In this document: positions 1-64,000 of the stretch, one piece after another
Position numbering within the stretch: the stretch's first letter is position 1
How the letters are laid out: every line of letters starts with the position of its first letter
Assembly: GCA_014379345.1 (NCBI GenBank)
Contig: JACMLY010000095.1
Location: forward strand, 1-64,000
Origin: Chitinophagaceae bacterium
GTDB lineage: Bacteria; Bacteroidota; Bacteroidia; Chitinophagales; Chitinophagaceae
Direction: 5' to 3'
DNA: 64,000 nucleotides
Notes under the pieces: model-generated
The model's input: the letters and a program-made list of their open reading frames with translations, nothing else
Told to the model about the DNA's origin: nothing
Databases searched by the model: none
Program-made: the position numbers and the translations under genes

Positions 1-2
1 GA

Positions 3-1202
3 CAGGAGCTAATGTATGATGATGTGCGGTTGCTGGGAAACCTCGATTGGTTGCAGCAGGCACGCCGTCATGATATGGCACTCTTAAAAACGATCCATAA
101 AGGATTTCAAATGGATATTGGATTTGCATACAACCAAAATAGTGATGCTTTTGGGATTACAAATACTGCTTACGTTCCGGCGAATATTCCTCTCTTTATC
201 AAAAATTCATTGGGCGTATTGGTCCCCACACCTGCAGGGATTCTTCCGCTGTCAGGCACGGGCAATGCTTCTATTAACAGCTCTAAGACAGGCACACCGG
301 TCTGGACAAATCCTCCCAACACCAACGGCGGCAACCAGGATTATAAAAGCTTTACCAGTGTTTATATTAGCCGGAAGTTCGGCCAGATTAAAGTCTCCGG
401 CCTGTTCTTTAATGACAATTTTGGAAAATACAGATTAGATTCTGTAGGTAGTGCTTCTGCGGGCTATGTTTATGGCAGACGATTCATATCTGCCGGTCCC
501 GGAGATGTTTTCGATTATTCGGGTTTACGTAGGCGCTATACTTATGGATTGATGATCAATCACTCAATTGGCAACAGTTCAGCATTTGGAAAAATTGCTT
601 TACAGGCTGCTTATTATGCACAGTCGGGTAAGAGCCGTGATGGCGTGAAAATGAAACACGCTTTCCATTATACCGCTTCCGCTACTTATCAAAAAGGAAA
701 AATCAGTATTACCCCGGGATACGATGTATTAAGCGGTAACGACGCGTTAACATCTGAAGATGAAAAATTTGATCCCCTATACGGTACTCCCCACCGGCAT
801 TGGGGATATATGGATTATTTCTATACCGGCACAGGGTCGCCGGCCGGAGGGCTGAACAACCCTTACCTGAAATTCAAATATACCGGCACCACTGCCTCCT
901 TCGGCATTGATTTTCACAATTTCTTTTTGAATAGGGATATTAAAAAAGCGGATGGTTCTCTTGTCAGGAGGCAATTGGGAAATGAACTCGATTTTATTTT
1001 TAATTACAACATGAACAAGTTTGCCACCATTGAACTGGGGTATGCGACCATGTTAGCTTCAAAAAGTATGTCATTTGCTAAAGGGCAGGCGACCACTGAT
1101 GATGCCGCTGAAGGTTATAGAAAACGCGGAAGCTGGTTTTATGCGATGCTTCGCATAGCCCCCGATTTTTTTTATTCTAACAATGCAATTGTCAAATTAT
1201 AG
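3..1202 (+). CDS. Alginate-export-family outer membrane porin, 3' part
   Basis: The gene starts before the window: the frame is open from base 3 and codons for Q-E-L precede the first internal Met at base 12. The opening residues, including YDDVRLLGNLDW and ARRHD, match the alginate_exp outer-membrane beta-barrel family (PF13372). The rest is a run of short amphipathic, Tyr- and Gly-rich strands typical of a barrel. In Bacteroidota such proteins often stand next to nitrate transporters and the alginate name is only inherited. Since the NarK-type gene starts 33 bases downstream on the same strand, I infer a porin that lets nitrate or nitrite through the outer membrane. The signal peptide and N-terminal barrel are outside the window. 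Confidence 0.8.
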   Translation, partial: QELMYDDVRLLGNLDWLQQARRHDMALLKTIHKGFQMDIGFAYNQNSDAFGITNTAYVPANIPLFIKNSLGVLVPTPAGILPLSGTGNASINSSKTGTPVWTNPPNTNGGNQDYKSFTSVYISRKFGQIKVSGLFFNDNFGKYRLDSVGSASAGYVYGRRFISAGPGDVFDYSGLRRRYTYGLMINHSIGNSSAFGKIALQAAYYAQSGKSRDGVKMKHAFHYTASATYQKGKISITPGYDVLSGNDALTSEDEKFDPLYGTPHRHWGYMDYFYTGTGSPAGGLNNPYLKFKYTGTTASFGIDFHNFFLNRDIKKADGSLVRRQLGNELDFIFNYNMNKFATIELGYATMLASKSMSFAKGQATTDDAAEGYRKRGSWFYAMLRIAPDFFYSNNAIVKL

Positions 1203-1235
1203 ATCAGTTCTTCAAATTAAAACAGCCGGAAATAT

Positions 1236-2534
1236 ATGAATCAACCACTTCATAGGTTAAACATTTTCAGCATTCGGGGTATTCAGATGCAAACATTCCA
1301 TATTACATGGTTAACTTTTTTTGTTTGTTTTTTTGGATGGTTTGGGATCGCCCCCCTTATGCCGGTGGTTCGGGAAACCCTGCATCTTACAAAAGAACAG
1401 GTTGGAAATATTACGATTGCGTCTGTTTCCGCAACCATTATTGCCAGACTTATTGTCGGACGGCTTTGCGATACGCTGGGTCCGCGATTATCGTATACCA
1501 TTTTGTTGCTTATAGGGTCCGTACCGGTGATATGCATCGGTCTCGCGGATAGTTACGAAAGCTTCCTGCTTTTCAGATTCGCCATTGGAATTATCGGGGC
1601 TTCCTTCGTGATCACCCAATTTCATACTTCGATCATGTTCGCTCCGAACATTGTGGGTACTGCCAATGCGGTTGCAGGCGGATGGGGAAATTTGGGTGGA
1701 GGGGTTACCAATTTGGTTATGCCGCTGATCGCTGCCGCATTTGTCGGATTGGGCTATATCGATAAAGGAAATTCGTGGAGGTATGCCATGATCATACCAG
1801 GCATCTTCTTGCTCATCATGTCGTTTGTTTACTACCGGTATACCAGGGATACACCTGCAGGAAACTACAAAGACATTCAGCGCGATAAACAGGTAAAAAA
1901 GAAAGGCAGCTTCATGATCGCATTGAAAGATTATCGTACATGGGTACTGGCGCTGGCGTACGCTGCGTGCTTCGGAATAGAGATCACCGTTGACAATGTT
2001 GCCGCAATATTTTTTGTTGATCATTATAATGCATCACTCATTGCTGCGGGTGCGCTGGCCGGCATATTTGGATTTATGAACATTTTTGCCCGCGCGCTGG
2101 GTGGCATTTTTAGTGATAAGGTTGGAAAGCGTTATGGATTAAAAGGCAAAGGACTTCTGCTAGCCGCATTCCTGGTTTTAGAAGGCATAGGAATCATATT
2201 ATTTGCCCAGGCCGGCAGCCTGCCGATGGCCATTGCATGCATGTTGTTCTTTGCCCTATTCCTTAAGATGGCTAACGGCGGCACATACTCTATTGTGCCT
2301 TTTATTAATAAAGAAGCCATTGGGAGTGTTGCCGGAATAGTAGGTGCAGGTGGTAATATCGGTGCAATGCTGGTAGGTTTTTTATTCAAATCAAGCAGTA
2401 TCAGTTATGCGCAGGCTTTTTTATATATAGGAATGGGTGTTGCTGCAATTGGATTCATCGTGCTGTTCGTTCATCTAAAACCTGCAAAGAAAGAAGCATT
2501 TGTAATGGCAGAATCTGCTTTGCAAAGAGCATGA
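1236..2534 (+). CDS. narK: NarK/NasA-type nitrate/nitrite MFS transporter
   Basis: A 432-residue inner-membrane carrier of the nitrate/nitrite porter branch of the major facilitator superfamily, with about 12 hydrophobic segments. Both nitrate signature loops are present: GWGNLGGGVTNL near residue 149 and GAGGNIGAML near residue 370. The TM2 region ARLIVGRLCDTLGPR carries the conserved Arg and the MFS loop. It follows the porin by 33 bases and precedes the nitrate reductase by 130 bases on the same strand, so it most likely imports nitrate for assimilation. ATG at 1236 is used; ATG at 1287 (MQTFHITW) is an alternative, since the first 17 residues look dispensable. Antiport of nitrite is also possible. 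Confidence 0.9.
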   Translation: MNQPLHRLNIFSIRGIQMQTFHITWLTFFVCFFGWFGIAPLMPVVRETLHLTKEQVGNITIASVSATIIARLIVGRLCDTLGPRLSYTILLLIGSVPVICIGLADSYESFLLFRFAIGIIGASFVITQFHTSIMFAPNIVGTANAVAGGWGNLGGGVTNLVMPLIAAAFVGLGYIDKGNSWRYAMIIPGIFLLIMSFVYYRYTRDTPAGNYKDIQRDKQVKKKGSFMIALKDYRTWVLALAYAACFGIEITVDNVAAIFFVDHYNASLIAAGALAGIFGFMNIFARALGGIFSDKVGKRYGLKGKGLLLAAFLVLEGIGIILFAQAGSLPMAIACMLFFALFLKMANGGTYSIVPFINKEAIGSVAGIVGAGGNIGAMLVGFLFKSSSISYAQAFLYIGMGVAAIGFIVLFVHLKPAKKEAFVMAESALQRA

Positions 2535-2664
2535 GAATCTTCTGCCGGAAGCAAGAATAGATTTTATTGCAAACGCCGAATGGGGATCAATGGCAAGAGA
2601 TGCAAATAGGAAAATGAGAGTTACATAGAGCAATCCAGGTATTACAATAAAGAATGGAATATTC

Positions 2665-5600
2665 ATGGTGACCAATTCTAAAAATAAATCTTTCACTTCT
2701 ACCTGTTGTTATTGTGGGGTGGGTTGTGGCGTTGTAGTGCACAAGGACAAAAAAGGAAATATTACCCTTGAGGGCGATAAGGATCATCCTGTGAACAAAG
2801 GAATGTTGTGCAGTAAAGGGATAAATCTTCAATATACTGTAAATGATAAGAGTGATCGCTTGCTGTATCCGCAGATGCGCTACAATAAAAACATGCCTCT
2901 TCAAAGAGTTACCTGGGACGATGCCCTGGATCGAACCGCAGCGGTGTTTAAAACGTTTATTGAAAAGTATGGTGCTGATTCAGTGGCTTTTTATATTTCC
3001 GGGCAATGCCTTACAGAAGAGTATTATGTGATCAACAAACTTATTAAAGGCTTTATTGGCAGTAATAATATTGATACCAATTCGCGCCTTTGCATGAGCA
3101 GTGCGGTCGTAGCATACAAAATGTCGCTGGGAGAAGATAGTGTGCCGGTTTGCTATGACGATATTGAGCTGGCCGATTGCTTTTTTGTAACAGGTGCAAA
3201 CCCGTCATGGTGCCATCCGATTATATGGCGACGAATAGAAGCTCATAAGGCCGCTAACCCTCACGTAAAGATCATCGTTGCAGATCCCCGCAAAACAGAT
3301 AGTTGCACAATCGCAGACTTGCATTTACAAATAAATCCCGGAACCGACATTACTCTTAATCACGCTATCGGTCGATGTCTGATCGAGAACGGCGATATTG
3401 ATGTAGAATTCATCAAAAATCACACTGAGGGATTCGACCAATATCAGGAAATTGTTTTCGGGAGAACATTGCTGGAAGCGGCAGAGATCTGCGGAATTTT
3501 ACCGGCAGACATTTTGCTGGCCGCTCAATATATCGGCAATGCAAAAGGATTTCTAACGATGTGGACAATGGGTTTGAATCAAAGCGCTACGGGGGTTAAC
3601 AAAAATCTGAGTTTAATCAATCTCAACCTCATTACCGGACATATCGGCAAACCCGGCTCCGGTCCTTTTTCACTGACCGGCCAGCCGAATGCGATGGGTG
3701 GACGCGAAGTAGGAGGGCTTTCAAATTTATTGCCGGCACATCGCAATCTCGCCAATCCCCAACATCGGGAAGAGGTACAAAAATTCTGGGGGGGAACTGT
3801 TATTTCTGATAAGCCGGGATTATCCGCTACTGAAATGTTTGAAGCGCTGAATGATGGCCGGTTAAAAGCGATCTGGATCATTTGTACAAATCCGTTGGTT
3901 AGCTTACCTAATGTAAAGATCGCCGAAGCAGGACTGAAAAAAGCAAAATTTGTAGTTGTACAGGAAATAAGCACCAAACCGGAAACACTACAGTATGCTG
4001 ATGTGATTTTGCCCGCGGCAACATGGGCTGAGAAAGAGGGTACAATGACGAATAGTGAACGCCGCATCAGTTACCTGAATAAAATTGTAGAGCCACCCGG
4101 TGAAGCATTGCCAGATACCCAGATTATTTACCGCTTTGCACAAAAAATGGGCTATAAAGGTTTCGACTATGCAGATTATAACGCAATCTATAAAGAGCAT
4201 GCAGCATTAACGGCAGGAACAAATATTGATATCAGCGGGTTGGATCATTCACTCCTGAAAGAAAAGAAAACCGTTCAATGGCCCTTTACAAAAGACGACA
4301 AAGAAAAAGGAACAAGCAGGTTATTTACTGATAAAGTGTTTCATACACCTTCTTCTAAAGCAATTATCCATGGCGTGTCGGATGCCATAACAAGTGAAAA
4401 GCCAAACGCAGATTTTCCTTTGATACTCACGACAGGCCGTATCCGCGATCAATGGCACACCATGAGTAAGACAGGGAAGGTAAACAAGTTGAAGAGGCAT
4501 ATATCGAAAGCATACCTGGAGATCCACCCTGCAGATGCACGACGACTGGGTATCGCTGATGAATCATTGGTGCTTGTGAGCTCTCGCAGAGGCGAAGTAA
4601 GAGTGAAAGCGAAGGTCAGCGCCGGTATAAAAAAAGGAGTCGTTTTTCTGCCAATGCATTGGGGTAAAATTTTGGGAAATGATCTGAATAGGACCAATAA
4701 TATCACGAGTGATCTGGTAGACCCGCTTTCCAAAGAGCCAGACTTCAAATTTTGCGCCGTAAAAGTGGAAAAATATAAGAAGCAAAAGCAGCGGATCGTA
4801 ATCATTGGAGCCGGCGCCGGAGCTTATGGATTTGTACAGTCATACCGCGTAATTAATGAAGACGACGAGATCATCATTTTCAGCAAAGAATTTTTTCCTT
4901 TTTATAACCGCGTGATGTTACCGGATTATATCAGCGGCACTCAATCATGGGATCAGTTGGTTAAAATGAAAGAATCGGAAGAGCCTGGTTATAATATAAA
5001 AGTGCACAAAGGAGTGAGTATAGAAAAAATAGACCGTGAAAATAAATGTGTTTTTGATTCTGCCGGACAGATCACCTACTATGATATTTTGATCATGGCA
5101 ACTGGAAGCCGCGCCGCCATACCAAAAAATGTTCCGCAACTTCCTGGAATTTTCACCATGAGAAGCCGCATTGATGCCGATAATTTTAAAAATCATATTT
5201 CGAAGAATGCGCATGTGGTGATTGTGGGTGGAGGGCTGCTCGGGCTGGAAATGGCTGCCTCTTTGCGTGAGATAAATGTAAGGATCACCATCGTACAAAG
5301 AATATCGCGATTCCTTGACAGGCAGCTGGATCCCCTGGGGAGCCAGCTTCTGCATGAAGAAATGGTTGACCAGGGCTGCGATATTTATTATGATGACGAA
5401 GTGCAGCTTTTCTATGGGCAGCAAAGCCTTGCCGGCATTCGATTGAAGAGTGGCCGACATATCGAATGTGATGCGATGGTAATTGCTATTGGGACCATTC
5501 CAAATATTGAACTGGCAAAAGAATGCGGTTTGCTTTGTCAGCGTGGCGTAATCGTAAATGAGAGGTTGCAGACCAATGATCCTTCCATTTTTGCGCTTGG

Positions 5601-6198
5601 AGAAATTGCAGAATTCAGGGGTTTCCTTTATGGTATTACAGCCGCAGCCGAGCAACAGGCAGCAGTAGTCGCCGATTTCATCAGTGGCGATATTTCAAGT
5701 TATTACACAGAAAGTTTGCTGATGAACATTATTAAGATTCATGGGTTCGATTTGTGCAGTATGGGAATACCCGAATGTCCGAATGATACCGAATATGAAG
5801 AAATTATATTTATTGATAAATCAGCGCGCTATTACAAAAAATGCATTATTCACCAGGACAGGCTGGTGGGAGCTATCCTGATAGGTGATAAGACCGAGTT
5901 CCAGGAGTTCCGGGAATTAATTGCAAATAAGATCGAGCTGAGCACCAAGAGGCTGCAATTATTAAGGAGTGGAAAAAAGGCCGAGCCTGTTTTGGGAAAG
6001 CTGGTATGTAGTTGTAACAATGTGGGTGTTGAAAATTTAAAAAAGAACATTGATGATGGATGTTCGAATTTACAAGATCTCTGTGCAATTACGGGTGCAG
6101 GAACCGGATGCGGATCCTGCAGACCCGAAGTACAGAGAATACTTGAAAATTGCACCAGAACATTGAATGGGGAGTGGGCAATGTTGAATCGTGAATGA
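2665..6198 (+). CDS. Assimilatory nitrate reductase fused to NAD(P)H/FAD and BFD domains
   Basis: One 1177-residue polypeptide holding a whole electron path. Residues 1 to about 690 are a molybdopterin oxidoreductase: [4Fe-4S] ligands C14, C17, C21 and C49, and C143 in NSRLCMSSAV as the likely Mo ligand. Residues about 709-1100 are a NirB-like FAD/NAD(P)H oxidoreductase with Rossmann motifs IVIIGAGAGA (about 711) and VVIVGGGLLGLEMA (about 850). Residues about 1112-1160 are a BFD-like [2Fe-2S] domain with C-S-C and GCGSC. NAD(P)H electrons should pass through FAD and FeS to Mo and reduce nitrate to nitrite in the cytoplasm. Usual NasA/NarB proteins lack the middle domain, which is normally a separate subunit. 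The transporter lies upstream and cofactor genes downstream. The nitrite-reducing enzyme is not in the window. Confidence 0.9.
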   Translation: MVTNSKNKSFTSTCCYCGVGCGVVVHKDKKGNITLEGDKDHPVNKGMLCSKGINLQYTVNDKSDRLLYPQMRYNKNMPLQRVTWDDALDRTAAVFKTFIEKYGADSVAFYISGQCLTEEYYVINKLIKGFIGSNNIDTNSRLCMSSAVVAYKMSLGEDSVPVCYDDIELADCFFVTGANPSWCHPIIWRRIEAHKAANPHVKIIVADPRKTDSCTIADLHLQINPGTDITLNHAIGRCLIENGDIDVEFIKNHTEGFDQYQEIVFGRTLLEAAEICGILPADILLAAQYIGNAKGFLTMWTMGLNQSATGVNKNLSLINLNLITGHIGKPGSGPFSLTGQPNAMGGREVGGLSNLLPAHRNLANPQHREEVQKFWGGTVISDKPGLSATEMFEALNDGRLKAIWIICTNPLVSLPNVKIAEAGLKKAKFVVVQEISTKPETLQYADVILPAATWAEKEGTMTNSERRISYLNKIVEPPGEALPDTQIIYRFAQKMGYKGFDYADYNAIYKEHAALTAGTNIDISGLDHSLLKEKKTVQWPFTKDDKEKGTSRLFTDKVFHTPSSKAIIHGVSDAITSEKPNADFPLILTTGRIRDQWHTMSKTGKVNKLKRHISKAYLEIHPADARRLGIADESLVLVSSRRGEVRVKAKVSAGIKKGVVFLPMHWGKILGNDLNRTNNITSDLVDPLSKEPDFKFCAVKVEKYKKQKQRIVIIGAGAGAYGFVQSYRVINEDDEIIIFSKEFFPFYNRVMLPDYISGTQSWDQLVKMKESEEPGYNIKVHKGVSIEKIDRENKCVFDSAGQITYYDILIMATGSRAAIPKNVPQLPGIFTMRSRIDADNFKNHISKNAHVVIVGGGLLGLEMAASLREINVRITIVQRISRFLDRQLDPLGSQLLHEEMVDQGCDIYYDDEVQLFYGQQSLAGIRLKSGRHIECDAMVIAIGTIPNIELAKECGLLCQRGVIVNERLQTNDPSIFALGEIAEFRGFLYGITAAAEQQAAVVADFISGDISSYYTESLLMNIIKIHGFDLCSMGIPECPNDTEYEEIIFIDKSARYYKKCIIHQDRLVGAILIGDKTEFQEFRELIANKIELSTKRLQLLRSGKKAEPVLGKLVCSCNNVGVENLKKNIDDGCSNLQDLCAITGAGTGCGSCRPEVQRILENCTRTLNGEWAMLNRE

Positions 6199-6290
6199 TA
6201 GTATGATGCAGTTCAAGGAGAAGCTCCCTGGTGTCGCGGAATGACAGCTTATCAAAACAGATGACTGGTCAGTATTGATAAAAAAAAACA

Positions 6291-7784
6291 ATGATTCGAA
6301 GAAATCATACCATAAAAATAAACCTGCCTGGTGGAATAGTTTCTGCCGGGGACTTGTTCTCAATTGTTACAGCCGCTGAAAAAGCAAGAGTGATCGATGT
6401 GCAGTTTGGAACAAGACAGCAGATTATTTTAAAAGTTGCAGATCAGTATGTTCAGGAACTGACCGGCTCGCTTCAAGTCTCACAGATACAATTTGAGGTC
6501 AACAGCGATCGTTTTCCGAACATCGTAAGCTCTTATGTAACTGAAAATGTTTTTGGCAATTCAAACTGGCTAAGCGAAGGAGTTTACAAGGATATTCTCG
6601 ATGGATTTGATTACAAGCCTGCACTGAAAATAAATATTGTCGACGGTGACCAGACCTTCGTTCCTTTTTTTACCGGCAATATCAATTTCATTTCGGCTGC
6701 GGCGGGTAATTATTGGCATTTGTATATTCGGTTCCCTAAAACAACTATCATATTCAGATGGAAAGAAATAGTTTATTCCCAGGACATACCGCGGATAAGC
6801 AAGGCAATTGAGGAAAAGATATTTTTACATAAAAGCGTATTCTTCGCACGGAACGCGGCAGATGGCAATGAACTGTATTCAATGATACAATCAGCACATC
6901 ATTTTGTATATGGAAGCGTTAAGGAAGATCTGCATCTCCCGGATTTTACCCTTCCATACTATGAAGGATTCAACATGTACGACAATAAAAGCTGGCTCGG
7001 GATCTATAGAAGGGACGAATTGTTCAGTCTTAATTTTCTAAAAGATGCCTGCATGATCTGCATGCAGACCAAGGTGGGGCAGCTATACACCACTCCCTGG
7101 AAATCACTGATCATAAAAGGAATTGAACATGCAGATAGAAAAATCTGGGATTATGTATTGGGGAAATACCGAATCAATGTACGCCATGCATCCAACGAGT
7201 TAAACTGGCAAATTGAAGACAATTGCGAAGAAGGATTAAACTTGAAACGATATCTTATCCGTCAATTCGATAAAGAAGATGTAAGAACATTCGGTTTATG
7301 CTTTGCCATTAAAACCCAACCTAATACCGGGCTATTTGGTTCGATCATCATTCGCAAACTGATCAATGAATCAGCCAATCAAAGAAAAAACTTAGATCGT
7401 TACGATATTCTCTACACAAAAGATTTCAATCCCAACTCAAAGGATTTTATTCTTTTCCGGAAAAATATTGAAAAGGAAAACCTGGGGATTTACCTGGTTT
7501 CGCTATGCAAACATTTTTACGAACTTGAGAGTAAAGAAGAGCTGATTGTGCACGCAATTTACCGGCAGGGCGCTTTACTGGATGACAGTTCATTGGCGCC
7601 ATCAATAACAATTTTCCAGTGCCGGCACTGTTTGAGCGTTTATGATACACTCTACGGGGATGAGGTAAACGCAATAGCGCCAGGGACAATATTCGCCGAT
7701 ATTCCAGCCGCCTATGAATGTCCAACCTGCAATGCGCCCAAAGATGATTTTGTAGAGATTAAAAAAATGTCTTTAATTGTATAG
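6291..7784 (+). CDS. Rubredoxin fused to degenerate nitrite/sulfite reductase-like protein
   Basis: A 497-residue protein. The N-terminus (about 10-75, with LPGGIVSAGDLFSI and FGTRQQI) resembles the ferredoxin-like half domain of sirohaem nitrite/sulfite reductases. The C-terminus (about 441-494) is a full rubredoxin, with CRHC, then YGD, PGT.F.DIP and CPTCNAPKDDF. The sirohaem/[4Fe-4S] ligand pattern of active reductases (C-x5-C followed by C-x3-C) is not visible; the closest is CMIC (C254, C257), with isolated cysteines elsewhere. It may therefore be an electron carrier or assembly partner rather than a nitrite reductase. It lies 92 bases after the nitrate reductase and abuts the next gene (TAG then ATG). 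The role in nitrate assimilation is inferred from position. Confidence 0.75.
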   Translation: MIRRNHTIKINLPGGIVSAGDLFSIVTAAEKARVIDVQFGTRQQIILKVADQYVQELTGSLQVSQIQFEVNSDRFPNIVSSYVTENVFGNSNWLSEGVYKDILDGFDYKPALKINIVDGDQTFVPFFTGNINFISAAAGNYWHLYIRFPKTTIIFRWKEIVYSQDIPRISKAIEEKIFLHKSVFFARNAADGNELYSMIQSAHHFVYGSVKEDLHLPDFTLPYYEGFNMYDNKSWLGIYRRDELFSLNFLKDACMICMQTKVGQLYTTPWKSLIIKGIEHADRKIWDYVLGKYRINVRHASNELNWQIEDNCEEGLNLKRYLIRQFDKEDVRTFGLCFAIKTQPNTGLFGSIIIRKLINESANQRKNLDRYDILYTKDFNPNSKDFILFRKNIEKENLGIYLVSLCKHFYELESKEELIVHAIYRQGALLDDSSLAPSITIFQCRHCLSVYDTLYGDEVNAIAPGTIFADIPAAYECPTCNAPKDDFVEIKKMSLIV

Positions 7785-8519
7785 ATGAATCCCGATCTGC
7801 TAATTGCTTTGTGTTTATTGATAGTGGCCTTCCTGTATGCTTCGGTGGGTCACGGTGGCGCCAGCGGCTATATTGCCATCATGTCTATTTTCAATATATC
7901 GGTCGACACGTACAAACCGCTTGTACTGATATTAAATATATTTATCGCAGGTATTGCATTTGTACAATTCTACAGGGCAGGTTATTTTAAATGGTCTATG
8001 TGCTGGCCTTTTTTAATTACCAGCATCCCTTTTGCCTTTTTGGGTTCAAAGATGGCGGTGCACAGTGATGTTTACAATTTGTTATTGGGTATAGCATTGA
8101 TCTTTCCAGTTATAAGGTTGCTGGGGTTTAATCCTAAAGAAAAGAAAGAGATCAGGAGCATGCCGGTTGTCTGGGCACTGTTAATCGGTGCATTCATCGG
8201 GTTTATAGCCGGGTTGTTGAATATCGGAGGCGGCATTTTTTTAAGCCCGGTCTTAATTTTAATGGCCTGGGCGAACGCAAAAGAGGCTGCAGCCATATCC
8301 AGCCTGTTTATCGTTTGCAATTCACTCTCGGGCCTGGTTGCAAGCACAAATCTTCAATTTTCATTCAATACAACGTTCTACCTTTGGCTGGCGGCAGCTA
8401 TGGCTGGCGGTATCGTCGGTTCGTGGTTTGGAAGTCGCAATTTTAAACTCATTACTGTACAATACATTTTAGCAAGTGTATTAAGTATAGCTTGTGTTAA
8501 ACTAATCTTCCTGATGTAA
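7785..8519 (+). CDS. TauE/SafE family anion permease
   Basis: A 244-residue inner-membrane protein with about seven to eight hydrophobic segments. It shows family-type loops: ASVGHGGASGYIA near the N-terminus, and a second half starting AGLLNIGGGIFLSPVL, reflecting the internal duplication of TauE/SafE proteins. The family moves sulfite, sulfonates or other organic anions, usually outwards. The start codon follows the previous stop directly and the stop shares one base with the moaA start (TAATG), so it is translationally linked within the nitrate/molybdenum cofactor block. The substrate is not shown by the sequence. Nitrite, sulfite or molybdate are guesses from context. Confidence 0.8.
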   Translation: MNPDLLIALCLLIVAFLYASVGHGGASGYIAIMSIFNISVDTYKPLVLILNIFIAGIAFVQFYRAGYFKWSMCWPFLITSIPFAFLGSKMAVHSDVYNLLLGIALIFPVIRLLGFNPKEKKEIRSMPVVWALLIGAFIGFIAGLLNIGGGIFLSPVLILMAWANAKEAAAISSLFIVCNSLSGLVASTNLQFSFNTTFYLWLAAAMAGGIVGSWFGSRNFKLITVQYILASVLSIACVKLIFLM

Positions 8520-9472
8520 TGAACGAAATAACAGATCAATATGGAAGAACTTTTAAGACGCTCCGGGTAAGCTTGTTGAGCCGATGCAACCTGGGATGTG
8601 TATACTGTAGTTTAGCTGATGATAAAATAAAAAATAATCCTGTTCCCGAAAATTTGATGGCTGTTGATGACCTGTTGCAACTTATAGAGCGGATCCATTC
8701 AGCAGTTCAACTTGAAACGATCCGGCTTACGGGTGGGGAACCGTTACTTTATCCTGATCTGATTCAGGTTATTTCGGGTTTGAAGGCAATCGGTATTTCG
8801 GAAATTAAATTGACCACCAATGGCTTTTTACTGGAAAGAATGGCAATGGCAATGAGGCTGGCAGGCATGAAATCCATTAATGTATCACTGGATGCAATGG
8901 ATGAAGATATTTTCTTTTTAATGAGTAAACGGAACGATGTGCAACGGATCTTACAGGGTATTGAAACTGCTGTTGCAGCTGGGCTGGAGGTAAAGATCAA
9001 TACCGTATTGATGAAGGGGATCAATGACTCACAACTTGTTCCCTTATTAGAATATGCTTTTGAAAAGAGGATCACTATTCGTTTCCTCGAGATAATGGCG
9101 ATGGGTCATTTGCATCAGCAGTCGGGAAAATATCTTTTTACGCAGCAGGAAATCCTCGATGTGATTCAGGCCCGCTATGAATTTTCACGGCTCGAACGAA
9201 GCAATTCTTCCACTTCAAATTACTGGCAAACAAAACAGGGGAATCTATTTGGCATTATCGCCAATGAAAGCGAACCATTTTGTCATGATTGTAATCGCCT
9301 GCGGCTAGACAGCCATGGAAATATCTATGGCTGTTTAAGCAATAACCATCCTATTTCGTTGAATGGGGTTAATAATATACAGTTTAGGGAAAAATTGCTG
9401 GAGGCATTATTGCAAAAACAGTCGGTTCGCTTTACAGGAAGTGAATTGAGTATGCTAAATATTGGCGGATAG
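8519..9472 (+). CDS. moaA: GTP 3',8-cyclase MoaA
   Basis: Radical SAM enzyme for the first step of molybdenum cofactor synthesis, converting GTP to (8S)-3',8-cyclo-7,8-dihydroguanosine 5'-triphosphate. The N-terminal SAM cluster is CNLGCVYC (C23, C27, C30). The C-terminal [4Fe-4S] cluster that binds GTP is CHDCNRLRLD followed by YGC. The chain ends in GG (LSMLNIGG), the double glycine that MoaA inserts into its own active site. Length of 317 residues is normal. The start overlaps the previous stop by one base. Together with MoaD and MoaE it supplies the cofactor for the nitrate reductase upstream. No moaC was found in the window. Confidence 0.95.
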   Translation: MNEITDQYGRTFKTLRVSLLSRCNLGCVYCSLADDKIKNNPVPENLMAVDDLLQLIERIHSAVQLETIRLTGGEPLLYPDLIQVISGLKAIGISEIKLTTNGFLLERMAMAMRLAGMKSINVSLDAMDEDIFFLMSKRNDVQRILQGIETAVAAGLEVKINTVLMKGINDSQLVPLLEYAFEKRITIRFLEIMAMGHLHQQSGKYLFTQQEILDVIQARYEFSRLERSNSSTSNYWQTKQGNLFGIIANESEPFCHDCNRLRLDSHGNIYGCLSNNHPISLNGVNNIQFREKLLEALLQKQSVRFTGSELSMLNIGG

Positions 9473-9492
9473 AGATACTAAAAAAATATCTT

Positions 9493-9726
9493 ATGAAAGT
9501 GCAGGTTTTTGCAGTATTGAAAGATCATTTCGACAAGGAATTTGAAGTTCATGCAAATATTTCAAATGCACAGGAGTTAAAAAATTTTTTAATTCAGTCG
9601 AGACCGGAAACAAAAAATATCCTCAACAATTGCCGTTTTGCGGTGGATGATGAATTTGTTGAGATGAATTTTAAATTGAAAATCGATGATACCATTGCAA
9701 TCATACCACCCAGTAGCGGAGGATAG
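9493..9726 (+). CDS. moaD: Molybdopterin synthase small subunit MoaD
   Basis: A 77-residue ubiquitin-fold protein ending in IIPPSSGG. The C-terminal Gly-Gly is the site that is adenylated and thiocarboxylated so that MoaD can donate sulfur to cyclic pyranopterin. The N-terminus MKVQVFAVLKDHF is typical of the family. It starts 20 bases after moaA. Its last 41 bases are read a second time, in another frame, as the beginning of moaE, which should couple the two subunits at close to equal amounts. The MoeB-type activating enzyme is not in this window. Confidence 0.93.
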   Translation: MKVQVFAVLKDHFDKEFEVHANISNAQELKNFLIQSRPETKNILNNCRFAVDDEFVEMNFKLKIDDTIAIIPPSSGG

Positions 9727-10165
9727 CAGCAATCATATTTCGGCTGCCCCACTCGACCCGGTTGCTTTGATAAGCCTTGCACATCATCCCAAAGCAGGCG
9801 CGATAGTGCTGTTTAGTGGAGAGGTCCGCGATAGTAATCTGGGTAAACAGGTGACCCATCTCGAATATGAGGCGCATGTTTCAATGGCCTCAAAAATGAT
9901 AGCAGCAATTCTTAAAGAAGCTACTTCAAGATGGTACTTAAACATTGCTATCGCTCAGCATAGAACAGGAAAACTGGAAGTGGGAGAAAGCGCAGTGATC
10001 GTTGTTACAGGCTCTGCCCACCGCAAAGAAGCGTACGCCGCCAACCGTTTTATTATTGATAAAATAAAGCATGAAGTGCCCATTTGGAAATGTGAATATT
10101 TGGCTGATGGAACAAAAGAATGGGGGGGAAATTGTAATTGTGGTGTGGTGAATGGTGAATGGTGA
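9686..10165 (+). CDS. moaE: Molybdopterin synthase large subunit MoaE
   Basis: The catalytic subunit that joins MoaD to make molybdopterin. Family residues seen: SGEVRD near residue 46, LEYEAH, HRxGxLxVGE (in AQHRTGKLEVGES), AHRKEAY, and PIWKCEYLADGTKEW, which keeps the WK lysine. ATG at 9686 overlaps moaD by 41 bases. No later ATG precedes the conserved core, although TTG at 9695 is possible. The last residues (VVNGEW) come from a GAATGGT-type repeat that begins at the gene's 3' end, so the original C-terminus was probably slightly different. About 159 residues, slightly long because of both ends. Confidence 0.92.
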   Translation: MIPLQSYHPVAEDSSNHISAAPLDPVALISLAHHPKAGAIVLFSGEVRDSNLGKQVTHLEYEAHVSMASKMIAAILKEATSRWYLNIAIAQHRTGKLEVGESAVIVVTGSAHRKEAYAANRFIIDKIKHEVPIWKCEYLADGTKEWGGNCNCGVVNGEW

Positions 10166-10265
10166 ATGGTGAGTGGTGAATAAAGCATTATTGATATGAA
10201 CATTGTATCCATATCCAGTATCCAGTATCCAGTATCCAGAATCCAGAATCTAGCACCCAGCATCC
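10140..10265 (+). repeat. Two short tandem repeat tracts after moaE
   Basis: First tract, about 10140-10185: repeats of a 7-base unit GAATGGT/GAGTGGT, the first copies of which encode the end of MoaE. Second tract, about 10205-10262: about nine degenerate copies of a 7-base unit ATCCAGT (variants ATCCAGA, ATCTAGC, ACCCAGC). Between them lies about 20 bases without repeats. There are no unique spacers of constant length, so this is not a CRISPR array. Function is unknown. The unit number would be expected to vary by strand slippage. Confidence 0.75.
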
Positions 10266-10288
10266 TGTATTCTAATTTTCAAAAGCTC

Positions 10289-10584
10289 ATGAAGCCTGTT
10301 ATCACAATCGAATATTGCCCCAGATGCGGCTGGCTGTTAAGAGCTGCCTATATGGCCCAGGAGTTGCTTACGACTTTTAATGATGATCTCAGGAGCGTCA
10401 CTTTACAGCCTGCCGAAACCTCAGGGGCCATTTATATTTCTATTGATAACGAGATCATATTCAACCGAAAGGAGGTAGGATATTTCCCGGAAATTAAAAC
10501 GATCAAGCAACTGTAAGGGACAAAGTAAACCCTGGGAAAAGCTTAGGCCACGCCGATAGAAATAAATTGTCCGATACAATGTAA
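10289..10584 (+). pseudogene. SelT/SelW/SelH-family thioredoxin-like protein with a -1 frameshift
   Basis: The start is ATG at 10289 (MKPVITIEYCPRCGWLLRAA), with the CxxC redox motif that replaces CxxU of selenoprotein W relatives. The frame stops at TAA 10514-10516 after IKQL, giving only 75 residues. Reading on from base 10513 in the -1 frame gives VRDKVNPGKSLGHAD, which is the conserved C-terminal tail of bacterial SelW-like proteins, and then ends at TAA 10582-10584, five bases before mobA. One base has thus been lost, or misread, near 10513, or the ribosome slips there. I see no classical slippery heptamer. A stand-alone 75-residue product (10289-10516) would lack the tail. Role of the family: thiol redox, exact substrate unknown. 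Confidence 0.75.
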
Positions 10585-10589
10585 AAAAA

Positions 10590-11186
10590 ATGGAAAATAT
10601 TGCTGGTATTGTGCTATGCGGCGGCGAAAGCAAGCGAATGGGTTCCGATAAAGGGCTTTTGGAGCGTGATGGAAAAAAATGGGTTCAACTGGTGGCTGAT
10701 AAGCTGGGTTTTCTCAACATCCCTGTTATTATTTCGATCAATGAACACCAGCTCGAATTATATAGCGAGCTATTTCCAGTAAATCAGCTGATTATTGATG
10801 ATATTGATGTTAGAGGCCCCTTAAGAGGATTGTTGAGTGCATTCCAGAAATATCCTGAGCAGGATTTTCTGCTGATGGCCTGTGACCTGGTAGATATGGA
10901 TGAGATAACGCTCAGAAATCTTTTAGATCATTACACGTCAAAAAAAGAATTTGATTTTTTTGTATATCATGAAGACCATGCGGAACCTTTCTGTGCAATT
11001 TATACTGCACGTGGACTTAAACCGGTACTTGAAAAAGCCAGGCTCCATTCTTTAGAAAAATTTAGTTTCCAGAACATACTCGATGAAGGAAATACACTAA
11101 GGATTCCGATCACTCAAAAATCTTCCTTCCTGAACTACAATACAATTCCCGGTCATCATCAGGAATCAGGACAAGAGAAAAATTAG
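10590..11186 (+). CDS. mobA: Molybdenum cofactor guanylyltransferase MobA
   Basis: A 198-residue nucleotidyltransferase that transfers GMP from GTP to molybdopterin to make the MGD form used by DMSO-reductase-family enzymes such as the nitrate reductase of this block. The nucleotide-binding signature LCGGESKRMGSDKG is near residues 9-22. MACDLVDMD near residue 96 is the metal-binding loop, where the family usually has D(M/L)P. It is the last gene of the + strand block, starting five bases after the restored SelW-like frame, and is followed by a hairpin. Confidence 0.92.
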   Translation: MENIAGIVLCGGESKRMGSDKGLLERDGKKWVQLVADKLGFLNIPVIISINEHQLELYSELFPVNQLIIDDIDVRGPLRGLLSAFQKYPEQDFLLMACDLVDMDEITLRNLLDHYTSKKEFDFFVYHEDHAEPFCAIYTARGLKPVLEKARLHSLEKFSFQNILDEGNTLRIPITQKSSFLNYNTIPGHHQESGQEKN

Positions 11187-11223
11187 AAAAGATGACAGGA
11201 AAGATCATAATTGAATGTCGTGC

Positions 11224-11283
11224 CTTAGTGCCTTAGTGGCAAAAAACATTTAACAAAGTTATTGTTGCCACGAAGGCACTAAG
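11224..11283. terminator. 19-bp inverted repeat between convergent mobA and PorP genes
   Basis: Left arm 11224-11242 and right arm 11265-11283 are reverse complements with one mismatch in 19 bases, separated by 22 bases. It lies between the ends of mobA (+) and the PorP-like gene (-), so it can stop transcription from both sides. The arm itself contains the short direct repeat CTTAGTGC/CTTAGTGG. There is no long T run, so intrinsic termination is plausible rather than certain. Confidence 0.65.
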
Positions 11284-11331
11284 TTTTGAATTGATTGTAT
11301 TCTCCCCATAATTACAAATGAAAGTCCGGAA

Positions 11332-12468
11332 TCAGTTTCTGAATGAAGGGCAAAAGGATTGTCTTCTGTTACCATTATATTCGGAGTACAGGCCGTGATA
11401 AATCAAGCCGAATTCATAGGCTCCGCGTGAGTTATTAAATTGTTTTAGAGGAGATGTTGTTGCATCATAGGTAAAAGAGAGCCTGACATTCTTCCATTCA
11501 AATCCGATCATAGGGATTAGCGCATCGCCGGGACGATAATACAGGCCACCCGTCAGCAGGGTTTCTCCATCACCCGACAGATTGTATTGAATATTTCCCC
11601 CGCCAACTATCTCGGAAGACTTTGCCTGTGTAGTAAAATAGGCCATCGGATTGATGATCACCATGTCGCTCATTTTTATACTTGCATTTGCAAAGGCAGT
11701 ATACCTTGGAGAAATGCGATCGTCTATACCAGGATCGGTTGCCGAAAAAAATGATTCTCTGGGCCTGTTGAGGTGATGGGCCGACACACCTCCATTGAGA
11801 TAAAGATCCTGGGTTGGGAAAAATGCATAGTTAATTCCTGCCTGAACATCAAAGTAATTGATATTGGGGTTATCGATCACCACACTGGTCGGTAAATTAT
11901 GGTCGAAAAATTTTCCATCAAACTGATCAGGAAATTTCAGATCGGCAGTCGATATCCTTTTATTCGCCCAGCCTAAATTAAATCCTGCAGACAACAAATG
12001 TGCCTCGCCAACCATCTGGTGATATGCAATCGATCCATATACCTTGGTAGATGTTAGTTGACCCGATCCGGCAACATCGCGAAGGATCACGCCGCCTACA
12101 CCAACCCATCCGCTTTCAATTCTGTCGCGGAACATTTGCGCATCTCCCCAAATACTCATTGTTTTATAAGGAACACTCATAATGCTGGACCATTGATTCC
12201 GGTAATTGGCGCCCAGCCGGTAATCTGCATCAGGAATAAATCCTGTATTTGCAGGATTCGTCGTTAGCGGAGTGTTGAACCATTGTGAAAAATGAAGATC
12301 CTGCGAATAATTATCCTGAAATAAAAATAAGGTCAGAAATAGTACAACGAATTGTTTCGGGAATATAAAAATTTTTGTTGAAGTTCTACTTTCACTCCCG
12401 TTCTTGAAAGTTTCGCATGCTGCGGCACTTATCAATCTGTTTAACGGTATCATATTTATTTCTGCCAT
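11332..12468 (-). CDS. PorP/SprF-family type IX secretion membrane protein
   Basis: A 378-residue outer-membrane beta-barrel protein. After a long N-terminus there is a signal segment (FVVLFLTLFLF, then SQ) followed by the family opening DLHFSQWFNTPLTTNPANTG and later YRNQW. It ends in a barrel strand series. PorP/SprF proteins help secrete or anchor one partner adhesin with a type B C-terminal domain through T9SS. The PKD adhesin gene lies directly upstream on the same strand (98-base gap), giving a SprB/SprF-like pair. The first about 35 residues before the signal segment are unusual; Met codons at residues 1 and 6 are the only ATG starts available, so a non-ATG start nearer the signal peptide is possible. 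Confidence 0.85.
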   Translation of the reverse strand: MAEINMIPLNRLISAAACETFKNGSESRTSTKIFIFPKQFVVLFLTLFLFQDNYSQDLHFSQWFNTPLTTNPANTGFIPDADYRLGANYRNQWSSIMSVPYKTMSIWGDAQMFRDRIESGWVGVGGVILRDVAGSGQLTSTKVYGSIAYHQMVGEAHLLSAGFNLGWANKRISTADLKFPDQFDGKFFDHNLPTSVVIDNPNINYFDVQAGINYAFFPTQDLYLNGGVSAHHLNRPRESFFSATDPGIDDRISPRYTAFANASIKMSDMVIINPMAYFTTQAKSSEIVGGGNIQYNLSGDGETLLTGGLYYRPGDALIPMIGFEWKNVRLSFTYDATTSPLKQFNNSRGAYEFGLIYHGLYSEYNGNRRQSFCPSFRN

Positions 12469-12565
12469 CGATTTAAGTTTAATTGTTCAAGCAATCATGT
12501 TAACAGCAGTTTTTAGTTTTAGCGTAATATAGCCTGATGCAAATAACAAACCATCAGCGATATTG

Positions 12566-15500
12566 CTACCGTATCAATGTAATATCGCCTGTCTTGCGTG
12601 TTTTGGTCTTATCCGAAAATTCAACATCAAGCGTATAGGCATATACATCCATTGGTTGTAATTGTCCTTTATAAGTTCCATCCCAGCCGATCCTTCGGTC
12701 ACCGGATTCAAAAACCAGTTGCCCCCAGCGATTATAGATCCGCCAGCTCATACGTGCGATGCCAAAGCCTTCCACTCTTACAATACTATTTCTCCCAAAT
12801 TTTCCGGGAGTAAAAGCATTCGGTACATCAAGCAACGGAACAATATTCGCATCAACCGGTTTACAAATTGTATCGGTGCAGCCAAACTGGTTAAAAGTAA
12901 TCAGACATGCCTGGTAAGTGCCTGTTGCATTATATTGATGCAAAACAGTGTCCATGGTGGTCTTGATGGTGGAATCACCATCACCAAATAGCCATTTATA
13001 TCGAACCCCACCGATAGAGAGGTTAGTAAAAATAGTCGGTTTGTTCTCCTGTGGCGGAATGGGCGCATGTGAAAAATCGGCGGTAGGTCTTGAGCTGACT
13101 GTAATTGTTTTCTGCGTTGAGTCAATGATATTACATGTACCTGAATCAATAGCGATCAATCTTATGGTGTACGTGCCGATGTTCGCGTATAGGTGATTTG
13201 GATTGACAGCGGTAGATGTAGTACCATCTCCAAAATCCCAGAAAAATTGCTGTCCTGCAAGTGATGTATTGTTGAAATGGGCATCATACGGAGCACAACC
13301 ACCCGGAGGCGTTTCAAACTGTGCATCCACCAATGGAGCAATTCTCAGGTCTCTTTCAATTGAATCCGGGGCATTGCAATAATTCGTATCCGTGAGGATC
13401 AGTCTTACTTTGTATGTTCCGGGTGATGTGTAATTATGGTTGACGGGACCAGGGCCTGCAGTGATGCGCGGACTTCCATCACCAAAACTCCAGGTAAAGC
13501 TGGCTCCGCTAAATGGTTTGCCCGGAGGAGCTACTGAAAGATTATCGAACCTGTACGACAATGACTGGCAGGGCGGCAATTTAACAGGATTAAAATTCAG
13601 CGTTGCCTGGTCGTCTCTTACTCGTATCGTGATAAACGCGGTATCCCGCACATTGCAGGTATTCGAATCGATCGCTATCAATCTTACTCTGTAGTTCCCT
13701 ACAGCATTGTAGGTGTGAGTCGTTTCAAAATTGGTGGTGGCAAAATCCGGAGATCCATCGCCAAAATTCCACTCATAGCTCTTTGCATTGCGAACAGTAT
13801 CCCGCAGGGTGACAGTAAATGGTACGCAACCAATACTATCAACAGCGCCATTAAAAAAAGACCTGGGTCCTGCTGCAACACCGGCAAAATTAAAAGCAAT
13901 TTTCACAGCTGCCAGGTTACAGCCACCGGAAGATCCATTTACCGGACCCACTACGCCAGGCGTTGTAGGAAAAGTTGCTCCCCCGCTGCAATTGGCACAT
14001 ATGGCCTGATAAATAACTCCCTGCTGGTCGTACCGGCTCGTTCCTCCATCCACATGTTCTCCATATCCTCCGTCCTGACCAAAGAAACTTCCATATAGTA
14101 ACCCTGAAGCATTTTTTTGGATCACTATAAAATAAAAATCCCGGTCGTCTGTAAAAGCTTTTATTGCATCGGTGGTGGTTGGCATTCCTGCTAAACTGGC
14201 GCCATCATATTCTACGTTTGCATTACCACTACCGCCTCCGCTGCCTCCCCAGCCCGAGATATAGACATTCTCACAACGATCCACCAGGAATGCAACCGGC
14301 GATATATTTGGCTGTGCCGAACCATTACCGAATACTGTTGAATAGATATAAGCCGACAGATCAGGTTGTAATTTTGCTACGAATTGTTTTGAATTTGCAT
14401 TGATGAAAGAAGGGCTGCCGGCAATTGTCCATGCACCACGTGTAATTCCCATTACATAGGGAAATCCACGCCTGTCGAATTGGATCCCGTAAACAATATC
14501 GACTGCACCTGTTCCTAAATAGGTTGTTTTTAAAACCGAAGTGCCGTCATTGGTAATAATGGTAACATATCCATCTATTGCTCCCGAGTTGGAGCCCTGG
14601 ATCGTGCCACCCGTATTTCCCATCAGGTTGTTACTTGCCGTTGCTCCGGCAACATATAGATTGCCGTTTCCGGGATTCATTGCTAATACGAAAGCACCAT
14701 CATCCTCAGAACCTCCGATATAGTTGGTCCACAAAACCGAGTTACAGGACGGGTTGATCTTCATTACAATTCCATCCTGTTTTCCGCCAATTGTCTGATC
14801 AAAGCCTGCACCTATTTTTGGAAAATCAGCGGAAGATGTTTGTGCCGCTACATATATGTTATTGGATCCATCGAGAATTACTTCGCTCCTTGAATCATCT
14901 CCGTAATTTCTGATCAGGGAATTGATGACATGTTTGGTGTCTTCCTGTTGATCCTGAATGTTTACCCCGTCTACTCCGCTGCCACCTATTCTAAGCGACC
15001 CAATGATGGCATTTCCGCTGGCCGTTAGTTTTGTAGCCACAATATCAGCGCCTCCACCCGGACCAACCAAAGATCCGGGATAATTGGCTGAATAAGAACG
15101 GCCCATCACCACCAGGTTTCCCTGCGGATCTGAAAAAAGACTATGTGGATAGTCATTGTCGGAACCACCCAGATAGGTAGCGTACAGCCTTTGTGTACCG
15201 GTAGTATTGAATTTCATGATACCAATGTCTTTTCCTCCCTGGGTTCCCGTCCCTCCCTGAAAACTCGTTTTAAAAGCGCCGGGGGTTGTCGGGAATCCCT
15301 GGCCAAATACGATACCCCCCGAATAAAAACTTCCATCGGGTGCCGGAGTGGCAGTAAAGCCAAACTGGTTTGCAGTACTGCCGGTAAAGGAAGAAAATAT
15401 CAGGATTGGATCAATAATCAGGGTGGCATCTTTTGAATAATCTTTTACTGAGAATTTTACCGTGTTATCACCGGCCAATTGATAGTTGCATTCCACTTCT

Positions 15501-16195
15501 TTTCTCCCCTTTATATTATCAAACTGGAAAGAATATGGATACAATTCTTTGACATCACCTACAGATGTTTTGACAACCAGCTCATTATTCCTAATCGATA
15601 ATTTGTCGACCCCCGTGTACCGTAGTGTAATTTTATTCACATCGCCACCCGGACGAACAATCAGGTCATATTTGAGCCTGCCATTCTCTGAATAATATCG
15701 GACATCGATATTGGGGTAAATATCCTTGTACAAAAGCGCCTGGAAAACCCGGGCATGGCTTGCCCATTTTGCAGGATCGTTACCAATAAAATAATTTGTA
15801 TAGAAAGATTGTTCTTTATCAGGGACGATCTGCGCATTTTCATTGCCTCCCTGAAATTCGACCCTATATGAATGAGATCTTAAAACTCCCGGCTCAGATC
15901 CTGAATTGACAGGTGATGTAACCATCTTCGACTCATCCCGGGCGCCTTTATTTGTCCCGGCCGGAGTAGTTGTATGATCCCCTCCTCTTATGCTTATCAG
16001 ATCCGTAGGATGGTGAAGAAGGACAGTAAACCCTTTTTTCTGAAGAAAGAAAGCCCCTGTAGACAGCTCTCCTTTAAATTTGATCTGGTTATCCCACTGC
16101 CCCTTATTTTCAACAAATTCAAAATTGCTTTGTGCGGCAATTCGTAGGGTGGTAAGTATTAGGAGGCCAAGTATTATAAAATTTTTCCTGCCCAA
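12566..16195 (-). CDS. Secreted PKD-domain protein with T9SS type B sorting tail
   Basis: A 1209-residue secreted protein. Signal peptide MGRKNFIILGLLILTTLRIAAQ. The next part (FEFVENKGQWDNQIKFKGEL) is the DUF7948-type N-terminus, followed by SBBP-like beta-propeller repeats over about 260-720 (LYATYLGGSDND, LWTNYIGGSEDD). Four PKD domains then span about 760-1115, marked by WNFGDGSP, WSFGDGSP, WDFGDGTT and WLFGDGDS. The C-terminus, VPNAFTPGKF through NRWGQLVFES to TGDITLIR, is the gliding-motility-associated type B domain that routes proteins through T9SS. It is likely surface-exposed or released. The PorP/SprF gene just downstream is the probable dedicated partner. Ligand unknown. Confidence 0.9.
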   Translation of the reverse strand: MGRKNFIILGLLILTTLRIAAQSNFEFVENKGQWDNQIKFKGELSTGAFFLQKKGFTVLLHHPTDLISIRGGDHTTTPAGTNKGARDESKMVTSPVNSGSEPGVLRSHSYRVEFQGGNENAQIVPDKEQSFYTNYFIGNDPAKWASHARVFQALLYKDIYPNIDVRYYSENGRLKYDLIVRPGGDVNKITLRYTGVDKLSIRNNELVVKTSVGDVKELYPYSFQFDNIKGRKEVECNYQLAGDNTVKFSVKDYSKDATLIIDPILIFSSFTGSTANQFGFTATPAPDGSFYSGGIVFGQGFPTTPGAFKTSFQGGTGTQGGKDIGIMKFNTTGTQRLYATYLGGSDNDYPHSLFSDPQGNLVVMGRSYSANYPGSLVGPGGGADIVATKLTASGNAIIGSLRIGGSGVDGVNIQDQQEDTKHVINSLIRNYGDDSRSEVILDGSNNIYVAAQTSSADFPKIGAGFDQTIGGKQDGIVMKINPSCNSVLWTNYIGGSEDDGAFVLAMNPGNGNLYVAGATASNNLMGNTGGTIQGSNSGAIDGYVTIITNDGTSVLKTTYLGTGAVDIVYGIQFDRRGFPYVMGITRGAWTIAGSPSFINANSKQFVAKLQPDLSAYIYSTVFGNGSAQPNISPVAFLVDRCENVYISGWGGSGGGSGNANVEYDGASLAGMPTTTDAIKAFTDDRDFYFIVIQKNASGLLYGSFFGQDGGYGEHVDGGTSRYDQQGVIYQAICANCSGGATFPTTPGVVGPVNGSSGGCNLAAVKIAFNFAGVAAGPRSFFNGAVDSIGCVPFTVTLRDTVRNAKSYEWNFGDGSPDFATTNFETTHTYNAVGNYRVRLIAIDSNTCNVRDTAFITIRVRDDQATLNFNPVKLPPCQSLSYRFDNLSVAPPGKPFSGASFTWSFGDGSPRITAGPGPVNHNYTSPGTYKVRLILTDTNYCNAPDSIERDLRIAPLVDAQFETPPGGCAPYDAHFNNTSLAGQQFFWDFGDGTTSTAVNPNHLYANIGTYTIRLIAIDSGTCNIIDSTQKTITVSSRPTADFSHAPIPPQENKPTIFTNLSIGGVRYKWLFGDGDSTIKTTMDTVLHQYNATGTYQACLITFNQFGCTDTICKPVDANIVPLLDVPNAFTPGKFGRNSIVRVEGFGIARMSWRIYNRWGQLVFESGDRRIGWDGTYKGQLQPMDVYAYTLDVEFSDKTKTRKTGDITLIR

Positions 16196-16440
16196 AAATT
16201 TCTTTTTTACAAATTACTTAATAAGAACGGTTTTTTAAATCAAATCTTGTACGACGCAGTTGGCTGGAAGGGAGATAGATACGGCTATCTGCTCAATTTT
16301 CAATAAATACGGATTAACAAACTAAAACGTTTGCCAACACCAATATTAATTTAACCTCCGTTAAGAATAATCTAAAACTTGTCCTGACGCACTGCCGCCT
16401 CCCGACTTTAGTGAAAGGTTAATATTTTTATGATAAAATT

Positions 16441-16471
16441 TTTGGTATATGGAATAATGTTTCTACTTTAG
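16441..16471 (+). promoter_or_regulatory. Bacteroidota-type promoter in the 16196-16690 intergenic region
   Basis: TTTG at 16441-16444, 19 bases, then TACTTTAG at 16464-16471, close to the Bacteroidota housekeeping consensus TTTG-N19-TAnnTTTG with one mismatch. It points towards the receiver gene at 16691 and would leave a leader of about 210 bases, long enough to hold regulation. Apart from this, the 495-base divergent region is AT-rich and shows no gene; the region next to 16196 must also drive the PKD gene on the other strand. Confidence 0.5.
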
Positions 16472-16690
16472 CCCCATATTCTGAATAACATCGGAATATC
16501 CTCTGAAAAACCCTCGGGTAACGAATAGTAGCGTATTCCCAATATCTTATCATTCCTATAACATCCCAGGAAGAAAAACTACCTCCAAAGTCCATTGAGT
16601 AAAGCTCATTTGTTACTCCAATATCAAATTGAGATATCTATTAATATTCCTTTGAAAAATTAAGTTTTTCATGAACTTAATTTTTTATTA

Positions 16691-17092
16691 ATGAAACAAA
16701 CAATTCTTGTCATTAATGATAGTAAGGCTATCCGTTTCTTATTGCAAACGATCTTAAGCAAAAAATACAATGTAATATCCTTTCCGGATGGCTGTAGCAC
16801 TATGCAATGGCTTCTCCGGAAAAATATTCCGCAGTTAATAATTGCTGACCCGCAATTACCAGACTGCGAAAATTGGGAACTTATTTCCAATCTTCACAGC
16901 AGTGGTCTTTATGGGGGTATTCCGGTGATCGTGCTTTCTAATTTATCTGAGGAAGAAATGATCGTTAGGTGTACTGAATATACCAATGTAATTAGGAGCT
17001 TTTCTCAGCCATTTAATCCGCTTGAACTGTTAGAAGTCGTCGAAAATATGGTATTGGCAAAAATGCCGAGCGCAACAATGTTACCCGTTTAA
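16691..17092 (+). CDS. Stand-alone response-regulator receiver protein, atypical
   Basis: A 133-residue single-domain receiver with no output domain. The fold order is recognisable: ILVIND at the start, phospho-acceptor D53 in LIIADPQLP, S83 in VIVLSN, and FSQPFNPLEL at the end. The conserved lysine of the usual KPF motif is replaced by Gln (Q106), and the acidic pair is reduced to N9-D10. Phosphorylation-driven switching may be weakened or altered. The sugar transferase gene starts 18 bases downstream, so the two are probably co-transcribed and the protein may control polysaccharide synthesis. The cognate kinase is not nearby. Confidence 0.8.
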   Translation: MKQTILVINDSKAIRFLLQTILSKKYNVISFPDGCSTMQWLLRKNIPQLIIADPQLPDCENWELISNLHSSGLYGGIPVIVLSNLSEEEMIVRCTEYTNVIRSFSQPFNPLELLEVVENMVLAKMPSATMLPV

Positions 17093-17110
17093 TCCCTAAA
17101 CCTCCCTAGA

Positions 17111-18268
17111 ATGAAATCGCAAGTTTTTATTGACCCTAAACCTGAAAAACGGAAACTCAAATACTACTCACTGCCTGCAGAACCGAAAAAAAAGGAAGTT
17201 AAGCCCAAAGAATTCTTTTTTATCGGTACTGACAAAAAGGTTATTGCCATATTGCTGGCCAATTTCGATTCCGGTTTTTGTTCTGAAGACCTGCAAAAAG
17301 GTTCACAGATCATAAATATGCTTATTGCCCGCCAGATCAGTTTGCCGGATGTGATCATTATACAGGAGGGATTCAGATCAGAAGATGTAAACAGCTTTTT
17401 CATTAACCTTCAGCCAAAGGTGCAGTCGATCCCCGTCATCATTGAAGGTGCCAACACCTCGCCCATTTTATTGCAGCAATATAAAAATAACCGGTTTATT
17501 GATGATGTATTCAGCCTCAACGAGAATAGCGTAAACCAATTCATCAAAAAAATTGGCTTTCTGAAAAAAATGAAAGCTTCAATGCCCGCAAACAACACTT
17601 CTCCCGTAAATTTTCCTATTGACAAAAAAGAGGGCGACTTTAAAAGCCTCACAAAAAAGCTTTTCGATATAGTTGTTTCCATCATTGCAATCATTGTGTT
17701 GTTGCCTGTTTTCCTGTTAATAGCAGCCATTATCAAATTAGAGTCGAGAGGACCGGTCTTGTATTGTTCGCCACGGGTTGGCAGAGGGTACAAAGTGTTT
17801 AATTTTTATAAGTTCAGAACAATGGAAGTTGGTGCCGACCGGAAAGTGAATGATCTGTATCACCTGAACCAATATGCAACAGATGCTGATAAAAAAAGCC
17901 CCCTGTTTTTTAAGGTAACAAATGATCCAAGGGTGACAAAGATTGGCAACTTTTTACGCAATACAAGTCTGGATGAATTGCCTCAGCTTTTTAATGTTCT
18001 TAAGGGAGACATGTCCATTGTAGGCAACCGTCCTTTACCTTTATACGAAGCAGAAACGCTTACAACAGACGCATGGGCAAAACGTTTCCTGGCGCCCGCC
18101 GGCATCACTGGATTGTGGCAGATCCGTAAAAAAGGAAATAAGAATATGTCAATCGAGGAAAGAATTCATCTGGATATCGACTATGCCGACAAGCACAACT
18201 TCGCATACGATCTCTGGATCATCGCCAATACTCCCACCGCACTATTGCAGAAAGAAGAGACTGTATAA
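17111..18268 (+). CDS. Sugar transferase (phosphoglycosyl transferase) with receiver-like N-terminus
   Basis: A 385-residue protein. Residues about 180-385 are a bacterial sugar transferase (PF02397) that moves a sugar phosphate from a nucleotide sugar to undecaprenyl phosphate, starting exopolysaccharide or O-antigen synthesis. Seen: one membrane segment about 187-212, KFRTM, the catalytic Asp-Glu pair D288-E289 in SLDELPQLFNVLKGDMS, then VGNRPLP and APAGITGLWQ. Residues about 35-165 are soluble and have alternating strands and helices like a receiver (FFFIGTDKKV, PDVIIIQEGF, IPVIIEGA) but no phospho-acceptor Asp where expected. No glycosyltransferase cluster follows, which is unusual for an initiating enzyme. 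Confidence 0.88.
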   Translation: MKSQVFIDPKPEKRKLKYYSLPAEPKKKEVKPKEFFFIGTDKKVIAILLANFDSGFCSEDLQKGSQIINMLIARQISLPDVIIIQEGFRSEDVNSFFINLQPKVQSIPVIIEGANTSPILLQQYKNNRFIDDVFSLNENSVNQFIKKIGFLKKMKASMPANNTSPVNFPIDKKEGDFKSLTKKLFDIVVSIIAIIVLLPVFLLIAAIIKLESRGPVLYCSPRVGRGYKVFNFYKFRTMEVGADRKVNDLYHLNQYATDADKKSPLFFKVTNDPRVTKIGNFLRNTSLDELPQLFNVLKGDMSIVGNRPLPLYEAETLTTDAWAKRFLAPAGITGLWQIRKKGNKNMSIEERIHLDIDYADKHNFAYDLWIIANTPTALLQKEETV

Positions 18269-18454
18269 TCTCCGGGTATTATTTAATTGTATTTATTTTT
18301 TGAAACATAAGGATAGACTTAATCGTGACCGCCTGGTAACGCCGGGCCAGCCTTTGTTTCGGTTATTCCATCTACGCGTTGTTATTGACGATGTGAATTA
18401 AACGCATCGGAGAGAGTTTATTACTTATTCTCCCGATTCTTCTTTCTCTTATTT

Positions 18455-20584
18455 TTGTCCGAAAGAATTATTATCTCATCCTCCCCAGACATACTATCAA
18501 ATCCGATCGATTACCTGAAAGGGGTGGGTCCCCTAAGGGCAGAACTTTTGAAAAAGGAACTCGGCATTTTTACCTTCCGCCAGCTTTTGGAACATTTTCC
18601 CTACCGTCATATTGACAAAACAAAAGTCAGCCTCATCAGGGATATTACGCCCGAAACGGACTATATACAGGTTGCAGGGAAATTAATGAGCCTAGAAATA
18701 ATGGGTGCTCATAAGGGCAAAAGAATGGTTGCGGAGCTTAAAGATTCATCGGGCGTATTGGAATTGGTATGGTTCCAGGGCATTAGCTGGGTTGAAAAAA
18801 AATTGCGGTTGGGCGACCATTACCTTGTATATGGCAAGGCAGGTTTTTATCAACAGATGCCGCAGATCACTCACCCGGAAATAGAGGATTTTACACCCGG
18901 CAGCACGGATGGCAAAAATTTCCTGGAGCCGGTTTACCCTTGTACTGAGAAATTAAAGGCAAGGGGATTGGGAGCAAGGCAAATAGCAAATCTTACACAT
19001 ACATTGCTAACACTTATACGTGAAAAGGATTTTCCTGAAAATATTCCCGATACCATTGTAAAGAACCTGTCTTTAACTTCCAGATACCGGGCTATCCATG
19101 ATATCCACTTTCCGTCAACTCAGGATGCCTATGAGAAGGCGTTGAGTCGATTGAAGTTTGAAGAATTTTTTATTGCCCAGGTTCGGTTGGGGCTAATCCG
19201 CTCACAACGGCACCGGTTTTCAAAAGGTGTGATATTTAAACAAGTAGGTGAATTATTCAATCGCTTTTACAACGAAAACCTTCCTTTTGAATTAACCGGC
19301 GCCCAAAAACGGGTTTTGAAAGAGATCAGAAAGGACTGTGGCAGCGGCAAGCAAATGAATCGCCTGCTTCAGGGTGATGTAGGTAGCGGCAAAACAATTG
19401 TTGCATTGCTTACCATGCTTCTGGCTGTTGATAATGGTTATCAAAGTTGCCTGATGGCCCCCACTGAAATTCTGGCTCGTCAACATTTTACCAATATAAC
19501 AAAGCTGCTGGAAGGATTGCCGATTACTATCCGACTGTTGACAGGCTCTACCAGGTCTGCCGCACGCAGGATCGCATTGGAAGAATTGCAGGCGGGGATG
19601 CTGCATATTATTATCGGTACGCATGCATTGATTGAAAAACCCGTACAATTTAATAACCTCGGTCTGGCCATCGTTGATGAACAGCACCGGTTTGGTGTTG
19701 CGCAGCGTGCCAAATTATGGGAGAAAGCGGTGATCAATCCGCATATGCTGGTAATGACTGCCACGCCGATCCCTCGTACATTGGCAATGACAGCATACGG
19801 CGATCTAGATACCAGCATCATGGACGAGTTGCCGCCAGGCCGAAAGCCGATCATCACAGTGCATCGCACTGAAATGTATCGCCCCAAAGTGATGGATTTT
19901 ATGAAGGATGAGATCAGTAAAGGCCGGCAGGTGTACATCATATTTCCATTGATTGAAGAATCTCAGAAGATGGATTATGAGAACCTGATGAAAGGATATG
20001 AAAATGTGAAAGCTTACTTTCCTGAGCCCAAATACCATATGAGTATGGTACACGGAAAACAAAGACAACAGGTCAGGGAAACAAATATGCAGCGATTCAT
20101 AGAAGGAGATACACAGATCATGGTAGCTACAACGGTCATCGAGGTTGGTGTGGACGTTCCCAATGCGAGTGTGATGGTAATTGAAAGCGCCGAACGTTTC
20201 GGCTTGTCACAGCTTCACCAGCTCAGGGGCAGAGTAGGAAGAGGTAGTGAAAAAAGCTATTGCATATTGCTGACCGGAAATAAATTAAATAATGAAGCAG
20301 GAGAAAGGTTGAAAACAATGAGTGCTACCAATGATGGATTTCTGATAGCCGAAAAAGATCTTTCTATCCGGGGTCCCGGCGATATTGAAGGGACCAGGCA
20401 AAGCGGAATGCTGAATTTTAAACTTGCCAGCATCGTACTTGATCGGGCCCTTCTCGAATCTGCAAAAGAGAATGCGGAGCAGCTTATTGAGAAGGACCCA
20501 GAACTAAACACCGAAGAAAGTATCCGGCTAAAACAGTTCCTCCACGGCCAGCAGGGCAAAACGGTGTGGAGGAAGATTTCTTAA
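18455..20584 (+). CDS. recG: ATP-dependent DNA helicase RecG
   Basis: A 709-residue branched-DNA helicase that regresses stalled forks. N-terminal wedge/OB region (NPIDYLKGVGPLRAELLKKE, then FPYRHIDKT). Helicase motifs in order: Walker A GDVGSGKT, DEQHRFG (motif II), MTATPIPRTLAMT (motif III), VGVDVPNASVMV and QLRGRVGRG (motifs V-VI). The start is TTG at 18455: an in-frame stop lies at 18386-18388, there is no ATG between it and the conserved N-terminus, and TTG gives MSERIIISSSPDILSNPIDYL. The last 53 bases are repeated downstream as part of a 159-base tandem duplication. The gap before it (18269-18454) shows no gene. Confidence 0.95.
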   Translation: MSERIIISSSPDILSNPIDYLKGVGPLRAELLKKELGIFTFRQLLEHFPYRHIDKTKVSLIRDITPETDYIQVAGKLMSLEIMGAHKGKRMVAELKDSSGVLELVWFQGISWVEKKLRLGDHYLVYGKAGFYQQMPQITHPEIEDFTPGSTDGKNFLEPVYPCTEKLKARGLGARQIANLTHTLLTLIREKDFPENIPDTIVKNLSLTSRYRAIHDIHFPSTQDAYEKALSRLKFEEFFIAQVRLGLIRSQRHRFSKGVIFKQVGELFNRFYNENLPFELTGAQKRVLKEIRKDCGSGKQMNRLLQGDVGSGKTIVALLTMLLAVDNGYQSCLMAPTEILARQHFTNITKLLEGLPITIRLLTGSTRSAARRIALEELQAGMLHIIIGTHALIEKPVQFNNLGLAIVDEQHRFGVAQRAKLWEKAVINPHMLVMTATPIPRTLAMTAYGDLDTSIMDELPPGRKPIITVHRTEMYRPKVMDFMKDEISKGRQVYIIFPLIEESQKMDYENLMKGYENVKAYFPEPKYHMSMVHGKQRQQVRETNMQRFIEGDTQIMVATTVIEVGVDVPNASVMVIESAERFGLSQLHQLRGRVGRGSEKSYCILLTGNKLNNEAGERLKTMSATNDGFLIAEKDLSIRGPGDIEGTRQSGMLNFKLASIVLDRALLESAKENAEQLIEKDPELNTEESIRLKQFLHGQQGKTVWRKIS

Positions 20585-20885
20585 TTTATACATGCTCTTC
20601 GTCAAAGTGTAAGGTTTAAAGTGTAAGGTTTAAGGTTCTTTAAAACAACTGGCGTATTATATCGTAACACGCTGTGATATGATGAATCACAACAGTTCCT
20701 CCACGGCCAGCAGGGCAAAACGGATTGGAGGAAGATTTCCTAATTTATACATGCTCTTCGTCAAAGTTTAAGGTTTAAAGTGTAAGGTTTAAGGTTCTTT
20801 AAAACAACTGGCATTATATTGTAACATGCTGTGAGATGATGAATCACAAAATAACTTTAAACTTTAAACCTTAAACCTTAAACCC
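20532..20885 (+). repeat. 159-bp tandem duplication of the recG 3' end plus fold-back tail
   Basis: Unit 1 (20532-20690) starts inside recG and includes its stop codon. Unit 2 (20691-20847, two bases shorter) repeats it with a handful of substitutions and so carries a second copy of the recG C-terminal codons and stop. Each unit contains direct repeats of AAGGTTTAA/AAAGTGT. After unit 2, at about 20852-20885, comes the reverse complement of that AAGGTTTAA tract, so the end of unit 2 can fold into a long hairpin before the next gene at 20936. It may act as a terminator. Confidence 0.9.
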
Positions 20886-20935
20886 TCCAAAAATTGGCAT
20901 GTTTATCCGATTTTTACACAAATTACCCGTAACAA

Positions 20936-22345
20936 ATGATCGTAGAACCTGCGAATTTGACTGTAGATCATGTGCACAGTTTCAAAGAAATTATTGGAAA
21001 AGAGTTTGTACTGGTTGATGAAGACTCTCTCCATCAATATGGGCATGACGAAACTGAGCACTTGGTTTTTTTGCCGGAAGTAGTTCTGAGGCCACGGACT
21101 GCCGAAGACGTTAGTGCCATCATGAAGATCTGCAATCAATACAAGATCCCTGTTACCCCCCGTGGTGGCGGAACAGGGTTGAGCGGAGGTGCATTGCCGC
21201 ATCTGGGAGGGGTACTGATCTCCACTGACCGCATGAACTCTATTATTTCCATCGACGAGCGAAACTTGCAGGTGATTACAGAACCCGGTGTAATTACTGA
21301 GGTTTTGCAAAATGCAGTTAAGGAAAAAGGATTGTTCTATCCGCCCGATCCGAGTAGCCGGGGTTCCTGTTTTATCGGGGGTAATATTTCGGCCAACAGT
21401 GGCGGTCCAAAGGCTGTTAAGTATGGTGTTGTACGGGATTATGTTTTAAACCTTCAAATTGTTTTACCTACCGGGGAAATTATCTGGACCGGGGCCAATG
21501 TTTTAAAAAATTCTACCGGGTACAATCTTACACAATTGATTGTCGGAAGCGAGGGAACACTGGCAATCGTAACAAAAATTGTTCTGAAACTTATTCCTCT
21601 TCCGCGATATGAATTACTGATGCTTGTCCCTTTCAGATCCCTGGAAAAAGCGGGAGAAGCGGTAAGCGCGATCTTCCGGGCAGGATTTACTCCCAGTGCC
21701 CTGGAACTGGTAGAGATAGAAGCGCTGAAAATTGCAAGTGCATTTGTTGAAAGCAGCGTGGTACCTCTTACGGGCGATACCGAAGCGCATCTTATTATAG
21801 AAGTAGATGGCAACCACATGGATACCCTGATGACGGAGATGGAAGCCATTTCAGAACTGCTTGCCGGTTTTGATGCAGGAGAAATTTATTTTGCGGATGA
21901 TGCACAACAGAAAGCCGAATTATGGAAACTAAGAAGGCGGGTGGCCGAGGCCGTTAAGATAGATGGTTACACGATTGAAGAAGATACAGTAGTACCCAGG
22001 GCCGAATTGCCGGCATTGATACGTGGCGTAAAGAAAATTGGTCTTCAATACGATTTTGACGTTGTATGTTATGGGCATGCGGGCGATGGTAACCTGCATA
22101 TCCGCATAAAAAGACCGGGTAAAGGCAATAGTATGGAAGATCCGCAGATCGTGAATGGAATACGTGCACTATTCAAACTCGTTTATAAACTTGGTGGTAC
22201 CATTAGTGGGGAACATGGAGTGGGGTTGGTGCAGAAGTCTTACATGGATATTGTTTTTGATAAGACCCAATTACAGCTGATGCGTGGAATCAAGAAAACC
22301 TTCGACCCAAATAATATCCTGAATGCAGGAAAGATCTTTGATTGA
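20936..22345 (+). CDS. GlcD-like FAD-linked 2-hydroxyacid oxidase/dehydrogenase
   Basis: A 469-residue flavoprotein of the glycolate oxidase GlcD/D-lactate dehydrogenase family. The FAD-binding PCMH half has PVTPRGGGTGLSGGALP (about 79-95), PPDPSSRG and GGNISANSGGPKAVKYG. The C-terminal cap has CYGHAGDGNLHIRI and SGEHGVGLVQK, which include the active-site His residues. It should oxidise a 2-hydroxy acid such as D-lactate or glycolate and pass electrons to quinone or another acceptor. There is no glcE/glcF neighbour, so a single-subunit D-lactate dehydrogenase type is more likely. The exact substrate is not resolved by sequence. Confidence 0.88.
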   Translation: MIVEPANLTVDHVHSFKEIIGKEFVLVDEDSLHQYGHDETEHLVFLPEVVLRPRTAEDVSAIMKICNQYKIPVTPRGGGTGLSGGALPHLGGVLISTDRMNSIISIDERNLQVITEPGVITEVLQNAVKEKGLFYPPDPSSRGSCFIGGNISANSGGPKAVKYGVVRDYVLNLQIVLPTGEIIWTGANVLKNSTGYNLTQLIVGSEGTLAIVTKIVLKLIPLPRYELLMLVPFRSLEKAGEAVSAIFRAGFTPSALELVEIEALKIASAFVESSVVPLTGDTEAHLIIEVDGNHMDTLMTEMEAISELLAGFDAGEIYFADDAQQKAELWKLRRRVAEAVKIDGYTIEEDTVVPRAELPALIRGVKKIGLQYDFDVVCYGHAGDGNLHIRIKRPGKGNSMEDPQIVNGIRALFKLVYKLGGTISGEHGVGLVQKSYMDIVFDKTQLQLMRGIKKTFDPNNILNAGKIFD

Positions 22346-22452
22346 AGTTTTGAGTGGTGAGTGGTCTGTAGTCTGTAGTGAATAAAAATACTATGTTCAA
22401 ATTCATAACTCACAACTCACCAATGACCACACTATTAACCAAAAAAAAGACT

Positions 22453-23025
22453 ATGAAAATAAAATACCTGATGGCTTTTTGCTTTTTTTCAGCAATTACA
22501 TGTTCGCTGTTTGCACAGGACGAAGAAGAACCTAAAAAAGGGTTCGACAAAGACAAATTATTTATCAGCGGAAATTTTGGATTGAGTTTTGGGGATTTTA
22601 CGCTGGTAAACATTTCACCCCAGATCGGATACCGGTTTAATAACGTACTGGCAGCAGGGGTAGGGATTAACGGTATTTATTCTTCTGCCCGCTCACGCTT
22701 TATAAATGGACAAACCGCTTCCCGTGAAAATTATGGCGTAGTGGGTTTGAATATATTCGGAAGGGTGTACCCGATCCAGTACGCATTTGTGCAATTGCAA
22801 CCTGAATTAAATTATACCTGGGGGAAATTAAAAGAATATGATCCGGATGCCGTGTACAAGTTGGATGGAAAACTTGTGCCTTCTTTGCTGGCCGGGGCCG
22901 GCGCAGCTATTCCAGCGGGACGTGGGGCATTCATCATCATGGCTCAATATGATGTGTTGCAGAATAACCGCACTCCTTACGGAGAAAAAGTTTTTTTCAG
23001 TTTCGGATTTAATTTTGGCCTTTAA
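22453..23025 (+). CDS. Small outer-membrane beta-barrel protein
   Basis: The start is placed at ATG 22453, which gives a clean signal peptide MKIKYLMAFCFFSAITCSLFAQ. An upstream in-frame ATG at 22378 lies in repeat-like sequence and is less likely. The mature protein (about 170 residues) begins acidic (DEEEPKKGFDKDKL), then alternates strands such as LFISGNFGLSFG, ISPQIGYRF and FVQLQPELNYTWG and ends KVFFSFGFNFGL with a C-terminal aromatic/Leu pattern. This is the layout of 8-stranded OmpX/OprF-like barrels of Bacteroidota. Function unknown. The gap before it holds GAGTGGT-type repeats (about 22348-22380). Confidence 0.75.
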   Translation: MKIKYLMAFCFFSAITCSLFAQDEEEPKKGFDKDKLFISGNFGLSFGDFTLVNISPQIGYRFNNVLAAGVGINGIYSSARSRFINGQTASRENYGVVGLNIFGRVYPIQYAFVQLQPELNYTWGKLKEYDPDAVYKLDGKLVPSLLAGAGAAIPAGRGAFIIMAQYDVLQNNRTPYGEKVFFSFGFNFGL

Positions 23026-23047
23026 TCAGGCAAACTCTTTAAGGATT

Positions 23048-23587
23048 TCAGGCCAATTTGTTAAATAATTCAACCGGGTTGTCGCAAAAAATAACCCTGC
23101 CCTGCAAAGGCTCATACAGGAAATCCTCTTTTTGTAAAATAGCAAGATGGTTGAGCAGGTGAGTGTAGAAGCCGGCCGAATTTAAGATATAAATTTTTTT
23201 GTCGTGGAGTTTCAATTGATTCCACGTAAGCATTTCAAATAGTTCATCGAGTGTGCCGAACCCGCCGGGTAAAACAATAGCGGCATCGCTCATTTCATAC
23301 ATCAATTTTTTTCGGCTATGCATGTCAGGTACGATAGCCAGGTCGGTCAAGCCTTCATGCTGATGCTCCCACTCAACAAGTACTTTCGGGATTACACCCA
23401 TTACCTTGCCACCATTTTCCAATACCGCATCAGCTACGATCCCCATCAGGCCCTTGTTTCCCCCCCCGTATACCATCTTCAGATCCAGGATGGCAATAAG
23501 TTTTCCCAATTCTGCAGCATGTTTCATAAATAAAACATTTTGCCCGAGTCTTGATCCGCAGAAAACCGCTACCGATTGAAGTGCCAT
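23048..23587 (-). CDS. LOG-family Rossmann-fold protein (nucleotide monophosphate phosphoribohydrolase type)
   Basis: A 179-residue protein of the TIGR00730/LOG family. The two family motifs are PGGFGTLDELFEMLTW (about residues 101-116), which holds the catalytic Arg/Glu region and phosphate-binding loop, and YGGGNKGLMG (about 40-49). Family members cleave the N-glycosidic bond of nucleoside 5'-monophosphates, including cytokinin ribotides. In bacteria outside plants the physiological substrate is usually unknown. It is convergent with the barrel gene before it and divergent from the symporter after it. Confidence 0.88.
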   Translation of the reverse strand: MALQSVAVFCGSRLGQNVLFMKHAAELGKLIAILDLKMVYGGGNKGLMGIVADAVLENGGKVMGVIPKVLVEWEHQHEGLTDLAIVPDMHSRKKLMYEMSDAAIVLPGGFGTLDELFEMLTWNQLKLHDKKIYILNSAGFYTHLLNHLAILQKEDFLYEPLQGRVIFCDNPVELFNKLA

Positions 23588-23749
23588 TCATCTACTGTTT
23601 TATTAACCGGATCGTAACTGTAAAGAAGCATGTCCGGCAGCTCTCAAGATAACAGTATCTTCTGAAAATTGGCAACAATTTTCTTTATCTTGAGCCCTTA
23701 TTATTCACACAGGCTATTATTTTTCACTAACGTTTACTAATCGCCGCCT

Positions 23750-25273
23750 ATGTCTTCGATTTTGTTGTTCTCATTTGTTATCGGCTATTTTTTATTGCTA
23801 TTGATCGTTGCTTATTATACATCCCGTAACTCCAACAATGATTCTTTTTTTATTGGAAACCGGAACTCAAACTGGATGCTTGTGGCCTTTGGGATGATAG
23901 GTACTTCCTTGTCGGGAGTAACTTTTGTGTCGGTACCCGGTACAGTTGGCGGAGCGGGTTTTGCTTATTTCCAGGTAGTGATCGGCTACCTGATCGGGTA
24001 TATGATCATTGCATTTGTATTGCTTCCATTATACTACAAGCTAAATCTTACATCAATTTATAATTACCTGCAGCATCGTTTCGGTATGGTATCGTACAAA
24101 ACAGGCGCATTTTTCTTTATCATTTCAAGAACACTCGGTGCAACTGCCAGGTTATTTCTTGTGATCAATGTTCTGCAGCTTTTTATTCTTGAAAAAATGG
24201 GTGTTCCATTTGCCGTTACCACTTTTGTTATCCTGTTAATGATCTTACTTTATACATTCGAAGGGGGCGTTAAAACGATCGTGTTCACAGATACCCTGCA
24301 AACAACTTTTATGTTGTTGGGGCTTGTAGTCTGCATTGGGTATATTATGAGTAATGTTGGCCATTCAGTTACATCAACCTTAACTGAATTAACGGGAAAA
24401 GGTCTTACAAGGATATTTAACACAGATATTAATAGTTCGTCCTATTTCCTGAAGCATATTATTGGCGGTATGTTTATAACAGTAGCCATGACAGGTCTCG
24501 ATCAGGAAATGATGCAGAAGAATATCAGCGTAAAAACGCTCAGGGATTCACAAAAAAATATGATCACATTCAGCGTGATCATGGCTGTGGTCAATTTCCT
24601 GTTTTTATTCCTGGGCGGATTACTGTTTCTCATGGCAGAAAAAAACGGAATTAAAGTGGCACCCGATGACCTATTTCCAACAGTTGCCTTGTCGTATATG
24701 CCCACCGCGGTAGCCATCATATTTATTATTGGTTTGATCTCAGCCCTTTTTCCCAGCGCCGATGGGGCATTAACAGCGTTGACTTCTTCTTTTTGTATTG
24801 ATATTCTCGGACTGAAACGACACGAGGATTGGGATGAGCGAAAAAGAAAGCGCGTCAGGTTAACGGTGCATTTTACATTCGCGGTCATTTTTTTCATAGC
24901 CGTTATCGGATTCAAATACATGGATAATAAGTCTATCATCGATGTTATTTTAAAGGTAGCAGGGTTTACTTACGGTCCATTGCTCGGATTGTTTGCGTTT
25001 GGCATTCTTAGCAAAAGAAAGATCAATGACCGTCTTGCATTATATGTTTGTTTAGCGGCGCCGGTCATCATTTTAGGAATAGACATAATCAACAATATTG
25101 AATGGTACCAGAAGCAATTAAAATTTGACGGCGAGTGGGTAACACAGGTAACGTCATTTTCGAAGTCATTTTTTGGATCGTTCAAAATCGGTTATGAACT
25201 TCTTATTTACAATGGTATTCTGACATACCTTGGCCTGTTAGCCATTTCCAGAAAGGCTGAACCTGTAAATTAA
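23750..25273 (+). CDS. Sodium:solute symporter (SSS family)
   Basis: A 507-residue inner-membrane protein with about 13 hydrophobic segments. Seen: FVIGYFLLLLIVAYYTSR at the N-terminus, the SSS loop SFFIGNRNSNWMLVAFGMIG and TSLSGVTFVSVPG, YNYLQHRFG, and ALFPSADGALTALTSSF in the core sodium-site helix. It should import a small solute using the sodium gradient. The substrate cannot be told from the sequence; sugars, sialic acid or amino acids are all transported by relatives. It is a single gene with its own promoter region. Confidence 0.88.
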   Translation: MSSILLFSFVIGYFLLLLIVAYYTSRNSNNDSFFIGNRNSNWMLVAFGMIGTSLSGVTFVSVPGTVGGAGFAYFQVVIGYLIGYMIIAFVLLPLYYKLNLTSIYNYLQHRFGMVSYKTGAFFFIISRTLGATARLFLVINVLQLFILEKMGVPFAVTTFVILLMILLYTFEGGVKTIVFTDTLQTTFMLLGLVVCIGYIMSNVGHSVTSTLTELTGKGLTRIFNTDINSSSYFLKHIIGGMFITVAMTGLDQEMMQKNISVKTLRDSQKNMITFSVIMAVVNFLFLFLGGLLFLMAEKNGIKVAPDDLFPTVALSYMPTAVAIIFIIGLISALFPSADGALTALTSSFCIDILGLKRHEDWDERKRKRVRLTVHFTFAVIFFIAVIGFKYMDNKSIIDVILKVAGFTYGPLLGLFAFGILSKRKINDRLALYVCLAAPVIILGIDIINNIEWYQKQLKFDGEWVTQVTSFSKSFFGSFKIGYELLIYNGILTYLGLLAISRKAEPVN

Positions 25274-25305
25274 ATTTATTTTTTGCTGTTTAATGGGCCA
25301 CGAAT

Positions 25306-25482
25306 GCCATACCGGTCCGCAGGTATCATTGGTATTGGTAGCATCCGATTATTTGTCGGGATTGCCGGAATGGATGAAGAAAACCATATTGCTGAACTCG
25401 AATAATATTTCTGCAAGCGATCCCGATTTCCCGTAATTAGCGGATACGGCGGAAGAAGTGGCAAATCATGTTTTTAAAATTC
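25306..25482 (+). pseudogene. Decayed fragment of a family 2 glycosyltransferase (tentative)
   Basis: The 371-base gap between the symporter and the methyltransferase is not empty of coding traces. Reading + frame from about 25318 gives SIRLFVGIAGMDEENHIAEL, which resembles the N-terminus of GT2 enzymes (IIPAxNEExxIAEL). It is followed by an in-frame TAA at 25403-25405, and then YFCKRSRFPVISGYGGRSG, resembling the x-DGGS-x-D loop. A shifted frame supplies SDPDFP at the matching place. No full domain remains. The match is to a motif only, from memory. Confidence 0.35.
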
Positions 25483-25624
25483 TATTTCGGGAACCCCCAT
25501 GCAGCCTAATTTCTGATTGGTCTTTTCATCAGCATGTTAAATTGGCCGTAAGGAAAAACCTTTACCCGTTTTTATTACTCTTAAGCTTTAACTTTCTGCT
25601 GAATTTCATCTCGGCTCACCTGTT

Positions 25625-25632
25625 TATATTTG
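25625..25632 (+). promoter_or_regulatory. -7 promoter box TATATTTG before the O-methyltransferase
   Basis: A perfect TAnnTTTG box ends 12 bases before the ATG at 25645, so a transcript started about seven bases further on would have a leader of only a few bases. A -33 element is weak (TTTC at 25604). Confidence 0.45.
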
Positions 25633-25644
25633 TATAAACTTGCT

Positions 25645-26283
25645 ATGGACATCATTGCCCCCAAAGCGCAGTCATATGCTGAAAGATATTCTTCCCCGGC
25701 AGACCCGTTGCTGGAGGAAATCTTAGTGCAAACGATGGCCACTCATCCGGAGCATCATATGCTTAGCGGGCATTTGCAGGGGAAATTTTTAGAAATATTT
25801 AGCGTTCTTCTTAAACCTATGAACGTCTTAGAAATTGGAACTTTTGTAGGATATAGTGCAATATGTCTTGCAAAAGGCCTGCATAAAGAAGGAGAATTGC
25901 ATACAATAGAAATAAACGAGGATATCGCTGCTATTGCAAAAACAAATTTCAGTAGGACAAATGAGTCCGATAAGATAATTTTACACGTTGGTAATGCGTT
26001 AAAGATCATTCCGGCTATTGAAAAGCAATGGGACCTGGTATTCATCGATGCAGACAAACCGAATTACATCAGTTATTACGAACTGGTATTGCCGAGATTA
26101 CGAACCGGAGGTGTAATTCTGGCCGATAATGTTTTATTTCATGGACAAGTGCTCGAAGAACCTGTTGCAGGAAAGAACGCAAAGGCTATCCAATCCTTCA
26201 ATGAATACGTACAGCAAGATAAAAGTGTGGAAAAACTGATGTTAACGATCCGGGATGGGTTATTAATGATCCGCAAAAAATAA
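25645..26283 (+). CDS. SAM-dependent O-methyltransferase (family 3)
   Basis: A 212-residue class I methyltransferase of the caffeoyl-CoA/catechol O-methyltransferase family (PF01596). SAM loop VLEIGTFVGYSAICLAKGL, acidic residue HTIEINED after strand 2, and the metal-binding motifs VFIDADKPNYISYYE and ILADNVLFHGQV. ATG at 25645 was chosen; a TTG at 25630 lies inside the promoter box. It needs a divalent cation and methylates hydroxyl groups of an aromatic or similar substrate that is not identifiable here. There is a 55-base gap to the next gene on the same strand. Confidence 0.88.
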   Translation: MDIIAPKAQSYAERYSSPADPLLEEILVQTMATHPEHHMLSGHLQGKFLEIFSVLLKPMNVLEIGTFVGYSAICLAKGLHKEGELHTIEINEDIAAIAKTNFSRTNESDKIILHVGNALKIIPAIEKQWDLVFIDADKPNYISYYELVLPRLRTGGVILADNVLFHGQVLEEPVAGKNAKAIQSFNEYVQQDKSVEKLMLTIRDGLLMIRKK

Positions 26284-26341
26284 TTTACAGCGTATTTACC
26301 TGATTGTCTTTTAGTGTGGTAGGAAAATAAAACCTGATTTG

Positions 26342-27565
26342 ATGAAAAAGCTTGTAATCATTCTTTCTTTATTTTTAAGCCTTGGTTCGGTGGCTCAGCC
26401 AAGTGCCGATATCATTGAATACATTAACAATTACAAACAGCTGGCCATTCTCGAAATGCAAAGGACCGGGGTTCCTGCATCGATCAAATTAGCACAGGGT
26501 ATTCACGAAACGTCTGCAGGCAAAAGCGACTTAGTATTAAAATCCAGGAATCATTTTGGTATTAAGTGTAAAGCTACCTGGACGGGTAAAAAAGTATACC
26601 ATGATGATGATGCCCGTGGTGAATGCTTCAGAAGCTATTCCTCTTCTACCGATTCCTATATGGATCATTCCAATTTTTTAAAAGGCAGTGAGCGGTATTC
26701 TTCCTTATTCGAGCTTGATCCCACTGACTACAAGGCATGGGCTTTTGGATTGAAAAGGGCCGGTTATGCAACCAATAATAAATATTCCCAGATCATCATT
26801 AAGCTGATTGAGGGATATGATCTTCAGCAATACTCACTCATCGCGATGGGGAAACTGGCACCTTCCGACGAGATCATGGCTGGCACCGGCCAGGACGTAA
26901 TTGATGTATCGGTGCCTGCTGCAACCATAGAAGCAGTTGCGGTATCAGAACAGCCAAAAGAGGAGCTGAAAGAGATTGCCACAAATTATCCAAAAGGAGA
27001 ATTTTCGATCAACAATACAAGGGTAATTTTTGCAAAATCCGGAACCTCTTTACTGGGGATTGCGGAGCAGAATGATATTCCATTGGGCCGATTGCTTGAT
27101 TTCAATGATATTAAGGCAAAAGATATATTGGAGAAAAGTCAATTGGTGTTTTTACAAAGAAAACGTAAGGTAAGCTTCAATGAATTTCATATTGTTCAAT
27201 CTGGTGAAACGTTGTACGATATCGCCCAGCAGGAAGGTATCCGCCTTGAAAGCCTTGTGGAATATAATCTGCTCAGGCCACATATGAAACCAGCACCCGG
27301 TCAGAAGCTGAATCTGCAAACAAAATCTTCCGTTCGTCCTGCATTGGCTGAAGAAATCATTGCCGCGAATACAGTTCAGGAAGCGGTTTTGCGTAAATCT
27401 TCACAGGCAGATCCTGCCGGTACCAGGCATATCGTTCAAACAAAAGAAACTATATATAGTATCAGTAAAAAGTATGGTGTTGATGTAGAAAAAATCCTGG
27501 AATGGAATAATCTTCAGGGATTTGAACTGAGGGTTGGACAGGAACTGGTTATTCATAAAAACTAA
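26342..27565 (+). CDS. Secreted glucosaminidase with three LysM domains
   Basis: A 407-residue peptidoglycan hydrolase. Signal peptide MKKLVIILSLFLSLGSVAQ (ATG at 26342; the TTG one codon earlier is not needed). Residues about 20-165 are a FlgJ-like N-acetylglucosaminidase with catalytic Glu in AQGIHETSAGKS and HFGIKCK. Three LysM repeats follow: a weaker one at about 221-270, then HIVQSGETLYDIAQQEGIRL at about 285 and HIVQTKETIYSISKKYGVDV at about 362, which bind glycan strands. It likely trims cell-wall glycan in the periplasm during growth or division. hpt starts three bases after its stop. Confidence 0.92.
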   Translation: MKKLVIILSLFLSLGSVAQPSADIIEYINNYKQLAILEMQRTGVPASIKLAQGIHETSAGKSDLVLKSRNHFGIKCKATWTGKKVYHDDDARGECFRSYSSSTDSYMDHSNFLKGSERYSSLFELDPTDYKAWAFGLKRAGYATNNKYSQIIIKLIEGYDLQQYSLIAMGKLAPSDEIMAGTGQDVIDVSVPAATIEAVAVSEQPKEELKEIATNYPKGEFSINNTRVIFAKSGTSLLGIAEQNDIPLGRLLDFNDIKAKDILEKSQLVFLQRKRKVSFNEFHIVQSGETLYDIAQQEGIRLESLVEYNLLRPHMKPAPGQKLNLQTKSSVRPALAEEIIAANTVQEAVLRKSSQADPAGTRHIVQTKETIYSISKKYGVDVEKILEWNNLQGFELRVGQELVIHKN

Positions 27566-27568
27566 TTC

Positions 27569-28105
27569 ATGGCTACTATCACTGTACATGATAAAAATTT
27601 TGAACCATATTTAAGTGTAGAGGAAATTCACTCGAGAATCAGGTTTATTGCCCATCAGCTTAATACAGATTATATCGATAAAAAACCTTTGTTCATTGCT
27701 ATCCTGAACGGCTCTTTTATTTTCGCCGCTGACCTCTTTAAGGAGTTGACCATTGATGCAGAGATATGTTTTATTAAACTGGCTTCTTACAAAGGTTCCA
27801 AATCAACCGGGCATGTGATCACAGCAATAGGATTGGATATGGATCTTTTTGGAAGAGATGTGGTTATTCTGGAAGATATTGTTGACACCGGAAAAACCCT
27901 GCATGAATTTCTTCCGCAATTACGGCATCAGCAACCTTCATCTCTCAAAATTGTTGCCTTGCTGCACAAACCCGACGCAACGGTTTTTCCAATGCACATC
28001 GACTATCTTGGATTTTCTATCCCTGATAAATTTGTAGTTGGGTATGGATTAGATTATGATGGATTGGGAAGAAATATACCGGAGATCTACCGTCTTACGG
28101 AATGA
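27569..28105 (+). CDS. hpt: Hypoxanthine phosphoribosyltransferase
   Basis: A 178-residue purine salvage enzyme that makes IMP or GMP from hypoxanthine or guanine and PRPP. The PRPP-binding loop is VVILEDIVDTGKTLHEF (about 94-110). FIAILNGSFIFAADL near residue 45 is the flexible N-terminal loop region, and FVVGYGLDYDGLGRNIPEIY is the C-terminal family signature with the base-contacting Asp. Length and motifs are normal. It sits three bases after the glucosaminidase gene, so the two are probably co-transcribed. Confidence 0.93.
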   Translation: MATITVHDKNFEPYLSVEEIHSRIRFIAHQLNTDYIDKKPLFIAILNGSFIFAADLFKELTIDAEICFIKLASYKGSKSTGHVITAIGLDMDLFGRDVVILEDIVDTGKTLHEFLPQLRHQQPSSLKIVALLHKPDATVFPMHIDYLGFSIPDKFVVGYGLDYDGLGRNIPEIYRLTE

Positions 28106-28174
28106 GAAGGCCGGTAAACGGTCGACGGTCGACCTTCGACGGCTGGCAAGACATTGTAATAAGAAAATATCCGA

Positions 28175-29926
28175 TTGAAAAAGAGCGCACTCATATTTTC
28201 ATTGCTTGTCATTCATGCTGCTACATTCGCCCAGTATTATTTACGGGGTGAGGTAAAGGATGAAAAGAATACGCCGCTGTCCAATGCAAAAATCCGGCTT
28301 CATTCTTCAGGTTATATTTATTACTCGGGTCAGGCCGGCGCATTTGGAATTACTACCTCAAAAAAAATTGACTCGGTAACGATAAATATGGATGGTTACC
28401 ATCCTGTTTCGTTGCAAGTAGATGCAGGCAAATACCAGTCGATCATTTTAAAGATGCTTTATGCGTCTGCAGATATCAGAAAGAACCGCCTTTTGTCCTT
28501 CACTAAAAACCTGAGGCCCGAAGACAGAGAAAACTGGTCGGCTTCAGGAGAAACATATAGTTCACAGCTCGAAAATGAATTTGTCAATTCACGCAAATAT
28601 CCTGAAACGGGGTTTGCTATTCATACGGATAAAGCTGCTTATAGTAATATCAGGAGGTTTCTGAATATGGGCACAACTATACCATCCGACGCGGTGCGGG
28701 TGGAGGAATTACTCAACTATTTCAACTTCAGTTATACCGCTCCAAAAACGGATAGTGTATTTGCTTTTGAGTCATATGTTTCAGATTGTCCATGGAACCC
28801 AAACAATCAGTTATTATTTTTAAATATTTGCGCAAAAAAAATAGAGCCGGAAAAAATACCGCCGAGTAATCTTGTTTTTTTAATTGATGTCTCCGGATCG
28901 ATGGATATGCCCAACCGGCTACCACTTCTCAAGTCCGCTTTTAAATTGCTGGTGGATAATCTTCGTGACAGTGATACGATCTCGATCGTTGTATACGGAA
29001 GCACTACCGGGGTGTGGCTGATTCCTACTTCAGGTAAAGAAAAAGAGAAGATCAGGAAAGCAATCGAAGAGTTGAATCCTGTAGGCGCAACGCCTGGTGA
29101 ATCGGGCATACGTGCTGCATACAGGGTTGCAAAAAGTCAGTTCATTCCTCATGGAAATAATCGCGTTATTCTTGCTACCGACGGAGATTTTAATGTCGGA
29201 CAGTCTACAGAAGACGAATTGGAAAAACTGATAACGCAACATCAGCAATCAGGGATTTATCTTACCTGTCTGGGTGTGGGAATGGGTAACTATAAAGATT
29301 CAAAGCTGGAAGTGCTGGCTAAGAAAGGCAATGGGAATTTTGCATACCTGGACAATGAAAAAGAAGCAGAAAAAGTTTTGGTAAAAGAACTCACCCAAAC
29401 ACTTTACACCGTTGCCGACGATGCTTACCTCAATATCCAGTTTAATGCAGATTTAGTGAATGAATACAGGCTTATCGGGTATGACAACAAATTAAAAGCA
29501 TTGGCTGATACATTGAGCGAGGTTGAAGGAGGTGAAGTTGGATCAGGACTTTCGTTAATTGTGTTGTTTGAATTGGTGCCCCAGTTCGCAAGGTTGGAAT
29601 CAGGTTACCATAAAGACGAACTGGCAAAAGTTATGGTTCATTACAGGAAACCATCAGATTCAACCCACCGGATCGCTTATTATAATTGTACAAGCACTAT
29701 TACGGATTTTAGTGACCTTCCCCGTTGCCATCAATTTGCCGCCTCCGTAACAATGTTTGCCTCGTTATTAAAGGAATCAAAATATTCAAAAAGATATTCC
29801 TGGAATGATGCTATTATCCTCGCCCATCAGGCGCATGATCCCAAAGATCCATTGCAGACAGAATTTGTAGGGATGATCGAAAAAGCGAAAAGAATTTATC
29901 TGAAGAACAGGAAGAAGCCACGTTGA
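28175..29926 (+). CDS. VWA-domain protein, YfbK-like, with N-terminal carboxypeptidase-regulatory-like domain
   Basis: A 583-residue exported protein. The start is TTG at 28175 giving a signal peptide (KKSALIFSLLVIHAATFAQ); no nearby ATG fits. Residues about 20-95 form a CarboxypepD_reg-like beta sandwich (YYLRGEVKDEKNTPLSNAKI). Then comes the long VWA-associated N-terminal region (PSDAVRVEELLNYFNFSY), and a VWA domain with a perfect MIDAS motif DVSGSM near residue 236 and ATDGDFNVG. The C-terminal part (SLIVLFELVP onward) is DUF3520. Metal-dependent binding of a protein partner in the periplasm or at the surface is likely. The partner is unknown. Confidence 0.87.
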   Translation: MKKSALIFSLLVIHAATFAQYYLRGEVKDEKNTPLSNAKIRLHSSGYIYYSGQAGAFGITTSKKIDSVTINMDGYHPVSLQVDAGKYQSIILKMLYASADIRKNRLLSFTKNLRPEDRENWSASGETYSSQLENEFVNSRKYPETGFAIHTDKAAYSNIRRFLNMGTTIPSDAVRVEELLNYFNFSYTAPKTDSVFAFESYVSDCPWNPNNQLLFLNICAKKIEPEKIPPSNLVFLIDVSGSMDMPNRLPLLKSAFKLLVDNLRDSDTISIVVYGSTTGVWLIPTSGKEKEKIRKAIEELNPVGATPGESGIRAAYRVAKSQFIPHGNNRVILATDGDFNVGQSTEDELEKLITQHQQSGIYLTCLGVGMGNYKDSKLEVLAKKGNGNFAYLDNEKEAEKVLVKELTQTLYTVADDAYLNIQFNADLVNEYRLIGYDNKLKALADTLSEVEGGEVGSGLSLIVLFELVPQFARLESGYHKDELAKVMVHYRKPSDSTHRIAYYNCTSTITDFSDLPRCHQFAASVTMFASLLKESKYSKRYSWNDAIILAHQAHDPKDPLQTEFVGMIEKAKRIYLKNRKKPR

Positions 29927-29930
29927 TGGT

Positions 29931-30082
29931 GATTAGCCGATGTGATGATTAGCCGATTAGCCAACGTAGTAGAGCGAAGAATGCCGCTATTGTGGGTGAA
30001 AAACACCAACAACAGCGGCAATGAAATCGGCTAATCGGCACATCGGCTAATTAACTGATAAGCACATCGGCTAATTAACTGA
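29931..30082. repeat. Fold-back repeat cluster between VWA gene and dnaJ, with a 24-bp-period duplication over the dnaJ stop
   Basis: Left part 29931-29962 holds repeats of GATTAGCCGAT; right part 30025-30082 holds the complementary ATCGGCTAAT. Between them an inner pair (about 29982-29992 and 30010-30020, GCCGCT/AGCGGC) closes a smaller hairpin. A 21-base unit occurs at 30038-30058 and again at 30062-30082, and the second copy contains the dnaJ stop codon (30075-30077). The genes on both sides converge here, so it can serve as a two-way terminator. Confidence 0.75.
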
Positions 30083-31232
30083 ACATCTCCCTCACTTTAT
30101 CAAAAAAGCTCTTATCTGATTTTTCGGGTTGAGGTTTGAAATTGGGCGATTGGCCGAGTTTTTCAAGGGTAGCACGTTCTTCTGCAGATACCTGCTGAGG
30201 AGTCCAGACATTTACATAAATGAGTTGGTCGCCTTTTTCATATGAGTTAACTGCCGGAAAGCCTTTTCCTTTTAAGCGGAAGATTTTTCCACTTTGAGTG
30301 CCGGAGGGTATTTTTATTTTTGCTCTGCCATCGATTGTTGGCACTTCAACCTGGGTGCCAAACACGGCGTCTGTAAAGGATATATGCAATTCAAAGGCTA
30401 CGTTCACGCCATCGCGATGTAAATCTTTGTGATGTTCTTCTTCTATCAGTACGATCAGGTCTCCTGGTGCGCCGCCCCGTTCGCCTGCATTTCCCCTTCC
30501 GCCAACGCTTAATTGCATTCCTTCCTGCACGCCTGCAGGAATTTCGAGTGATACTGTTTCTTCGCCATACACCCTGCCTTCGCCTTTACACGATACACAT
30601 TTTTGGGTGATGGTCGCCCCTTCTCCATTACAGGCAGGACACGTAGTTACCGTCTGCATCTGGCCAAGAAAAGTATTGCTTACGCGCCGCACCTGGCCAC
30701 TGCCTCCGCAGGTTCCACAGGTTTGCACGCTGTTCTTGTCTTTGGCGCCATTGCCGCCACAGGTGGAACAGGTTACATGTTTTTTTACTTTTATCTGTTT
30801 TGTAACGCCTTTGGCGATCTCTTCGTAGGTTAATTTCAGCTTTATCCGCAGATTACTACCCCTGATCCCCCTGTTACGTTGCCCATTACCCCTTCGACCA
30901 CCGCCGCCGCCAAAAAAACTTCCGAAAATATCCTCACCGAATATGTCTCCAAACTGGCTAAAAATATCTTCCATATTGCTGGCCCCGCCAAAACCTCTTC
31001 CGTTACCAGTTACGCCAGCATGTCCAAATCGATCGTATTGTGCTTTTTTATCCGAATCGCTCAAGATCTCATATGCCTCTGCCGCCTCTTTAAATTTTTC
31101 TTCAGCAGACTTATCCCCGGGATTTCTGTCCGGATGAAATTGCATCGCCACTTTCCGGTAGGCTTTTTTAATTTCATCCGCTGAAGCCTCCTTGGAAACG
31201 TTCAGTATTTCGTAATAATCTCTTTTAGTCAT
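30075..31232 (-). CDS. dnaJ: Chaperone protein DnaJ
   Basis: A 385-residue Hsp40 co-chaperone that stimulates DnaK ATPase and hands over unfolded clients. J domain at residues about 4-66 with the HPD motif ([10 protein letters not shown]), Gly/Phe-rich linker (about 80-125), four zinc-binding repeats [24 protein letters not shown] and CVSCKGEG, then the two C-terminal substrate-binding beta domains. It lies 24 bases downstream of grpE on the same strand, the usual Bacteroidota operon. DnaK itself is not in the window. Confidence 0.97.
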
Positions 31233-31256
31233 TTGGTTGAATTATAAGTCACGGTT

Positions 31257-31808
31257 TCACTTTCCCACTACTACCTTAGCGAATCTGATAATTTTGTCGT
31301 TAAGATAATATCCTTTTTCTACTTCATCGATTACTTTACCCTTTAATTCAGGGCCTGGAGCCGGAATTTCGGTTATTGCCTCATGCTGATCGGGATTAAA
31401 TGGAACGCCGACGCTTTGCATTGGTTTTACTCCTTTTGACTGCAAGGCGTTTCTAAGCTTATTAAAAATAAGCAGAATGCCTTCTTTCATTGTGCCCAGT
31501 TCATCACTGGCTTGTAACTGTTTTTCTGCGCGCTCACAGTCGTCCAACACTTCCAGCAAAGAAACAATGACATCCTTTCCTGCTGTCTGAATCAATTCGA
31601 GCCTCTCGCGGGCGTTTCTTTTTCTAAAATTGTCAAATTCAGCAACCTGCCTTAAATATTTATCCTTGAGCTCCTGGATCTCAGCTTTCAATTTGGCTGT
31701 ATCATCCGGCAATTCCTGAATGCCTTCCGCCGATTCCGTATGGGTAATATTGATGGCATCATCGGATTTATTGTCAAAATCCATTTCGGTTTTGTCGTTC
31801 TGCTTCAT
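31257..31808 (-). CDS. grpE: Nucleotide exchange factor GrpE
   Basis: A 183-residue co-chaperone that releases ADP from DnaK. A long acidic N-terminal tail is followed by a coiled coil (DTAKLKAEIQELKDKYLRQV, then FDNFRKRNARERLELIQTAG) and the C-terminal beta-wing part with the signature GVPFNPDQHEAITEIPAP and VIDEVEKGYYLNDKIIRFAKVVVGK split across it. First gene of the grpE-dnaJ operon, with a good promoter about 40 bases upstream. Confidence 0.96.
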   Translation of the reverse strand: MKQNDKTEMDFDNKSDDAINITHTESAEGIQELPDDTAKLKAEIQELKDKYLRQVAEFDNFRKRNARERLELIQTAGKDVIVSLLEVLDDCERAEKQLQASDELGTMKEGILLIFNKLRNALQSKGVKPMQSVGVPFNPDQHEAITEIPAPGPELKGKVIDEVEKGYYLNDKIIRFAKVVVGK

Positions 31809-31848
31809 GTGTCACTTATATTTTAGTCAAAATTGAAGAAATTGTCGG

Positions 31849-31878
31849 CAAAGGTATGCTTGTCAAGAATATTGCCAA
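31849..31878 (-). promoter_or_regulatory. Promoter of grpE-dnaJ
   Basis: On the - strand, TTGG (31878-31875), 18 bases, then TACCTTTG (31856-31849), a perfect TAnnTTTG box with normal spacing. The start of transcription should fall near 31843, about 35 bases before the grpE ATG. No CIRCE-type inverted repeat is visible, so heat control, if any, is not explained by HrcA here. Confidence 0.6.
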
Positions 31879-32400
31879 CCAGTTTTAAAGGTCAAATTGT
31901 CTTAATAAAGGTATTTGGCATTTTGCACGTCAGAATTACGGTTGATCAGTGAGCAGGGTGAAAACCCCGATCAGCTGACAAACAGTTCTTTTATTAATAA
32001 ACCCGGCATGTAAAAGGATCCGATCGTCTACCCTGCTTCAGGTTTCGAATTTCCGATCACAGTTGAATTCAACAAAATACTTATTTGTTAATTTTTTTAA
32101 AGTCTATGCAGCATAACTTAGTGAAATGAAATCTTTAGTATGTTATATTCCTCAACATAATAACTAACGATTGTAAGGAATGTATTGCTTATAACTCTCC
32201 CGATTAGAAATTTTCTATTTAATTGCCATTATATATGAAAACTCTTAGCAATTTTAACTTATCTCTAAAAAACACTGTTTAACCGTTTAATTAATTGTTA
32301 ATTTTATTTATCATTACTAAAGATTTTACGAAATCGTTATAGTTAACGTGATACTAACTGTTCTTCATTAAATAAAACCAACCAACAAAACTCTACAATT
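31879..32400. other. Long AT-rich intergenic region before the susC-like gene
   Basis: About 520 bases between the grpE promoter and the SusC start. No gene, no anti-sigma/ECF pair and no clear TAnnTTTG box facing the SusC gene were found. The last about 250 bases are strongly AT-rich (runs such as TTAATTAATTG) and probably hold the promoter and leader of the SusC operon. Confidence 0.5.
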
Positions 32401-35400
32401 ATGCTTTTAAAATTAACTGCACTTCGGTCGTGGTGGACTGCCTGCCTGTTATTATTCGCCACGATTGCATTTGCGCAACAAAGAACGATCTCCGGAAAAG
32501 TTACTGATGCCAACAACGCTCCTGTTGCCGGCGCAACAGTAGCTGTGAAAGGAGCCAACGTTGCGACACAAACAAATGCCCAGGGTGATTTCTCCCTTTC
32601 TGTACCAGGCAATAATTCAGTTCTGGTCATTTCTTATGTAGGCTTTGAGCAACGTGAAGTAGCCGTTGGAAGTCAAAGCGCTGTTGCCATTAATTTAACC
32701 GCTTCTTCTTCCAATTTAAATGAAGTAGTGGTTACGGGTTATACCAGCCAGCAACGAAGAAATATCGTTGGAGCTGTAGCAACCGTATCCGGAGCTAAGT
32801 TATCGGCGGTACAATCTGGTAACGCCGAACAGCAATTTCAGGGACGTGTTCCCGGTTTGACAGTTATTACTACAGGTCAACCCGGCACAACCAGCCAGGT
32901 GAGAATTCGTGGATTTGGATCTTTCAGTAACAACGAGCCTCTTTATATAGTAGATGGTATACCTACTACTAATATTGATTTTATCAATGGAAACGATATT
33001 GAGAACACAACAGTTCTAAAAGATGCAGGGTCAGCCTCAATTTACGGAGCCCGTGCCGCAGCCGGTGTTATTATTGTTACTACCAAGAAGGGAAAAGCAA
33101 ACGGCAAATTAAATGTTCAATATGATCTGAGTTATGGATATACTGTTCCGGGAAAAGGAGTTGATCTGCTGAGCCCACAGCAACAGGCAGACCTTACCAA
33201 GGAGGCCCTGCTCGCTGCAGGCCAGGTAGCTACTCACCCCCAATACGGCACAGGTACATTTGTATTGCCCGATTATTTAAAAGTTGGTGGATCGTTCGGT
33301 TTATCCGGATTGGCTGCAAATGATCCCAGACTTGATCCTGCATTATTCAATACGAATTTTGAAAAGGGTGCCATTTACCAGGTCATTAGGGCTAATAAAG
33401 CCGGAACGGATTGGTATGATGAATTGACTGAAGTAAATCCGATTCAAAACCATACCCTGGCGATAAGCGGAGGTAATGAAATGGCGAAATACTATGCAGG
33501 TTTCAGCCTTTATGATGAAAAAGGAACGGTGATCAATACTTATCTTAAAAGATATGGATTGCGTTTAAACACTGAATTTAATGTAAAGAACCGCGTTAGG
33601 ATCGGCCAGAATTTCCAATTTACATTCAGAGAAAATCCAAATATTGGTTTTTTCCCTGCGTCGGAGAATTCGATATTATTTGCCCTTACTATCAACCCAT
33701 TAATACCTGTATATGATGAAGGCGGTGGTTTTGCCGGTACGACAGCGCAAGGATTTAATAATTCCAATAATCCTATAGCCGGCCGGATCCGCTCAAAAGA
33801 TAATAAAGGCTATGCTTCAAATATTTTTGGAAATATATATGCAGAGGCGGATCTCACCAAAGACCTTACCTTTCGCACAAGCTGGGGAGGCAATTTCTTT
33901 CAATTCCAGAATCGATTTATTACATATCGCACTTACGAGAATTCAGAAAATACAAATAATAATACGTTTGGTGAGCAAGGGGGAAATGGTGGAGGCTGGA
34001 CATGGACAAACACACTCCGATACGTTAAAGTGTTTGGCGATCATTCACTCACTGCGTTGGGCGGAATTGAAGCTATCAAAGATGGGTATTTCAGATTTCT
34101 TGGTGGAACTGGTTTAAATCCGTTCAGTCTTAGTCCAACATACCTGACCCTCACCAATACGGATCCTACCGGACGTTCTTTGAACAGCGGTGGTAATCCT
34201 TTGAGAAAATTATATTCCCAATTTGCAAAAGTTGATTACCAATACAAAGACAAATACTTATTAACTGCTCTTGTTCGCAGGGACGGTTCTTCCGTATTTG
34301 GTGAAGAAGACAAATACGGTGTATTTCCAGCCGTTTCAGCAGGATGGCGAATCACAGAAGAAAACTTTTTAAATAATGTAAGTTGGATGAATGAGTTGAA
34401 AATAAGAGGAGGCTGGGGAATTATGGGCAATGAACGCCCTGTTGGTTCTGCCAATCGATTCAACTCCATAGGTGGCGGCCCTGGTGCTACATATTATGAT
34501 TTAGGTGGAACCAATACATCTACCTTACCCGGTATCGCTGTTGTAGGTCTGGGAAATCCCAACGCTAAATGGGAAGACAATACCACAGTCAATATCGGCT
34601 TTGATGGTACGTTTTTTAACAATAAACTGGACGTGATTTTTGATTGGTATACCCGTACAACATCTGATTTATTGTACAATCCGGAGCTGCCCGCAACCTT
34701 AGGCACTTCAGCCCCGCCTGTTGTAAATATCGGAGAAATGAAAAATACGGGCATCGATATGATGATCACCTATAAAGGAAATGCCGGTCCGGTTCGTTTT
34801 GAAACCGACCTGATTTTTACAAAGTATAAAAACAGCATTGAGAAAATTGCCGACGGTGTACTAAATTTCGATCGCACATTCTCAGGCAGAATTGGGGGTG
34901 GATTTGTGCGTAACGCGGTTGGCGAACCAGTATCATCTTTCTTTGGATATAAGGTAATAGGCCTTTTCCAGACTGCAGCAGAAGTTGCCGCAGCTCCCAC
35001 TCAGGCCGGTGCTGGTATTGGACGTTTTAGATATGAAGACGTTAATGGGGATAAGGCAATTACTTCTGCAGACCGTGACTATATAGGCAACCCTAACCCT
35101 GATTTTACGTATGGTTTTAATGCGAAAGTCTTTATTAAGAGTTTTGATCTTGAAGCATTGTTTTATGGAGTTCAGGGGGGTGAGGTGTTGAATTTTACCA
35201 GGTGGTTCACGGACTTTTATCCTTCATTTGCGGGAATAGGTAAATCAACAAGGGTACTTGATGCCTGGACGCCTACTAATACCAGTGCAACGATCCCTCG
35301 TTTTGAAAATGTATCGAATGCCAGCACAAATGGAGAATTGAATTCTTATTATGTCGAAAAAGGCTCCTATTTTCGTTTGAGAAGTTTAAAAATAGGATAC

Positions 35401-35598
35401 AATGTTTCTCCAGCTATGATAAGAAGGGCAGGTCTTGAAAAACTCCGTTTCTTTATACAGGGAACTAATTTGTTCACAGCAACCAAATATACTGGTACTG
35501 ATCCTGAGGTAAGTGGTGTTGATACGAACTTCGGCGTTGACATTGGTAACTATCCTGTTAACAGACAATTTTTGGTTGGACTTAGTCTTGCTTTTTAA
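32401..35598 (+). CDS. SusC/RagA-family TonB-dependent outer-membrane transporter
   Basis: A 1065-residue outer-membrane receptor. Signal peptide (LLLFATIAFAQ), then a CarboxypepD_reg-like domain (about 29-105, ISGKVTDANNAPVAGATVAV), the SusC signature LNEVVVTGYTSQQRRNIVGA, the plug with RIRGFGSFSNNEPLYIVDG and ASIYGARAAAGVIIVTTKKG, and a 22-strand barrel ending GLSLAF. With the SusD lipoprotein 40 bases downstream it should form a surface uptake complex powered by TonB. The substrate is unknown. No glycoside hydrolases or peptidases follow, so it is not a typical polysaccharide utilisation locus. Confidence 0.95.
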   Translation: MLLKLTALRSWWTACLLLFATIAFAQQRTISGKVTDANNAPVAGATVAVKGANVATQTNAQGDFSLSVPGNNSVLVISYVGFEQREVAVGSQSAVAINLTASSSNLNEVVVTGYTSQQRRNIVGAVATVSGAKLSAVQSGNAEQQFQGRVPGLTVITTGQPGTTSQVRIRGFGSFSNNEPLYIVDGIPTTNIDFINGNDIENTTVLKDAGSASIYGARAAAGVIIVTTKKGKANGKLNVQYDLSYGYTVPGKGVDLLSPQQQADLTKEALLAAGQVATHPQYGTGTFVLPDYLKVGGSFGLSGLAANDPRLDPALFNTNFEKGAIYQVIRANKAGTDWYDELTEVNPIQNHTLAISGGNEMAKYYAGFSLYDEKGTVINTYLKRYGLRLNTEFNVKNRVRIGQNFQFTFRENPNIGFFPASENSILFALTINPLIPVYDEGGGFAGTTAQGFNNSNNPIAGRIRSKDNKGYASNIFGNIYAEADLTKDLTFRTSWGGNFFQFQNRFITYRTYENSENTNNNTFGEQGGNGGGWTWTNTLRYVKVFGDHSLTALGGIEAIKDGYFRFLGGTGLNPFSLSPTYLTLTNTDPTGRSLNSGGNPLRKLYSQFAKVDYQYKDKYLLTALVRRDGSSVFGEEDKYGVFPAVSAGWRITEENFLNNVSWMNELKIRGGWGIMGNERPVGSANRFNSIGGGPGATYYDLGGTNTSTLPGIAVVGLGNPNAKWEDNTTVNIGFDGTFFNNKLDVIFDWYTRTTSDLLYNPELPATLGTSAPPVVNIGEMKNTGIDMMITYKGNAGPVRFETDLIFTKYKNSIEKIADGVLNFDRTFSGRIGGGFVRNAVGEPVSSFFGYKVIGLFQTAAEVAAAPTQAGAGIGRFRYEDVNGDKAITSADRDYIGNPNPDFTYGFNAKVFIKSFDLEALFYGVQGGEVLNFTRWFTDFYPSFAGIGKSTRVLDAWTPTNTSATIPRFENVSNASTNGELNSYYVEKGSYFRLRSLKIGYNVSPAMIRRAGLEKLRFFIQGTNLFTATKYTGTDPEVSGVDTNFGVDIGNYPVNRQFLVGLSLAF

Positions 35599-35638
35599 AT
35601 TTGAATAATAGTTTTTTTAACGATTCAGAACCTTCAAT

Positions 35639-37399
35639 ATGTTAAACATGAAATATAGCAAATTAAAAATCTTGTCTTTTTTTGCCGTAGCAGCTGTTGT
35701 TACCATGGTGGTAGCTGCCTGTAAAAAAAGCTTTCTCGATCAGCAAACCGTCGGGATTCTTACAGAAACCGAGGCCCAGAGTCTGAAAGGGGCTCAACAA
35801 TTCCTAACCGCTTCCTATGCCGGTATAAAAGGTATCGGATGGGAAGGTGGTGCCAGTAATTGGGTGTATGGAAGTATTGTGGCTGGGGAAGCCAATAAAG
35901 GATCCGATGCAGGTGACCAGGCAGATATCGTTCCAATCCAGCAATTTACAGCCTCTCCTACCAACAATTATTTTAACGTGAAATGGCGCGCGGTATATGA
36001 GGGTGTTGCCCGCACCAATGGCACTATTCGTATTGTAACTAAACTCACGGCTGCAGATATTACTACTGCTGAAAAAAATCAGATACTGGCAGAGGCTCGT
36101 TTCCTTCGTGCCTTCTTCCATTTCGAAGCCAAAAAAATGTGGAATAAAGTTCCTTATGTAGATGAAACAATTGACGTTACAAATGCAAATGTTCCTAACG
36201 ACACAGATATCTGGCCTAAGATCATGGCAGACCTTGATTTTGCCAGAACTACGCTGACTGCTACTAAGTCTGAAATCGGAAGGATTAATAAATGGGGCGC
36301 TATTGCATTTTATGCGAAAGCACTATTATTCCAGGGAAAGTATGCTGAAGCAAGACCGTTATTAACAGATGTCATTACAAATGGCGTTAATTCTGCGGGT
36401 ACCAAATATGCTTTGGCACCAGCCTTTCACAACCTGTTCAATGCTGACTTCGAAAACACGGCAGCGGTGAGAGCTGAAACCATTTTTGCTTATGAGTCAT
36501 CTGTAAATGATGGTTCAGGAGGTGTTAATGCAAACTTCGACCAGGTATTGAACTTCCCTTACAATGGCGGACCCGGCACCTGCTGCGGATTTTATCAACC
36601 CTCCATTGAACTTGTGAATTCTTACAGAACAACTGCACTTGGCTTACCTCTTCTGGATGGATCTTATAATATAGGCGCTAACCAGGTGAAAAATGACCAG
36701 GGAGTCGCTTCAACAGCACCGTTCACTCCTGACGCAGGAACGCTGGATCCAAGACTTGACTGGACTGTAGGCCGCAGAGGTCTTCCTTTCCATGATTGGG
36801 GCCTTCATCCAGGCGCTGTCTGGATTCGCGACCAGGGTAATGGTGGTCCTTATGCGCCAAAGAAAAATGCTTATTATAAAACACAGGAGAAAAAATTAAC
36901 GGATGGTACAAATTGGGCAACCGGTCTTACCGCTATTAATTATAAGTTGATGCGTTTTGCAGATGTGCTATTAATGGCTGCTGAAGCTGAAATTGATGGC
37001 GGAGGTACTCCGGAAAAAGCACGTGAGTACATAAACCTTGTGCGTGCAAGAGCGGCTCAGCCAAGTACTTTCGTTCCCGGAGCAGCTGCTACTTATCTTA
37101 TTGGCTTGTATGCAACACCATTTCCTGATTTAGCAACCGCAAGAAGTGCGGTTCGTTTTGAAAGGAAACTGGAATTGGCAATGGAAGGCCATCGCTTCTT
37201 CGACCTGGTGCGTTGGGGTATAGCAGATGTTGCAATTAATGCATTCCTTACTTATGAGAAAGCAAAATTGTCTGCAGGATACGGCTCTGCTACTTTCACA
37301 AAAGGAAAGCACGAATACTACCCGATACCTCAAAGACAAATAGATTTGCAGGCATCCGGCGGTGCACAAACCCTTGTTCAGAATCCGGGATATCAATAA
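35639..37399 (+). CDS. SusD/RagB-family surface lipoprotein
   Basis: A 586-residue lipoprotein. Signal peptide with lipobox VVAAC and the lipid-modified Cys at residue 28 (ATG 35639; ATG 35648 is an equally good start). TPR-like SusD regions are seen: ILAEARFLRAFFHFEAKKMW, INYKLMRFADVLLMAAEAE, ARSAVRFERKLELAMEGHRF and FDLVRWG, ending in the usual YPIPQRQIDL. It caps the SusC barrel and captures ligand at the cell surface. Followed by a strong hairpin and then a new promoter box, so the genes downstream may be expressed at a different level. Confidence 0.95.
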   Translation: MLNMKYSKLKILSFFAVAAVVTMVVAACKKSFLDQQTVGILTETEAQSLKGAQQFLTASYAGIKGIGWEGGASNWVYGSIVAGEANKGSDAGDQADIVPIQQFTASPTNNYFNVKWRAVYEGVARTNGTIRIVTKLTAADITTAEKNQILAEARFLRAFFHFEAKKMWNKVPYVDETIDVTNANVPNDTDIWPKIMADLDFARTTLTATKSEIGRINKWGAIAFYAKALLFQGKYAEARPLLTDVITNGVNSAGTKYALAPAFHNLFNADFENTAAVRAETIFAYESSVNDGSGGVNANFDQVLNFPYNGGPGTCCGFYQPSIELVNSYRTTALGLPLLDGSYNIGANQVKNDQGVASTAPFTPDAGTLDPRLDWTVGRRGLPFHDWGLHPGAVWIRDQGNGGPYAPKKNAYYKTQEKKLTDGTNWATGLTAINYKLMRFADVLLMAAEAEIDGGGTPEKAREYINLVRARAAQPSTFVPGAAATYLIGLYATPFPDLATARSAVRFERKLELAMEGHRFFDLVRWGIADVAINAFLTYEKAKLSAGYGSATFTKGKHEYYPIPQRQIDLQASGGAQTLVQNPGYQ

Positions 37400-37425
37400 T
37401 AGATTTATATTATAATAATTTTAAG

Positions 37426-37457
37426 CAACAGGGCAGACACAAACATCTGCCCTGTTG
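37426..37457 (+). terminator. 12-bp perfect hairpin after the susD-like gene
   Basis: Arms 37426-37437 and 37446-37457 (CAACAGGGCAGA and its complement) with an 8-base loop, 27 bases after the SusD stop. It is followed by a short T-rich stretch. It fits an intrinsic terminator or attenuator between the SusCD pair and the lipoprotein genes. Confidence 0.75.
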
Positions 37458-37479
37458 TTATTTGACACACCTTATTATC

Positions 37480-37487
37480 TAAATTTG
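37480..37487 (+). promoter_or_regulatory. -7 box TAAATTTG before the ASPIC/VCBS gene
   Basis: A perfect TAnnTTTG box 17 bases before ATG 37505. Upstream TTG elements lie at 22-base (TTG 37455) or 15-base (TTTG 37461) spacing, neither ideal. Suggests that the three lipoprotein genes can be transcribed independently of SusCD. Confidence 0.45.
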
Positions 37488-37504
37488 GTTTGAATTACAT
37501 CGCA

Positions 37505-40500
37505 ATGATCAAATATATTTTTTTGTGGGTACTGGTTAGCGGTTTTGCAGCGTGTGGATTAAGAAATGAACATCTATTTGAAAAACTTGAATCCACTGGC
37601 ACAGGTATTCATTTTAATAACAAGATCACCGAAAATGATTCTGTGAATATTCTGGATATGGAATATGTGTACAACGGTGGAGGAGTAGCTATCGCCGATT
37701 TCAACAATGACAGTTTGCCAGATGTTTTCTTTACTGGCAATATGGTTGCTAACCAACTATACCTGAATGAAGGCAAGATGAAGTTTCGTGATGTTTCAAA
37801 AGCTGCCGGTATTTCGGGAAATAATAAATGGTGTACAGGTGTTGCCACTATAGATATTAATCAGGATGGCATGATGGATCTTTATGTTTGCGCTTCAATG
37901 AAGGACAATGCTGCTGAAAGGGCCAATATGCTTTTTATCAATAAAGGCGCAGGCAAAGATGGCACACCGGTTTTTGTTGACGAGGCTTCAGCGTATAACG
38001 TAGCAGATACCGGCCATTCGACTACTGCCGCATTTTTTGATTACGACAATGACGGCGACCTCGACCTCTATGTTCTTACCAATAAGATGGATAAGGTGTA
38101 TCCAAACCAATACCGTAAAAAGATCATTGATGGCTCTTCCCCAACAACTGATAAGTTATACCGCAATGACTGGGATTCATCCCTTGCTCATCCCCTATTT
38201 ACGGATGTTTCAAAACAGGCCGGCATACTCATTGAGGGTTTCGGATTAGGTCTTAATATTTCCGATATTAACAGGGATGGCTGGAAAGATATCTATGTGA
38301 CCAATGACTTCCTGACCAATGATCTATTATGGATTAATAACAGGAACGGAACTTTTACCAACAGAGCAGGCGATTATTTTAAGCACACTTCCTACTCTGC
38401 TATGGGAAATGACGTTGCCGATATTAATAATGATGGATTGGCTGATATCATCACCGCCGACATGTTACCAGGAACCAATTACAGGAAGAAAATGATGATG
38501 TCTGCAAATAGCTACCAGACAAATCTTAATAACAATGAATACGGTTTCGAGTATCAATATGGCAGAAACACATTGCAACTGAACCTTGGCAATTCGGTCA
38601 ATAAAAATGACTCTTTGAAACATCCCGTATTTGCGGAGATTGCTTTTTATGCAGGCGTTGCCGAAACAGATTGGAGCTGGACTCCTATGGTAACGGATTT
38701 CGACAATGACGGATTTCGCGATCTTATTATTACAAATGGCTTTCCAAAAGACATTACGGATCATGACTTCATGACCTATCGCGCGAACGCCAATAAAATT
38801 GCTTCTAAAGGAGAATTACTGGAGCAGATACCCGCCGTGAAATTACATAACTATGCTTTTCGCAACGATGGTGATTTGAAATTTTCTGATGTAACTGTGA
38901 AATGGGGTCTTTCAGAACCTTGTTTCTCTAATGGTGCTGCCTATGGGGATCTTGATAATGACGGTGACCTGGATTTTATTATTAATAATATCAATGACGA
39001 AGCATTTGTTTATGAAAACAAATCGCCAAATTCTGAAAGAAAGAATAACCATTACCTGCAAATAGATTTTAAAGGATCCCAGCATAATAAAAATGGAATC
39101 GGGGCATGGGTAGAACTATATTATGACAGTAGCAAACGCCAGGTTTACGAAAACTCGCCTTATAGAGGATATCTTTCATCTGTTCAGAATATCGCCCACT
39201 TTGGTTTGGGAAATAATTCGTCGATCGATTCCATCTCCATTAAATGGCCAAATGGAAAAATGCAGATCATGACCGACGTGAAGACAGATCAAAAAATAAC
39301 CGCCGATATCAAAAACGCTTTACTCTCTTACAGCTTTGATCGGTCTCCAAACAATAATACATTGTTTGAAGATGTTACGGAGGAGGTGAATATTGATTAC
39401 CAACAACAGGAAATAGATTTTGCTGACTTTAATATCCAGAAGTTATTGCCTCATAAGCTGTCTGAATATGGTCCGGGCCTAGCCGTGGGAGATATTGACG
39501 GAGATGGCCTTGATGATATCATCTGCGGAGGTTCGTATGGCTATAGTGCTTCTGTTTTTTTACAACAGGCCGATGGTAAATTCATAACGTCCGCGGTTAT
39601 CCCGGATGCGAATCCTAAAAGCAAACCGTGGGAAGATCTCGGCGTTTTATTATTCGATGCAGATGATGACAAAGATCTTGATCTCTACACTGTAAGTGGG
39701 AGTTATGAAAATGCCCCTGGATCAAAATCGTACCTCGATAAATTTTTTGTCAACAATGGCAAGGGTATATTTACGTATGACAGCCTTGCTTTTCCTCAGA
39801 ATGCAACCAGTAAATCCTGCGCAAGAGCTGTTGATTTCGATAAAGACGGCGATCTCGATATTTTTGTTGCCGGCAGGGTTGAACCTTGGAATTACCCTAA
39901 GCCGGTTAACAGCTTTATATATCGAAACGATTCAAAAAATGGAATCTTGCAGTTCACCGATGTTACAAACAACATAGCAAAAGATCTTTCTGGTATAGGG
40001 TTGGTTTGTGATGCAGTGTGGACGGACTTTGATAATGATGGATGGTCCGACCTCATTCTCGCTGGTGAATGGATGTCCGTTACTTTCCTAAAAAATGACA
40101 AAGGGATCTTTAAGAATATCACGGGGCAATCCGGTATAGAAAATGAAATAGGATTTTGGAATAGCATTGCACCGGGGGATTTTGACAACGATGGTGATAT
40201 TGACTATATCATTGGCAATATGGGTCAAAATACTTTTTATCGCGCCAGTAAACAATATCCGGTGAAAATGTATGCCAAAGATTTTGACAATAACGGGAGT
40301 TACGATGCCATTCCATCTTTGTACCTTTTTGATGAGCAAGGTAAAAAACAGGAATACCCGGCCCAGACCCGCGATGATCTTGTTAAACAGATTATTGGCA
40401 TGCGGTCAAAATTTCAAAATTATAAATCGCAAGCGATTGCGACCATGGATAAGCTCTTTACGCCTGAAGAATTAAAAGATGCTTTGGTACTACATGCGAA

Positions 40501-41071
40501 TAACTTTAAAACTTCTTTTATTAAAAATAATGGTGCTGGTAAATTTGAGGTGTTCCCTTTACCCGCATATGCCCAATTTTCTACGATTAATGGAATGGTT
40601 GCAGAGGATTTTGACGGGGATGGTAACCTGGATATTGTCATGAACGGAAATGATTTTGGAACTGAGACTACGGTGGGCCGTTATGACGCACTAAACGGGC
40701 TGTTTATGCGTGGAGATGGAAAGGGGAATTTTGTGTCGACATCAATTGCCGAATCAGGTATTTTCATTCCTGGCAACGGCAAGGCATTTGTTAAACTAAA
40801 AGCTGCAGCCGGAAAATGTTTGCTAGCAGGAGGCCAGAATCGGGGAGCTTTAAAAATATTTAAAAGCAAAAACACCGATCAGTTGATCCCTGTACTTCCC
40901 CTCGAAGTAAGTGCGCTTATCAAATACAAAGATGGCAGAGCACGCAGGGAGGAGATGTATTATGGGGCATCATTTCTTTCACAGTCGGGTAGGTTTTTGA
41001 ATGCAGGTAATAAGATCGGTTCAATTGAATTTATCGATTCAAAAGGCAATAAAAGATTAATCCAGCTATAA
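37505..41071 (+). CDS. VCBS/FG-GAP-repeat lipoprotein with ASPIC/UnbV domain
   Basis: A 1188-residue surface lipoprotein of the CRTAC1-like type. ATG 37505 gives MIKYIFLWVLVSGFAAC, signal peptide plus lipobox; the TTG at 37490 overlaps the promoter region. About 13 calcium-binding loops of the D-x-[DN]-x-[DN]-G type (DFNNDSLPD, DYDNDGDLD, DLDNDGDLD, DIDGDGLDD and others) indicate two beta-propellers. Between them (about residues 510-600) is an ASPIC/UnbV domain (KNGIGAWVELYYDSSKRQ, then SVQNIAHFGLGN and IKWPNGKMQ). Its function is probably binding at the cell surface. No catalytic motif was seen. The haloperoxidase gene begins two bases after its stop, which ties the two together. Confidence 0.88.
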   Translation: MIKYIFLWVLVSGFAACGLRNEHLFEKLESTGTGIHFNNKITENDSVNILDMEYVYNGGGVAIADFNNDSLPDVFFTGNMVANQLYLNEGKMKFRDVSKAAGISGNNKWCTGVATIDINQDGMMDLYVCASMKDNAAERANMLFINKGAGKDGTPVFVDEASAYNVADTGHSTTAAFFDYDNDGDLDLYVLTNKMDKVYPNQYRKKIIDGSSPTTDKLYRNDWDSSLAHPLFTDVSKQAGILIEGFGLGLNISDINRDGWKDIYVTNDFLTNDLLWINNRNGTFTNRAGDYFKHTSYSAMGNDVADINNDGLADIITADMLPGTNYRKKMMMSANSYQTNLNNNEYGFEYQYGRNTLQLNLGNSVNKNDSLKHPVFAEIAFYAGVAETDWSWTPMVTDFDNDGFRDLIITNGFPKDITDHDFMTYRANANKIASKGELLEQIPAVKLHNYAFRNDGDLKFSDVTVKWGLSEPCFSNGAAYGDLDNDGDLDFIINNINDEAFVYENKSPNSERKNNHYLQIDFKGSQHNKNGIGAWVELYYDSSKRQVYENSPYRGYLSSVQNIAHFGLGNNSSIDSISIKWPNGKMQIMTDVKTDQKITADIKNALLSYSFDRSPNNNTLFEDVTEEVNIDYQQQEIDFADFNIQKLLPHKLSEYGPGLAVGDIDGDGLDDIICGGSYGYSASVFLQQADGKFITSAVIPDANPKSKPWEDLGVLLFDADDDKDLDLYTVSGSYENAPGSKSYLDKFFVNNGKGIFTYDSLAFPQNATSKSCARAVDFDKDGDLDIFVAGRVEPWNYPKPVNSFIYRNDSKNGILQFTDVTNNIAKDLSGIGLVCDAVWTDFDNDGWSDLILAGEWMSVTFLKNDKGIFKNITGQSGIENEIGFWNSIAPGDFDNDGDIDYIIGNMGQNTFYRASKQYPVKMYAKDFDNNGSYDAIPSLYLFDEQGKKQEYPAQTRDDLVKQIIGMRSKFQNYKSQAIATMDKLFTPEELKDALVLHANNFKTSFIKNNGAGKFEVFPLPAYAQFSTINGMVAEDFDGDGNLDIVMNGNDFGTETTVGRYDALNGLFMRGDGKGNFVSTSIAESGIFIPGNGKAFVKLKAAAGKCLLAGGQNRGALKIFKSKNTDQLIPVLPLEVSALIKYKDGRARREEMYYGASFLSQSGRFLNAGNKIGSIEFIDSKGNKRLIQL

Positions 41072-41073
41072 TA

Positions 41074-42408
41074 ATGAGAGATTGTTTCAGATCGCTGAAT
41101 GTATTAGTGCACGCATTTATTTACGCGCTTCTGTTTGCATCATGTACTACAAATAAGTCCCGTGCTGATCTGGAGGATACTGAATTGCTTCATCAAAACC
41201 AGAAACAGCTTACGCAGGTTATCATTTATGATGTATTTAGTCCGCCGGTGGCAAGCAGGATATATGCATATACATCGATTGCGGCATACGAAGCAATCCG
41301 GTTTGCTGAAAATGGGTATCCATCGATTGCCGCGCAGCTGCATGATTTCCCCGCTATGCCAAAACCTGAAGAAGGAAAGAAATATAATTATGATCTTGCT
41401 GCAACAAAGGCATTTTTTACGGTAACGCATAAGGTGGTATTCTCCATTGATTCACTCAGGCAATACGAAGAGGATGTTTTTAACCAATTTAAAGAATCTC
41501 TGGATGAAGAAGTATACAATCGTTCGATTGCTTTCGGAGAGGCCATTGGTGCCAAGGTTTTGGAAAGATCTGCCAACGACAACTATAAAAAAACAAGGGG
41601 CATGGCCAAGTACCTGGGCAGTAAAGAAGATGGAAAATGGCAACCCACCTCGCCGGACTACATGGATGGCGTAGAGCCTTTCTGGCGGATGATCAAACCA
41701 TTTGTTCTGGATTCCGCCGGTCAATGCAAAATACCTCCACCGCCGGTATTCAGTAAGGATACCAATAGCGTGTTTTATAAAAATGCCAGGGAAGTATACA
41801 TTATCGGTAGTAATCTTGCAGACTCACAAAAAGTAATTGTTGAATACTGGGATGACAACCCTTTTGTAATGGAGCATAGCGGACATATGATGTTTGCCAA
41901 TAAAAAAATTACTCCGGGAGGACATTGGATGGGTATTGCTGCCGTTGCCAGCAGGAAAGCAAAGGCGGATGTAGTAAAGACAGCGCAGGCATATGCTTTA
42001 ACCGCCATTGCTTTGATTGATGGCTTTATTTCGTGCTGGGATGAAAAATACAGGCATGAAGTGGTACGTCCCATTACCGTTATTCATCATTTAATTGATG
42101 AAAAATGGCAACCCTATCTCCAGACCCCTCCGTTTCCTGAATATCCGAGTGGTCATAGTACCATATCCGCTTCGGCTGCTACGGTTCTTACGCACATTTT
42201 CGGAGAAAATTTTGCATTTCATGACGATAGTGACAAGGAATACATAGGAATGGAAAGAGATTTTACCTCGTTTAACGAGGCTGCGGCCGAAGCGGCTATC
42301 AGTAGGGTTTATGGAGGCATACATTATAAAACAGGCATGGAGGCAGGGGCCGACCAGGGCAAAAGAGTTGGCGCACTTCTTATTGAAAAAGTAAAAATAA
42401 AAGATTAG
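41074..42408 (+). CDS. Vanadium-dependent haloperoxidase lipoprotein (PAP2 superfamily)
   Basis: A 444-residue lipoprotein with lipobox LFASC near residue 24. The vanadate site of haloperoxidases is complete: K325 and R332 (KYRHEVVRP), S-G-H361 (PSGHS) and R411 with H417 (SRVYGGIHY). Spacings K-x6-R and R-x5-H equal those of characterised vanadium haloperoxidases. These enzymes use hydrogen peroxide to oxidise halides; acid phosphatases of the same fold share the site, so phosphatase activity is the main alternative. Being surface or periplasmic, it would act on exported or captured substrate. It lies between two VCBS lipoproteins. Confidence 0.87.
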   Translation: MRDCFRSLNVLVHAFIYALLFASCTTNKSRADLEDTELLHQNQKQLTQVIIYDVFSPPVASRIYAYTSIAAYEAIRFAENGYPSIAAQLHDFPAMPKPEEGKKYNYDLAATKAFFTVTHKVVFSIDSLRQYEEDVFNQFKESLDEEVYNRSIAFGEAIGAKVLERSANDNYKKTRGMAKYLGSKEDGKWQPTSPDYMDGVEPFWRMIKPFVLDSAGQCKIPPPPVFSKDTNSVFYKNAREVYIIGSNLADSQKVIVEYWDDNPFVMEHSGHMMFANKKITPGGHWMGIAAVASRKAKADVVKTAQAYALTAIALIDGFISCWDEKYRHEVVRPITVIHHLIDEKWQPYLQTPPFPEYPSGHSTISASAATVLTHIFGENFAFHDDSDKEYIGMERDFTSFNEAAAEAAISRVYGGIHYKTGMEAGADQGKRVGALLIEKVKIKD

Positions 42409-42484
42409 CCTCGGGTGTTAATTGATCAGTTGTATTCGGTAATGTATTTGTAAAGATCAAATCATTTTTTGGAGATATTGTGGC

Positions 42485-43990
42485 ATGAAAACAATGGTTA
42501 TTGCTTTGGTTTTAGTTTCAGTTGTAGCATCTCTTTTACACTTTGCCAGCTGTAACAGCAACGATCATTCTTTCAAGGATAAAAATATACAGCAAGGATT
42601 TCAACTTTCGCAAAAATATTGCAATACCTGCCATTTATTGCCTGAGCCCGACTTGCTTAATAAAATAACCTGGGCTGAATATGTGCTTCCTAAGATGGGA
42701 GGCATGCTGGGGTTTCAGCGTTTCGCATCTGATTATATTGAACTATCCGACACTGCCCAGTCACTCACCCTTGAACAATGGAAAAATATTGTTCGCTACT
42801 ACGTGTCACAAGCCCCTGAAAACCCGATTGAAAGGTCTGCATCCTCTCCGGAGATTATTACTGAATTGCCTTATTTTAAAATAGAAATGCCGGTTACGAC
42901 CGTTAAAGCTCCCGCTACTACGATGGTTCTGGTGAATACTGATAAGAAAGAAATTGTATTTGCTGATGGAATAACGGAGCATCTCTATATTTTGTCTTCG
43001 GATCGTGTTACAGACTCCGTTAAAATAGGCATTGGTATTTCTGCTTTTCATAGCAATGATTCAGGATTTACTGCTTTGGCAATGGGAGTCTTGCATCCCT
43101 CTGATTCAAAAAACGGCCGGCTTTACCTCGTCGGAAAAGACAGTTCTAAATCCATGATTTTGATCGATAGTCTTCAACGACCGGTACATGCAGGTTATTC
43201 TGATCTCAATAATGATGGTAAGCAGGATATCATTGTATGTGAATTTGGAAATGCAACCGGCCTGTTAAGTTGGTTTGAAAGAAAATCTGAAATAAAATTT
43301 GTAAAACATGTTCTCAGGGCTTTTCCGGGCGCCGTTAAAACCGAAGTGTATGATTTCAACAGGGATGGACGTCAGGATATAATGGCGCTAATGGCCCAGG
43401 GAGACGAAGGTTTTTTTATTTATTATAACCAGGGTAATGCAAATTTCAGGGAACAAAGAATAGTAAGATTATCGCCGTCATTCGGATCGAATTATTTTGA
43501 ACTGGCCGATTTTAACAATGATGGATTTCCTGATATCCTTGCTTCCAACGGAGATAACGGAGATTATCCACCAATAAAGAAAGCATATCACGGTATCCGC
43601 ATCTATCTCAACAACGGCAATAATGAATTTTCTGAAAAAATATTCTTGGCTGTTAATGGTGTCGGCAAGGTGATGGCAAAAGATTTTGATGCGGACGGAG
43701 ATCTGGATCTTGCTTCGATATCTTATTTCCCTGACTTTAAACAAACTCCGGAAGAAAGTTTTATTTTTTGGAGAAACGATGGTGAACTTCATTTCCATCC
43801 CGCTTCATTTGCAGAATCAAGTGCAGGGCGCTGGCTGACAATGGACGCTAATGATATTGATGAAGATGGTGATATCGATATTGTGCTTGGAAATGCAAGA
43901 TTTCCTTTGGGCGATATTCCACCCGAATTGATGAGAAAATGGAATGTATACAGTCCTTCTGTTTTGATTCTCAGGAATACTCTTCACTGA
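42485..43990 (+). CDS. Cytochrome c-type and VCBS-repeat lipoprotein
   Basis: A 501-residue lipoprotein with lipobox FASC (C23). Residues about 40-110 carry one haem-binding motif C46-N-T-C49-H50 and a Met-rich stretch YVLPKMGGMLGF that could supply the distal ligand. The rest is a FG-GAP/VCBS propeller with five calcium loops (DLNNDGKQD, DFNRDGRQD, DFNNDGFPD, DFDADGDLD, DIDEDGDID). A haem next to a propeller suggests a surface electron-transfer or peroxide-linked role. It is the last gene of the haloperoxidase locus, 76 bases after it. Confidence 0.85.
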   Translation: MKTMVIALVLVSVVASLLHFASCNSNDHSFKDKNIQQGFQLSQKYCNTCHLLPEPDLLNKITWAEYVLPKMGGMLGFQRFASDYIELSDTAQSLTLEQWKNIVRYYVSQAPENPIERSASSPEIITELPYFKIEMPVTTVKAPATTMVLVNTDKKEIVFADGITEHLYILSSDRVTDSVKIGIGISAFHSNDSGFTALAMGVLHPSDSKNGRLYLVGKDSSKSMILIDSLQRPVHAGYSDLNNDGKQDIIVCEFGNATGLLSWFERKSEIKFVKHVLRAFPGAVKTEVYDFNRDGRQDIMALMAQGDEGFFIYYNQGNANFREQRIVRLSPSFGSNYFELADFNNDGFPDILASNGDNGDYPPIKKAYHGIRIYLNNGNNEFSEKIFLAVNGVGKVMAKDFDADGDLDLASISYFPDFKQTPEESFIFWRNDGELHFHPASFAESSAGRWLTMDANDIDEDGDIDIVLGNARFPLGDIPPELMRKWNVYSPSVLILRNTLH

Positions 43991-44007
43991 CATTCTTGTT
44001 TCGGGTT

Positions 44008-44195
44008 GCTTGCAATTCGTTGTGTTTTTTGTGTCTTCCTATGTACTCTGTGCATTACCTCCTGTACCTCGGTGGTTAAAAAACGATTGAATTGCAAGAC
44101 GCTTTATTTGTTACACCGATCTAACCACAGAGATACAGAAGGTGGTGCACAGATGCGACGGAGGTATGCACAAAGAGCACGAAGGACAACTCGTA
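44008..44195. repeat. Imperfect inverted repeat of the CCACAGAG type before the rlmI-like gene
   Basis: Arms 44047-44078 and 44122-44153 are reverse complements with about five mismatches in 32 bases. Similar CACAGAG/CACAAAG words continue to about 44190 and to 44021 on the other side. A short outer pair (TTGCAATTC near 44011 and GAATTGCAAG near 44088) also matches. This fills most of the 268-base gap, which has no gene. Confidence 0.7.
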
Positions 44196-44245
44196 CATCA
44201 ACTACTCATTTTTGATCGCATACATGATAAGTCTCATCCGTTCTT

Positions 44246-44253
44246 TACATTTG
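44246..44253 (+). promoter_or_regulatory. -7 box TACATTTG at the rlmI-like start
   Basis: A perfect TAnnTTTG box ends five bases before ATG 44259, so transcription would begin at or next to the start codon, giving a leaderless mRNA. No well-spaced -33 box was found. Confidence 0.4.
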
Positions 44254-44258
44254 CCGTT

Positions 44259-45431
44259 ATGACGGATATTATCCTGAAGAAAAAAATCAGCAATCGTGTA
44301 TTGAACGGCCATCCCTGGATATTTGCCAACGAGATCAACGAATCGGGTGCACAGGTTGAATCAGGAGAGATAGCAGATGTGTATACACACGATAAAAAAT
44401 TTATAGGGAAGGGTTATACTAATCCCAGATCACAAATTTTTGTCAGGCTCTTAACCAGAGACAGGAATGAAGAGATAAACGATGATTTTTTTTACCGTCG
44501 TTTGCTGAGGGCCTGGCAGTATCGGAAGCAGTTGGGATACGATGAAAATTGCCGGCTAATTTTTGGCGAGGCCGATGATCTTCCGCAATTGATCATTGAT
44601 AAATTCAACGATTATTTTGTTGTACAAACCCTGGCGCTGGGTATTGATATATGGAAGCCTTCAATAGTAAGCGCATTGAATAAAATATTCGATCCCAAGG
44701 GCATCTACGAGCGCAATGATGTTCCGGTTCGCGAACTGGAAGGACTTGACCAACGCAAAGGTTTTTTGTCTGAGGCTTTCGATACAGAGATCATTATTCA
44801 TGAGAATGGATTACAATTTTATGTTGATGTTGAGAAAGGACAGAAGACAGGTTATTTTCTGGATCAACAGGATAATCGGAGAGCCATTCAAAATATCGTA
44901 AAAGGGGCCGATGTATTAGGGGCATTTACCTACACCGGTTCATTTGAGATCCATGCGGCTCATTATGGAGCGAAATCTGTATTGGGACTGGATATTTCTG
45001 AAAATGCAGTTGCACAAGCTAATAAGAATGCAGCATTGAATAAATATGAAAATGTGTGTCGCTTTGAATACGCCAACGCATTTGATGTTTTGAAAACCTG
45101 GGCCAGGGAACATAAGCAATACGATGTGGTGATGTTGGATCCTCCATCCTTTACAAAATCGAGGGCAACAATACAGAAAGCGATTACGGGCTATAAGGAA
45201 ATAAATCTGCGGGGAATGAAGCTGGTAAAACCAGGCGGCTTTTTAGTGACCTCGAGTTGTACAAACCTGGTTACCGCGCAGGTGTTTTTAGAAATTATTG
45301 AAATGGCTGCTAAGGATGCAAGAAGAAGGATCAGGCAGGTGGTATTTAATACCCAATCAGCAGATCATCCGATAATCTGGAACCTCGAAAACACGCATTA
45401 TCTTAAATTTCTGATTGTTCAGGTGATGTGA
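44259..45431 (+). CDS. RlmI-like class I SAM-dependent rRNA (cytosine-C5) methyltransferase
   Basis: A 390-residue protein with start ATG 44259 (MTDIILKKKISNRVLNGHPW). An N-terminal PUA RNA-binding domain (about 1-75, NGHPWIFANEI) precedes an EEHEE region and a Rossmann methyltransferase. SAM loop VLGAFTYTGSFEIHAAHYGA, acidic LGLDISENAV, catalytic VVMLDPPSFTKSR (DPPSF) and TSSCTN, whose Cys is the likely nucleophile neighbour. The RlmI family modifies C1962 of 23S rRNA in E. coli; the same role is inferred here. It runs alone on this strand with repeat sequence before and after. Confidence 0.9.
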   Translation: MTDIILKKKISNRVLNGHPWIFANEINESGAQVESGEIADVYTHDKKFIGKGYTNPRSQIFVRLLTRDRNEEINDDFFYRRLLRAWQYRKQLGYDENCRLIFGEADDLPQLIIDKFNDYFVVQTLALGIDIWKPSIVSALNKIFDPKGIYERNDVPVRELEGLDQRKGFLSEAFDTEIIIHENGLQFYVDVEKGQKTGYFLDQQDNRRAIQNIVKGADVLGAFTYTGSFEIHAAHYGAKSVLGLDISENAVAQANKNAALNKYENVCRFEYANAFDVLKTWAREHKQYDVVMLDPPSFTKSRATIQKAITGYKEINLRGMKLVKPGGFLVTSSCTNLVTAQVFLEIIEMAAKDARRRIRQVVFNTQSADHPIIWNLENTHYLKFLIVQVM

Positions 45432-45475
45432 GATGGATGAAGTACGAAGTGCGAAGTACGATGTGTGATGTTTGA
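45432..45475. repeat. Short GAAGTACGA-type repeats after the rlmI-like gene
   Basis: Three to four degenerate copies of GAAGTACGA/GAAGTGCGA in the first about 45 bases after the stop codon. The remainder of the 162-base gap, to 45593, is AT-rich without a gene. Confidence 0.6.
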
Positions 45476-45593
45476 AGGTAGTAAATATGAAATCGGAGTT
45501 TGAAAGAGTATTTAAAGCAAAACAATTACGAATACACAAATTGCCTTAATGTTAAAGGGGAAATTAAAAGACGAACGTTAATTATAAGGAAAG

Positions 45594-45941
45594 CTATTTT
45601 GATACCTGGAATTTTCCCGAATCAACCATTTTGCCGCTTTTGTCCTTTAACTGGAAGATATATACGCCACGATAAAAATCGGTGAGATTGACAATGGTTC
45701 GGGGAGTTACATTGTTCACTTCAAATACTTTTTTTCCAAGAAAATTAAATATTTGAAAGTTATATGACTTATCGTAGCCTTTCTGAAAATCAAAATTAAT
45801 AATGGAAGTAGCCGGGTTGGGATAGAACTTGATGATCTTTGTAGTACCAGGTTCTTCTACAGATGGAGCCACAGGACGATCCTGGCTTTTAGCTGTAAAT
45901 GACAATAAAAGGGTTATGATCAAAGGGTAAAAAATCTTCAT
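45594..45941 (-). CDS. Mini secreted protein consisting almost only of a T9SS type A sorting domain
   Basis: A 115-residue product from ATG at 45941: signal peptide (MKIFYPLIITLLLSFTAKSQ), a short Pro/Ser/Glu linker of about 18 residues, and then the whole C-terminal sorting domain (KFYPNPATSIINFDF, FLGKKVFEV, YRGVYIFQLKDKSGKM and SGKFQV). Cargo proteins normally have hundreds of residues before this tail. Either this is a remnant of a larger protein, or a small surface protein. An ATG ten codons upstream also exists but the signal peptide fits the later one. Confidence 0.82.
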   Translation of the reverse strand: MKIFYPLIITLLLSFTAKSQDRPVAPSVEEPGTTKIIKFYPNPATSIINFDFQKGYDKSYNFQIFNFLGKKVFEVNNVTPRTIVNLTDFYRGVYIFQLKDKSGKMVDSGKFQVSK

Positions 45942-46071
45942 GTACGATGATATTTTACGATTACAGCTCAAGATATTCTCTTTTATTCAATTTTACAAGC
46001 ACTCCTGCTAAATTTAGGGTATTTATAAGAAGAACTACCTAGCCGCAACCGATCGGGTATACTATTGATAT

Positions 46072-46542
46072 TCAATTACATAAGGAAAGTACTGACTGAA
46101 TATTTTGAAAATCAGGGGTTTCACTCGCATTTTCCAACACTTCGGCATATTGAACGGTCCCGGCCTTATCAATTACAAAGGCCGCTCTTTTTGAAACGCC
46201 TTTCATATCAAGCCCAAATTTCTCGTACAATGATCCATAAGCCGCCGAAACTTCTTTATTGAAATCACTTAACAGCGAAAAATTAAGATTTTGATCCTGT
46301 TTATACCTTGCAAGCGTGTAATGGGAGTCGACGCTTATTCCAAAAACCTCAGCACTTAATTTCTCATAATCGCTGATAGTATCTCTTACGCTGCAAAGTT
46401 CTTTGGTACAAACACGGGTAAAGGCAAACGGGAAAAACAGTAATACGATATTCTTCCCTCTCAAATCGCTGAGAGTTACTTTTTTTTTCTCCGAATCATA
46501 TAATGAAAAATCCGGAGCTTTCTGGCCAGGTTCAATTTTCAT
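46072..46542 (-). CDS. Peroxiredoxin (AhpC/TSA, BCP/AhpE-like)
   Basis: A 156-residue thiol peroxidase. ATG at 46542 (MKIEPGQKAPDFSLYDSEKK) is chosen; longer in-frame extensions run into the neighbouring gene's end and lack family similarity. The peroxidatic Cys lies in FPFAFTRVCTKELC, which keeps the P-x3-T-x2-C pattern, and a second Cys six residues later could be resolving. VFGISVDSHYTLARYK and FNKEVSAAYG are typical. It reduces hydrogen and organic peroxides in the cytoplasm. It lies 97 bases downstream of the PorP-like gene on the same strand. Confidence 0.9.
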   Translation of the reverse strand: MKIEPGQKAPDFSLYDSEKKKVTLSDLRGKNIVLLFFPFAFTRVCTKELCSVRDTISDYEKLSAEVFGISVDSHYTLARYKQDQNLNFSLLSDFNKEVSAAYGSLYEKFGLDMKGVSKRAAFVIDKAGTVQYAEVLENASETPDFQNIQSVLSLCN

Positions 46543-46639
46543 TGTGTTTATTTTTTCTTTCAATTCGCGTCCCCAAATTCGCGTCACCAAACTAACAAGA
46601 TTCGCATTTAAATGTTCGTGAACGGAAAAAAAGAAGAGA

Positions 46640-47686
46640 TCAAAACCTGGGGCAAAGCACTTTATCGCGGCTGGTGTTGTAACGATCGAGAAATGCGATG
46701 TAGGACACCGAAAGTTCAAAACCTCCTCTTCCGCGGCTCGCTGTCTTTAAAGGTGAAACATTCAGATCATAGCTAATAGCTACCGATATGGATTTCATAT
46801 CCATTTTTATTACCGGGATCAGGGCATCTTTAAATCTCAAAAAAGCACCGGCGTATAAAGTATAGGGCGGATTTTCAGGATCATCACCCAACACATGTGA
46901 ATATAATGCGCCCCCTACTGTTTCGGAGAAGGATCCCTGTGAGGAATGATCGGCCTGAATAGTGAAGGCGGAGAAGTCATCAATCTTTAATTTGATGCCT
47001 GTAGAGAAAACATATTTCGCATTCAATTCAATATCCGGATTACGGTAAAAAGAATTTTTTGGACGGTTTACATGATGATATGCGGCTCCAACAAATAAGC
47101 TATTCGATTGATTATTGCCGAACGATGTATTAAAGCTCATTCCAACATTCATATCCCAACTTGTAAAATTTGGAGCTACAAAGGTTTCACCTGTGGGTGA
47201 GGAAGGATCGAATCCTCCGGGACCATATTGGTTGTCGGTTGTCATTTTTGACAAGTCAACGCTTTTTCGAATGATCCCTCCCATAAATCCTAATGATAAG
47301 TACATCAGTTTAGAACTGTTAAGCGACTTATGGTAGTTTAAAGCAGGCATCAGGTGCGTGGAGGCTAAGCCTACTGTTCCTGATTTATCGAAGAGTGCCT
47401 GCACGCCTGCAGTTATAAAATCGTCGCCTCTCTTTACTGGCATTTTATACTCTGCATTGATTGATCCTGTTCTGTACGCATTCGTAAAACTATTCCATTG
47501 ATCGCGGTAAACACCCTGAACACGAATATCTCCTGTATAAATGCCTGCCAGTGAAGGGTTGCGTAACAATGGAGCTTCAAAAAATTGTGAGAAATGAATG
47601 TCCTGCGAATACGAAGAGGCAGATATCGATATTACTGACAATACTGTTGTCAGGCATCGTTTAGTAAAAGCCACATGATTGCTCAT
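46640..47686 (-). CDS. PorP/SprF-family type IX secretion membrane protein (second copy)
   Basis: A 348-residue outer-membrane protein. The start is put at ATG 47686 (MSNHVAFTKRCLTTVLSVIS), which gives a signal peptide ending SSYSQ and avoids overlap with the gene upstream; ATGs at 47695 and 47707 are alternatives. Mature start DIHFSQFFEAPLLRNPSLAG and YRDQWNSFTNAYRTGS are family signatures. It follows the large PKD adhesin by 25 bases, so it is its probable secretion partner. It resembles the PorP-like protein at 11.3-12.5 kb in the family motifs. Confidence 0.88.
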   Translation of the reverse strand: MSNHVAFTKRCLTTVLSVISISASSYSQDIHFSQFFEAPLLRNPSLAGIYTGDIRVQGVYRDQWNSFTNAYRTGSINAEYKMPVKRGDDFITAGVQALFDKSGTVGLASTHLMPALNYHKSLNSSKLMYLSLGFMGGIIRKSVDLSKMTTDNQYGPGGFDPSSPTGETFVAPNFTSWDMNVGMSFNTSFGNNQSNSLFVGAAYHHVNRPKNSFYRNPDIELNAKYVFSTGIKLKIDDFSAFTIQADHSSQGSFSETVGGALYSHVLGDDPENPPYTLYAGAFLRFKDALIPVIKMDMKSISVAISYDLNVSPLKTASRGRGGFELSVSYIAFLDRYNTSRDKVLCPRF

Positions 47687-47711
47687 AACACACATTTTAC
47701 AAACCATATAA

Positions 47712-50700
47712 TTAGCGTAGCAACGTAACGTTGCCTTTAATGGGAACAATCTCTCCGTTCTCACAGAGGTATTCAATAATATATACATAGGTATCCGAGC
47801 TGGACGGCCTTCCCTGGTGCACTCCATTCCAGCCTTCCGAAATGCTATTTACCATAAAATTTTTCTTCTCAAACACAATCTGGCCCCATCTATTAAAAAC
47901 ACGCATCGACTGTATCCGGTCTATAGAAGAACCCCGCGGGTAGAAAACATCATTCACGCCGTCTCCGTTGGGAGTAAAGGTGTTGGGCACAAAGTAATTT
48001 TTGTTGTTGCAAACAACACGGACGGTAACATCGCTGTTAGCCCTGCACCCATTACTGTCGGTGACACTCACTTTATACCTCGTGGTAAATTTCGGGTTTG
48101 CATACGGAACTGCACAATCAATACAGGTTAAATTATTACTTGGCGACCAGCTATACAGTCGTATATTATTGCTATAAGTTACCGGCAGGTCAATGCCTGT
48201 ACCCACCGGGATCACCGGATCAGGGCCCATTGTGATTACGGGCAATGGGGCAATGACGATATCCTTGCTAAATGATTTTTTACATCCTAAACGGTTAGCC
48301 GCTTCGAGAGAAATTTTGTAGGTGCCTGTTTGCGTATAAATAGACGACACATCCTGCGCCGACGAATTTTTGCCATTGCCAAAATTCCAGGCCCATGTAA
48401 TGGCCGTATCGGCAAATGCAAGGTTGCCATTAAAAAGAACAGGAGTATTGATACAGGCAATATCCAAACTGGTGATAGATGGATCGGGCGTTCTATATAC
48501 TTTAATGGTATCTACCAATACACTGTTACAACCAGCCTGTGTGGTGACATTTAATGAAACGGCATACTGATCCGGTGCGGCAAAATAGTGCGTGGGATCC
48601 TGATCGGTTGATGTATTTCCATCGTCAAAATTCCAGACTGAAGAAGTGATAGGGTCATTGGCGATTGTGTAATTGGTAAAAAATACAGCACCGGAATCAC
48701 AGAATTCTTTTCTATCCCTGGCAAAATTCGGAATGGCGCCTAGCACTTTGATCACCTGCGGTCCACTGACGCTGGCAATGCATCCGAGATTATCATACAA
48801 TAATAATGAAGGGTAATAGAAATTTGGAGAGCTGTAAAAATACGAAAAGGTCTTTGCCTGCGAAGTATCAAGTAAGCCATCACCATAAAAAAAAGTAAAT
48901 CTTGTTTGAGGAGGAGTTACAATTGAAAAATCTACATTCAGCGAATTACAGGCATCCAGCGGGCTATACGTTAAACTGGAAGTGGCTGGAGGATTATAAA
49001 TATTTACGGAATGCGAACTCGAATCTTCGCAACCACCATAGCCAATCAAATACAACTTTGCCGTAAATGAGCCGTACGTGTTATAGAAATGGGTGGGATC
49101 TTGCAAGGTTGATCCGGCACCATCTCCAAAATCCCAGGAGAAAGATTCATAATTCTGTCCCAGGTTGAAAAATTTCGTTTCTAATGGGGGACAAATTGAA
49201 ATTGTATCGATAGCGTTGAATGCAGCTTTCGGATACCTGATGTCCACAAAATTTATTCTTGTAAGAGAATCCGTACATCCAAAAGCATCGGTAATTTTTA
49301 GTTTTACACTATAGGTGGCATCTGCACCTGTGTATGCATGTGTTGGGTTTTGTAATGTTGAATTTGCTCCATCGCCAAAATTCCATAAATAATTCAAACT
49401 GTATCCCTGTGATGAATCTATAAACTGCAAATTCTTTCCCTGGCAATAAATGGTATCTGTAGCACCGAAAAAAGCCAGCGGCCGGGATATGATCACAATG
49501 CTGTCTTTCAGCAGTGTATCGGTACAGCCATTAATGTCCTGCACTATCAGTTTCACTGAATAAGTGCCGGTATCTGCATAGGTATGTGTGAAAGGAGGAG
49601 CCGTAAATACGCGAATAATGCTGTCTCCAAAATCCCATGTCCATTTAGAAATATTCACTGCCGAAGTAGTTAGATCATTAAAAGTTACGGCTTTGCTTTG
49701 GCAGGTTCCGGGAACAGCAGGGTTAAAATCTGCAACCGGGCCAACAACAGCAATGAACCCGGAAATGATGGCGGTATCCGTACAGCCTCCATATTTGTTT
49801 GTGACAATCAATTCAATGTCATGGCTTCCATTGGTGGTAAAACTGGTATCGAAAGTTCGTCTTCCGGTAAATATGGTTCCATTTCCAAGACGCCATTGAT
49901 ATTTAGTAATTTTCGTGGTGTCTCCACCGGCAGTCAGGGTAAACCGCTCATTTTTACAAACGCTTCTTTTAGATGCCGTAAAATTGGCTGTTTCATAAAT
50001 TAATGAAACGGCTTTAGTGTAAGTATGGGTAGGGCAACCGGCAGCGCTCGGGCTTGGATCTGTTACAGTAAGGCTCACATTATAAATTCCAGGACCCGGA
50101 AAATTAAAGGTGGGCGATATGGCAGTTGATGTTCCCAAACCTGCGAAATTCCAGGAATAGGTGACCGGGTTACCAGCAATGACAATGGATTTGTTTATAA
50201 AATCAACCGTGTATTTATTAGCACAATCCAACACAGTATCCTGAAATCGCGAAACCGGCGGAACAATTTTTATGTAATCAGGTTTTGTCACTTTCAAACG
50301 GCAACCATTGTTATAACCTGTTAAACTCACAGAAAGAGTTCCTGTATCAGCAAAACCATGCACCGGATTTTCCAAAGTATCAGTTGTTCCATCACCAAAA
50401 TCCCATAACCATTTCGTGGAAGGGGTGGCAAGGCTTGTAAAACGAAAAGAATCAGAAGCACAGCCTATAAATTTATCTGCTGTAAAATCAACAAAGGGCA
50501 ATGTGCCAACTTTTACTCCATTTGGAAAGCTGGCAGTTTCTGTACATCCCCCGATGGTAGTAATCGTCAATGTGAGTGTATAATTTCCCGGAGTGTTATA
50601 CGTATATGATGGGTTAACACCCGTACGGGTTGAACCTGGTCCATCACCAAAATCCCATAAATACGCAGCCACACCATCCACTGCGCTGATGTCGGGAACC

Positions 50701-52166
50701 GGGGAAAAAGTAAATGGTACACATCCTTCTCCAGGTAAAGATTCAATGTCCACGATCGGTTTTACAATCTGGACAAATACATTTTTAATGAGCGTGTTGA
50801 TGCAACCAAAGCGATTGGTAACGGTTAACCCTACATTGAACTGTCCCGCACTATTATAAGTATGAGTAGGATTTTGTAAAGTCGATACGCCACCATCTCC
50901 AAAATTCCAGGCCCATGCTACTGCATCCGGCGAAATATCTGTAAAGCTTACCGTCAGCGGCGCCCGGCAGGCCAGTACTGTGGAAGATGTAAAATCAACT
51001 GGCGGTGGTGTTACCACTGTAATGGTTTTTGTAACAGAGTCCTTGCAAAAGCTGTACGTGTTGACCAATTTTACAATGTGCGGACCGGGTACAAGAAATG
51101 TTTTGGTTGCATTGATGGCCGTGGATTGAGTTCCATCATCGAAGTACCAGATCGAAGAAACAGGGCCCGGTGAACTGGTATTGACGAAATTCAGCGGCTT
51201 ATTCACGCAAATGCTATCCGGACCGCCGATAATTGTACTTGAATTTCTGATTAGAATATTTTTCTGGATTGTATTACTGCAACCAAAATCACTGGTAGTG
51301 GTGAGGGTTACAGGATAACTGCCAGGAGCATTATACGGCGAGCTCGGATTCCGTAAAGTTGAGTTATTGCCATTTCCAAAATCCCAGGCATAGGTCAGTG
51401 AACCGGGTCCGGCTGATTGATTGCTAAAGTTTGCCGTAAAGGGCGGTCTGCAATTTCCATTTACTGTATTATTGAAATCTGCCTTCACACCTGAAACGAT
51501 GCGGATGTACCTGTTCCTGCCTATCACACTTTTACAGCCTGTGCTGCTGGTGATAGCTAACGAAACAGAATAAAAACCGTTTACAGCATATGTTTTGGAT
51601 GGGTTTCTCGCCGTTGATTTTGTTCCATCTCCAAAATCCCAGTCCCAACTGATTATACTGCCTGCAGGATCTGTAGAAAGATCAGAGAACTGGACGTTTA
51701 CAGGAACACATCCCGTGGTAATATTAGCAGAAAAATCTGCCTGTGGCGAAGGATTTACAGTTATATAGTTTGTCTTAGTGATACCGTGAGTACCGCTTCC
51801 ATTTTTTACAACCAATGTGACGCTATAAATACCCGGTTGAGAAAAAACAACTACCGGATTCTGTACATTCGACAATTGACCGTTGCCAAAGTCCCAGTTC
51901 CATGATCTTGGACTGCCTGATGATTGATCCGTGAACGTGACTACCAACGGTGCGCATCCGGTTGCCGGTGTGCCGGAAAAATTCGCAACCGGTACCTGTG
52001 TTTTGGCCCATTGTGAAAGAAAGATCAACAGAAAAACCAAAAAATGCCTGATGCCCAACAGAAGAATGTTTTTACGGTTACAGATTATTATAGAACTAAA
52101 AATAGAAGACACATTACATATAAAAATCAGAACGGATTTACGTATAAGTTTATGGTTTCTTCTCAT
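47712..52166 (-). CDS. Giant PKD-repeat adhesin with T9SS type B sorting tail
   Basis: A 1484-residue secreted protein built of about 15 PKD-type domains, recognised by W-x-FGDG or W-x-FGNG cores (WDFGNGQLS, WDWDFGDGTKS, WNFGDGGVS, LWDFGDGTTD, WNFGDGANS, WNFDDGNTS and others), each about 85-95 residues and often opening with a Cys. The C-terminus has an Ig-like stretch (SWSPSNNLTCIDC) and the type B domain (VPNTFTPNGDGVNDVFYPRG, NRWGQIVFEKK, IKGNVTLLR). The first about 60 residues hold two hydrophobic runs; the true signal peptide is probably the second (FLVFLLIFLSQWAKTQ), so the start may be later than 52166. SprB-like surface adhesion or gliding is inferred. Confidence 0.9.
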   Translation of the reverse strand: MRRNHKLIRKSVLIFICNVSSIFSSIIICNRKNILLLGIRHFLVFLLIFLSQWAKTQVPVANFSGTPATGCAPLVVTFTDQSSGSPRSWNWDFGNGQLSNVQNPVVVFSQPGIYSVTLVVKNGSGTHGITKTNYITVNPSPQADFSANITTGCVPVNVQFSDLSTDPAGSIISWDWDFGDGTKSTARNPSKTYAVNGFYSVSLAITSSTGCKSVIGRNRYIRIVSGVKADFNNTVNGNCRPPFTANFSNQSAGPGSLTYAWDFGNGNNSTLRNPSSPYNAPGSYPVTLTTTSDFGCSNTIQKNILIRNSSTIIGGPDSICVNKPLNFVNTSSPGPVSSIWYFDDGTQSTAINATKTFLVPGPHIVKLVNTYSFCKDSVTKTITVVTPPPVDFTSSTVLACRAPLTVSFTDISPDAVAWAWNFGDGGVSTLQNPTHTYNSAGQFNVGLTVTNRFGCINTLIKNVFVQIVKPIVDIESLPGEGCVPFTFSPVPDISAVDGVAAYLWDFGDGPGSTRTGVNPSYTYNTPGNYTLTLTITTIGGCTETASFPNGVKVGTLPFVDFTADKFIGCASDSFRFTSLATPSTKWLWDFGDGTTDTLENPVHGFADTGTLSVSLTGYNNGCRLKVTKPDYIKIVPPVSRFQDTVLDCANKYTVDFINKSIVIAGNPVTYSWNFAGLGTSTAISPTFNFPGPGIYNVSLTVTDPSPSAAGCPTHTYTKAVSLIYETANFTASKRSVCKNERFTLTAGGDTTKITKYQWRLGNGTIFTGRRTFDTSFTTNGSHDIELIVTNKYGGCTDTAIISGFIAVVGPVADFNPAVPGTCQSKAVTFNDLTTSAVNISKWTWDFGDSIIRVFTAPPFTHTYADTGTYSVKLIVQDINGCTDTLLKDSIVIISRPLAFFGATDTIYCQGKNLQFIDSSQGYSLNYLWNFGDGANSTLQNPTHAYTGADATYSVKLKITDAFGCTDSLTRINFVDIRYPKAAFNAIDTISICPPLETKFFNLGQNYESFSWDFGDGAGSTLQDPTHFYNTYGSFTAKLYLIGYGGCEDSSSHSVNIYNPPATSSLTYSPLDACNSLNVDFSIVTPPQTRFTFFYGDGLLDTSQAKTFSYFYSSPNFYYPSLLLYDNLGCIASVSGPQVIKVLGAIPNFARDRKEFCDSGAVFFTNYTIANDPITSSVWNFDDGNTSTDQDPTHYFAAPDQYAVSLNVTTQAGCNSVLVDTIKVYRTPDPSITSLDIACINTPVLFNGNLAFADTAITWAWNFGNGKNSSAQDVSSIYTQTGTYKISLEAANRLGCKKSFSKDIVIAPLPVITMGPDPVIPVGTGIDLPVTYSNNIRLYSWSPSNNLTCIDCAVPYANPKFTTRYKVSVTDSNGCRANSDVTVRVVCNNKNYFVPNTFTPNGDGVNDVFYPRGSSIDRIQSMRVFNRWGQIVFEKKNFMVNSISEGWNGVHQGRPSSSDTYVYIIEYLCENGEIVPIKGNVTLLR

Positions 52167-52490
52167 TTGCGACTGACTTTCACAGCTAAACTCACACTAT
52201 GGGTTAAAAATGCATAAAGTTTCCAGTAAAAACAAACCTTATCTACCTGATTTGAATACGAGGATCAAACACCCGGCGTTGGGTAAAAAAAGGAATCAAT
52301 GGTTACAAGGATCATAAATAAAAATGCGCCAACCGCCAGACGTCTTCCAGCTTTTCAAAAAATAAAAAAGCAAATGAACGGATTTTAACAATCAGTGAAA
52401 AATGAATCCCGTTAAAGCCTTAGCAGGCAACCTATTGAGCGGAATTGATCTGTAATCGTATCATGGGCGCTACTGATACCATCCAAAATA
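52167..52490. other. Intergenic region, nothing recognised
   Basis: 324 bases between the PKD adhesin start and the end of the lipoprotein gene, both on the - strand. It must hold the adhesin promoter and probably a terminator, but no TAnnTTTG box, hairpin or gene fragment was clear. Confidence 0.4.
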
Positions 52491-52907
52491 TTATGGTATT
52501 TTACGAAGGTGCAGGATATTCTTGCCATTGGCGGTATTCATCTCCGCTTCTACATAGTCCCAGTAACTATCTGTAAGTTTCCAAATGCCGTTTAATTTTT
52601 TCACCGGATCTGTGGCAACTGGAAACTGGGAGGAAATGGAATAGTTACTAACATCGCCGGTCCAGGTTCCATGTTCAGCTGAGCCTCCATATTTTGCATG
52701 AACAGCTCCCTGTTCCTCGAACTGAAAACGATAACCATAAAACAGGATTGTCACGTCCGCAGTGCCTTCCACATATTGTTGTACCTGCCATTCTCCATTG
52801 GTAATGGCATCTATCAGAATATCTCTTTGTTTGTTTTCAATCGCCTTTTTACAAGAGATAAAATTTATAGCAATGAGCAGGAATGATAAACGTAGAAAGT
52901 TTTTCAT
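52491..52907 (-). CDS. Small lipocalin-like lipoprotein
   Basis: A 138-residue lipoprotein: MKNFLRLSFLLIAINFISC with lipobox and Cys at residue 19. The mature part has strands such as GEWQVQQYVEGTADVTILFY, RFQFEEQGAVHAKY and GTWTGDVSNYSI, and a final DYVEAEM, a pattern seen in the lipocalin-like proteins of Bacteroidota. ATG at 52907 was chosen because it starts the signal peptide. It lies 22 bases after the carboxypeptidase gene and may be co-transcribed. Function unknown. Confidence 0.75.
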   Translation of the reverse strand: MKNFLRLSFLLIAINFISCKKAIENKQRDILIDAITNGEWQVQQYVEGTADVTILFYGYRFQFEEQGAVHAKYGGSAEHGTWTGDVSNYSISSQFPVATDPVKKLNGIWKLTDSYWDYVEAEMNTANGKNILHLRKIP

Positions 52908-52929
52908 ACACTGGTTTTTGGATTTGAGG

Positions 52930-54438
52930 TTAAAAGTTGTAAATATTTTTGTATTTAGCAAGTATATGTTTCAAAAAGTAATGAATATCAAGCGGTTTTC
53001 CACAAACCGACTCACACAATTCTTCGCTCGTTAAGGTTCTTCCGTGCCGATAGATATTTGTTTTCAACCATTTCAGCAAAGGTTCTGTATTTCCCTTCCG
53101 TATTTCCGATTCCAGGGCCGGAATTGCCTTTGCCGCCTCGAAAAACAATTGCGCTGCGTAGAAACTGCCCATACTGTAGGTAGGGAAATATCCAAAGCTG
53201 CCATGACTCCAGTGCACATCCTGCAGGCAGCCCTGTTTATCATCCGCGATCTTAATTCCCAGGTAATTACTGTACTGTTCATTCCAATATCCCGGAATGT
53301 CCAGTGTTTCCAGACTGCCTTCAATCAATTTTTTCTCCAGTTCATAACGTATCATTACATGAAAATGGTATGTCACTTCATCCGCTTCTGTGCGGATAGG
53401 CGAAGGCTGAACCTTATTGATGCCCTTGTAAAAATCTTCCACACTGATGTTTTTCAGCTGATCGGGAAAATATTCCTGTAATACAGGTAAATATCTTTCG
53501 CAAAATGACTGGCTCCGGCCAATATGGTTTTCCCATAAACGCGATTGAGACTCATGAATGGAGTATGAAGCCGGCTCACCTGCAGGTAGTCCATATTGGT
53601 CTTCCGGTAGTCCCTGCTCGTATAAGGCGTGGCCTAATTCGTGAATACAGCTCCAGACCATACTGGAAAGATCGTTCTCATGAATCCTTGTTGTTATACG
53701 AACGTCATTGCTGTTAAAATTCGTTGTAAAAGGATGTTCAGAAATATCCTGGCGGCCTGCTTCCAGATCGTATCCCAATTCCTTTATCAGCCTGAGCCCG
53801 AATTCCCATTGTTTATCCCGGGGATAGTATTGAAAAAGAAAAGAATCCCGGACCTGCGGCCGGCCCACGATCTGTTGTACAATGTCTTTGAGCGACGCCC
53901 GCATATTTTTGAAAACCCCATCAAGCAATGCGACGGTTGATCCCTTATCATGATCGTTCAGCAAAGCATTATATGGATGATCCGTATAGCCAAGCAGGTC
54001 CGCTTCCTTTCGTTTTAATTCAATGAGTTTGGAAAGGTCAGCCGCGAATAGCGAAAAATCATTCGCCTTTCTTGCCTCCATCCAGCTATGATAGCTTTTG
54101 CTAACCGTTTCAGAAAGTTCCCTTACAAAGGCCGACGTGAATTTCTTTTGTTTTGTGTAATCTTCCCAGGTAAGCTCTACGTTTCTGTTTTCTCTAAAAG
54201 GAAGATCATTTTTATTCAATATGCCTTGCATTGCCCCTCCCAGGGTATCATCGGTAAAGAAACGATGAGCAATTTCTGACAGCGTTGCGATTTGCTGGCC
54301 CCTGATAGCTGCCCCCTTCTGAGGAAGATAGGTCTCCTGGTCCCACTGCAGAACAGCGGAAGCGTACCTGACATCTGCAATTTTATTCATCTGTAGCCGG
54401 TAGTCATTATAGAGTTCTGCTGAAGATTTTTCAATCAT
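52930..54438 (-). CDS. M32-family metallocarboxypeptidase
   Basis: A 502-residue, mostly helical zinc peptidase of the Taq carboxypeptidase family. Zinc ligands and catalytic Glu are in HELGHALYEQG (HExxH), and the third ligand is in SIHESQSRLWENHIGRSQ. VLQWDQETYLPQKGAAIRGQ at the start and DVHWSHGSFGYFPTYSMGSF near the end are family signatures. It removes C-terminal residues from peptides with broad preference, excluding Pro. There is no signal peptide, so it is cytoplasmic. A lipoprotein gene follows. Confidence 0.95.
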   Translation of the reverse strand: MIEKSSAELYNDYRLQMNKIADVRYASAVLQWDQETYLPQKGAAIRGQQIATLSEIAHRFFTDDTLGGAMQGILNKNDLPFRENRNVELTWEDYTKQKKFTSAFVRELSETVSKSYHSWMEARKANDFSLFAADLSKLIELKRKEADLLGYTDHPYNALLNDHDKGSTVALLDGVFKNMRASLKDIVQQIVGRPQVRDSFLFQYYPRDKQWEFGLRLIKELGYDLEAGRQDISEHPFTTNFNSNDVRITTRIHENDLSSMVWSCIHELGHALYEQGLPEDQYGLPAGEPASYSIHESQSRLWENHIGRSQSFCERYLPVLQEYFPDQLKNISVEDFYKGINKVQPSPIRTEADEVTYHFHVMIRYELEKKLIEGSLETLDIPGYWNEQYSNYLGIKIADDKQGCLQDVHWSHGSFGYFPTYSMGSFYAAQLFFEAAKAIPALESEIRKGNTEPLLKWLKTNIYRHGRTLTSEELCESVCGKPLDIHYFLKHILAKYKNIYNF

Positions 54439-54580
54439 AGTTCATTGTTCATGGTATCGAAATTCCGAAACATTTTGTAAGTAAGAACAATTAGTATGGC
54501 TTTTTGCGTTAAGAATAGGTGCTGGTGGGTAGTAAAACTATTCTTACGGCATTGTATCTTTCAAAACCTAAATCAACTGT

Positions 54581-57500
54581 ATGATCTGTTGTGTAAGACT
54601 ACTGGCAACATTCCTGGTAGTGGTGATCAGTAACTTCTTTTGCTTTTCCCAGGTAAGTCCTGCAGCAAAGAATTTATACCAACAGGCAATCATCGATACA
54701 ACCGCCCATAAAGACTCACTGGCTGCTATCCATTTTTACCAGGCAGCGTCAGAAGAAGTAAAAGTCCTCCATCCTGATCTTTCATTTGCGGGAAAATCTT
54801 ATCTGTTGGCGGGTCAGTATTTTTTTTATAGCAAAGATTATTCAAAAGCGCATGGGTCTTACTATTTTTCTCTTGATCAATATCGTAAAGCGAAAAAACC
54901 TGAGGAGATCTTCGATGTGTTCAGTCATATAGGAACTCTTTACGATAAAACCAGGTATAGCAATATTGTTTACGAGTTGCCGGAATCTAAAACAATGGAG
55001 ACCATTCTTGCATACCGGCCGGTATGGACAGTAAAAAATACGAAGGATAACCTGGCAGAAGTTGTTTTGGATGGGGGCAGTAATGACGGCATTTATGAAG
55101 GAGCCGAAGGAGAAGTTTATGGAAAACACCGGTCGGATATGAAAGACCGGGCAAATACGTTGTTGGGAACAGCTACGATCACAAAAGTATCTCCTAATTC
55201 TTCAGTGGCTATTGTAAAATTAGCAAATCCGGTAGATTCATTTCATCGTTTGTACGTGGAAGATATGATCTATATCCCTATCCGATTTCCTAAAAAAATA
55301 AAAAAAGATATTTTCCTGGAGGTTTCCCTGCTGAATATCCGCTTTGTGGACAATGTACGGTTATGGTTAGCCCATCCACGTATGTTAATGTATTATTCCA
55401 CTCCGCAATTAGAAAAAGAAGTGTACGATTTTATGAAACATGAGGTGCTCGAGATTTATGATTGGATCAGGGAGGATACGCTTGCGGCCTATATAACGCC
55501 AACGACTGCCGGAAGGTTTAAAGGTAAGAATCTGCTTCAGGCAATGCGCGATACCAAAACGGAGGATCTGAAGGGCTTTCTTGGTTTCGTTCGCAGTTTT
55601 CCCGGCAAATATATGGGTGGAACATGGAAGTTTTCTGAAACCTATGCTACCTGGATCATTAACAATTCTCCCTACGGTTCTAATGAATTGATGGATTCAT
55701 TAATGACAGCAAAATCAGATGGCCGGATGATGCAGTTCATTAATGACAATAAAAAAGACATTAAAGATTTTCATGAACGATGGGCAGTAGATGTACAGGA
55801 TATGGCAAACGCAGGAAATTTTAAAGAAGCATACCAGTGGAGCAGCGTCATTCAGAAAGTAGCTTTCTTATTACAGAATGATGATATGATCGGATGGAGT
55901 CTTTTTAATCTTGCAAAGATCCAGGATGAAGAAAAAAAACACGATGATGCCATTGTTAGCTATACAAGGGCGAAAACATATTTTGAAAAGGCAGCTGATC
56001 TTAAAGGTCAATCTTTTTGTATCAATAATATTGGAACGATCCACACAAGCAGGTACCAATACAAAGAATCGCAGCAGTCATTTGAACAGGCTTTACAGTT
56101 GCGGTTAAAAAAGCTGTTGACTGATACCTCAGACCAGGTTAAAATAGAGATTGCCCGGGCCTATTCGGGGATAGCGAGCGCTTTGTATAATCAAAGCAAA
56201 TATGCTGAAGCTATTGAGCAGTATAAAAAAGGGATCGTTGTGTTGCAACCTTTAAAAACTCTTGAAGCCAGGAAAAACCTGGCAGGTATGTGTAAATGGA
56301 CAGGAAAATCCTTTGAGAAGATGGCAGATTACCAGGAGGCTGCCGGATACTATCAACGGGAGTATAACCTTCAGAAAGCTCTTGGTGATGTGGAAGCCCA
56401 GGCCGATGCATTGGACAACCAGGGTTTATTAACGAGTAAACTGGGCAGGTACAGAGATGCCTATGATCTGTACGCCAGGTCGTACGAACTGCATTTGCAC
56501 TCCGGCAATAAACCAGATGCCGGGTATTCCATGTCGAATATGGGCCAAATGATCTGGAACCTTGGAAAATATGATAGTGCTATCATGGCCCACAACAACG
56601 CACTGAAAATGCGACAGGAAGTCGACGATAAAAAAGGACAGGCATATAGCTGGAAAAAGCTGGCGGGTTTATATAGGGAAAGCGGCAATCCTCAAAAAAG
56701 TTCTGAAGCATATAAAATGGCGCTTGGGCTCTATAAATTGGTTGATGATAAAGAAGAGTATGCAGGTTTACTGCAGGATATGGGATCGGATCATTACACG
56801 GTGAAGGATAATATAAATGCCATTAAATATTTTTTAGAAGCGCTGCAGGTATATCGCACCATGAAGCTCAGGAACAAGGAAGCAGATGTGCTTAGTTCTA
56901 TCGGGAACACGTATTACCAGGATAAAAATTTCGCGAAGGCCGATGAAAATTATCTGCAGGCAATGGCAATACAAAAGGAAATTAAAGATCGTTCCGGGCT
57001 TATGTATAGCTATATCAACCATGCGTTGGTGACTCAATTTTTACATGAAAAATATGCCGAAGCCATTTCACAAATGCAAATGGCCACAAAATTAGCCATT
57101 GAAACAAACAGCGAAACGAACCTCGCATACTGCCAGCAAAATATAGGCTCATTGTATAGCTACCTGAATATCTATGACAGTGCAAAACACTACTACGACC
57201 AGGCATTGACAATGTATAAAAAACTTGGCGATAAGAAAGGGGAGGCGGATATGGATATCAATTATGGATATTATTATAATTACCGCGGAGATTTCGATGC
57301 CGGGCGGGAATCTTTTGAAAAAGCATTAGTGATCGGCAAAGAGATCAATAACAATTATACCATTGCCTCGGCCAATTCAGGAATAAGCACACTGCTGTAT
57401 TTACAGGGAAATTTCAACGAATCGTTAGACAGATATAGAGACATCCTTAAAATATACCAGCAAAATGATAATCCGTGGGGAATTGCTTCGGTATATGTAG

Positions 57501-59698
57501 ATATGGGAAATGTGCGCAATCGCCAAAGTGAATTTGAAATGGCAATCAATTATTACGGGCAGGCCGATAGCATTTACAAAAAATTGCAGCTCACAAAGCC
57601 ACAGGCAACCACCGTTAACAATATTGGTACCATCTATTATCACCAGGGCAATTACGAAAAGGCAATGGATCAGTTCAGGCAAACCATGAGTTTATTGCAG
57701 GTTCATAATGATGACCCCTCATTTATGGCATTGTTAAAAGGAAATTTCGGAGAAGTATATCTTGAACAAAAGAAATACATCGATGCAGACAAATGGCTTG
57801 GCGAGTCTTTGGCGATGGCAAAAAAACAAAATAATTTTCGCCAGGTTTATCAGACCAGTCTTGTGCTGGCACGTTTGAAAACGATCACGAAAGACATAAA
57901 AACAGCCGAAGAGCATTTTAGAGTAGCTGACACAATGATAAGGCGTACAGGTGAGAAAACAGCCATGATAGAATTGCTTGCAACCTGGGCGCAATTGCTA
58001 TATGATGACAACCGGGTTGAAATAGCAGAACAAAAATTGCAGGAGAGCATCCGGTTGTCAAAGGAAACTGGATTTAAGAATTTTCTATGGAAAGCTCATT
58101 CAACCCTTGGTGATATAAAAATAAAGCAGGGCAAAAATGATGAAGCGATTGAACATTTAAAAACCGCAATAGCGGTGGTTGAAGAAATAAAATCAAAACT
58201 GACTGGGGGTGAAGAAGCAAAAAAAATATTCGCCAGTGGTGAAAGCATTGTTGGCTTATACCAGAAAATGGTGGTGTATTTAAAGAAACTTGGCAGGGTT
58301 GAAGATGCCCTGGTTTATATGGAGAAGGCGAATACAGAAAATGTTAAGCTAAGAATGAACGCAGGTGATCTAACGCACGCCGATGCAGCCACCAATGAAG
58401 CTGTATCAAAAGAAAAAGAGCTGAGGAGCAAGGAGGCTACCTATGAAAAAGAGATCCTTGAAGAAAAATCAAAGCCTGAAAATCTGCAACACAAAGAAAA
58501 AATAGGAAAGCTGGAAGAAATGCGTTCTATAGCCTCTAATCAGTACAAGGCATATGTGAAAGATTTAAAAACACGTTATCCGAATTTGCAGGCTTTCAAA
58601 ACAGTTGATCCGGATGAATTCATGGAACAGCGTCGAAGGATACCCTCGGATGTAGCTGTGATCAGTTATTTGGTAACGGAAAAAGAGATCAGTCTTTTTG
58701 TTGTGATGAAGGATACGATCTTCATCAAAGACATCCCTATCGATCGAAAACGGCTTGAAGATAAGATAAGTGCTTTTTATAAATTAAATGCCCGTACATC
58801 TCTCACATCTGCCGATGAGCGTAGGGGTGGCAAAGTGGGTGCCGATAAAACCAGGTCTGCCACTGCAGATGAAAATCGCCATGAATTAGCCGCTGAATTG
58901 TATGATATTCTGGTTGCTCCGGTCATGCCGGCTATTGCAACTAAGGCAAGAGTTGCTTTAGTGCCAAGCGGGTTCCTGTCATTCATTCCTTTTGATGCGT
59001 TGGTACACCAGGTAAGTGGCAAGCCGATTTATTTCGGGGAGGAAAAGCAACTGTTTTACGTGAACAAGATATCAACGGTTACAAATGGGGGCGAGCAAAT
59101 GGGCGAGATGAAAATGGTTGCGGTGGGCAATGCAGACAAAAGCCTTAAGCATGCGGAAACGGAAGTAAACCTGCTCCATGCAAAATATACAAGCTCCGTA
59201 TTATATGTTCGCGAACAGGCAACCCGCAAAAATGTATTGGAAAAGCAAGGTGGATTCAATGTTCTTCACCTGGCCACCCACGGTATTCTCGATTACACCA
59301 ATGCCAGTAATTCTTACCTGGTGCTTGCCTCGGATCCTTCAACAGGGGATGACGGTAAATTGACTATTTCCCAAATACAGGAAATGACTGATATCGATCA
59401 TTTCAGGTTGATTACTCTATCGGCTTGCGAAACAGCTGTTATCCGCGAAGTGGCAGAGGGGTGGCCGATCAGCACTGCCTCAGCATTTATCGAAATGGGC
59501 GTTTCTACCGTGATCGCAACGCTTTGGCAGGTCGACGACAAGGCCACCAGTCTTCTTATGGAAAAGTTTTACGACAATATGAAAACGATGGATAAGGTTG
59601 CAGCATTGCAGAATGCCCAGCTATTTCTCAGCAGGAAGCAAGGTTACAGCGACCCTTACTATTGGGCGCCTTTTCAACTGGTAGGATTTTGGAAATAA
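54581..59698 (+). CDS. Exported giant TPR-CHAT peptidase
   Basis: A 1705-residue protein. The N-terminus (MICCVRLLATFLVVVISNFF, then CFSQ) looks like a signal peptide, so it acts outside the cytoplasm. Residues about 90-450 are a region with no clear domain. Residues about 470-1230 hold many tetratricopeptide repeats (A-x-x-N-x-G and Y-x-x-A spacing, for example DYQEAAGYYQREYNLQKALG). A coiled-coil-like linker follows (about 1255-1345), then a CHAT domain (about 1400-1705). The caspase-type dyad is complete: H1567 in LATHG and C1616 in LSACETA, and the tail is DPYYWAPFQLVGFW. CHAT proteases cut proteins, with TPRs choosing the target. A hydrophilic segment at about 1407-1430 (SADERRGGKVGADKTRSATA) looks inserted. 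No partner gene is evident. Confidence 0.9.
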   Translation: MICCVRLLATFLVVVISNFFCFSQVSPAAKNLYQQAIIDTTAHKDSLAAIHFYQAASEEVKVLHPDLSFAGKSYLLAGQYFFYSKDYSKAHGSYYFSLDQYRKAKKPEEIFDVFSHIGTLYDKTRYSNIVYELPESKTMETILAYRPVWTVKNTKDNLAEVVLDGGSNDGIYEGAEGEVYGKHRSDMKDRANTLLGTATITKVSPNSSVAIVKLANPVDSFHRLYVEDMIYIPIRFPKKIKKDIFLEVSLLNIRFVDNVRLWLAHPRMLMYYSTPQLEKEVYDFMKHEVLEIYDWIREDTLAAYITPTTAGRFKGKNLLQAMRDTKTEDLKGFLGFVRSFPGKYMGGTWKFSETYATWIINNSPYGSNELMDSLMTAKSDGRMMQFINDNKKDIKDFHERWAVDVQDMANAGNFKEAYQWSSVIQKVAFLLQNDDMIGWSLFNLAKIQDEEKKHDDAIVSYTRAKTYFEKAADLKGQSFCINNIGTIHTSRYQYKESQQSFEQALQLRLKKLLTDTSDQVKIEIARAYSGIASALYNQSKYAEAIEQYKKGIVVLQPLKTLEARKNLAGMCKWTGKSFEKMADYQEAAGYYQREYNLQKALGDVEAQADALDNQGLLTSKLGRYRDAYDLYARSYELHLHSGNKPDAGYSMSNMGQMIWNLGKYDSAIMAHNNALKMRQEVDDKKGQAYSWKKLAGLYRESGNPQKSSEAYKMALGLYKLVDDKEEYAGLLQDMGSDHYTVKDNINAIKYFLEALQVYRTMKLRNKEADVLSSIGNTYYQDKNFAKADENYLQAMAIQKEIKDRSGLMYSYINHALVTQFLHEKYAEAISQMQMATKLAIETNSETNLAYCQQNIGSLYSYLNIYDSAKHYYDQALTMYKKLGDKKGEADMDINYGYYYNYRGDFDAGRESFEKALVIGKEINNNYTIASANSGISTLLYLQGNFNESLDRYRDILKIYQQNDNPWGIASVYVDMGNVRNRQSEFEMAINYYGQADSIYKKLQLTKPQATTVNNIGTIYYHQGNYEKAMDQFRQTMSLLQVHNDDPSFMALLKGNFGEVYLEQKKYIDADKWLGESLAMAKKQNNFRQVYQTSLVLARLKTITKDIKTAEEHFRVADTMIRRTGEKTAMIELLATWAQLLYDDNRVEIAEQKLQESIRLSKETGFKNFLWKAHSTLGDIKIKQGKNDEAIEHLKTAIAVVEEIKSKLTGGEEAKKIFASGESIVGLYQKMVVYLKKLGRVEDALVYMEKANTENVKLRMNAGDLTHADAATNEAVSKEKELRSKEATYEKEILEEKSKPENLQHKEKIGKLEEMRSIASNQYKAYVKDLKTRYPNLQAFKTVDPDEFMEQRRRIPSDVAVISYLVTEKEISLFVVMKDTIFIKDIPIDRKRLEDKISAFYKLNARTSLTSADERRGGKVGADKTRSATADENRHELAAELYDILVAPVMPAIATKARVALVPSGFLSFIPFDALVHQVSGKPIYFGEEKQLFYVNKISTVTNGGEQMGEMKMVAVGNADKSLKHAETEVNLLHAKYTSSVLYVREQATRKNVLEKQGGFNVLHLATHGILDYTNASNSYLVLASDPSTGDDGKLTISQIQEMTDIDHFRLITLSACETAVIREVAEGWPISTASAFIEMGVSTVIATLWQVDDKATSLLMEKFYDNMKTMDKVAALQNAQLFLSRKQGYSDPYYWAPFQLVGFWK

Positions 59699-59762
59699 GT
59701 GGTGAGTAGTGAGTGGTGAGCGAAGTCGAACCATCGAAAGATCGAGCGAAGTCGAGAATCTT
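59699..59762 (+). repeat. GAGCGAAGTCGA-type repeats after the CHAT gene
   Basis: Directly after the stop codon come GTGGTGAGTAGTGAG copies, then two copies of GAGCGAAGTCGA (about 59726 and 59744). The same word recurs at 63577-63687. Confidence 0.7.
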
Positions 59763-59770
59763 TTTGCCAC

Positions 59771-60088
59771 TCAATCTTCCACCTCATGCTCTGCCTTTTC
59801 CCCATTTTCAATAATGTCACCGGGCTTGAATAAGACATTCTTCATAATGATTTTCCATGTCTTTTTTTTCCTTAATAAAAATTCAAGGTCCATGGCAAAA
59901 TGAATGAACTCTTCCTTCTGCGTATTCTCCATAATAGCCTTGGCTTCTTTGTCTTTTTCAACTGATATTCTCTGTTCGTACCAATCAATCGCTTCAGCTT
60001 CTTCGATCATTGATTTTATCATGCGGGCAAAGGTCCTGGTCTCTTGCGAAAGCTCCGAAGCCGGTTCGTGGTATTGATCAAATCCCAT
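59771..60088 (-). CDS. Encapsulated-ferritin-type (EncFtn) ferritin-like protein
   Basis: A 105-residue two-helix protein. MGFDQYHEPASELSQETR and EEAEAIDWYEQR match the opening and metal helix of EncFtn proteins. All ferroxidase-site residues known from Rhodospirillum rubrum EncFtn (E31, E32, E34, W38, Y39, E62, H65) have counterparts at identical spacing: E29, E30, E32, W36, Y37, E60 and H63. It should bind and oxidise iron as a ring of ten or a similar assembly. No encapsulin shell gene lies in the surrounding sequence, and the C-terminus (EKAEHEVED) shows no LTVGSLRR-type shell-targeting peptide. It runs downstream of the DinB gene, beyond a palindrome. Confidence 0.82.
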   Translation of the reverse strand: MGFDQYHEPASELSQETRTFARMIKSMIEEAEAIDWYEQRISVEKDKEAKAIMENTQKEEFIHFAMDLEFLLRKKKTWKIIMKNVLFKPGDIIENGEKAEHEVED

Positions 60089-60108
60089 AAATGAATGTTT
60101 AGTTTATG

Positions 60109-60192
60109 GCCACGGATTCTTCGACAGGCTCAGAACACGGATTAGCACGGATTTTTTAATCCGTGTTCTGAGCCTGTCGAAGAATCCGTGGC
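60109..60192. repeat. Perfect 36-bp inverted repeat with 12-base loop
   Basis: Arms 60109-60144 and 60157-60192 are exact reverse complements, and the loop is 60145-60156. The arms contain CTTCGACAGGCTCAG and GAATCCGTGGC, and part of the arm (CACGGATTAGCACGGATT) is a short direct repeat. It lies between the DinB and EncFtn genes, both on the - strand, ending five bases from the DinB stop side and 20 from the EncFtn start. It could terminate DinB transcription and so lower EncFtn expression, or be a mobile palindromic repeat. Confidence 0.95.
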
Positions 60193-60197
60193 AAAAA

Positions 60198-60806
60198 TTA
60201 TTGTTTTGGAAAATTTGGATCGGCCATTACTTCTTTAATTTGTTGTGTATGGCGGTTACTGTGAGCAGATATTAGCAAAACCATCTGGTACGCATCCATC
60301 ATGCCAACAGGAAAATTGATCACATGATTACGGAGGTCTTCCTGGGTATCGTCGATATAAGATATCAGCTTCGTGCGGCTTTCTTTGAATGAACTCAGCG
60401 CTTCAGCCGTGGATTTAAAAGGAGTATTCTTTGGTTGCAAGGTCTCCGGTGCCTGAAATTTTGAACTGCGGTCCTGAATACCTTTCACCATTTGTTCATC
60501 GGTCATTTTTATTTCTGCACGTTTTTCGGGATTGGGTGGCTGTGACAATCCATCTTGCACCGCCTTCCATAATCCCATTTCTGCCATTGCAATATGCTTA
60601 ACACAATCTTCAACCGACCATCTCGAAGAATCGACTTTAAAAGACAATTGCGCCTGACTAAGTCCCTCTACTGTTTTAACAAGATCTTTTTTTGTTTCTT
60701 TTAAATGATCCTTCGCAAATTTTCGTTCTTTCTTTGTAAGTGTGCTATCGCTTACTGAAAAACTCAACATCAAAGCAATAGGTAAAAACAGCAGTAGCTT
60801 TTTCAT
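60198..60806 (-). CDS. Exported DinB-like protein
   Basis: A 202-residue protein with a signal peptide (MKKLLLFLPIALMLSFSVSD) in front of a DinB four-helix bundle (PF12867-like). The three metal-binding His positions are visible: H in CVKHIAMAE, and the pair in SAHSNRHTQQI. DinB/YfiT relatives are metal-dependent thiol transferases or hydrolases. An exported one is less usual. DUF72 is upstream, EncFtn downstream, all - strand. Confidence 0.87.
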   Translation of the reverse strand: MKKLLLFLPIALMLSFSVSDSTLTKKERKFAKDHLKETKKDLVKTVEGLSQAQLSFKVDSSRWSVEDCVKHIAMAEMGLWKAVQDGLSQPPNPEKRAEIKMTDEQMVKGIQDRSSKFQAPETLQPKNTPFKSTAEALSSFKESRTKLISYIDDTQEDLRNHVINFPVGMMDAYQMVLLISAHSNRHTQQIKEVMADPNFPKQ

Positions 60807-60887
60807 AATAGTTTTATTTAGTTAAATATAATGGAGTGAGAATGGCGAAAAAACGGGGAAAAGTTACGGTGTTTTTTGTAATGAAAT

Positions 60888-61628
60888 TTAATTTTTGTTC
60901 TGCGATCGATGCAGGTAAGAAAGTAACTGCCTGGCATTACGCAATGCCCCGGTACCCCATGTATTATTAAAATAAATGAAGGCCTGTTGGTTTTTTTTAT
61001 TCTTCAATAGCTGCTCTCCCATATTTATTACAGTATGTTTTTTATAACATGACTTATAAAGACGGGGTATGCCATGAAAACGGTAATACACCAGTGAGCT
61101 GCTTTGAACCAGCTTTTCCGGCAGGCCGGGGTAGCTGATGCTGCAAAAATGAATACCATGCATGGCCAGTTTCCGGTACACTTTATTTTGCCACCAGGCG
61201 GCATGTCTGAATTCAATCACATTGGTAAAAGCCGGATCCATATGTTCGATGATGCGGTCCAGCATTTCATCTGAAAACCTGATCCGGTCAGGTAATTGAA
61301 AAAGAATACACCCGAGTTTATTACCCAATCCTTCGCGACAGGTGCCATAAAAATCTGAAAGCATCCTTTTCGAATCATTGAATTGCTTGTAGTGCGTGAT
61401 AAGTCTGGGTGCCTTTGCAGAAAATCGGTACAGCTCCGGGCTTTTGTTGTACCAGTTCTGTAAGAAACTCAACCGCGGAAACCGGTAAAAGGTTGTGTTC
61501 AGCTCGAGTGTGTTGAATTGACGGCTATAGTACTCGAACCATCTATTTTGAGGCAATCCTGCAGGATAAAAAATCTCTTTCCATTCTTTGTAATGAAATC
61601 CCGAACAACCGATCCAGGTTTCAATCAT
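60888..61628 (-). CDS. DUF72 (YecE-like) protein
   Basis: A 246-residue TIM-barrel protein. WIGCSGFHYKEWKEIFYPAG at the N-terminus, LELNTTFYRFP, FSAKAPRLITHYKQ and FIYFNNTWGTGALRNARQL at the end are all family hallmarks (PF01904). The biochemical function is not established. It is cytoplasmic, with no signal peptide. Divergent from the Nif3-like gene. Confidence 0.9.
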   Translation of the reverse strand: MIETWIGCSGFHYKEWKEIFYPAGLPQNRWFEYYSRQFNTLELNTTFYRFPRLSFLQNWYNKSPELYRFSAKAPRLITHYKQFNDSKRMLSDFYGTCREGLGNKLGCILFQLPDRIRFSDEMLDRIIEHMDPAFTNVIEFRHAAWWQNKVYRKLAMHGIHFCSISYPGLPEKLVQSSSLVYYRFHGIPRLYKSCYKKHTVINMGEQLLKNKKNQQAFIYFNNTWGTGALRNARQLLSYLHRSQNKN

Positions 61629-61693
61629 ATTTCAGCCTGTTTGTCCCTAACCATGCAAATGTGATACCGCCTATGCCACATAATGATAAAAAC

Positions 61694-61701
61694 TATCTTT
61701 G
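61694..61701 (+). promoter_or_regulatory. -7 box TATCTTTG before the Nif3-like gene
   Basis: Perfect TAnnTTTG box ending 18 bases before ATG 61720, giving a leader of about 12 bases. The -33 region has no good TTTG. Confidence 0.45.
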
Positions 61702-61719
61702 AGAATATTCATAGTAAAA

Positions 61720-62817
61720 ATGAAAATTGCTGCTGTTATCGAATACCTGGAGTCAATCGCACCATCTTCTTACCAGGAACTGTATGATAATGCGGGTTTG
61801 CTAACCGGCAGTGCGGATTGGGATTGTAAAGGAATTCTTTGCTCGCTGGATGCGACAGACGAGGTGATACAGGATGCCATGACAAAACAATGTAATCTCA
61901 TTGTAGCACATCATCCGATTATATTCAACGGATTAAAAAAGATCAACGGTAAAAACTATGTAGAAAGAGCCGTTATCACGGCGATTAAAAATGATATCGC
62001 CGTATATGCCATCCATACCAACCTTGACAATATTATCGAGGGTGTAAACGGCAGAATAGCTGATCAATTGGGATTGCTCAACAGGCGTATCCTGTGTCCA
62101 AAACCTGCAAGCTTAAAAAAGCTTTTTACGTTTGTTCCCGTTGATCATGTTGAAGCTGTACGGAGGGCGATTTTTGATGCCGGGGCGGGAAATATTGGAA
62201 ATTACAGTGAATGTAGCTTTGATGCCGAAGGTACCGGCACATTCAAAGGCAATGAAAAAACAGATCCCTTTGTTGGAGAGAAAGGCAAAAGGCATTATGA
62301 AAAAGAATTAAAACTGGAAGTGGTTATCCCGGCGCATTTGCAGCAACCGGTTGTAAATGCCTTAAAAGATGCTCACCCCTATGAAGAAGTGGCTTACGAT
62401 GTTGTTGACCTATCCAATCAACATCCCGGACTGGGAGGAGGAATGATGGGAGACTTACAGGAGGAAATGGCCGAAACAACCTTTTTACAGCTGGTAAAAC
62501 AACAATTTAAACTCCCATTGATCAGGCATACTCCGTTTATAAACAGGCCGGTGAAAAAAATAGCGATCTGTGGCGGGGCAGGTAGTTTTTTGGTTTCCAA
62601 AGCCTTAGCTCATCATGCCGACGTTTATATCACTGCAGATATAAAATACCACGAGTTCTTTGATGCCGATGGAAAAATGCTGCTTTGCGATATCGGTCAT
62701 TATGAAAGTGAGCAGTTCACGACCGATCTTTTGGCTGAAATTTTGCACAAAAAATTCCCTACCTTTGCCGTCCTTAAATCGGATATACAAACCAATCCGG
62801 TTCATTATTATTTCTAA
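61720..62817 (+). CDS. Nif3-like dinuclear metal centre protein
   Basis: A 365-residue NIF3/DUF34 family protein of the long type with a middle insertion domain (about 130-235). Metal-binding motifs are AHHPIIFNG (about 68-76) and DIGHYESEQF near the end, with VYAIHTNLDN between. ATG 61720 (MKIAAVIEYLES) fits the family; the TTG at 61699 lies in the promoter box. It is reported in families as a hexameric metal-dependent hydrolase, with suggested GTP cyclohydrolase-like or phosphatase roles that are not settled. The zinc-ribbon gene begins three bases after the stop, a constant pair in this phylum. Confidence 0.9.
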   Translation: MKIAAVIEYLESIAPSSYQELYDNAGLLTGSADWDCKGILCSLDATDEVIQDAMTKQCNLIVAHHPIIFNGLKKINGKNYVERAVITAIKNDIAVYAIHTNLDNIIEGVNGRIADQLGLLNRRILCPKPASLKKLFTFVPVDHVEAVRRAIFDAGAGNIGNYSECSFDAEGTGTFKGNEKTDPFVGEKGKRHYEKELKLEVVIPAHLQQPVVNALKDAHPYEEVAYDVVDLSNQHPGLGGGMMGDLQEEMAETTFLQLVKQQFKLPLIRHTPFINRPVKKIAICGGAGSFLVSKALAHHADVYITADIKYHEFFDADGKMLLCDIGHYESEQFTTDLLAEILHKKFPTFAVLKSDIQTNPVHYYF

Positions 62818-62820
62818 ACT

Positions 62821-63576
62821 ATGGCGAACGTTAAAGAATATTCAGTAGAGGAAAAATTATCCTCTCTTGTTTCCCTTCAGAAAATAGAATCAAAAATTGA
62901 TGAGATCCAGATTCTGAAAGGTGAATTGCCCATGGAAGTGAGCGACCTCGAAGATGAGATTACCGGTCTGCATGCACGTCACACGCGTATTGAAGAAGAG
63001 ATCAACGGGATCCAGGAATTTATCAATCAGAAAAAGAATGCGATCAAAGAGGCGGAGGCATTGGCAAAAAAGTATGAGAAGCAAAGTGAGAATGTAAAGA
63101 ATAGCCGGGAGTTTGAGGCGATCAATAAAGAAATGGAAATGCAGCAGCTTGAAATGAAGCTGGCCGAGAAGCATATTAAGGATGCCAACGAGGAAATTGC
63201 AGAGAAGGTACAGATACTGGAAAAAGCGAAAAAAAATCTTGCCGCTAAAGAAGCCGTACTTAATACAAAAAAGGGAGAGCTTGAAAAGATCATTGCCTCA
63301 ACAGAAAAAGAAGAAAAACATTTTCATACCTTATCGGCAGCTTCCCGTGAAAAAGTAGAAGCCCGCCTGCTCCATTCTTATGATCGGATACGAACCAATT
63401 ACCGCAATGGATTATCGGTAGTGCCGGTTGAGCGTGATGCCTGTGGCGGTTGCTTCAATGCTATTCCCCCACAACGGCAGAGTGAGATCAAACAACGCAA
63501 AAAGATCATTGTTTGTGAAAACTGCGGCCGCATATTGGTAGACAGAGATTTGTTCGACACGGTAGATGTGAAGTGA
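62821..63576 (+). CDS. Coiled-coil protein with C4 zinc ribbon (DUF164/CdsZ-like)
   Basis: A 251-residue protein. Residues about 20-180 form a long helical hairpin coiled coil (repeated E/K/A heptads). Residues about 200-240 are a zinc ribbon with CGGC and CENCG as the four ligands. Relatives are thought to bind nucleic acid. It is translated right after the Nif3-like gene and the pair is conserved, so a shared process is likely but not defined. Confidence 0.88.
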   Translation: MANVKEYSVEEKLSSLVSLQKIESKIDEIQILKGELPMEVSDLEDEITGLHARHTRIEEEINGIQEFINQKKNAIKEAEALAKKYEKQSENVKNSREFEAINKEMEMQQLEMKLAEKHIKDANEEIAEKVQILEKAKKNLAAKEAVLNTKKGELEKIIASTEKEEKHFHTLSAASREKVEARLLHSYDRIRTNYRNGLSVVPVERDACGGCFNAIPPQRQSEIKQRKKIIVCENCGRILVDRDLFDTVDVK

Positions 63577-63687
63577 GGTGGTGAGCGAACGTGGTGAGCG
63601 AAGTCGAACCATGAATGTGAGCGAAGTACGTGGTGAGCGAAGTCGAACCATGAGCGAAGTCGAACCATGAGTGAAGTCGAACCAAGC
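63577..63687 (+). repeat. Array of GTGAGCGAAGTCGAACCAT-type repeats
   Basis: Five or so degenerate copies of a unit of about 17-19 bases (GTGAGCGAAGTCGAACCAT), beginning right after the zinc-ribbon stop and running to about 13 bases before the next start. Same family as the repeats at 59726-59760. Copies vary in spacing and there are no unique spacers. Confidence 0.8.
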
Positions 63688-63699
63688 TATCTTGCATCC

Positions 63700-64000
63700 A
63701 TGAAGCTCCGGATAATGCCTGCCTCTGTTTCCTGTTTGGGTTTATCTTTCCCTTTACCCAAAATCTGCTCAACCCGGCCTTTGTTCAATCAATTCTTAGT
63801 ATCATTTATTTTTGCTCTCTTCTTTTGCCCTTCCAATCTGGCAACGGCACAGGAATTTGATTTTAATGTTAAGTGCCAGCAGGCTTATAAGGAAATTATT
63901 CAGCTGAAATTAAAAAATGGTCAGTCATTGCTCGATGAAGAAAAAAGAATTCATCCTGAGAATCTCATTCCTTACTTTCTCGAAAATTATATTGATTTCT
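63700..64000 (+). CDS. Start of an unrecognised secreted protein, cut by the window end
   Basis: Open frame from ATG 63700 to the last base. The first 35 residues contain a broad hydrophobic stretch (FLVSFIFALFFCPSNLATAQ) ending in a signal-peptidase-like site. The mature part begins EFDFNVKCQQAYKEIIQLKL, helical and charged, perhaps an early TPR-like helix pair. An internal Met at residue 6 is an alternative start. Function not recognised. Confidence 0.65.
   Translation, partial: MKLRIMPASVSCLGLSFPLPKICSTRPLFNQFLVSFIFALFFCPSNLATAQEFDFNVKCQQAYKEIIQLKLKNGQSLLDEEKRIHPENLIPYFLENYIDF

Follow-up and report, generated by a model that had tools for sequence, protein, structure and literature searches.

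A SusCD locus of a Chitinophagaceae bacterium with a predicted vanadium haloperoxidase between two propeller lipoproteins

What bacterial vanadium haloperoxidases do in nature is, to our knowledge, still an open question. The characterised enzyme nearest to the one considered here is ZgVIPO1, an iodoperoxidase of Zobellia galactanivorans with solved structures (PDB 4cit and 4usz). BtuG, a lipoprotein of vitamin B12 uptake, is a beta-propeller. Parts of PMC10404256 describe the BtuB-BtuG system as a TonB-dependent transporter with a surface lipoprotein, an architecture resembling that of the present locus. Similarly, sections of PMC7618045 offer a precedent for stable complexes of SusCD with lipoproteins and enzymes, in PULs and outer-membrane utilisomes where, as here, SusC-SusD is followed by at least two lipoproteins, one of them an enzyme. 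The window analysed in this work, a stretch of 64,000 nucleotides, contains the following features:

32401..35598, plus strand: SusC/RagA TonB-dependent outer-membrane transporter (TIGR04056, E 4.7e-239; Plug; CarbopepD_reg_2)
35639..37399, plus strand: SusD/RagB lipoprotein lid (SusD_RagB, PF07980, E 2.5e-47; lipobox VVAAC)
37425..37466, plus strand: terminator-like hairpin in the SusD/VCBS1 gap, from folding (13-bp stem with 8-nt loop at 37425-37458; tail TATTTGAC)
37455..37487, plus strand: weak candidate for a Bacteroidota-type promoter (match to TTG-N17-23-TANNTTTG)
37490..41071, plus strand: VCBS1, UnbV_ASPIC/FG-GAP lipoprotein with a predicted CRTAC1-like beta-propeller (Pfam; PDB 9etn; model)
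41074..42408, plus strand: VHPO, lipoprotein of the Zobellia iodoperoxidase type (4cit/4usz; conserved vanadate site)
42485..43990, plus strand: VCBS2, lipoprotein with a predicted mono-haem c domain and FG-GAP beta-propeller (haem motif; model; fold match)
31809..45593, no strand: interval with the five genes and RlmI, missing in three congeners (by comparison)

The open reading frame calls agree with the initial annotation that SusC, SusD, VCBS1, VHPO and VCBS2 follow one another in this order on the plus strand, with spacers of 2 and 76 bases among the last three. Four of the five proteins have the lipid-anchor cysteine then proposed, in the lipobox of SusD and at C22 of VCBS1, C24 of VHPO and C23 of VCBS2. 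The domain search recovers a SusC-SusD tandem pair (TIGR04056, PF07980) and, from SusC to RlmI, neither sugar- or protein-degrading genes nor the carbohydrate-active enzyme by which the SusCD/PUL class is recognised. It returned no STN domain match in SusC, and on that account signalling of the FecIR type was dropped. Beyond the five-gene run, the window also holds genes for a LysM/glucosaminidase (26339) and an M32 peptidase (52930).

All of the vanadate-site residues previously listed for VHPO (K325, R332, S359-G360-H361, R411 and H417) were found. The K, R, G, H, R and H are unvaried in 105 of 105 aligned VHPOs, while the residue at S359 varies between Ser (91), Cys (10) and Ala (4); W322 is likewise unvaried and F354 occurs in 102 of the 105. 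The nearest solved structure is ZgVIPO1 (4cit/4usz, E 7.3e-126), and the 4cit alignment covers residues 15-441 of 444, including the N-terminal half. Identity to ZgVIPO1 is about 45%, the value obtained between the window protein and a 98%-identical ZgVIPO1 copy at locus L157. In Pfam, VHPO matches PAP2 (E 8.5e-11), and VCPO_2nd stays under its cut-off (26.1 bits against 27). PAP2 phosphatases have the same K-R-SGH-R-H site, and a PAP2-fold lipoprotein that dephosphorylates a surface ligand ahead of SusCD import would also suit the trehalase and sugar kinase genes at loci of other VHPO clades (see below). Nevertheless, the full-length match to a crystallised vanadium haloperoxidase and the constancy of W322 and F354 make a phosphatase quite improbable. 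The assignment of VHPO as a vanadium haloperoxidase is well supported by homology, and haloperoxidase activity is predicted. Its lipid-anchor C24 is unvaried in 27 of 27 aligned sequences, and a looser lipobox pattern matched 84 of 104 proteins of a larger VHPO set, in which start codons are uncurated.

VCBS1 was called from TTG 37490; ATG 37505, which yields a better signal peptide by eye, is probably the true start. The protein carries UnbV_ASPIC (PF07593, E 1.2e-22) after FG-GAP repeats (PF13517), the composition of the ASPIC/UnbV-CRTAC1 family, and its best match is CRTAC1 (PDB 9etn), at E 3e-15 by sequence and E 4e-25 by fold, with a structure model at pLDDT 80. For VCBS2, Pfam matched FG-GAP and no cytochrome domain. 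The haem motif C46-x-x-C49-H50 is unvaried, CxxCH occurs in 35 of 35 VCBS2 genes from 24 loci and the distal Met71 is conserved at least 90%, a combination that, on sequence alone, places the N-terminal region among c-type cytochromes. The VCBS2 model (pLDDT 86) shows N-terminal helices and then propeller strands, with 9etn as the nearest fold; a PDB sequence search gave nothing significant (9etn, E 0.02). Both lipid anchors, C22 of VCBS1 and C23 of VCBS2, are present in 19 of 19 aligned sequences.

The conservation check suggested with the initial annotation was run, and the neighbourhood recurs in Chitinophagaceae and Sphingobacteriaceae, and other Bacteroidota families have it with several VCBS genes. 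The contig scan, made with short peptide patterns, gives only a sample (33 relatives, 53 stretches); flanks were read for 32 of 34 family matches (this genome's own two excluded) and 40 of 68 phylum matches, and two Nocardia loci (L040, L041), similar at 27-30% along no more than a short stretch, do not enter the counts. The window's clade, with VHPOs at least 52% identical, comprises 42 loci, some cut by contig ends and at least one a duplicate (the VHPOs of L015 and L099 are identical); VHPO ORFs below 380 aa were excluded from the tree. The same-strand run includes VCBS1 in 40 clade loci, SusD in 34, SusC in 32 and VCBS2 in 24, and VCBS1 lies directly upstream of VHPO in 28 of the 42. Where the VHPO is less similar (60 loci), just 34 runs include VCBS1. 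Even among close VHPOs, those of L100 and L101 are accompanied by VCBS1 but by no visible SusCD, and those of L086 and L102 by no recognised partner. Of 296 Bacteroidota genomes, 86 carry VCBS1, and these include all 50 that have VHPO (p 1e-33 by the hypergeometric test, ignoring the kinship of the 296 genomes). Upstream DNA was read for 13 VCBS-VHPO loci, and in 10 of them SusC-SusD adjoins the VCBS genes in the same orientation. L147, missed in one count through the ORF filter, reads SusC-SusD-VCBS1-VCBS1-VHPO; a VCBS1-VHPO fusion there, raised by a 1622-codon open frame, was ruled out, the two being separate ORFs. L157 encodes, immediately after three VCBS1 genes, a VHPO that shares 98.4% identity with ZgVIPO1 across 433 residues; in this Zobellia-like genome SusCD lies at least 12 kb upstream of the VCBS block with an opposite-strand gene between, and the extended loci L183 and L184 are likewise interrupted between SusCD and VCBS. 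Some loci also include DUF1573 and thioredoxin-like genes.

The interval 31809..45593 is missing between grpE and the gene at 45594-45971 in three of three congeners (L200, L201, L202). This absence would suit a chance adjacency of unrelated genes confined to one genome, but the same gene order across many genera and families refutes that explanation, to which we assign a negligible probability. Cassette GC (0.410) matches that of the flanks (0.422 and 0.415), and a recent foreign origin by composition was dropped; a search for direct repeats at the borders found none convincing. This genome has 11 full or near-full VCBS1 copies, all adjoining SusC and/or SusD (two short matches excluded), and VHPO is present in one of eight SusCD-VCBS1 loci. 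That count is a lower bound, since contigs end right after VCBS1 in C164 and C172 and the VHPO genes of C28 and C77 begin at contig ends. VHPO is clearly an optional partner of SusCD-VCBS1 loci.

The locus had been set apart from ordinary SusCD loci by its want of sugar-degrading enzymes, a contrast that holds for the window, nearly holds for its clade and fails in other VHPO clades. Same-strand GH65 or trehalase occurs in 0 of 42 clade loci; the clade's exceptions are one GH92 (L087) and a GH2 beyond VCBS2 in six Mucilaginibacter, and L100 has one opposite-strand GH65 beside a second VHPO. In other VHPO clades, same-strand GH65 or GH37 (trehalase) is found in 18 of 60 loci, and MFS and PfkB (sugar kinase) genes also adjoin. 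Trehalase and VHPO starts lie within 10 kb in 10 of the 27 genomes with both (8 genera), where about 0.19 would be expected at 4.5 Mb. These neighbours and this proximity are consistent with VHPO guarding a meal or detoxifying peroxide: H2O2 of plant or algal origin, or released as the cell itself oxidises sugar, would be turned into biocidal or milder halogen species around the feeding site, while SusCD imports an unrelated sugar with which the oxidant does not react. The DUF1573 and thioredoxin-like genes agree with this, as do a discussion in PMC9296495, parts of which link the rise of Zobellia vIPO3 on Ascophyllum to algal defence, and a portion of PMC4926216 proposing soil haloperoxidases as oxidative-stress enzymes. 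However, the same-strand sugar enzymes are absent from 42 of 42 loci of the window's clade, and the steadiest VHPO partner is the propeller lipoprotein of a SusCD locus, an association that favours a part in the uptake complex over a free protective enzyme. We see guarding as a possible but somewhat unlikely role.

In an alternative scenario, VHPO would convert iodide to HOI/I2, followed by uptake or by fixation on an organic carrier imported by SusCD. The iodoperoxidase nature of ZgVIPO1 favours this, and the model is the iodine uptake proposed for Arenibacter C-21. Given glucose, O2 and Ca2+, that strain accumulates iodine, putatively through a glucose oxidase and a haloperoxidase, and its genome has at least five homologues of ZgVIPO (PMC5064120). 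Yet the cassette contains no iodine-handling gene, and the contig scan finds the locus in genera such as Mucilaginibacter and Flavihumibacter. These inhabit soil and fresh water, settings poor in iodide, and halogen capture appears improbable.

An earlier relaxed hairpin scan had a background of about 50% after SusD, and a stricter scan was therefore run, with mononucleotide shuffles as controls. In related loci, 42 of 44 SusD-VCBS1 junctions have the hairpin, versus 53 of 220 shuffles; other junctions gave 8/45, 6/56, 2/15 and 1/7. The conservation of the hairpin speaks against the five genes being co-transcribed uniformly. Since it separates import (SusCD) from the oxidation module (VCBS1-VHPO-VCBS2), the two are probably expressed at different levels, with SusCD probably in excess. 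TTG-N17-23-TANNTTTG, which we take to be a Bacteroidota-type promoter motif, has eight plus-strand matches in the window, the candidate being one, and TANNTTTG showed no enrichment above chance. Scans for sigma-70 and terminator consensus sequences stayed at chance level, and in Rfam no element reached its gathering score.

The overall interpretation first offered for this DNA thus keeps its haloperoxidase homology and gains a conserved neighbourhood, while signal quenching found no specific support. In this context, we put forward, with confidence a little short of even, that the locus is a SusCD uptake system whose surface enzyme is a VHPO replacing the glycoside hydrolase. SusC and SusD would bind a ligand and carry it inward, with the large propeller lipoprotein VCBS1 beside them at the surface, as a binding partner or as a scaffold. 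VHPO, on its lipid anchor, would use H2O2 and a halide, most likely iodide or bromide, to form hypohalous acid at the cell surface, and VCBS2 would contribute a haem-c redox centre. The proteins are presumably surface-located and may form a physical complex. In the weakest step, the oxidant might modify or liberate the ligand for SusCD import. That the gene set is kept in many Bacteroidota suggests that feeding and halogen chemistry are combined at the cell surface. A bolder and rather doubtful extension is that oxidative uptake systems form a class found across the phylum: a peroxide-fed surface VHPO, attached through CRTAC1-like propellers to SusCD, would chemically open or tag a glycoside, humic or aromatic ligand to be imported; if so, ZgVIPO1-type iodoperoxidases would serve nutrition, not halometabolite synthesis or defence. 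New here are the conserved hairpin, the absence of the cassette from its site in congeners and the presence of same-strand trehalase/GH65 beside other VHPO clades only. The link to SusCD and ASPIC propellers, seen also near an almost identical ZgVIPO1 copy, and the trehalase/GH65 elsewhere supply definite partners, and substrates that can be tested. Given a functional coupling, nutrient uptake in soil and marine Bacteroidota would be tied to halogen chemistry.

Compared with PULs and utilisomes, the present locus has no glycoside hydrolase, sulfatase or protease; its enzyme is a predicted haloperoxidase and its other lipoproteins are VCBS/ASPIC propellers. BtuB-BtuG, likened to it by architecture, differs in that the window locus has extra predicted redox enzymes. 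ZgVIPO1 shares full-length homology and the same vanadate-site residues with the window VHPO, and its 98.4% identical copy (L157) likewise comes immediately behind VCBS1-type genes; the Zobellia-like genome, however, has three VCBS1 genes, a separate SusCD and no VCBS2 within the 39 kb read (L157, L182), whereas the window has one VCBS1 and an adjoining SusCD. Finally, CRTAC1 (PDB 9etn) is the top sequence and fold match of VCBS1 and the top fold match of VCBS2, but VCBS1 and VCBS2 are bacterial lipoproteins of other lengths, and VCBS2 bears a predicted N-terminal haem-c domain.

The five-gene layout of the initial annotation was borne out: the genes lie at the positions it gave and the domains it named were found. 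A domain search of SusC detected no STN domain.

32401-35598, forward strand, SusC
35639-37399, forward strand, SusD
37425-37466, terminator-like hairpin between SusD and VCBS1, 13-bp stem and weak T tail
37490-41071, forward strand, VCBS1, a CRTAC1-like UnbV_ASPIC/FG-GAP lipoprotein
41074-42408, forward strand, vanadium haloperoxidase (VHPO) lipoprotein
42485-43990, forward strand, VCBS2, a haem-c and FG-GAP lipoprotein

The VHPO aligns across residues 15-441 with the vanadium iodoperoxidase of Zobellia galactanivorans, ZgVIPO1 (PDB 4cit; E 7.3e-126), the next-best solved VHPOs giving E values of 1e-10 or worse. Its vanadate site is intact, as had been claimed, and none of K325, R332, G360, H361, R411 and H417 varies among 105 aligned sequences. 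At the Ser359 position of this site, Cys is found in ten VHPOs (L031-L037, L039, L092, L093), eight of them in a clade with GH65 enzymes or trehalase, and Ala in four further rows. The lipid anchors proposed for VHPO, VCBS1 and VCBS2 also hold, with the Cys invariant among 27, 19 and 19 aligned sequences, respectively; a lipobox regular expression matched 84 of 104 VHPOs, whose start codons were uncurated. VCBS1 matches CRTAC1 by sequence (E 3e-15) and by fold (E 4e-25, from a weaker model with pLDDT 80). The AlphaFold model of VCBS2 (pLDDT 86) has helices at the N-terminus followed by strands, and its nearest folds are CRTAC1 and integrin propellers; CxxCH is invariant and Met71 nearly so across 19 aligned sequences.

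Conservation of the neighbourhood, which the initial annotation had suggested checking, was examined in family and phylum samples, and the neighbourhood recurs outside this genome in several genera. A pattern-based scan of a species-genome collection for VHPO yielded 33 loci, including two short matches in Nocardia, and 27 of 147 sampled same-family genomes, the window's own counted, carry a VHPO with an E value no higher than 1e-120. The order SusC-SusD-VCBS1-VHPO is found in Flavihumibacter, Flavisolibacter, Daejeonella, Mucilaginibacter and MAGs, frequently with VCBS2 preceding or following VHPO (twofold in 9 of 11 Mucilaginibacter loci). Loci were fetched with flanks, and genes with gaps below 400 bases were taken as a same-strand run. 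In the window's clade, that is, the 42 loci whose VHPO shares at least 52% identity with that of the window, the run includes VCBS1 in 40, SusD in 34, SusC in 32 and VCBS2 in 24, and VCBS1 is the immediate upstream neighbour of VHPO in 28. The corresponding numbers for 60 lower-identity loci are 34, 8, 10 and 0; in many of them several VCBS genes are present and SusCD falls outside the stretch fetched. After upstream extension of 13 multi-VCBS loci, SusC-SusD adjoins the VCBS genes in 10, and an opposite-strand gene separates SusCD in three, the Zobellia-like genome among them. One further full locus, L147, lies beyond these counts. Some loci hold additional genes: a DUF1573 lipoprotein gene between VCBS1 and VHPO (L083, L085, L088-L090, L092, L093; Pfam of one), thioredoxin-like genes (L010, L012, L014, L098; L107, L111, L156, L169) and, upstream of VCBS1-VHPO in the last four, a different haem-c protein with a weak Cu2_monoox_C match, paralleling VCBS2.

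At phylum scale, VHPO (E 1e-100) occurs in 50 and VCBS1 (E 1e-150) in 86 of 296 Bacteroidota genomes, and all 50 VHPO genomes have VCBS1 (p 1e-33, kinship not corrected for). In a tree of 105 VHPOs, the window's sequence falls inside a 42-row set (support 99) and a 47-row set (support 100), the latter dominated by SusCD+VCBS1 loci (37/47).

SusC, SusD and VCBS1 form the general unit, to which VHPO is joined as an optional enzyme. The window's own genome contains 11 full or near-full VCBS1 copies across eight loci, each beside SusC and/or SusD, and a VHPO is seen in one of the eight. Since contigs C164 and C172 end directly after VCBS1, and the VHPO genes of C28 and C77 begin at contig ends, more VHPOs of this genome could be linked to VCBS1. 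The nearest paralogous unit, on contig C57 (SusC 42%, SusD 44%, VCBS1 55%), is without VHPO; genes for a GMC oxidoreductase and a PD40-propeller protein lie upstream of it. Tandem VCBS1 paralogues accompany SusC on C42 (L047; three copies, one with two TAA within the match, no VHPO in the stretch read) and on C164 (L046; two copies, no VHPO before the contig end).

A hairpin with a T-rich tail is present at 42 of 44 SusD-VCBS1 junctions (exceptions L087, L097) versus 53 of 220 shuffled controls, and is at background elsewhere (SusC-SusD 8/45, VCBS1-VHPO 6/56, VHPO-VCBS2 2/15, VCBS2-VHPO 1/7). Its stem sequence varies among genera, so that position and structure are kept rather than sequence. 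Of six other SusCD-VCBS1 units examined in the genome, four (C57, C7, C42, C139) have the hairpin, and it was not found in those of C164 and C172; it is thus a trait of the SusCD-VCBS1 architecture generally, not of the peroxidase. SusCD and the downstream genes are probably transcribed at two levels.

A GH65 enzyme or trehalase lies on the same strand in 18 of the 60 lower-identity loci (Pfam on representatives) and in none of the 42 of the window's clade; the GH65 gene of L100 is on the opposite strand, part of an adjacent tandem VHPO locus. Three loci of one genus (L170, L173, L176) read VCBS1-VCBS1-VHPO-x300-MFS-PfkB, with trehalase three genes further. In the 296-genome sample, trehalase and VHPO start less than 10 kb apart in 10 of 27 genomes having both, from eight genera (about 0.19 expected). 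The 11 VHPO rows with GH65 or trehalase and without VCBS1 just upstream can be explained by one change on the tree (support 100). These sequence associations support a connection between VHPOs and disaccharide use in relatives, which may not apply to the window locus. A second locus type, (GH65)-x186-VHPO (L031-L036, L039, L105, L112, L174, L175 and own-genome C27, L050), mostly adds x365, x312 and a divergent second VHPO, often with trehalase next; in the own genome, the full-length trehalase starts 8.8 kb from a VHPO of this locus type.

In three congeners (G081, G433, G434), grpE directly adjoins the homologue of the 45594-45971 gene, and positions 31809-45593, which hold the five genes together with RlmI, are absent. 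Either this genome acquired the cassette or the congeners lost it; its base composition showed no contrast with the flanks, and a search of its borders gave no convincing repeats. Two pairs of PorP/SprF and large PKD/CHU_C proteins, related to type IX secretion, flank the region (11332-16195, 46640-52166), and a 1705-aa TPR-CHAT protein is encoded at 54581-59698.

Our preferred reading is a locus for SusCD-type uptake that uses a predicted haloperoxidase as its surface enzyme and in which hypohalous acid may act on the ligand or may guard the meal. The haem-c propeller and the DUF1573 and thioredoxin-like partners of relatives fit extracytoplasmic redox chemistry. To our knowledge, ZgVIPO1 is the sole biochemically studied member of this VHPO lineage, its activity reportedly having been described by Fournier and co-workers in 2014. 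In the Zobellia-like genome, a VHPO 98.4% identical to ZgVIPO1 (L157) lies behind three VCBS1 genes in the same orientation, and so the neighbourhood of ZgVIPO1 is of the same kind as the window's. In the literature searched, no published link of VHPO with SusCD/VCBS, polysaccharide utilisation loci or trehalose in Bacteroidota was found, which is weak evidence, subscription papers falling mostly outside the search. One paper, which labels ZgVIPO1 an iodoperoxidase, brings up homologues of SusD and of VHPO, each on its own (PMC5064120). A physiological parallel to the window locus, though not proof, is iodine uptake by Arenibacter C-21, which requires glucose, O2 and Ca2+ and for which glucose oxidase and a haloperoxidase have been proposed (PMC5064120).
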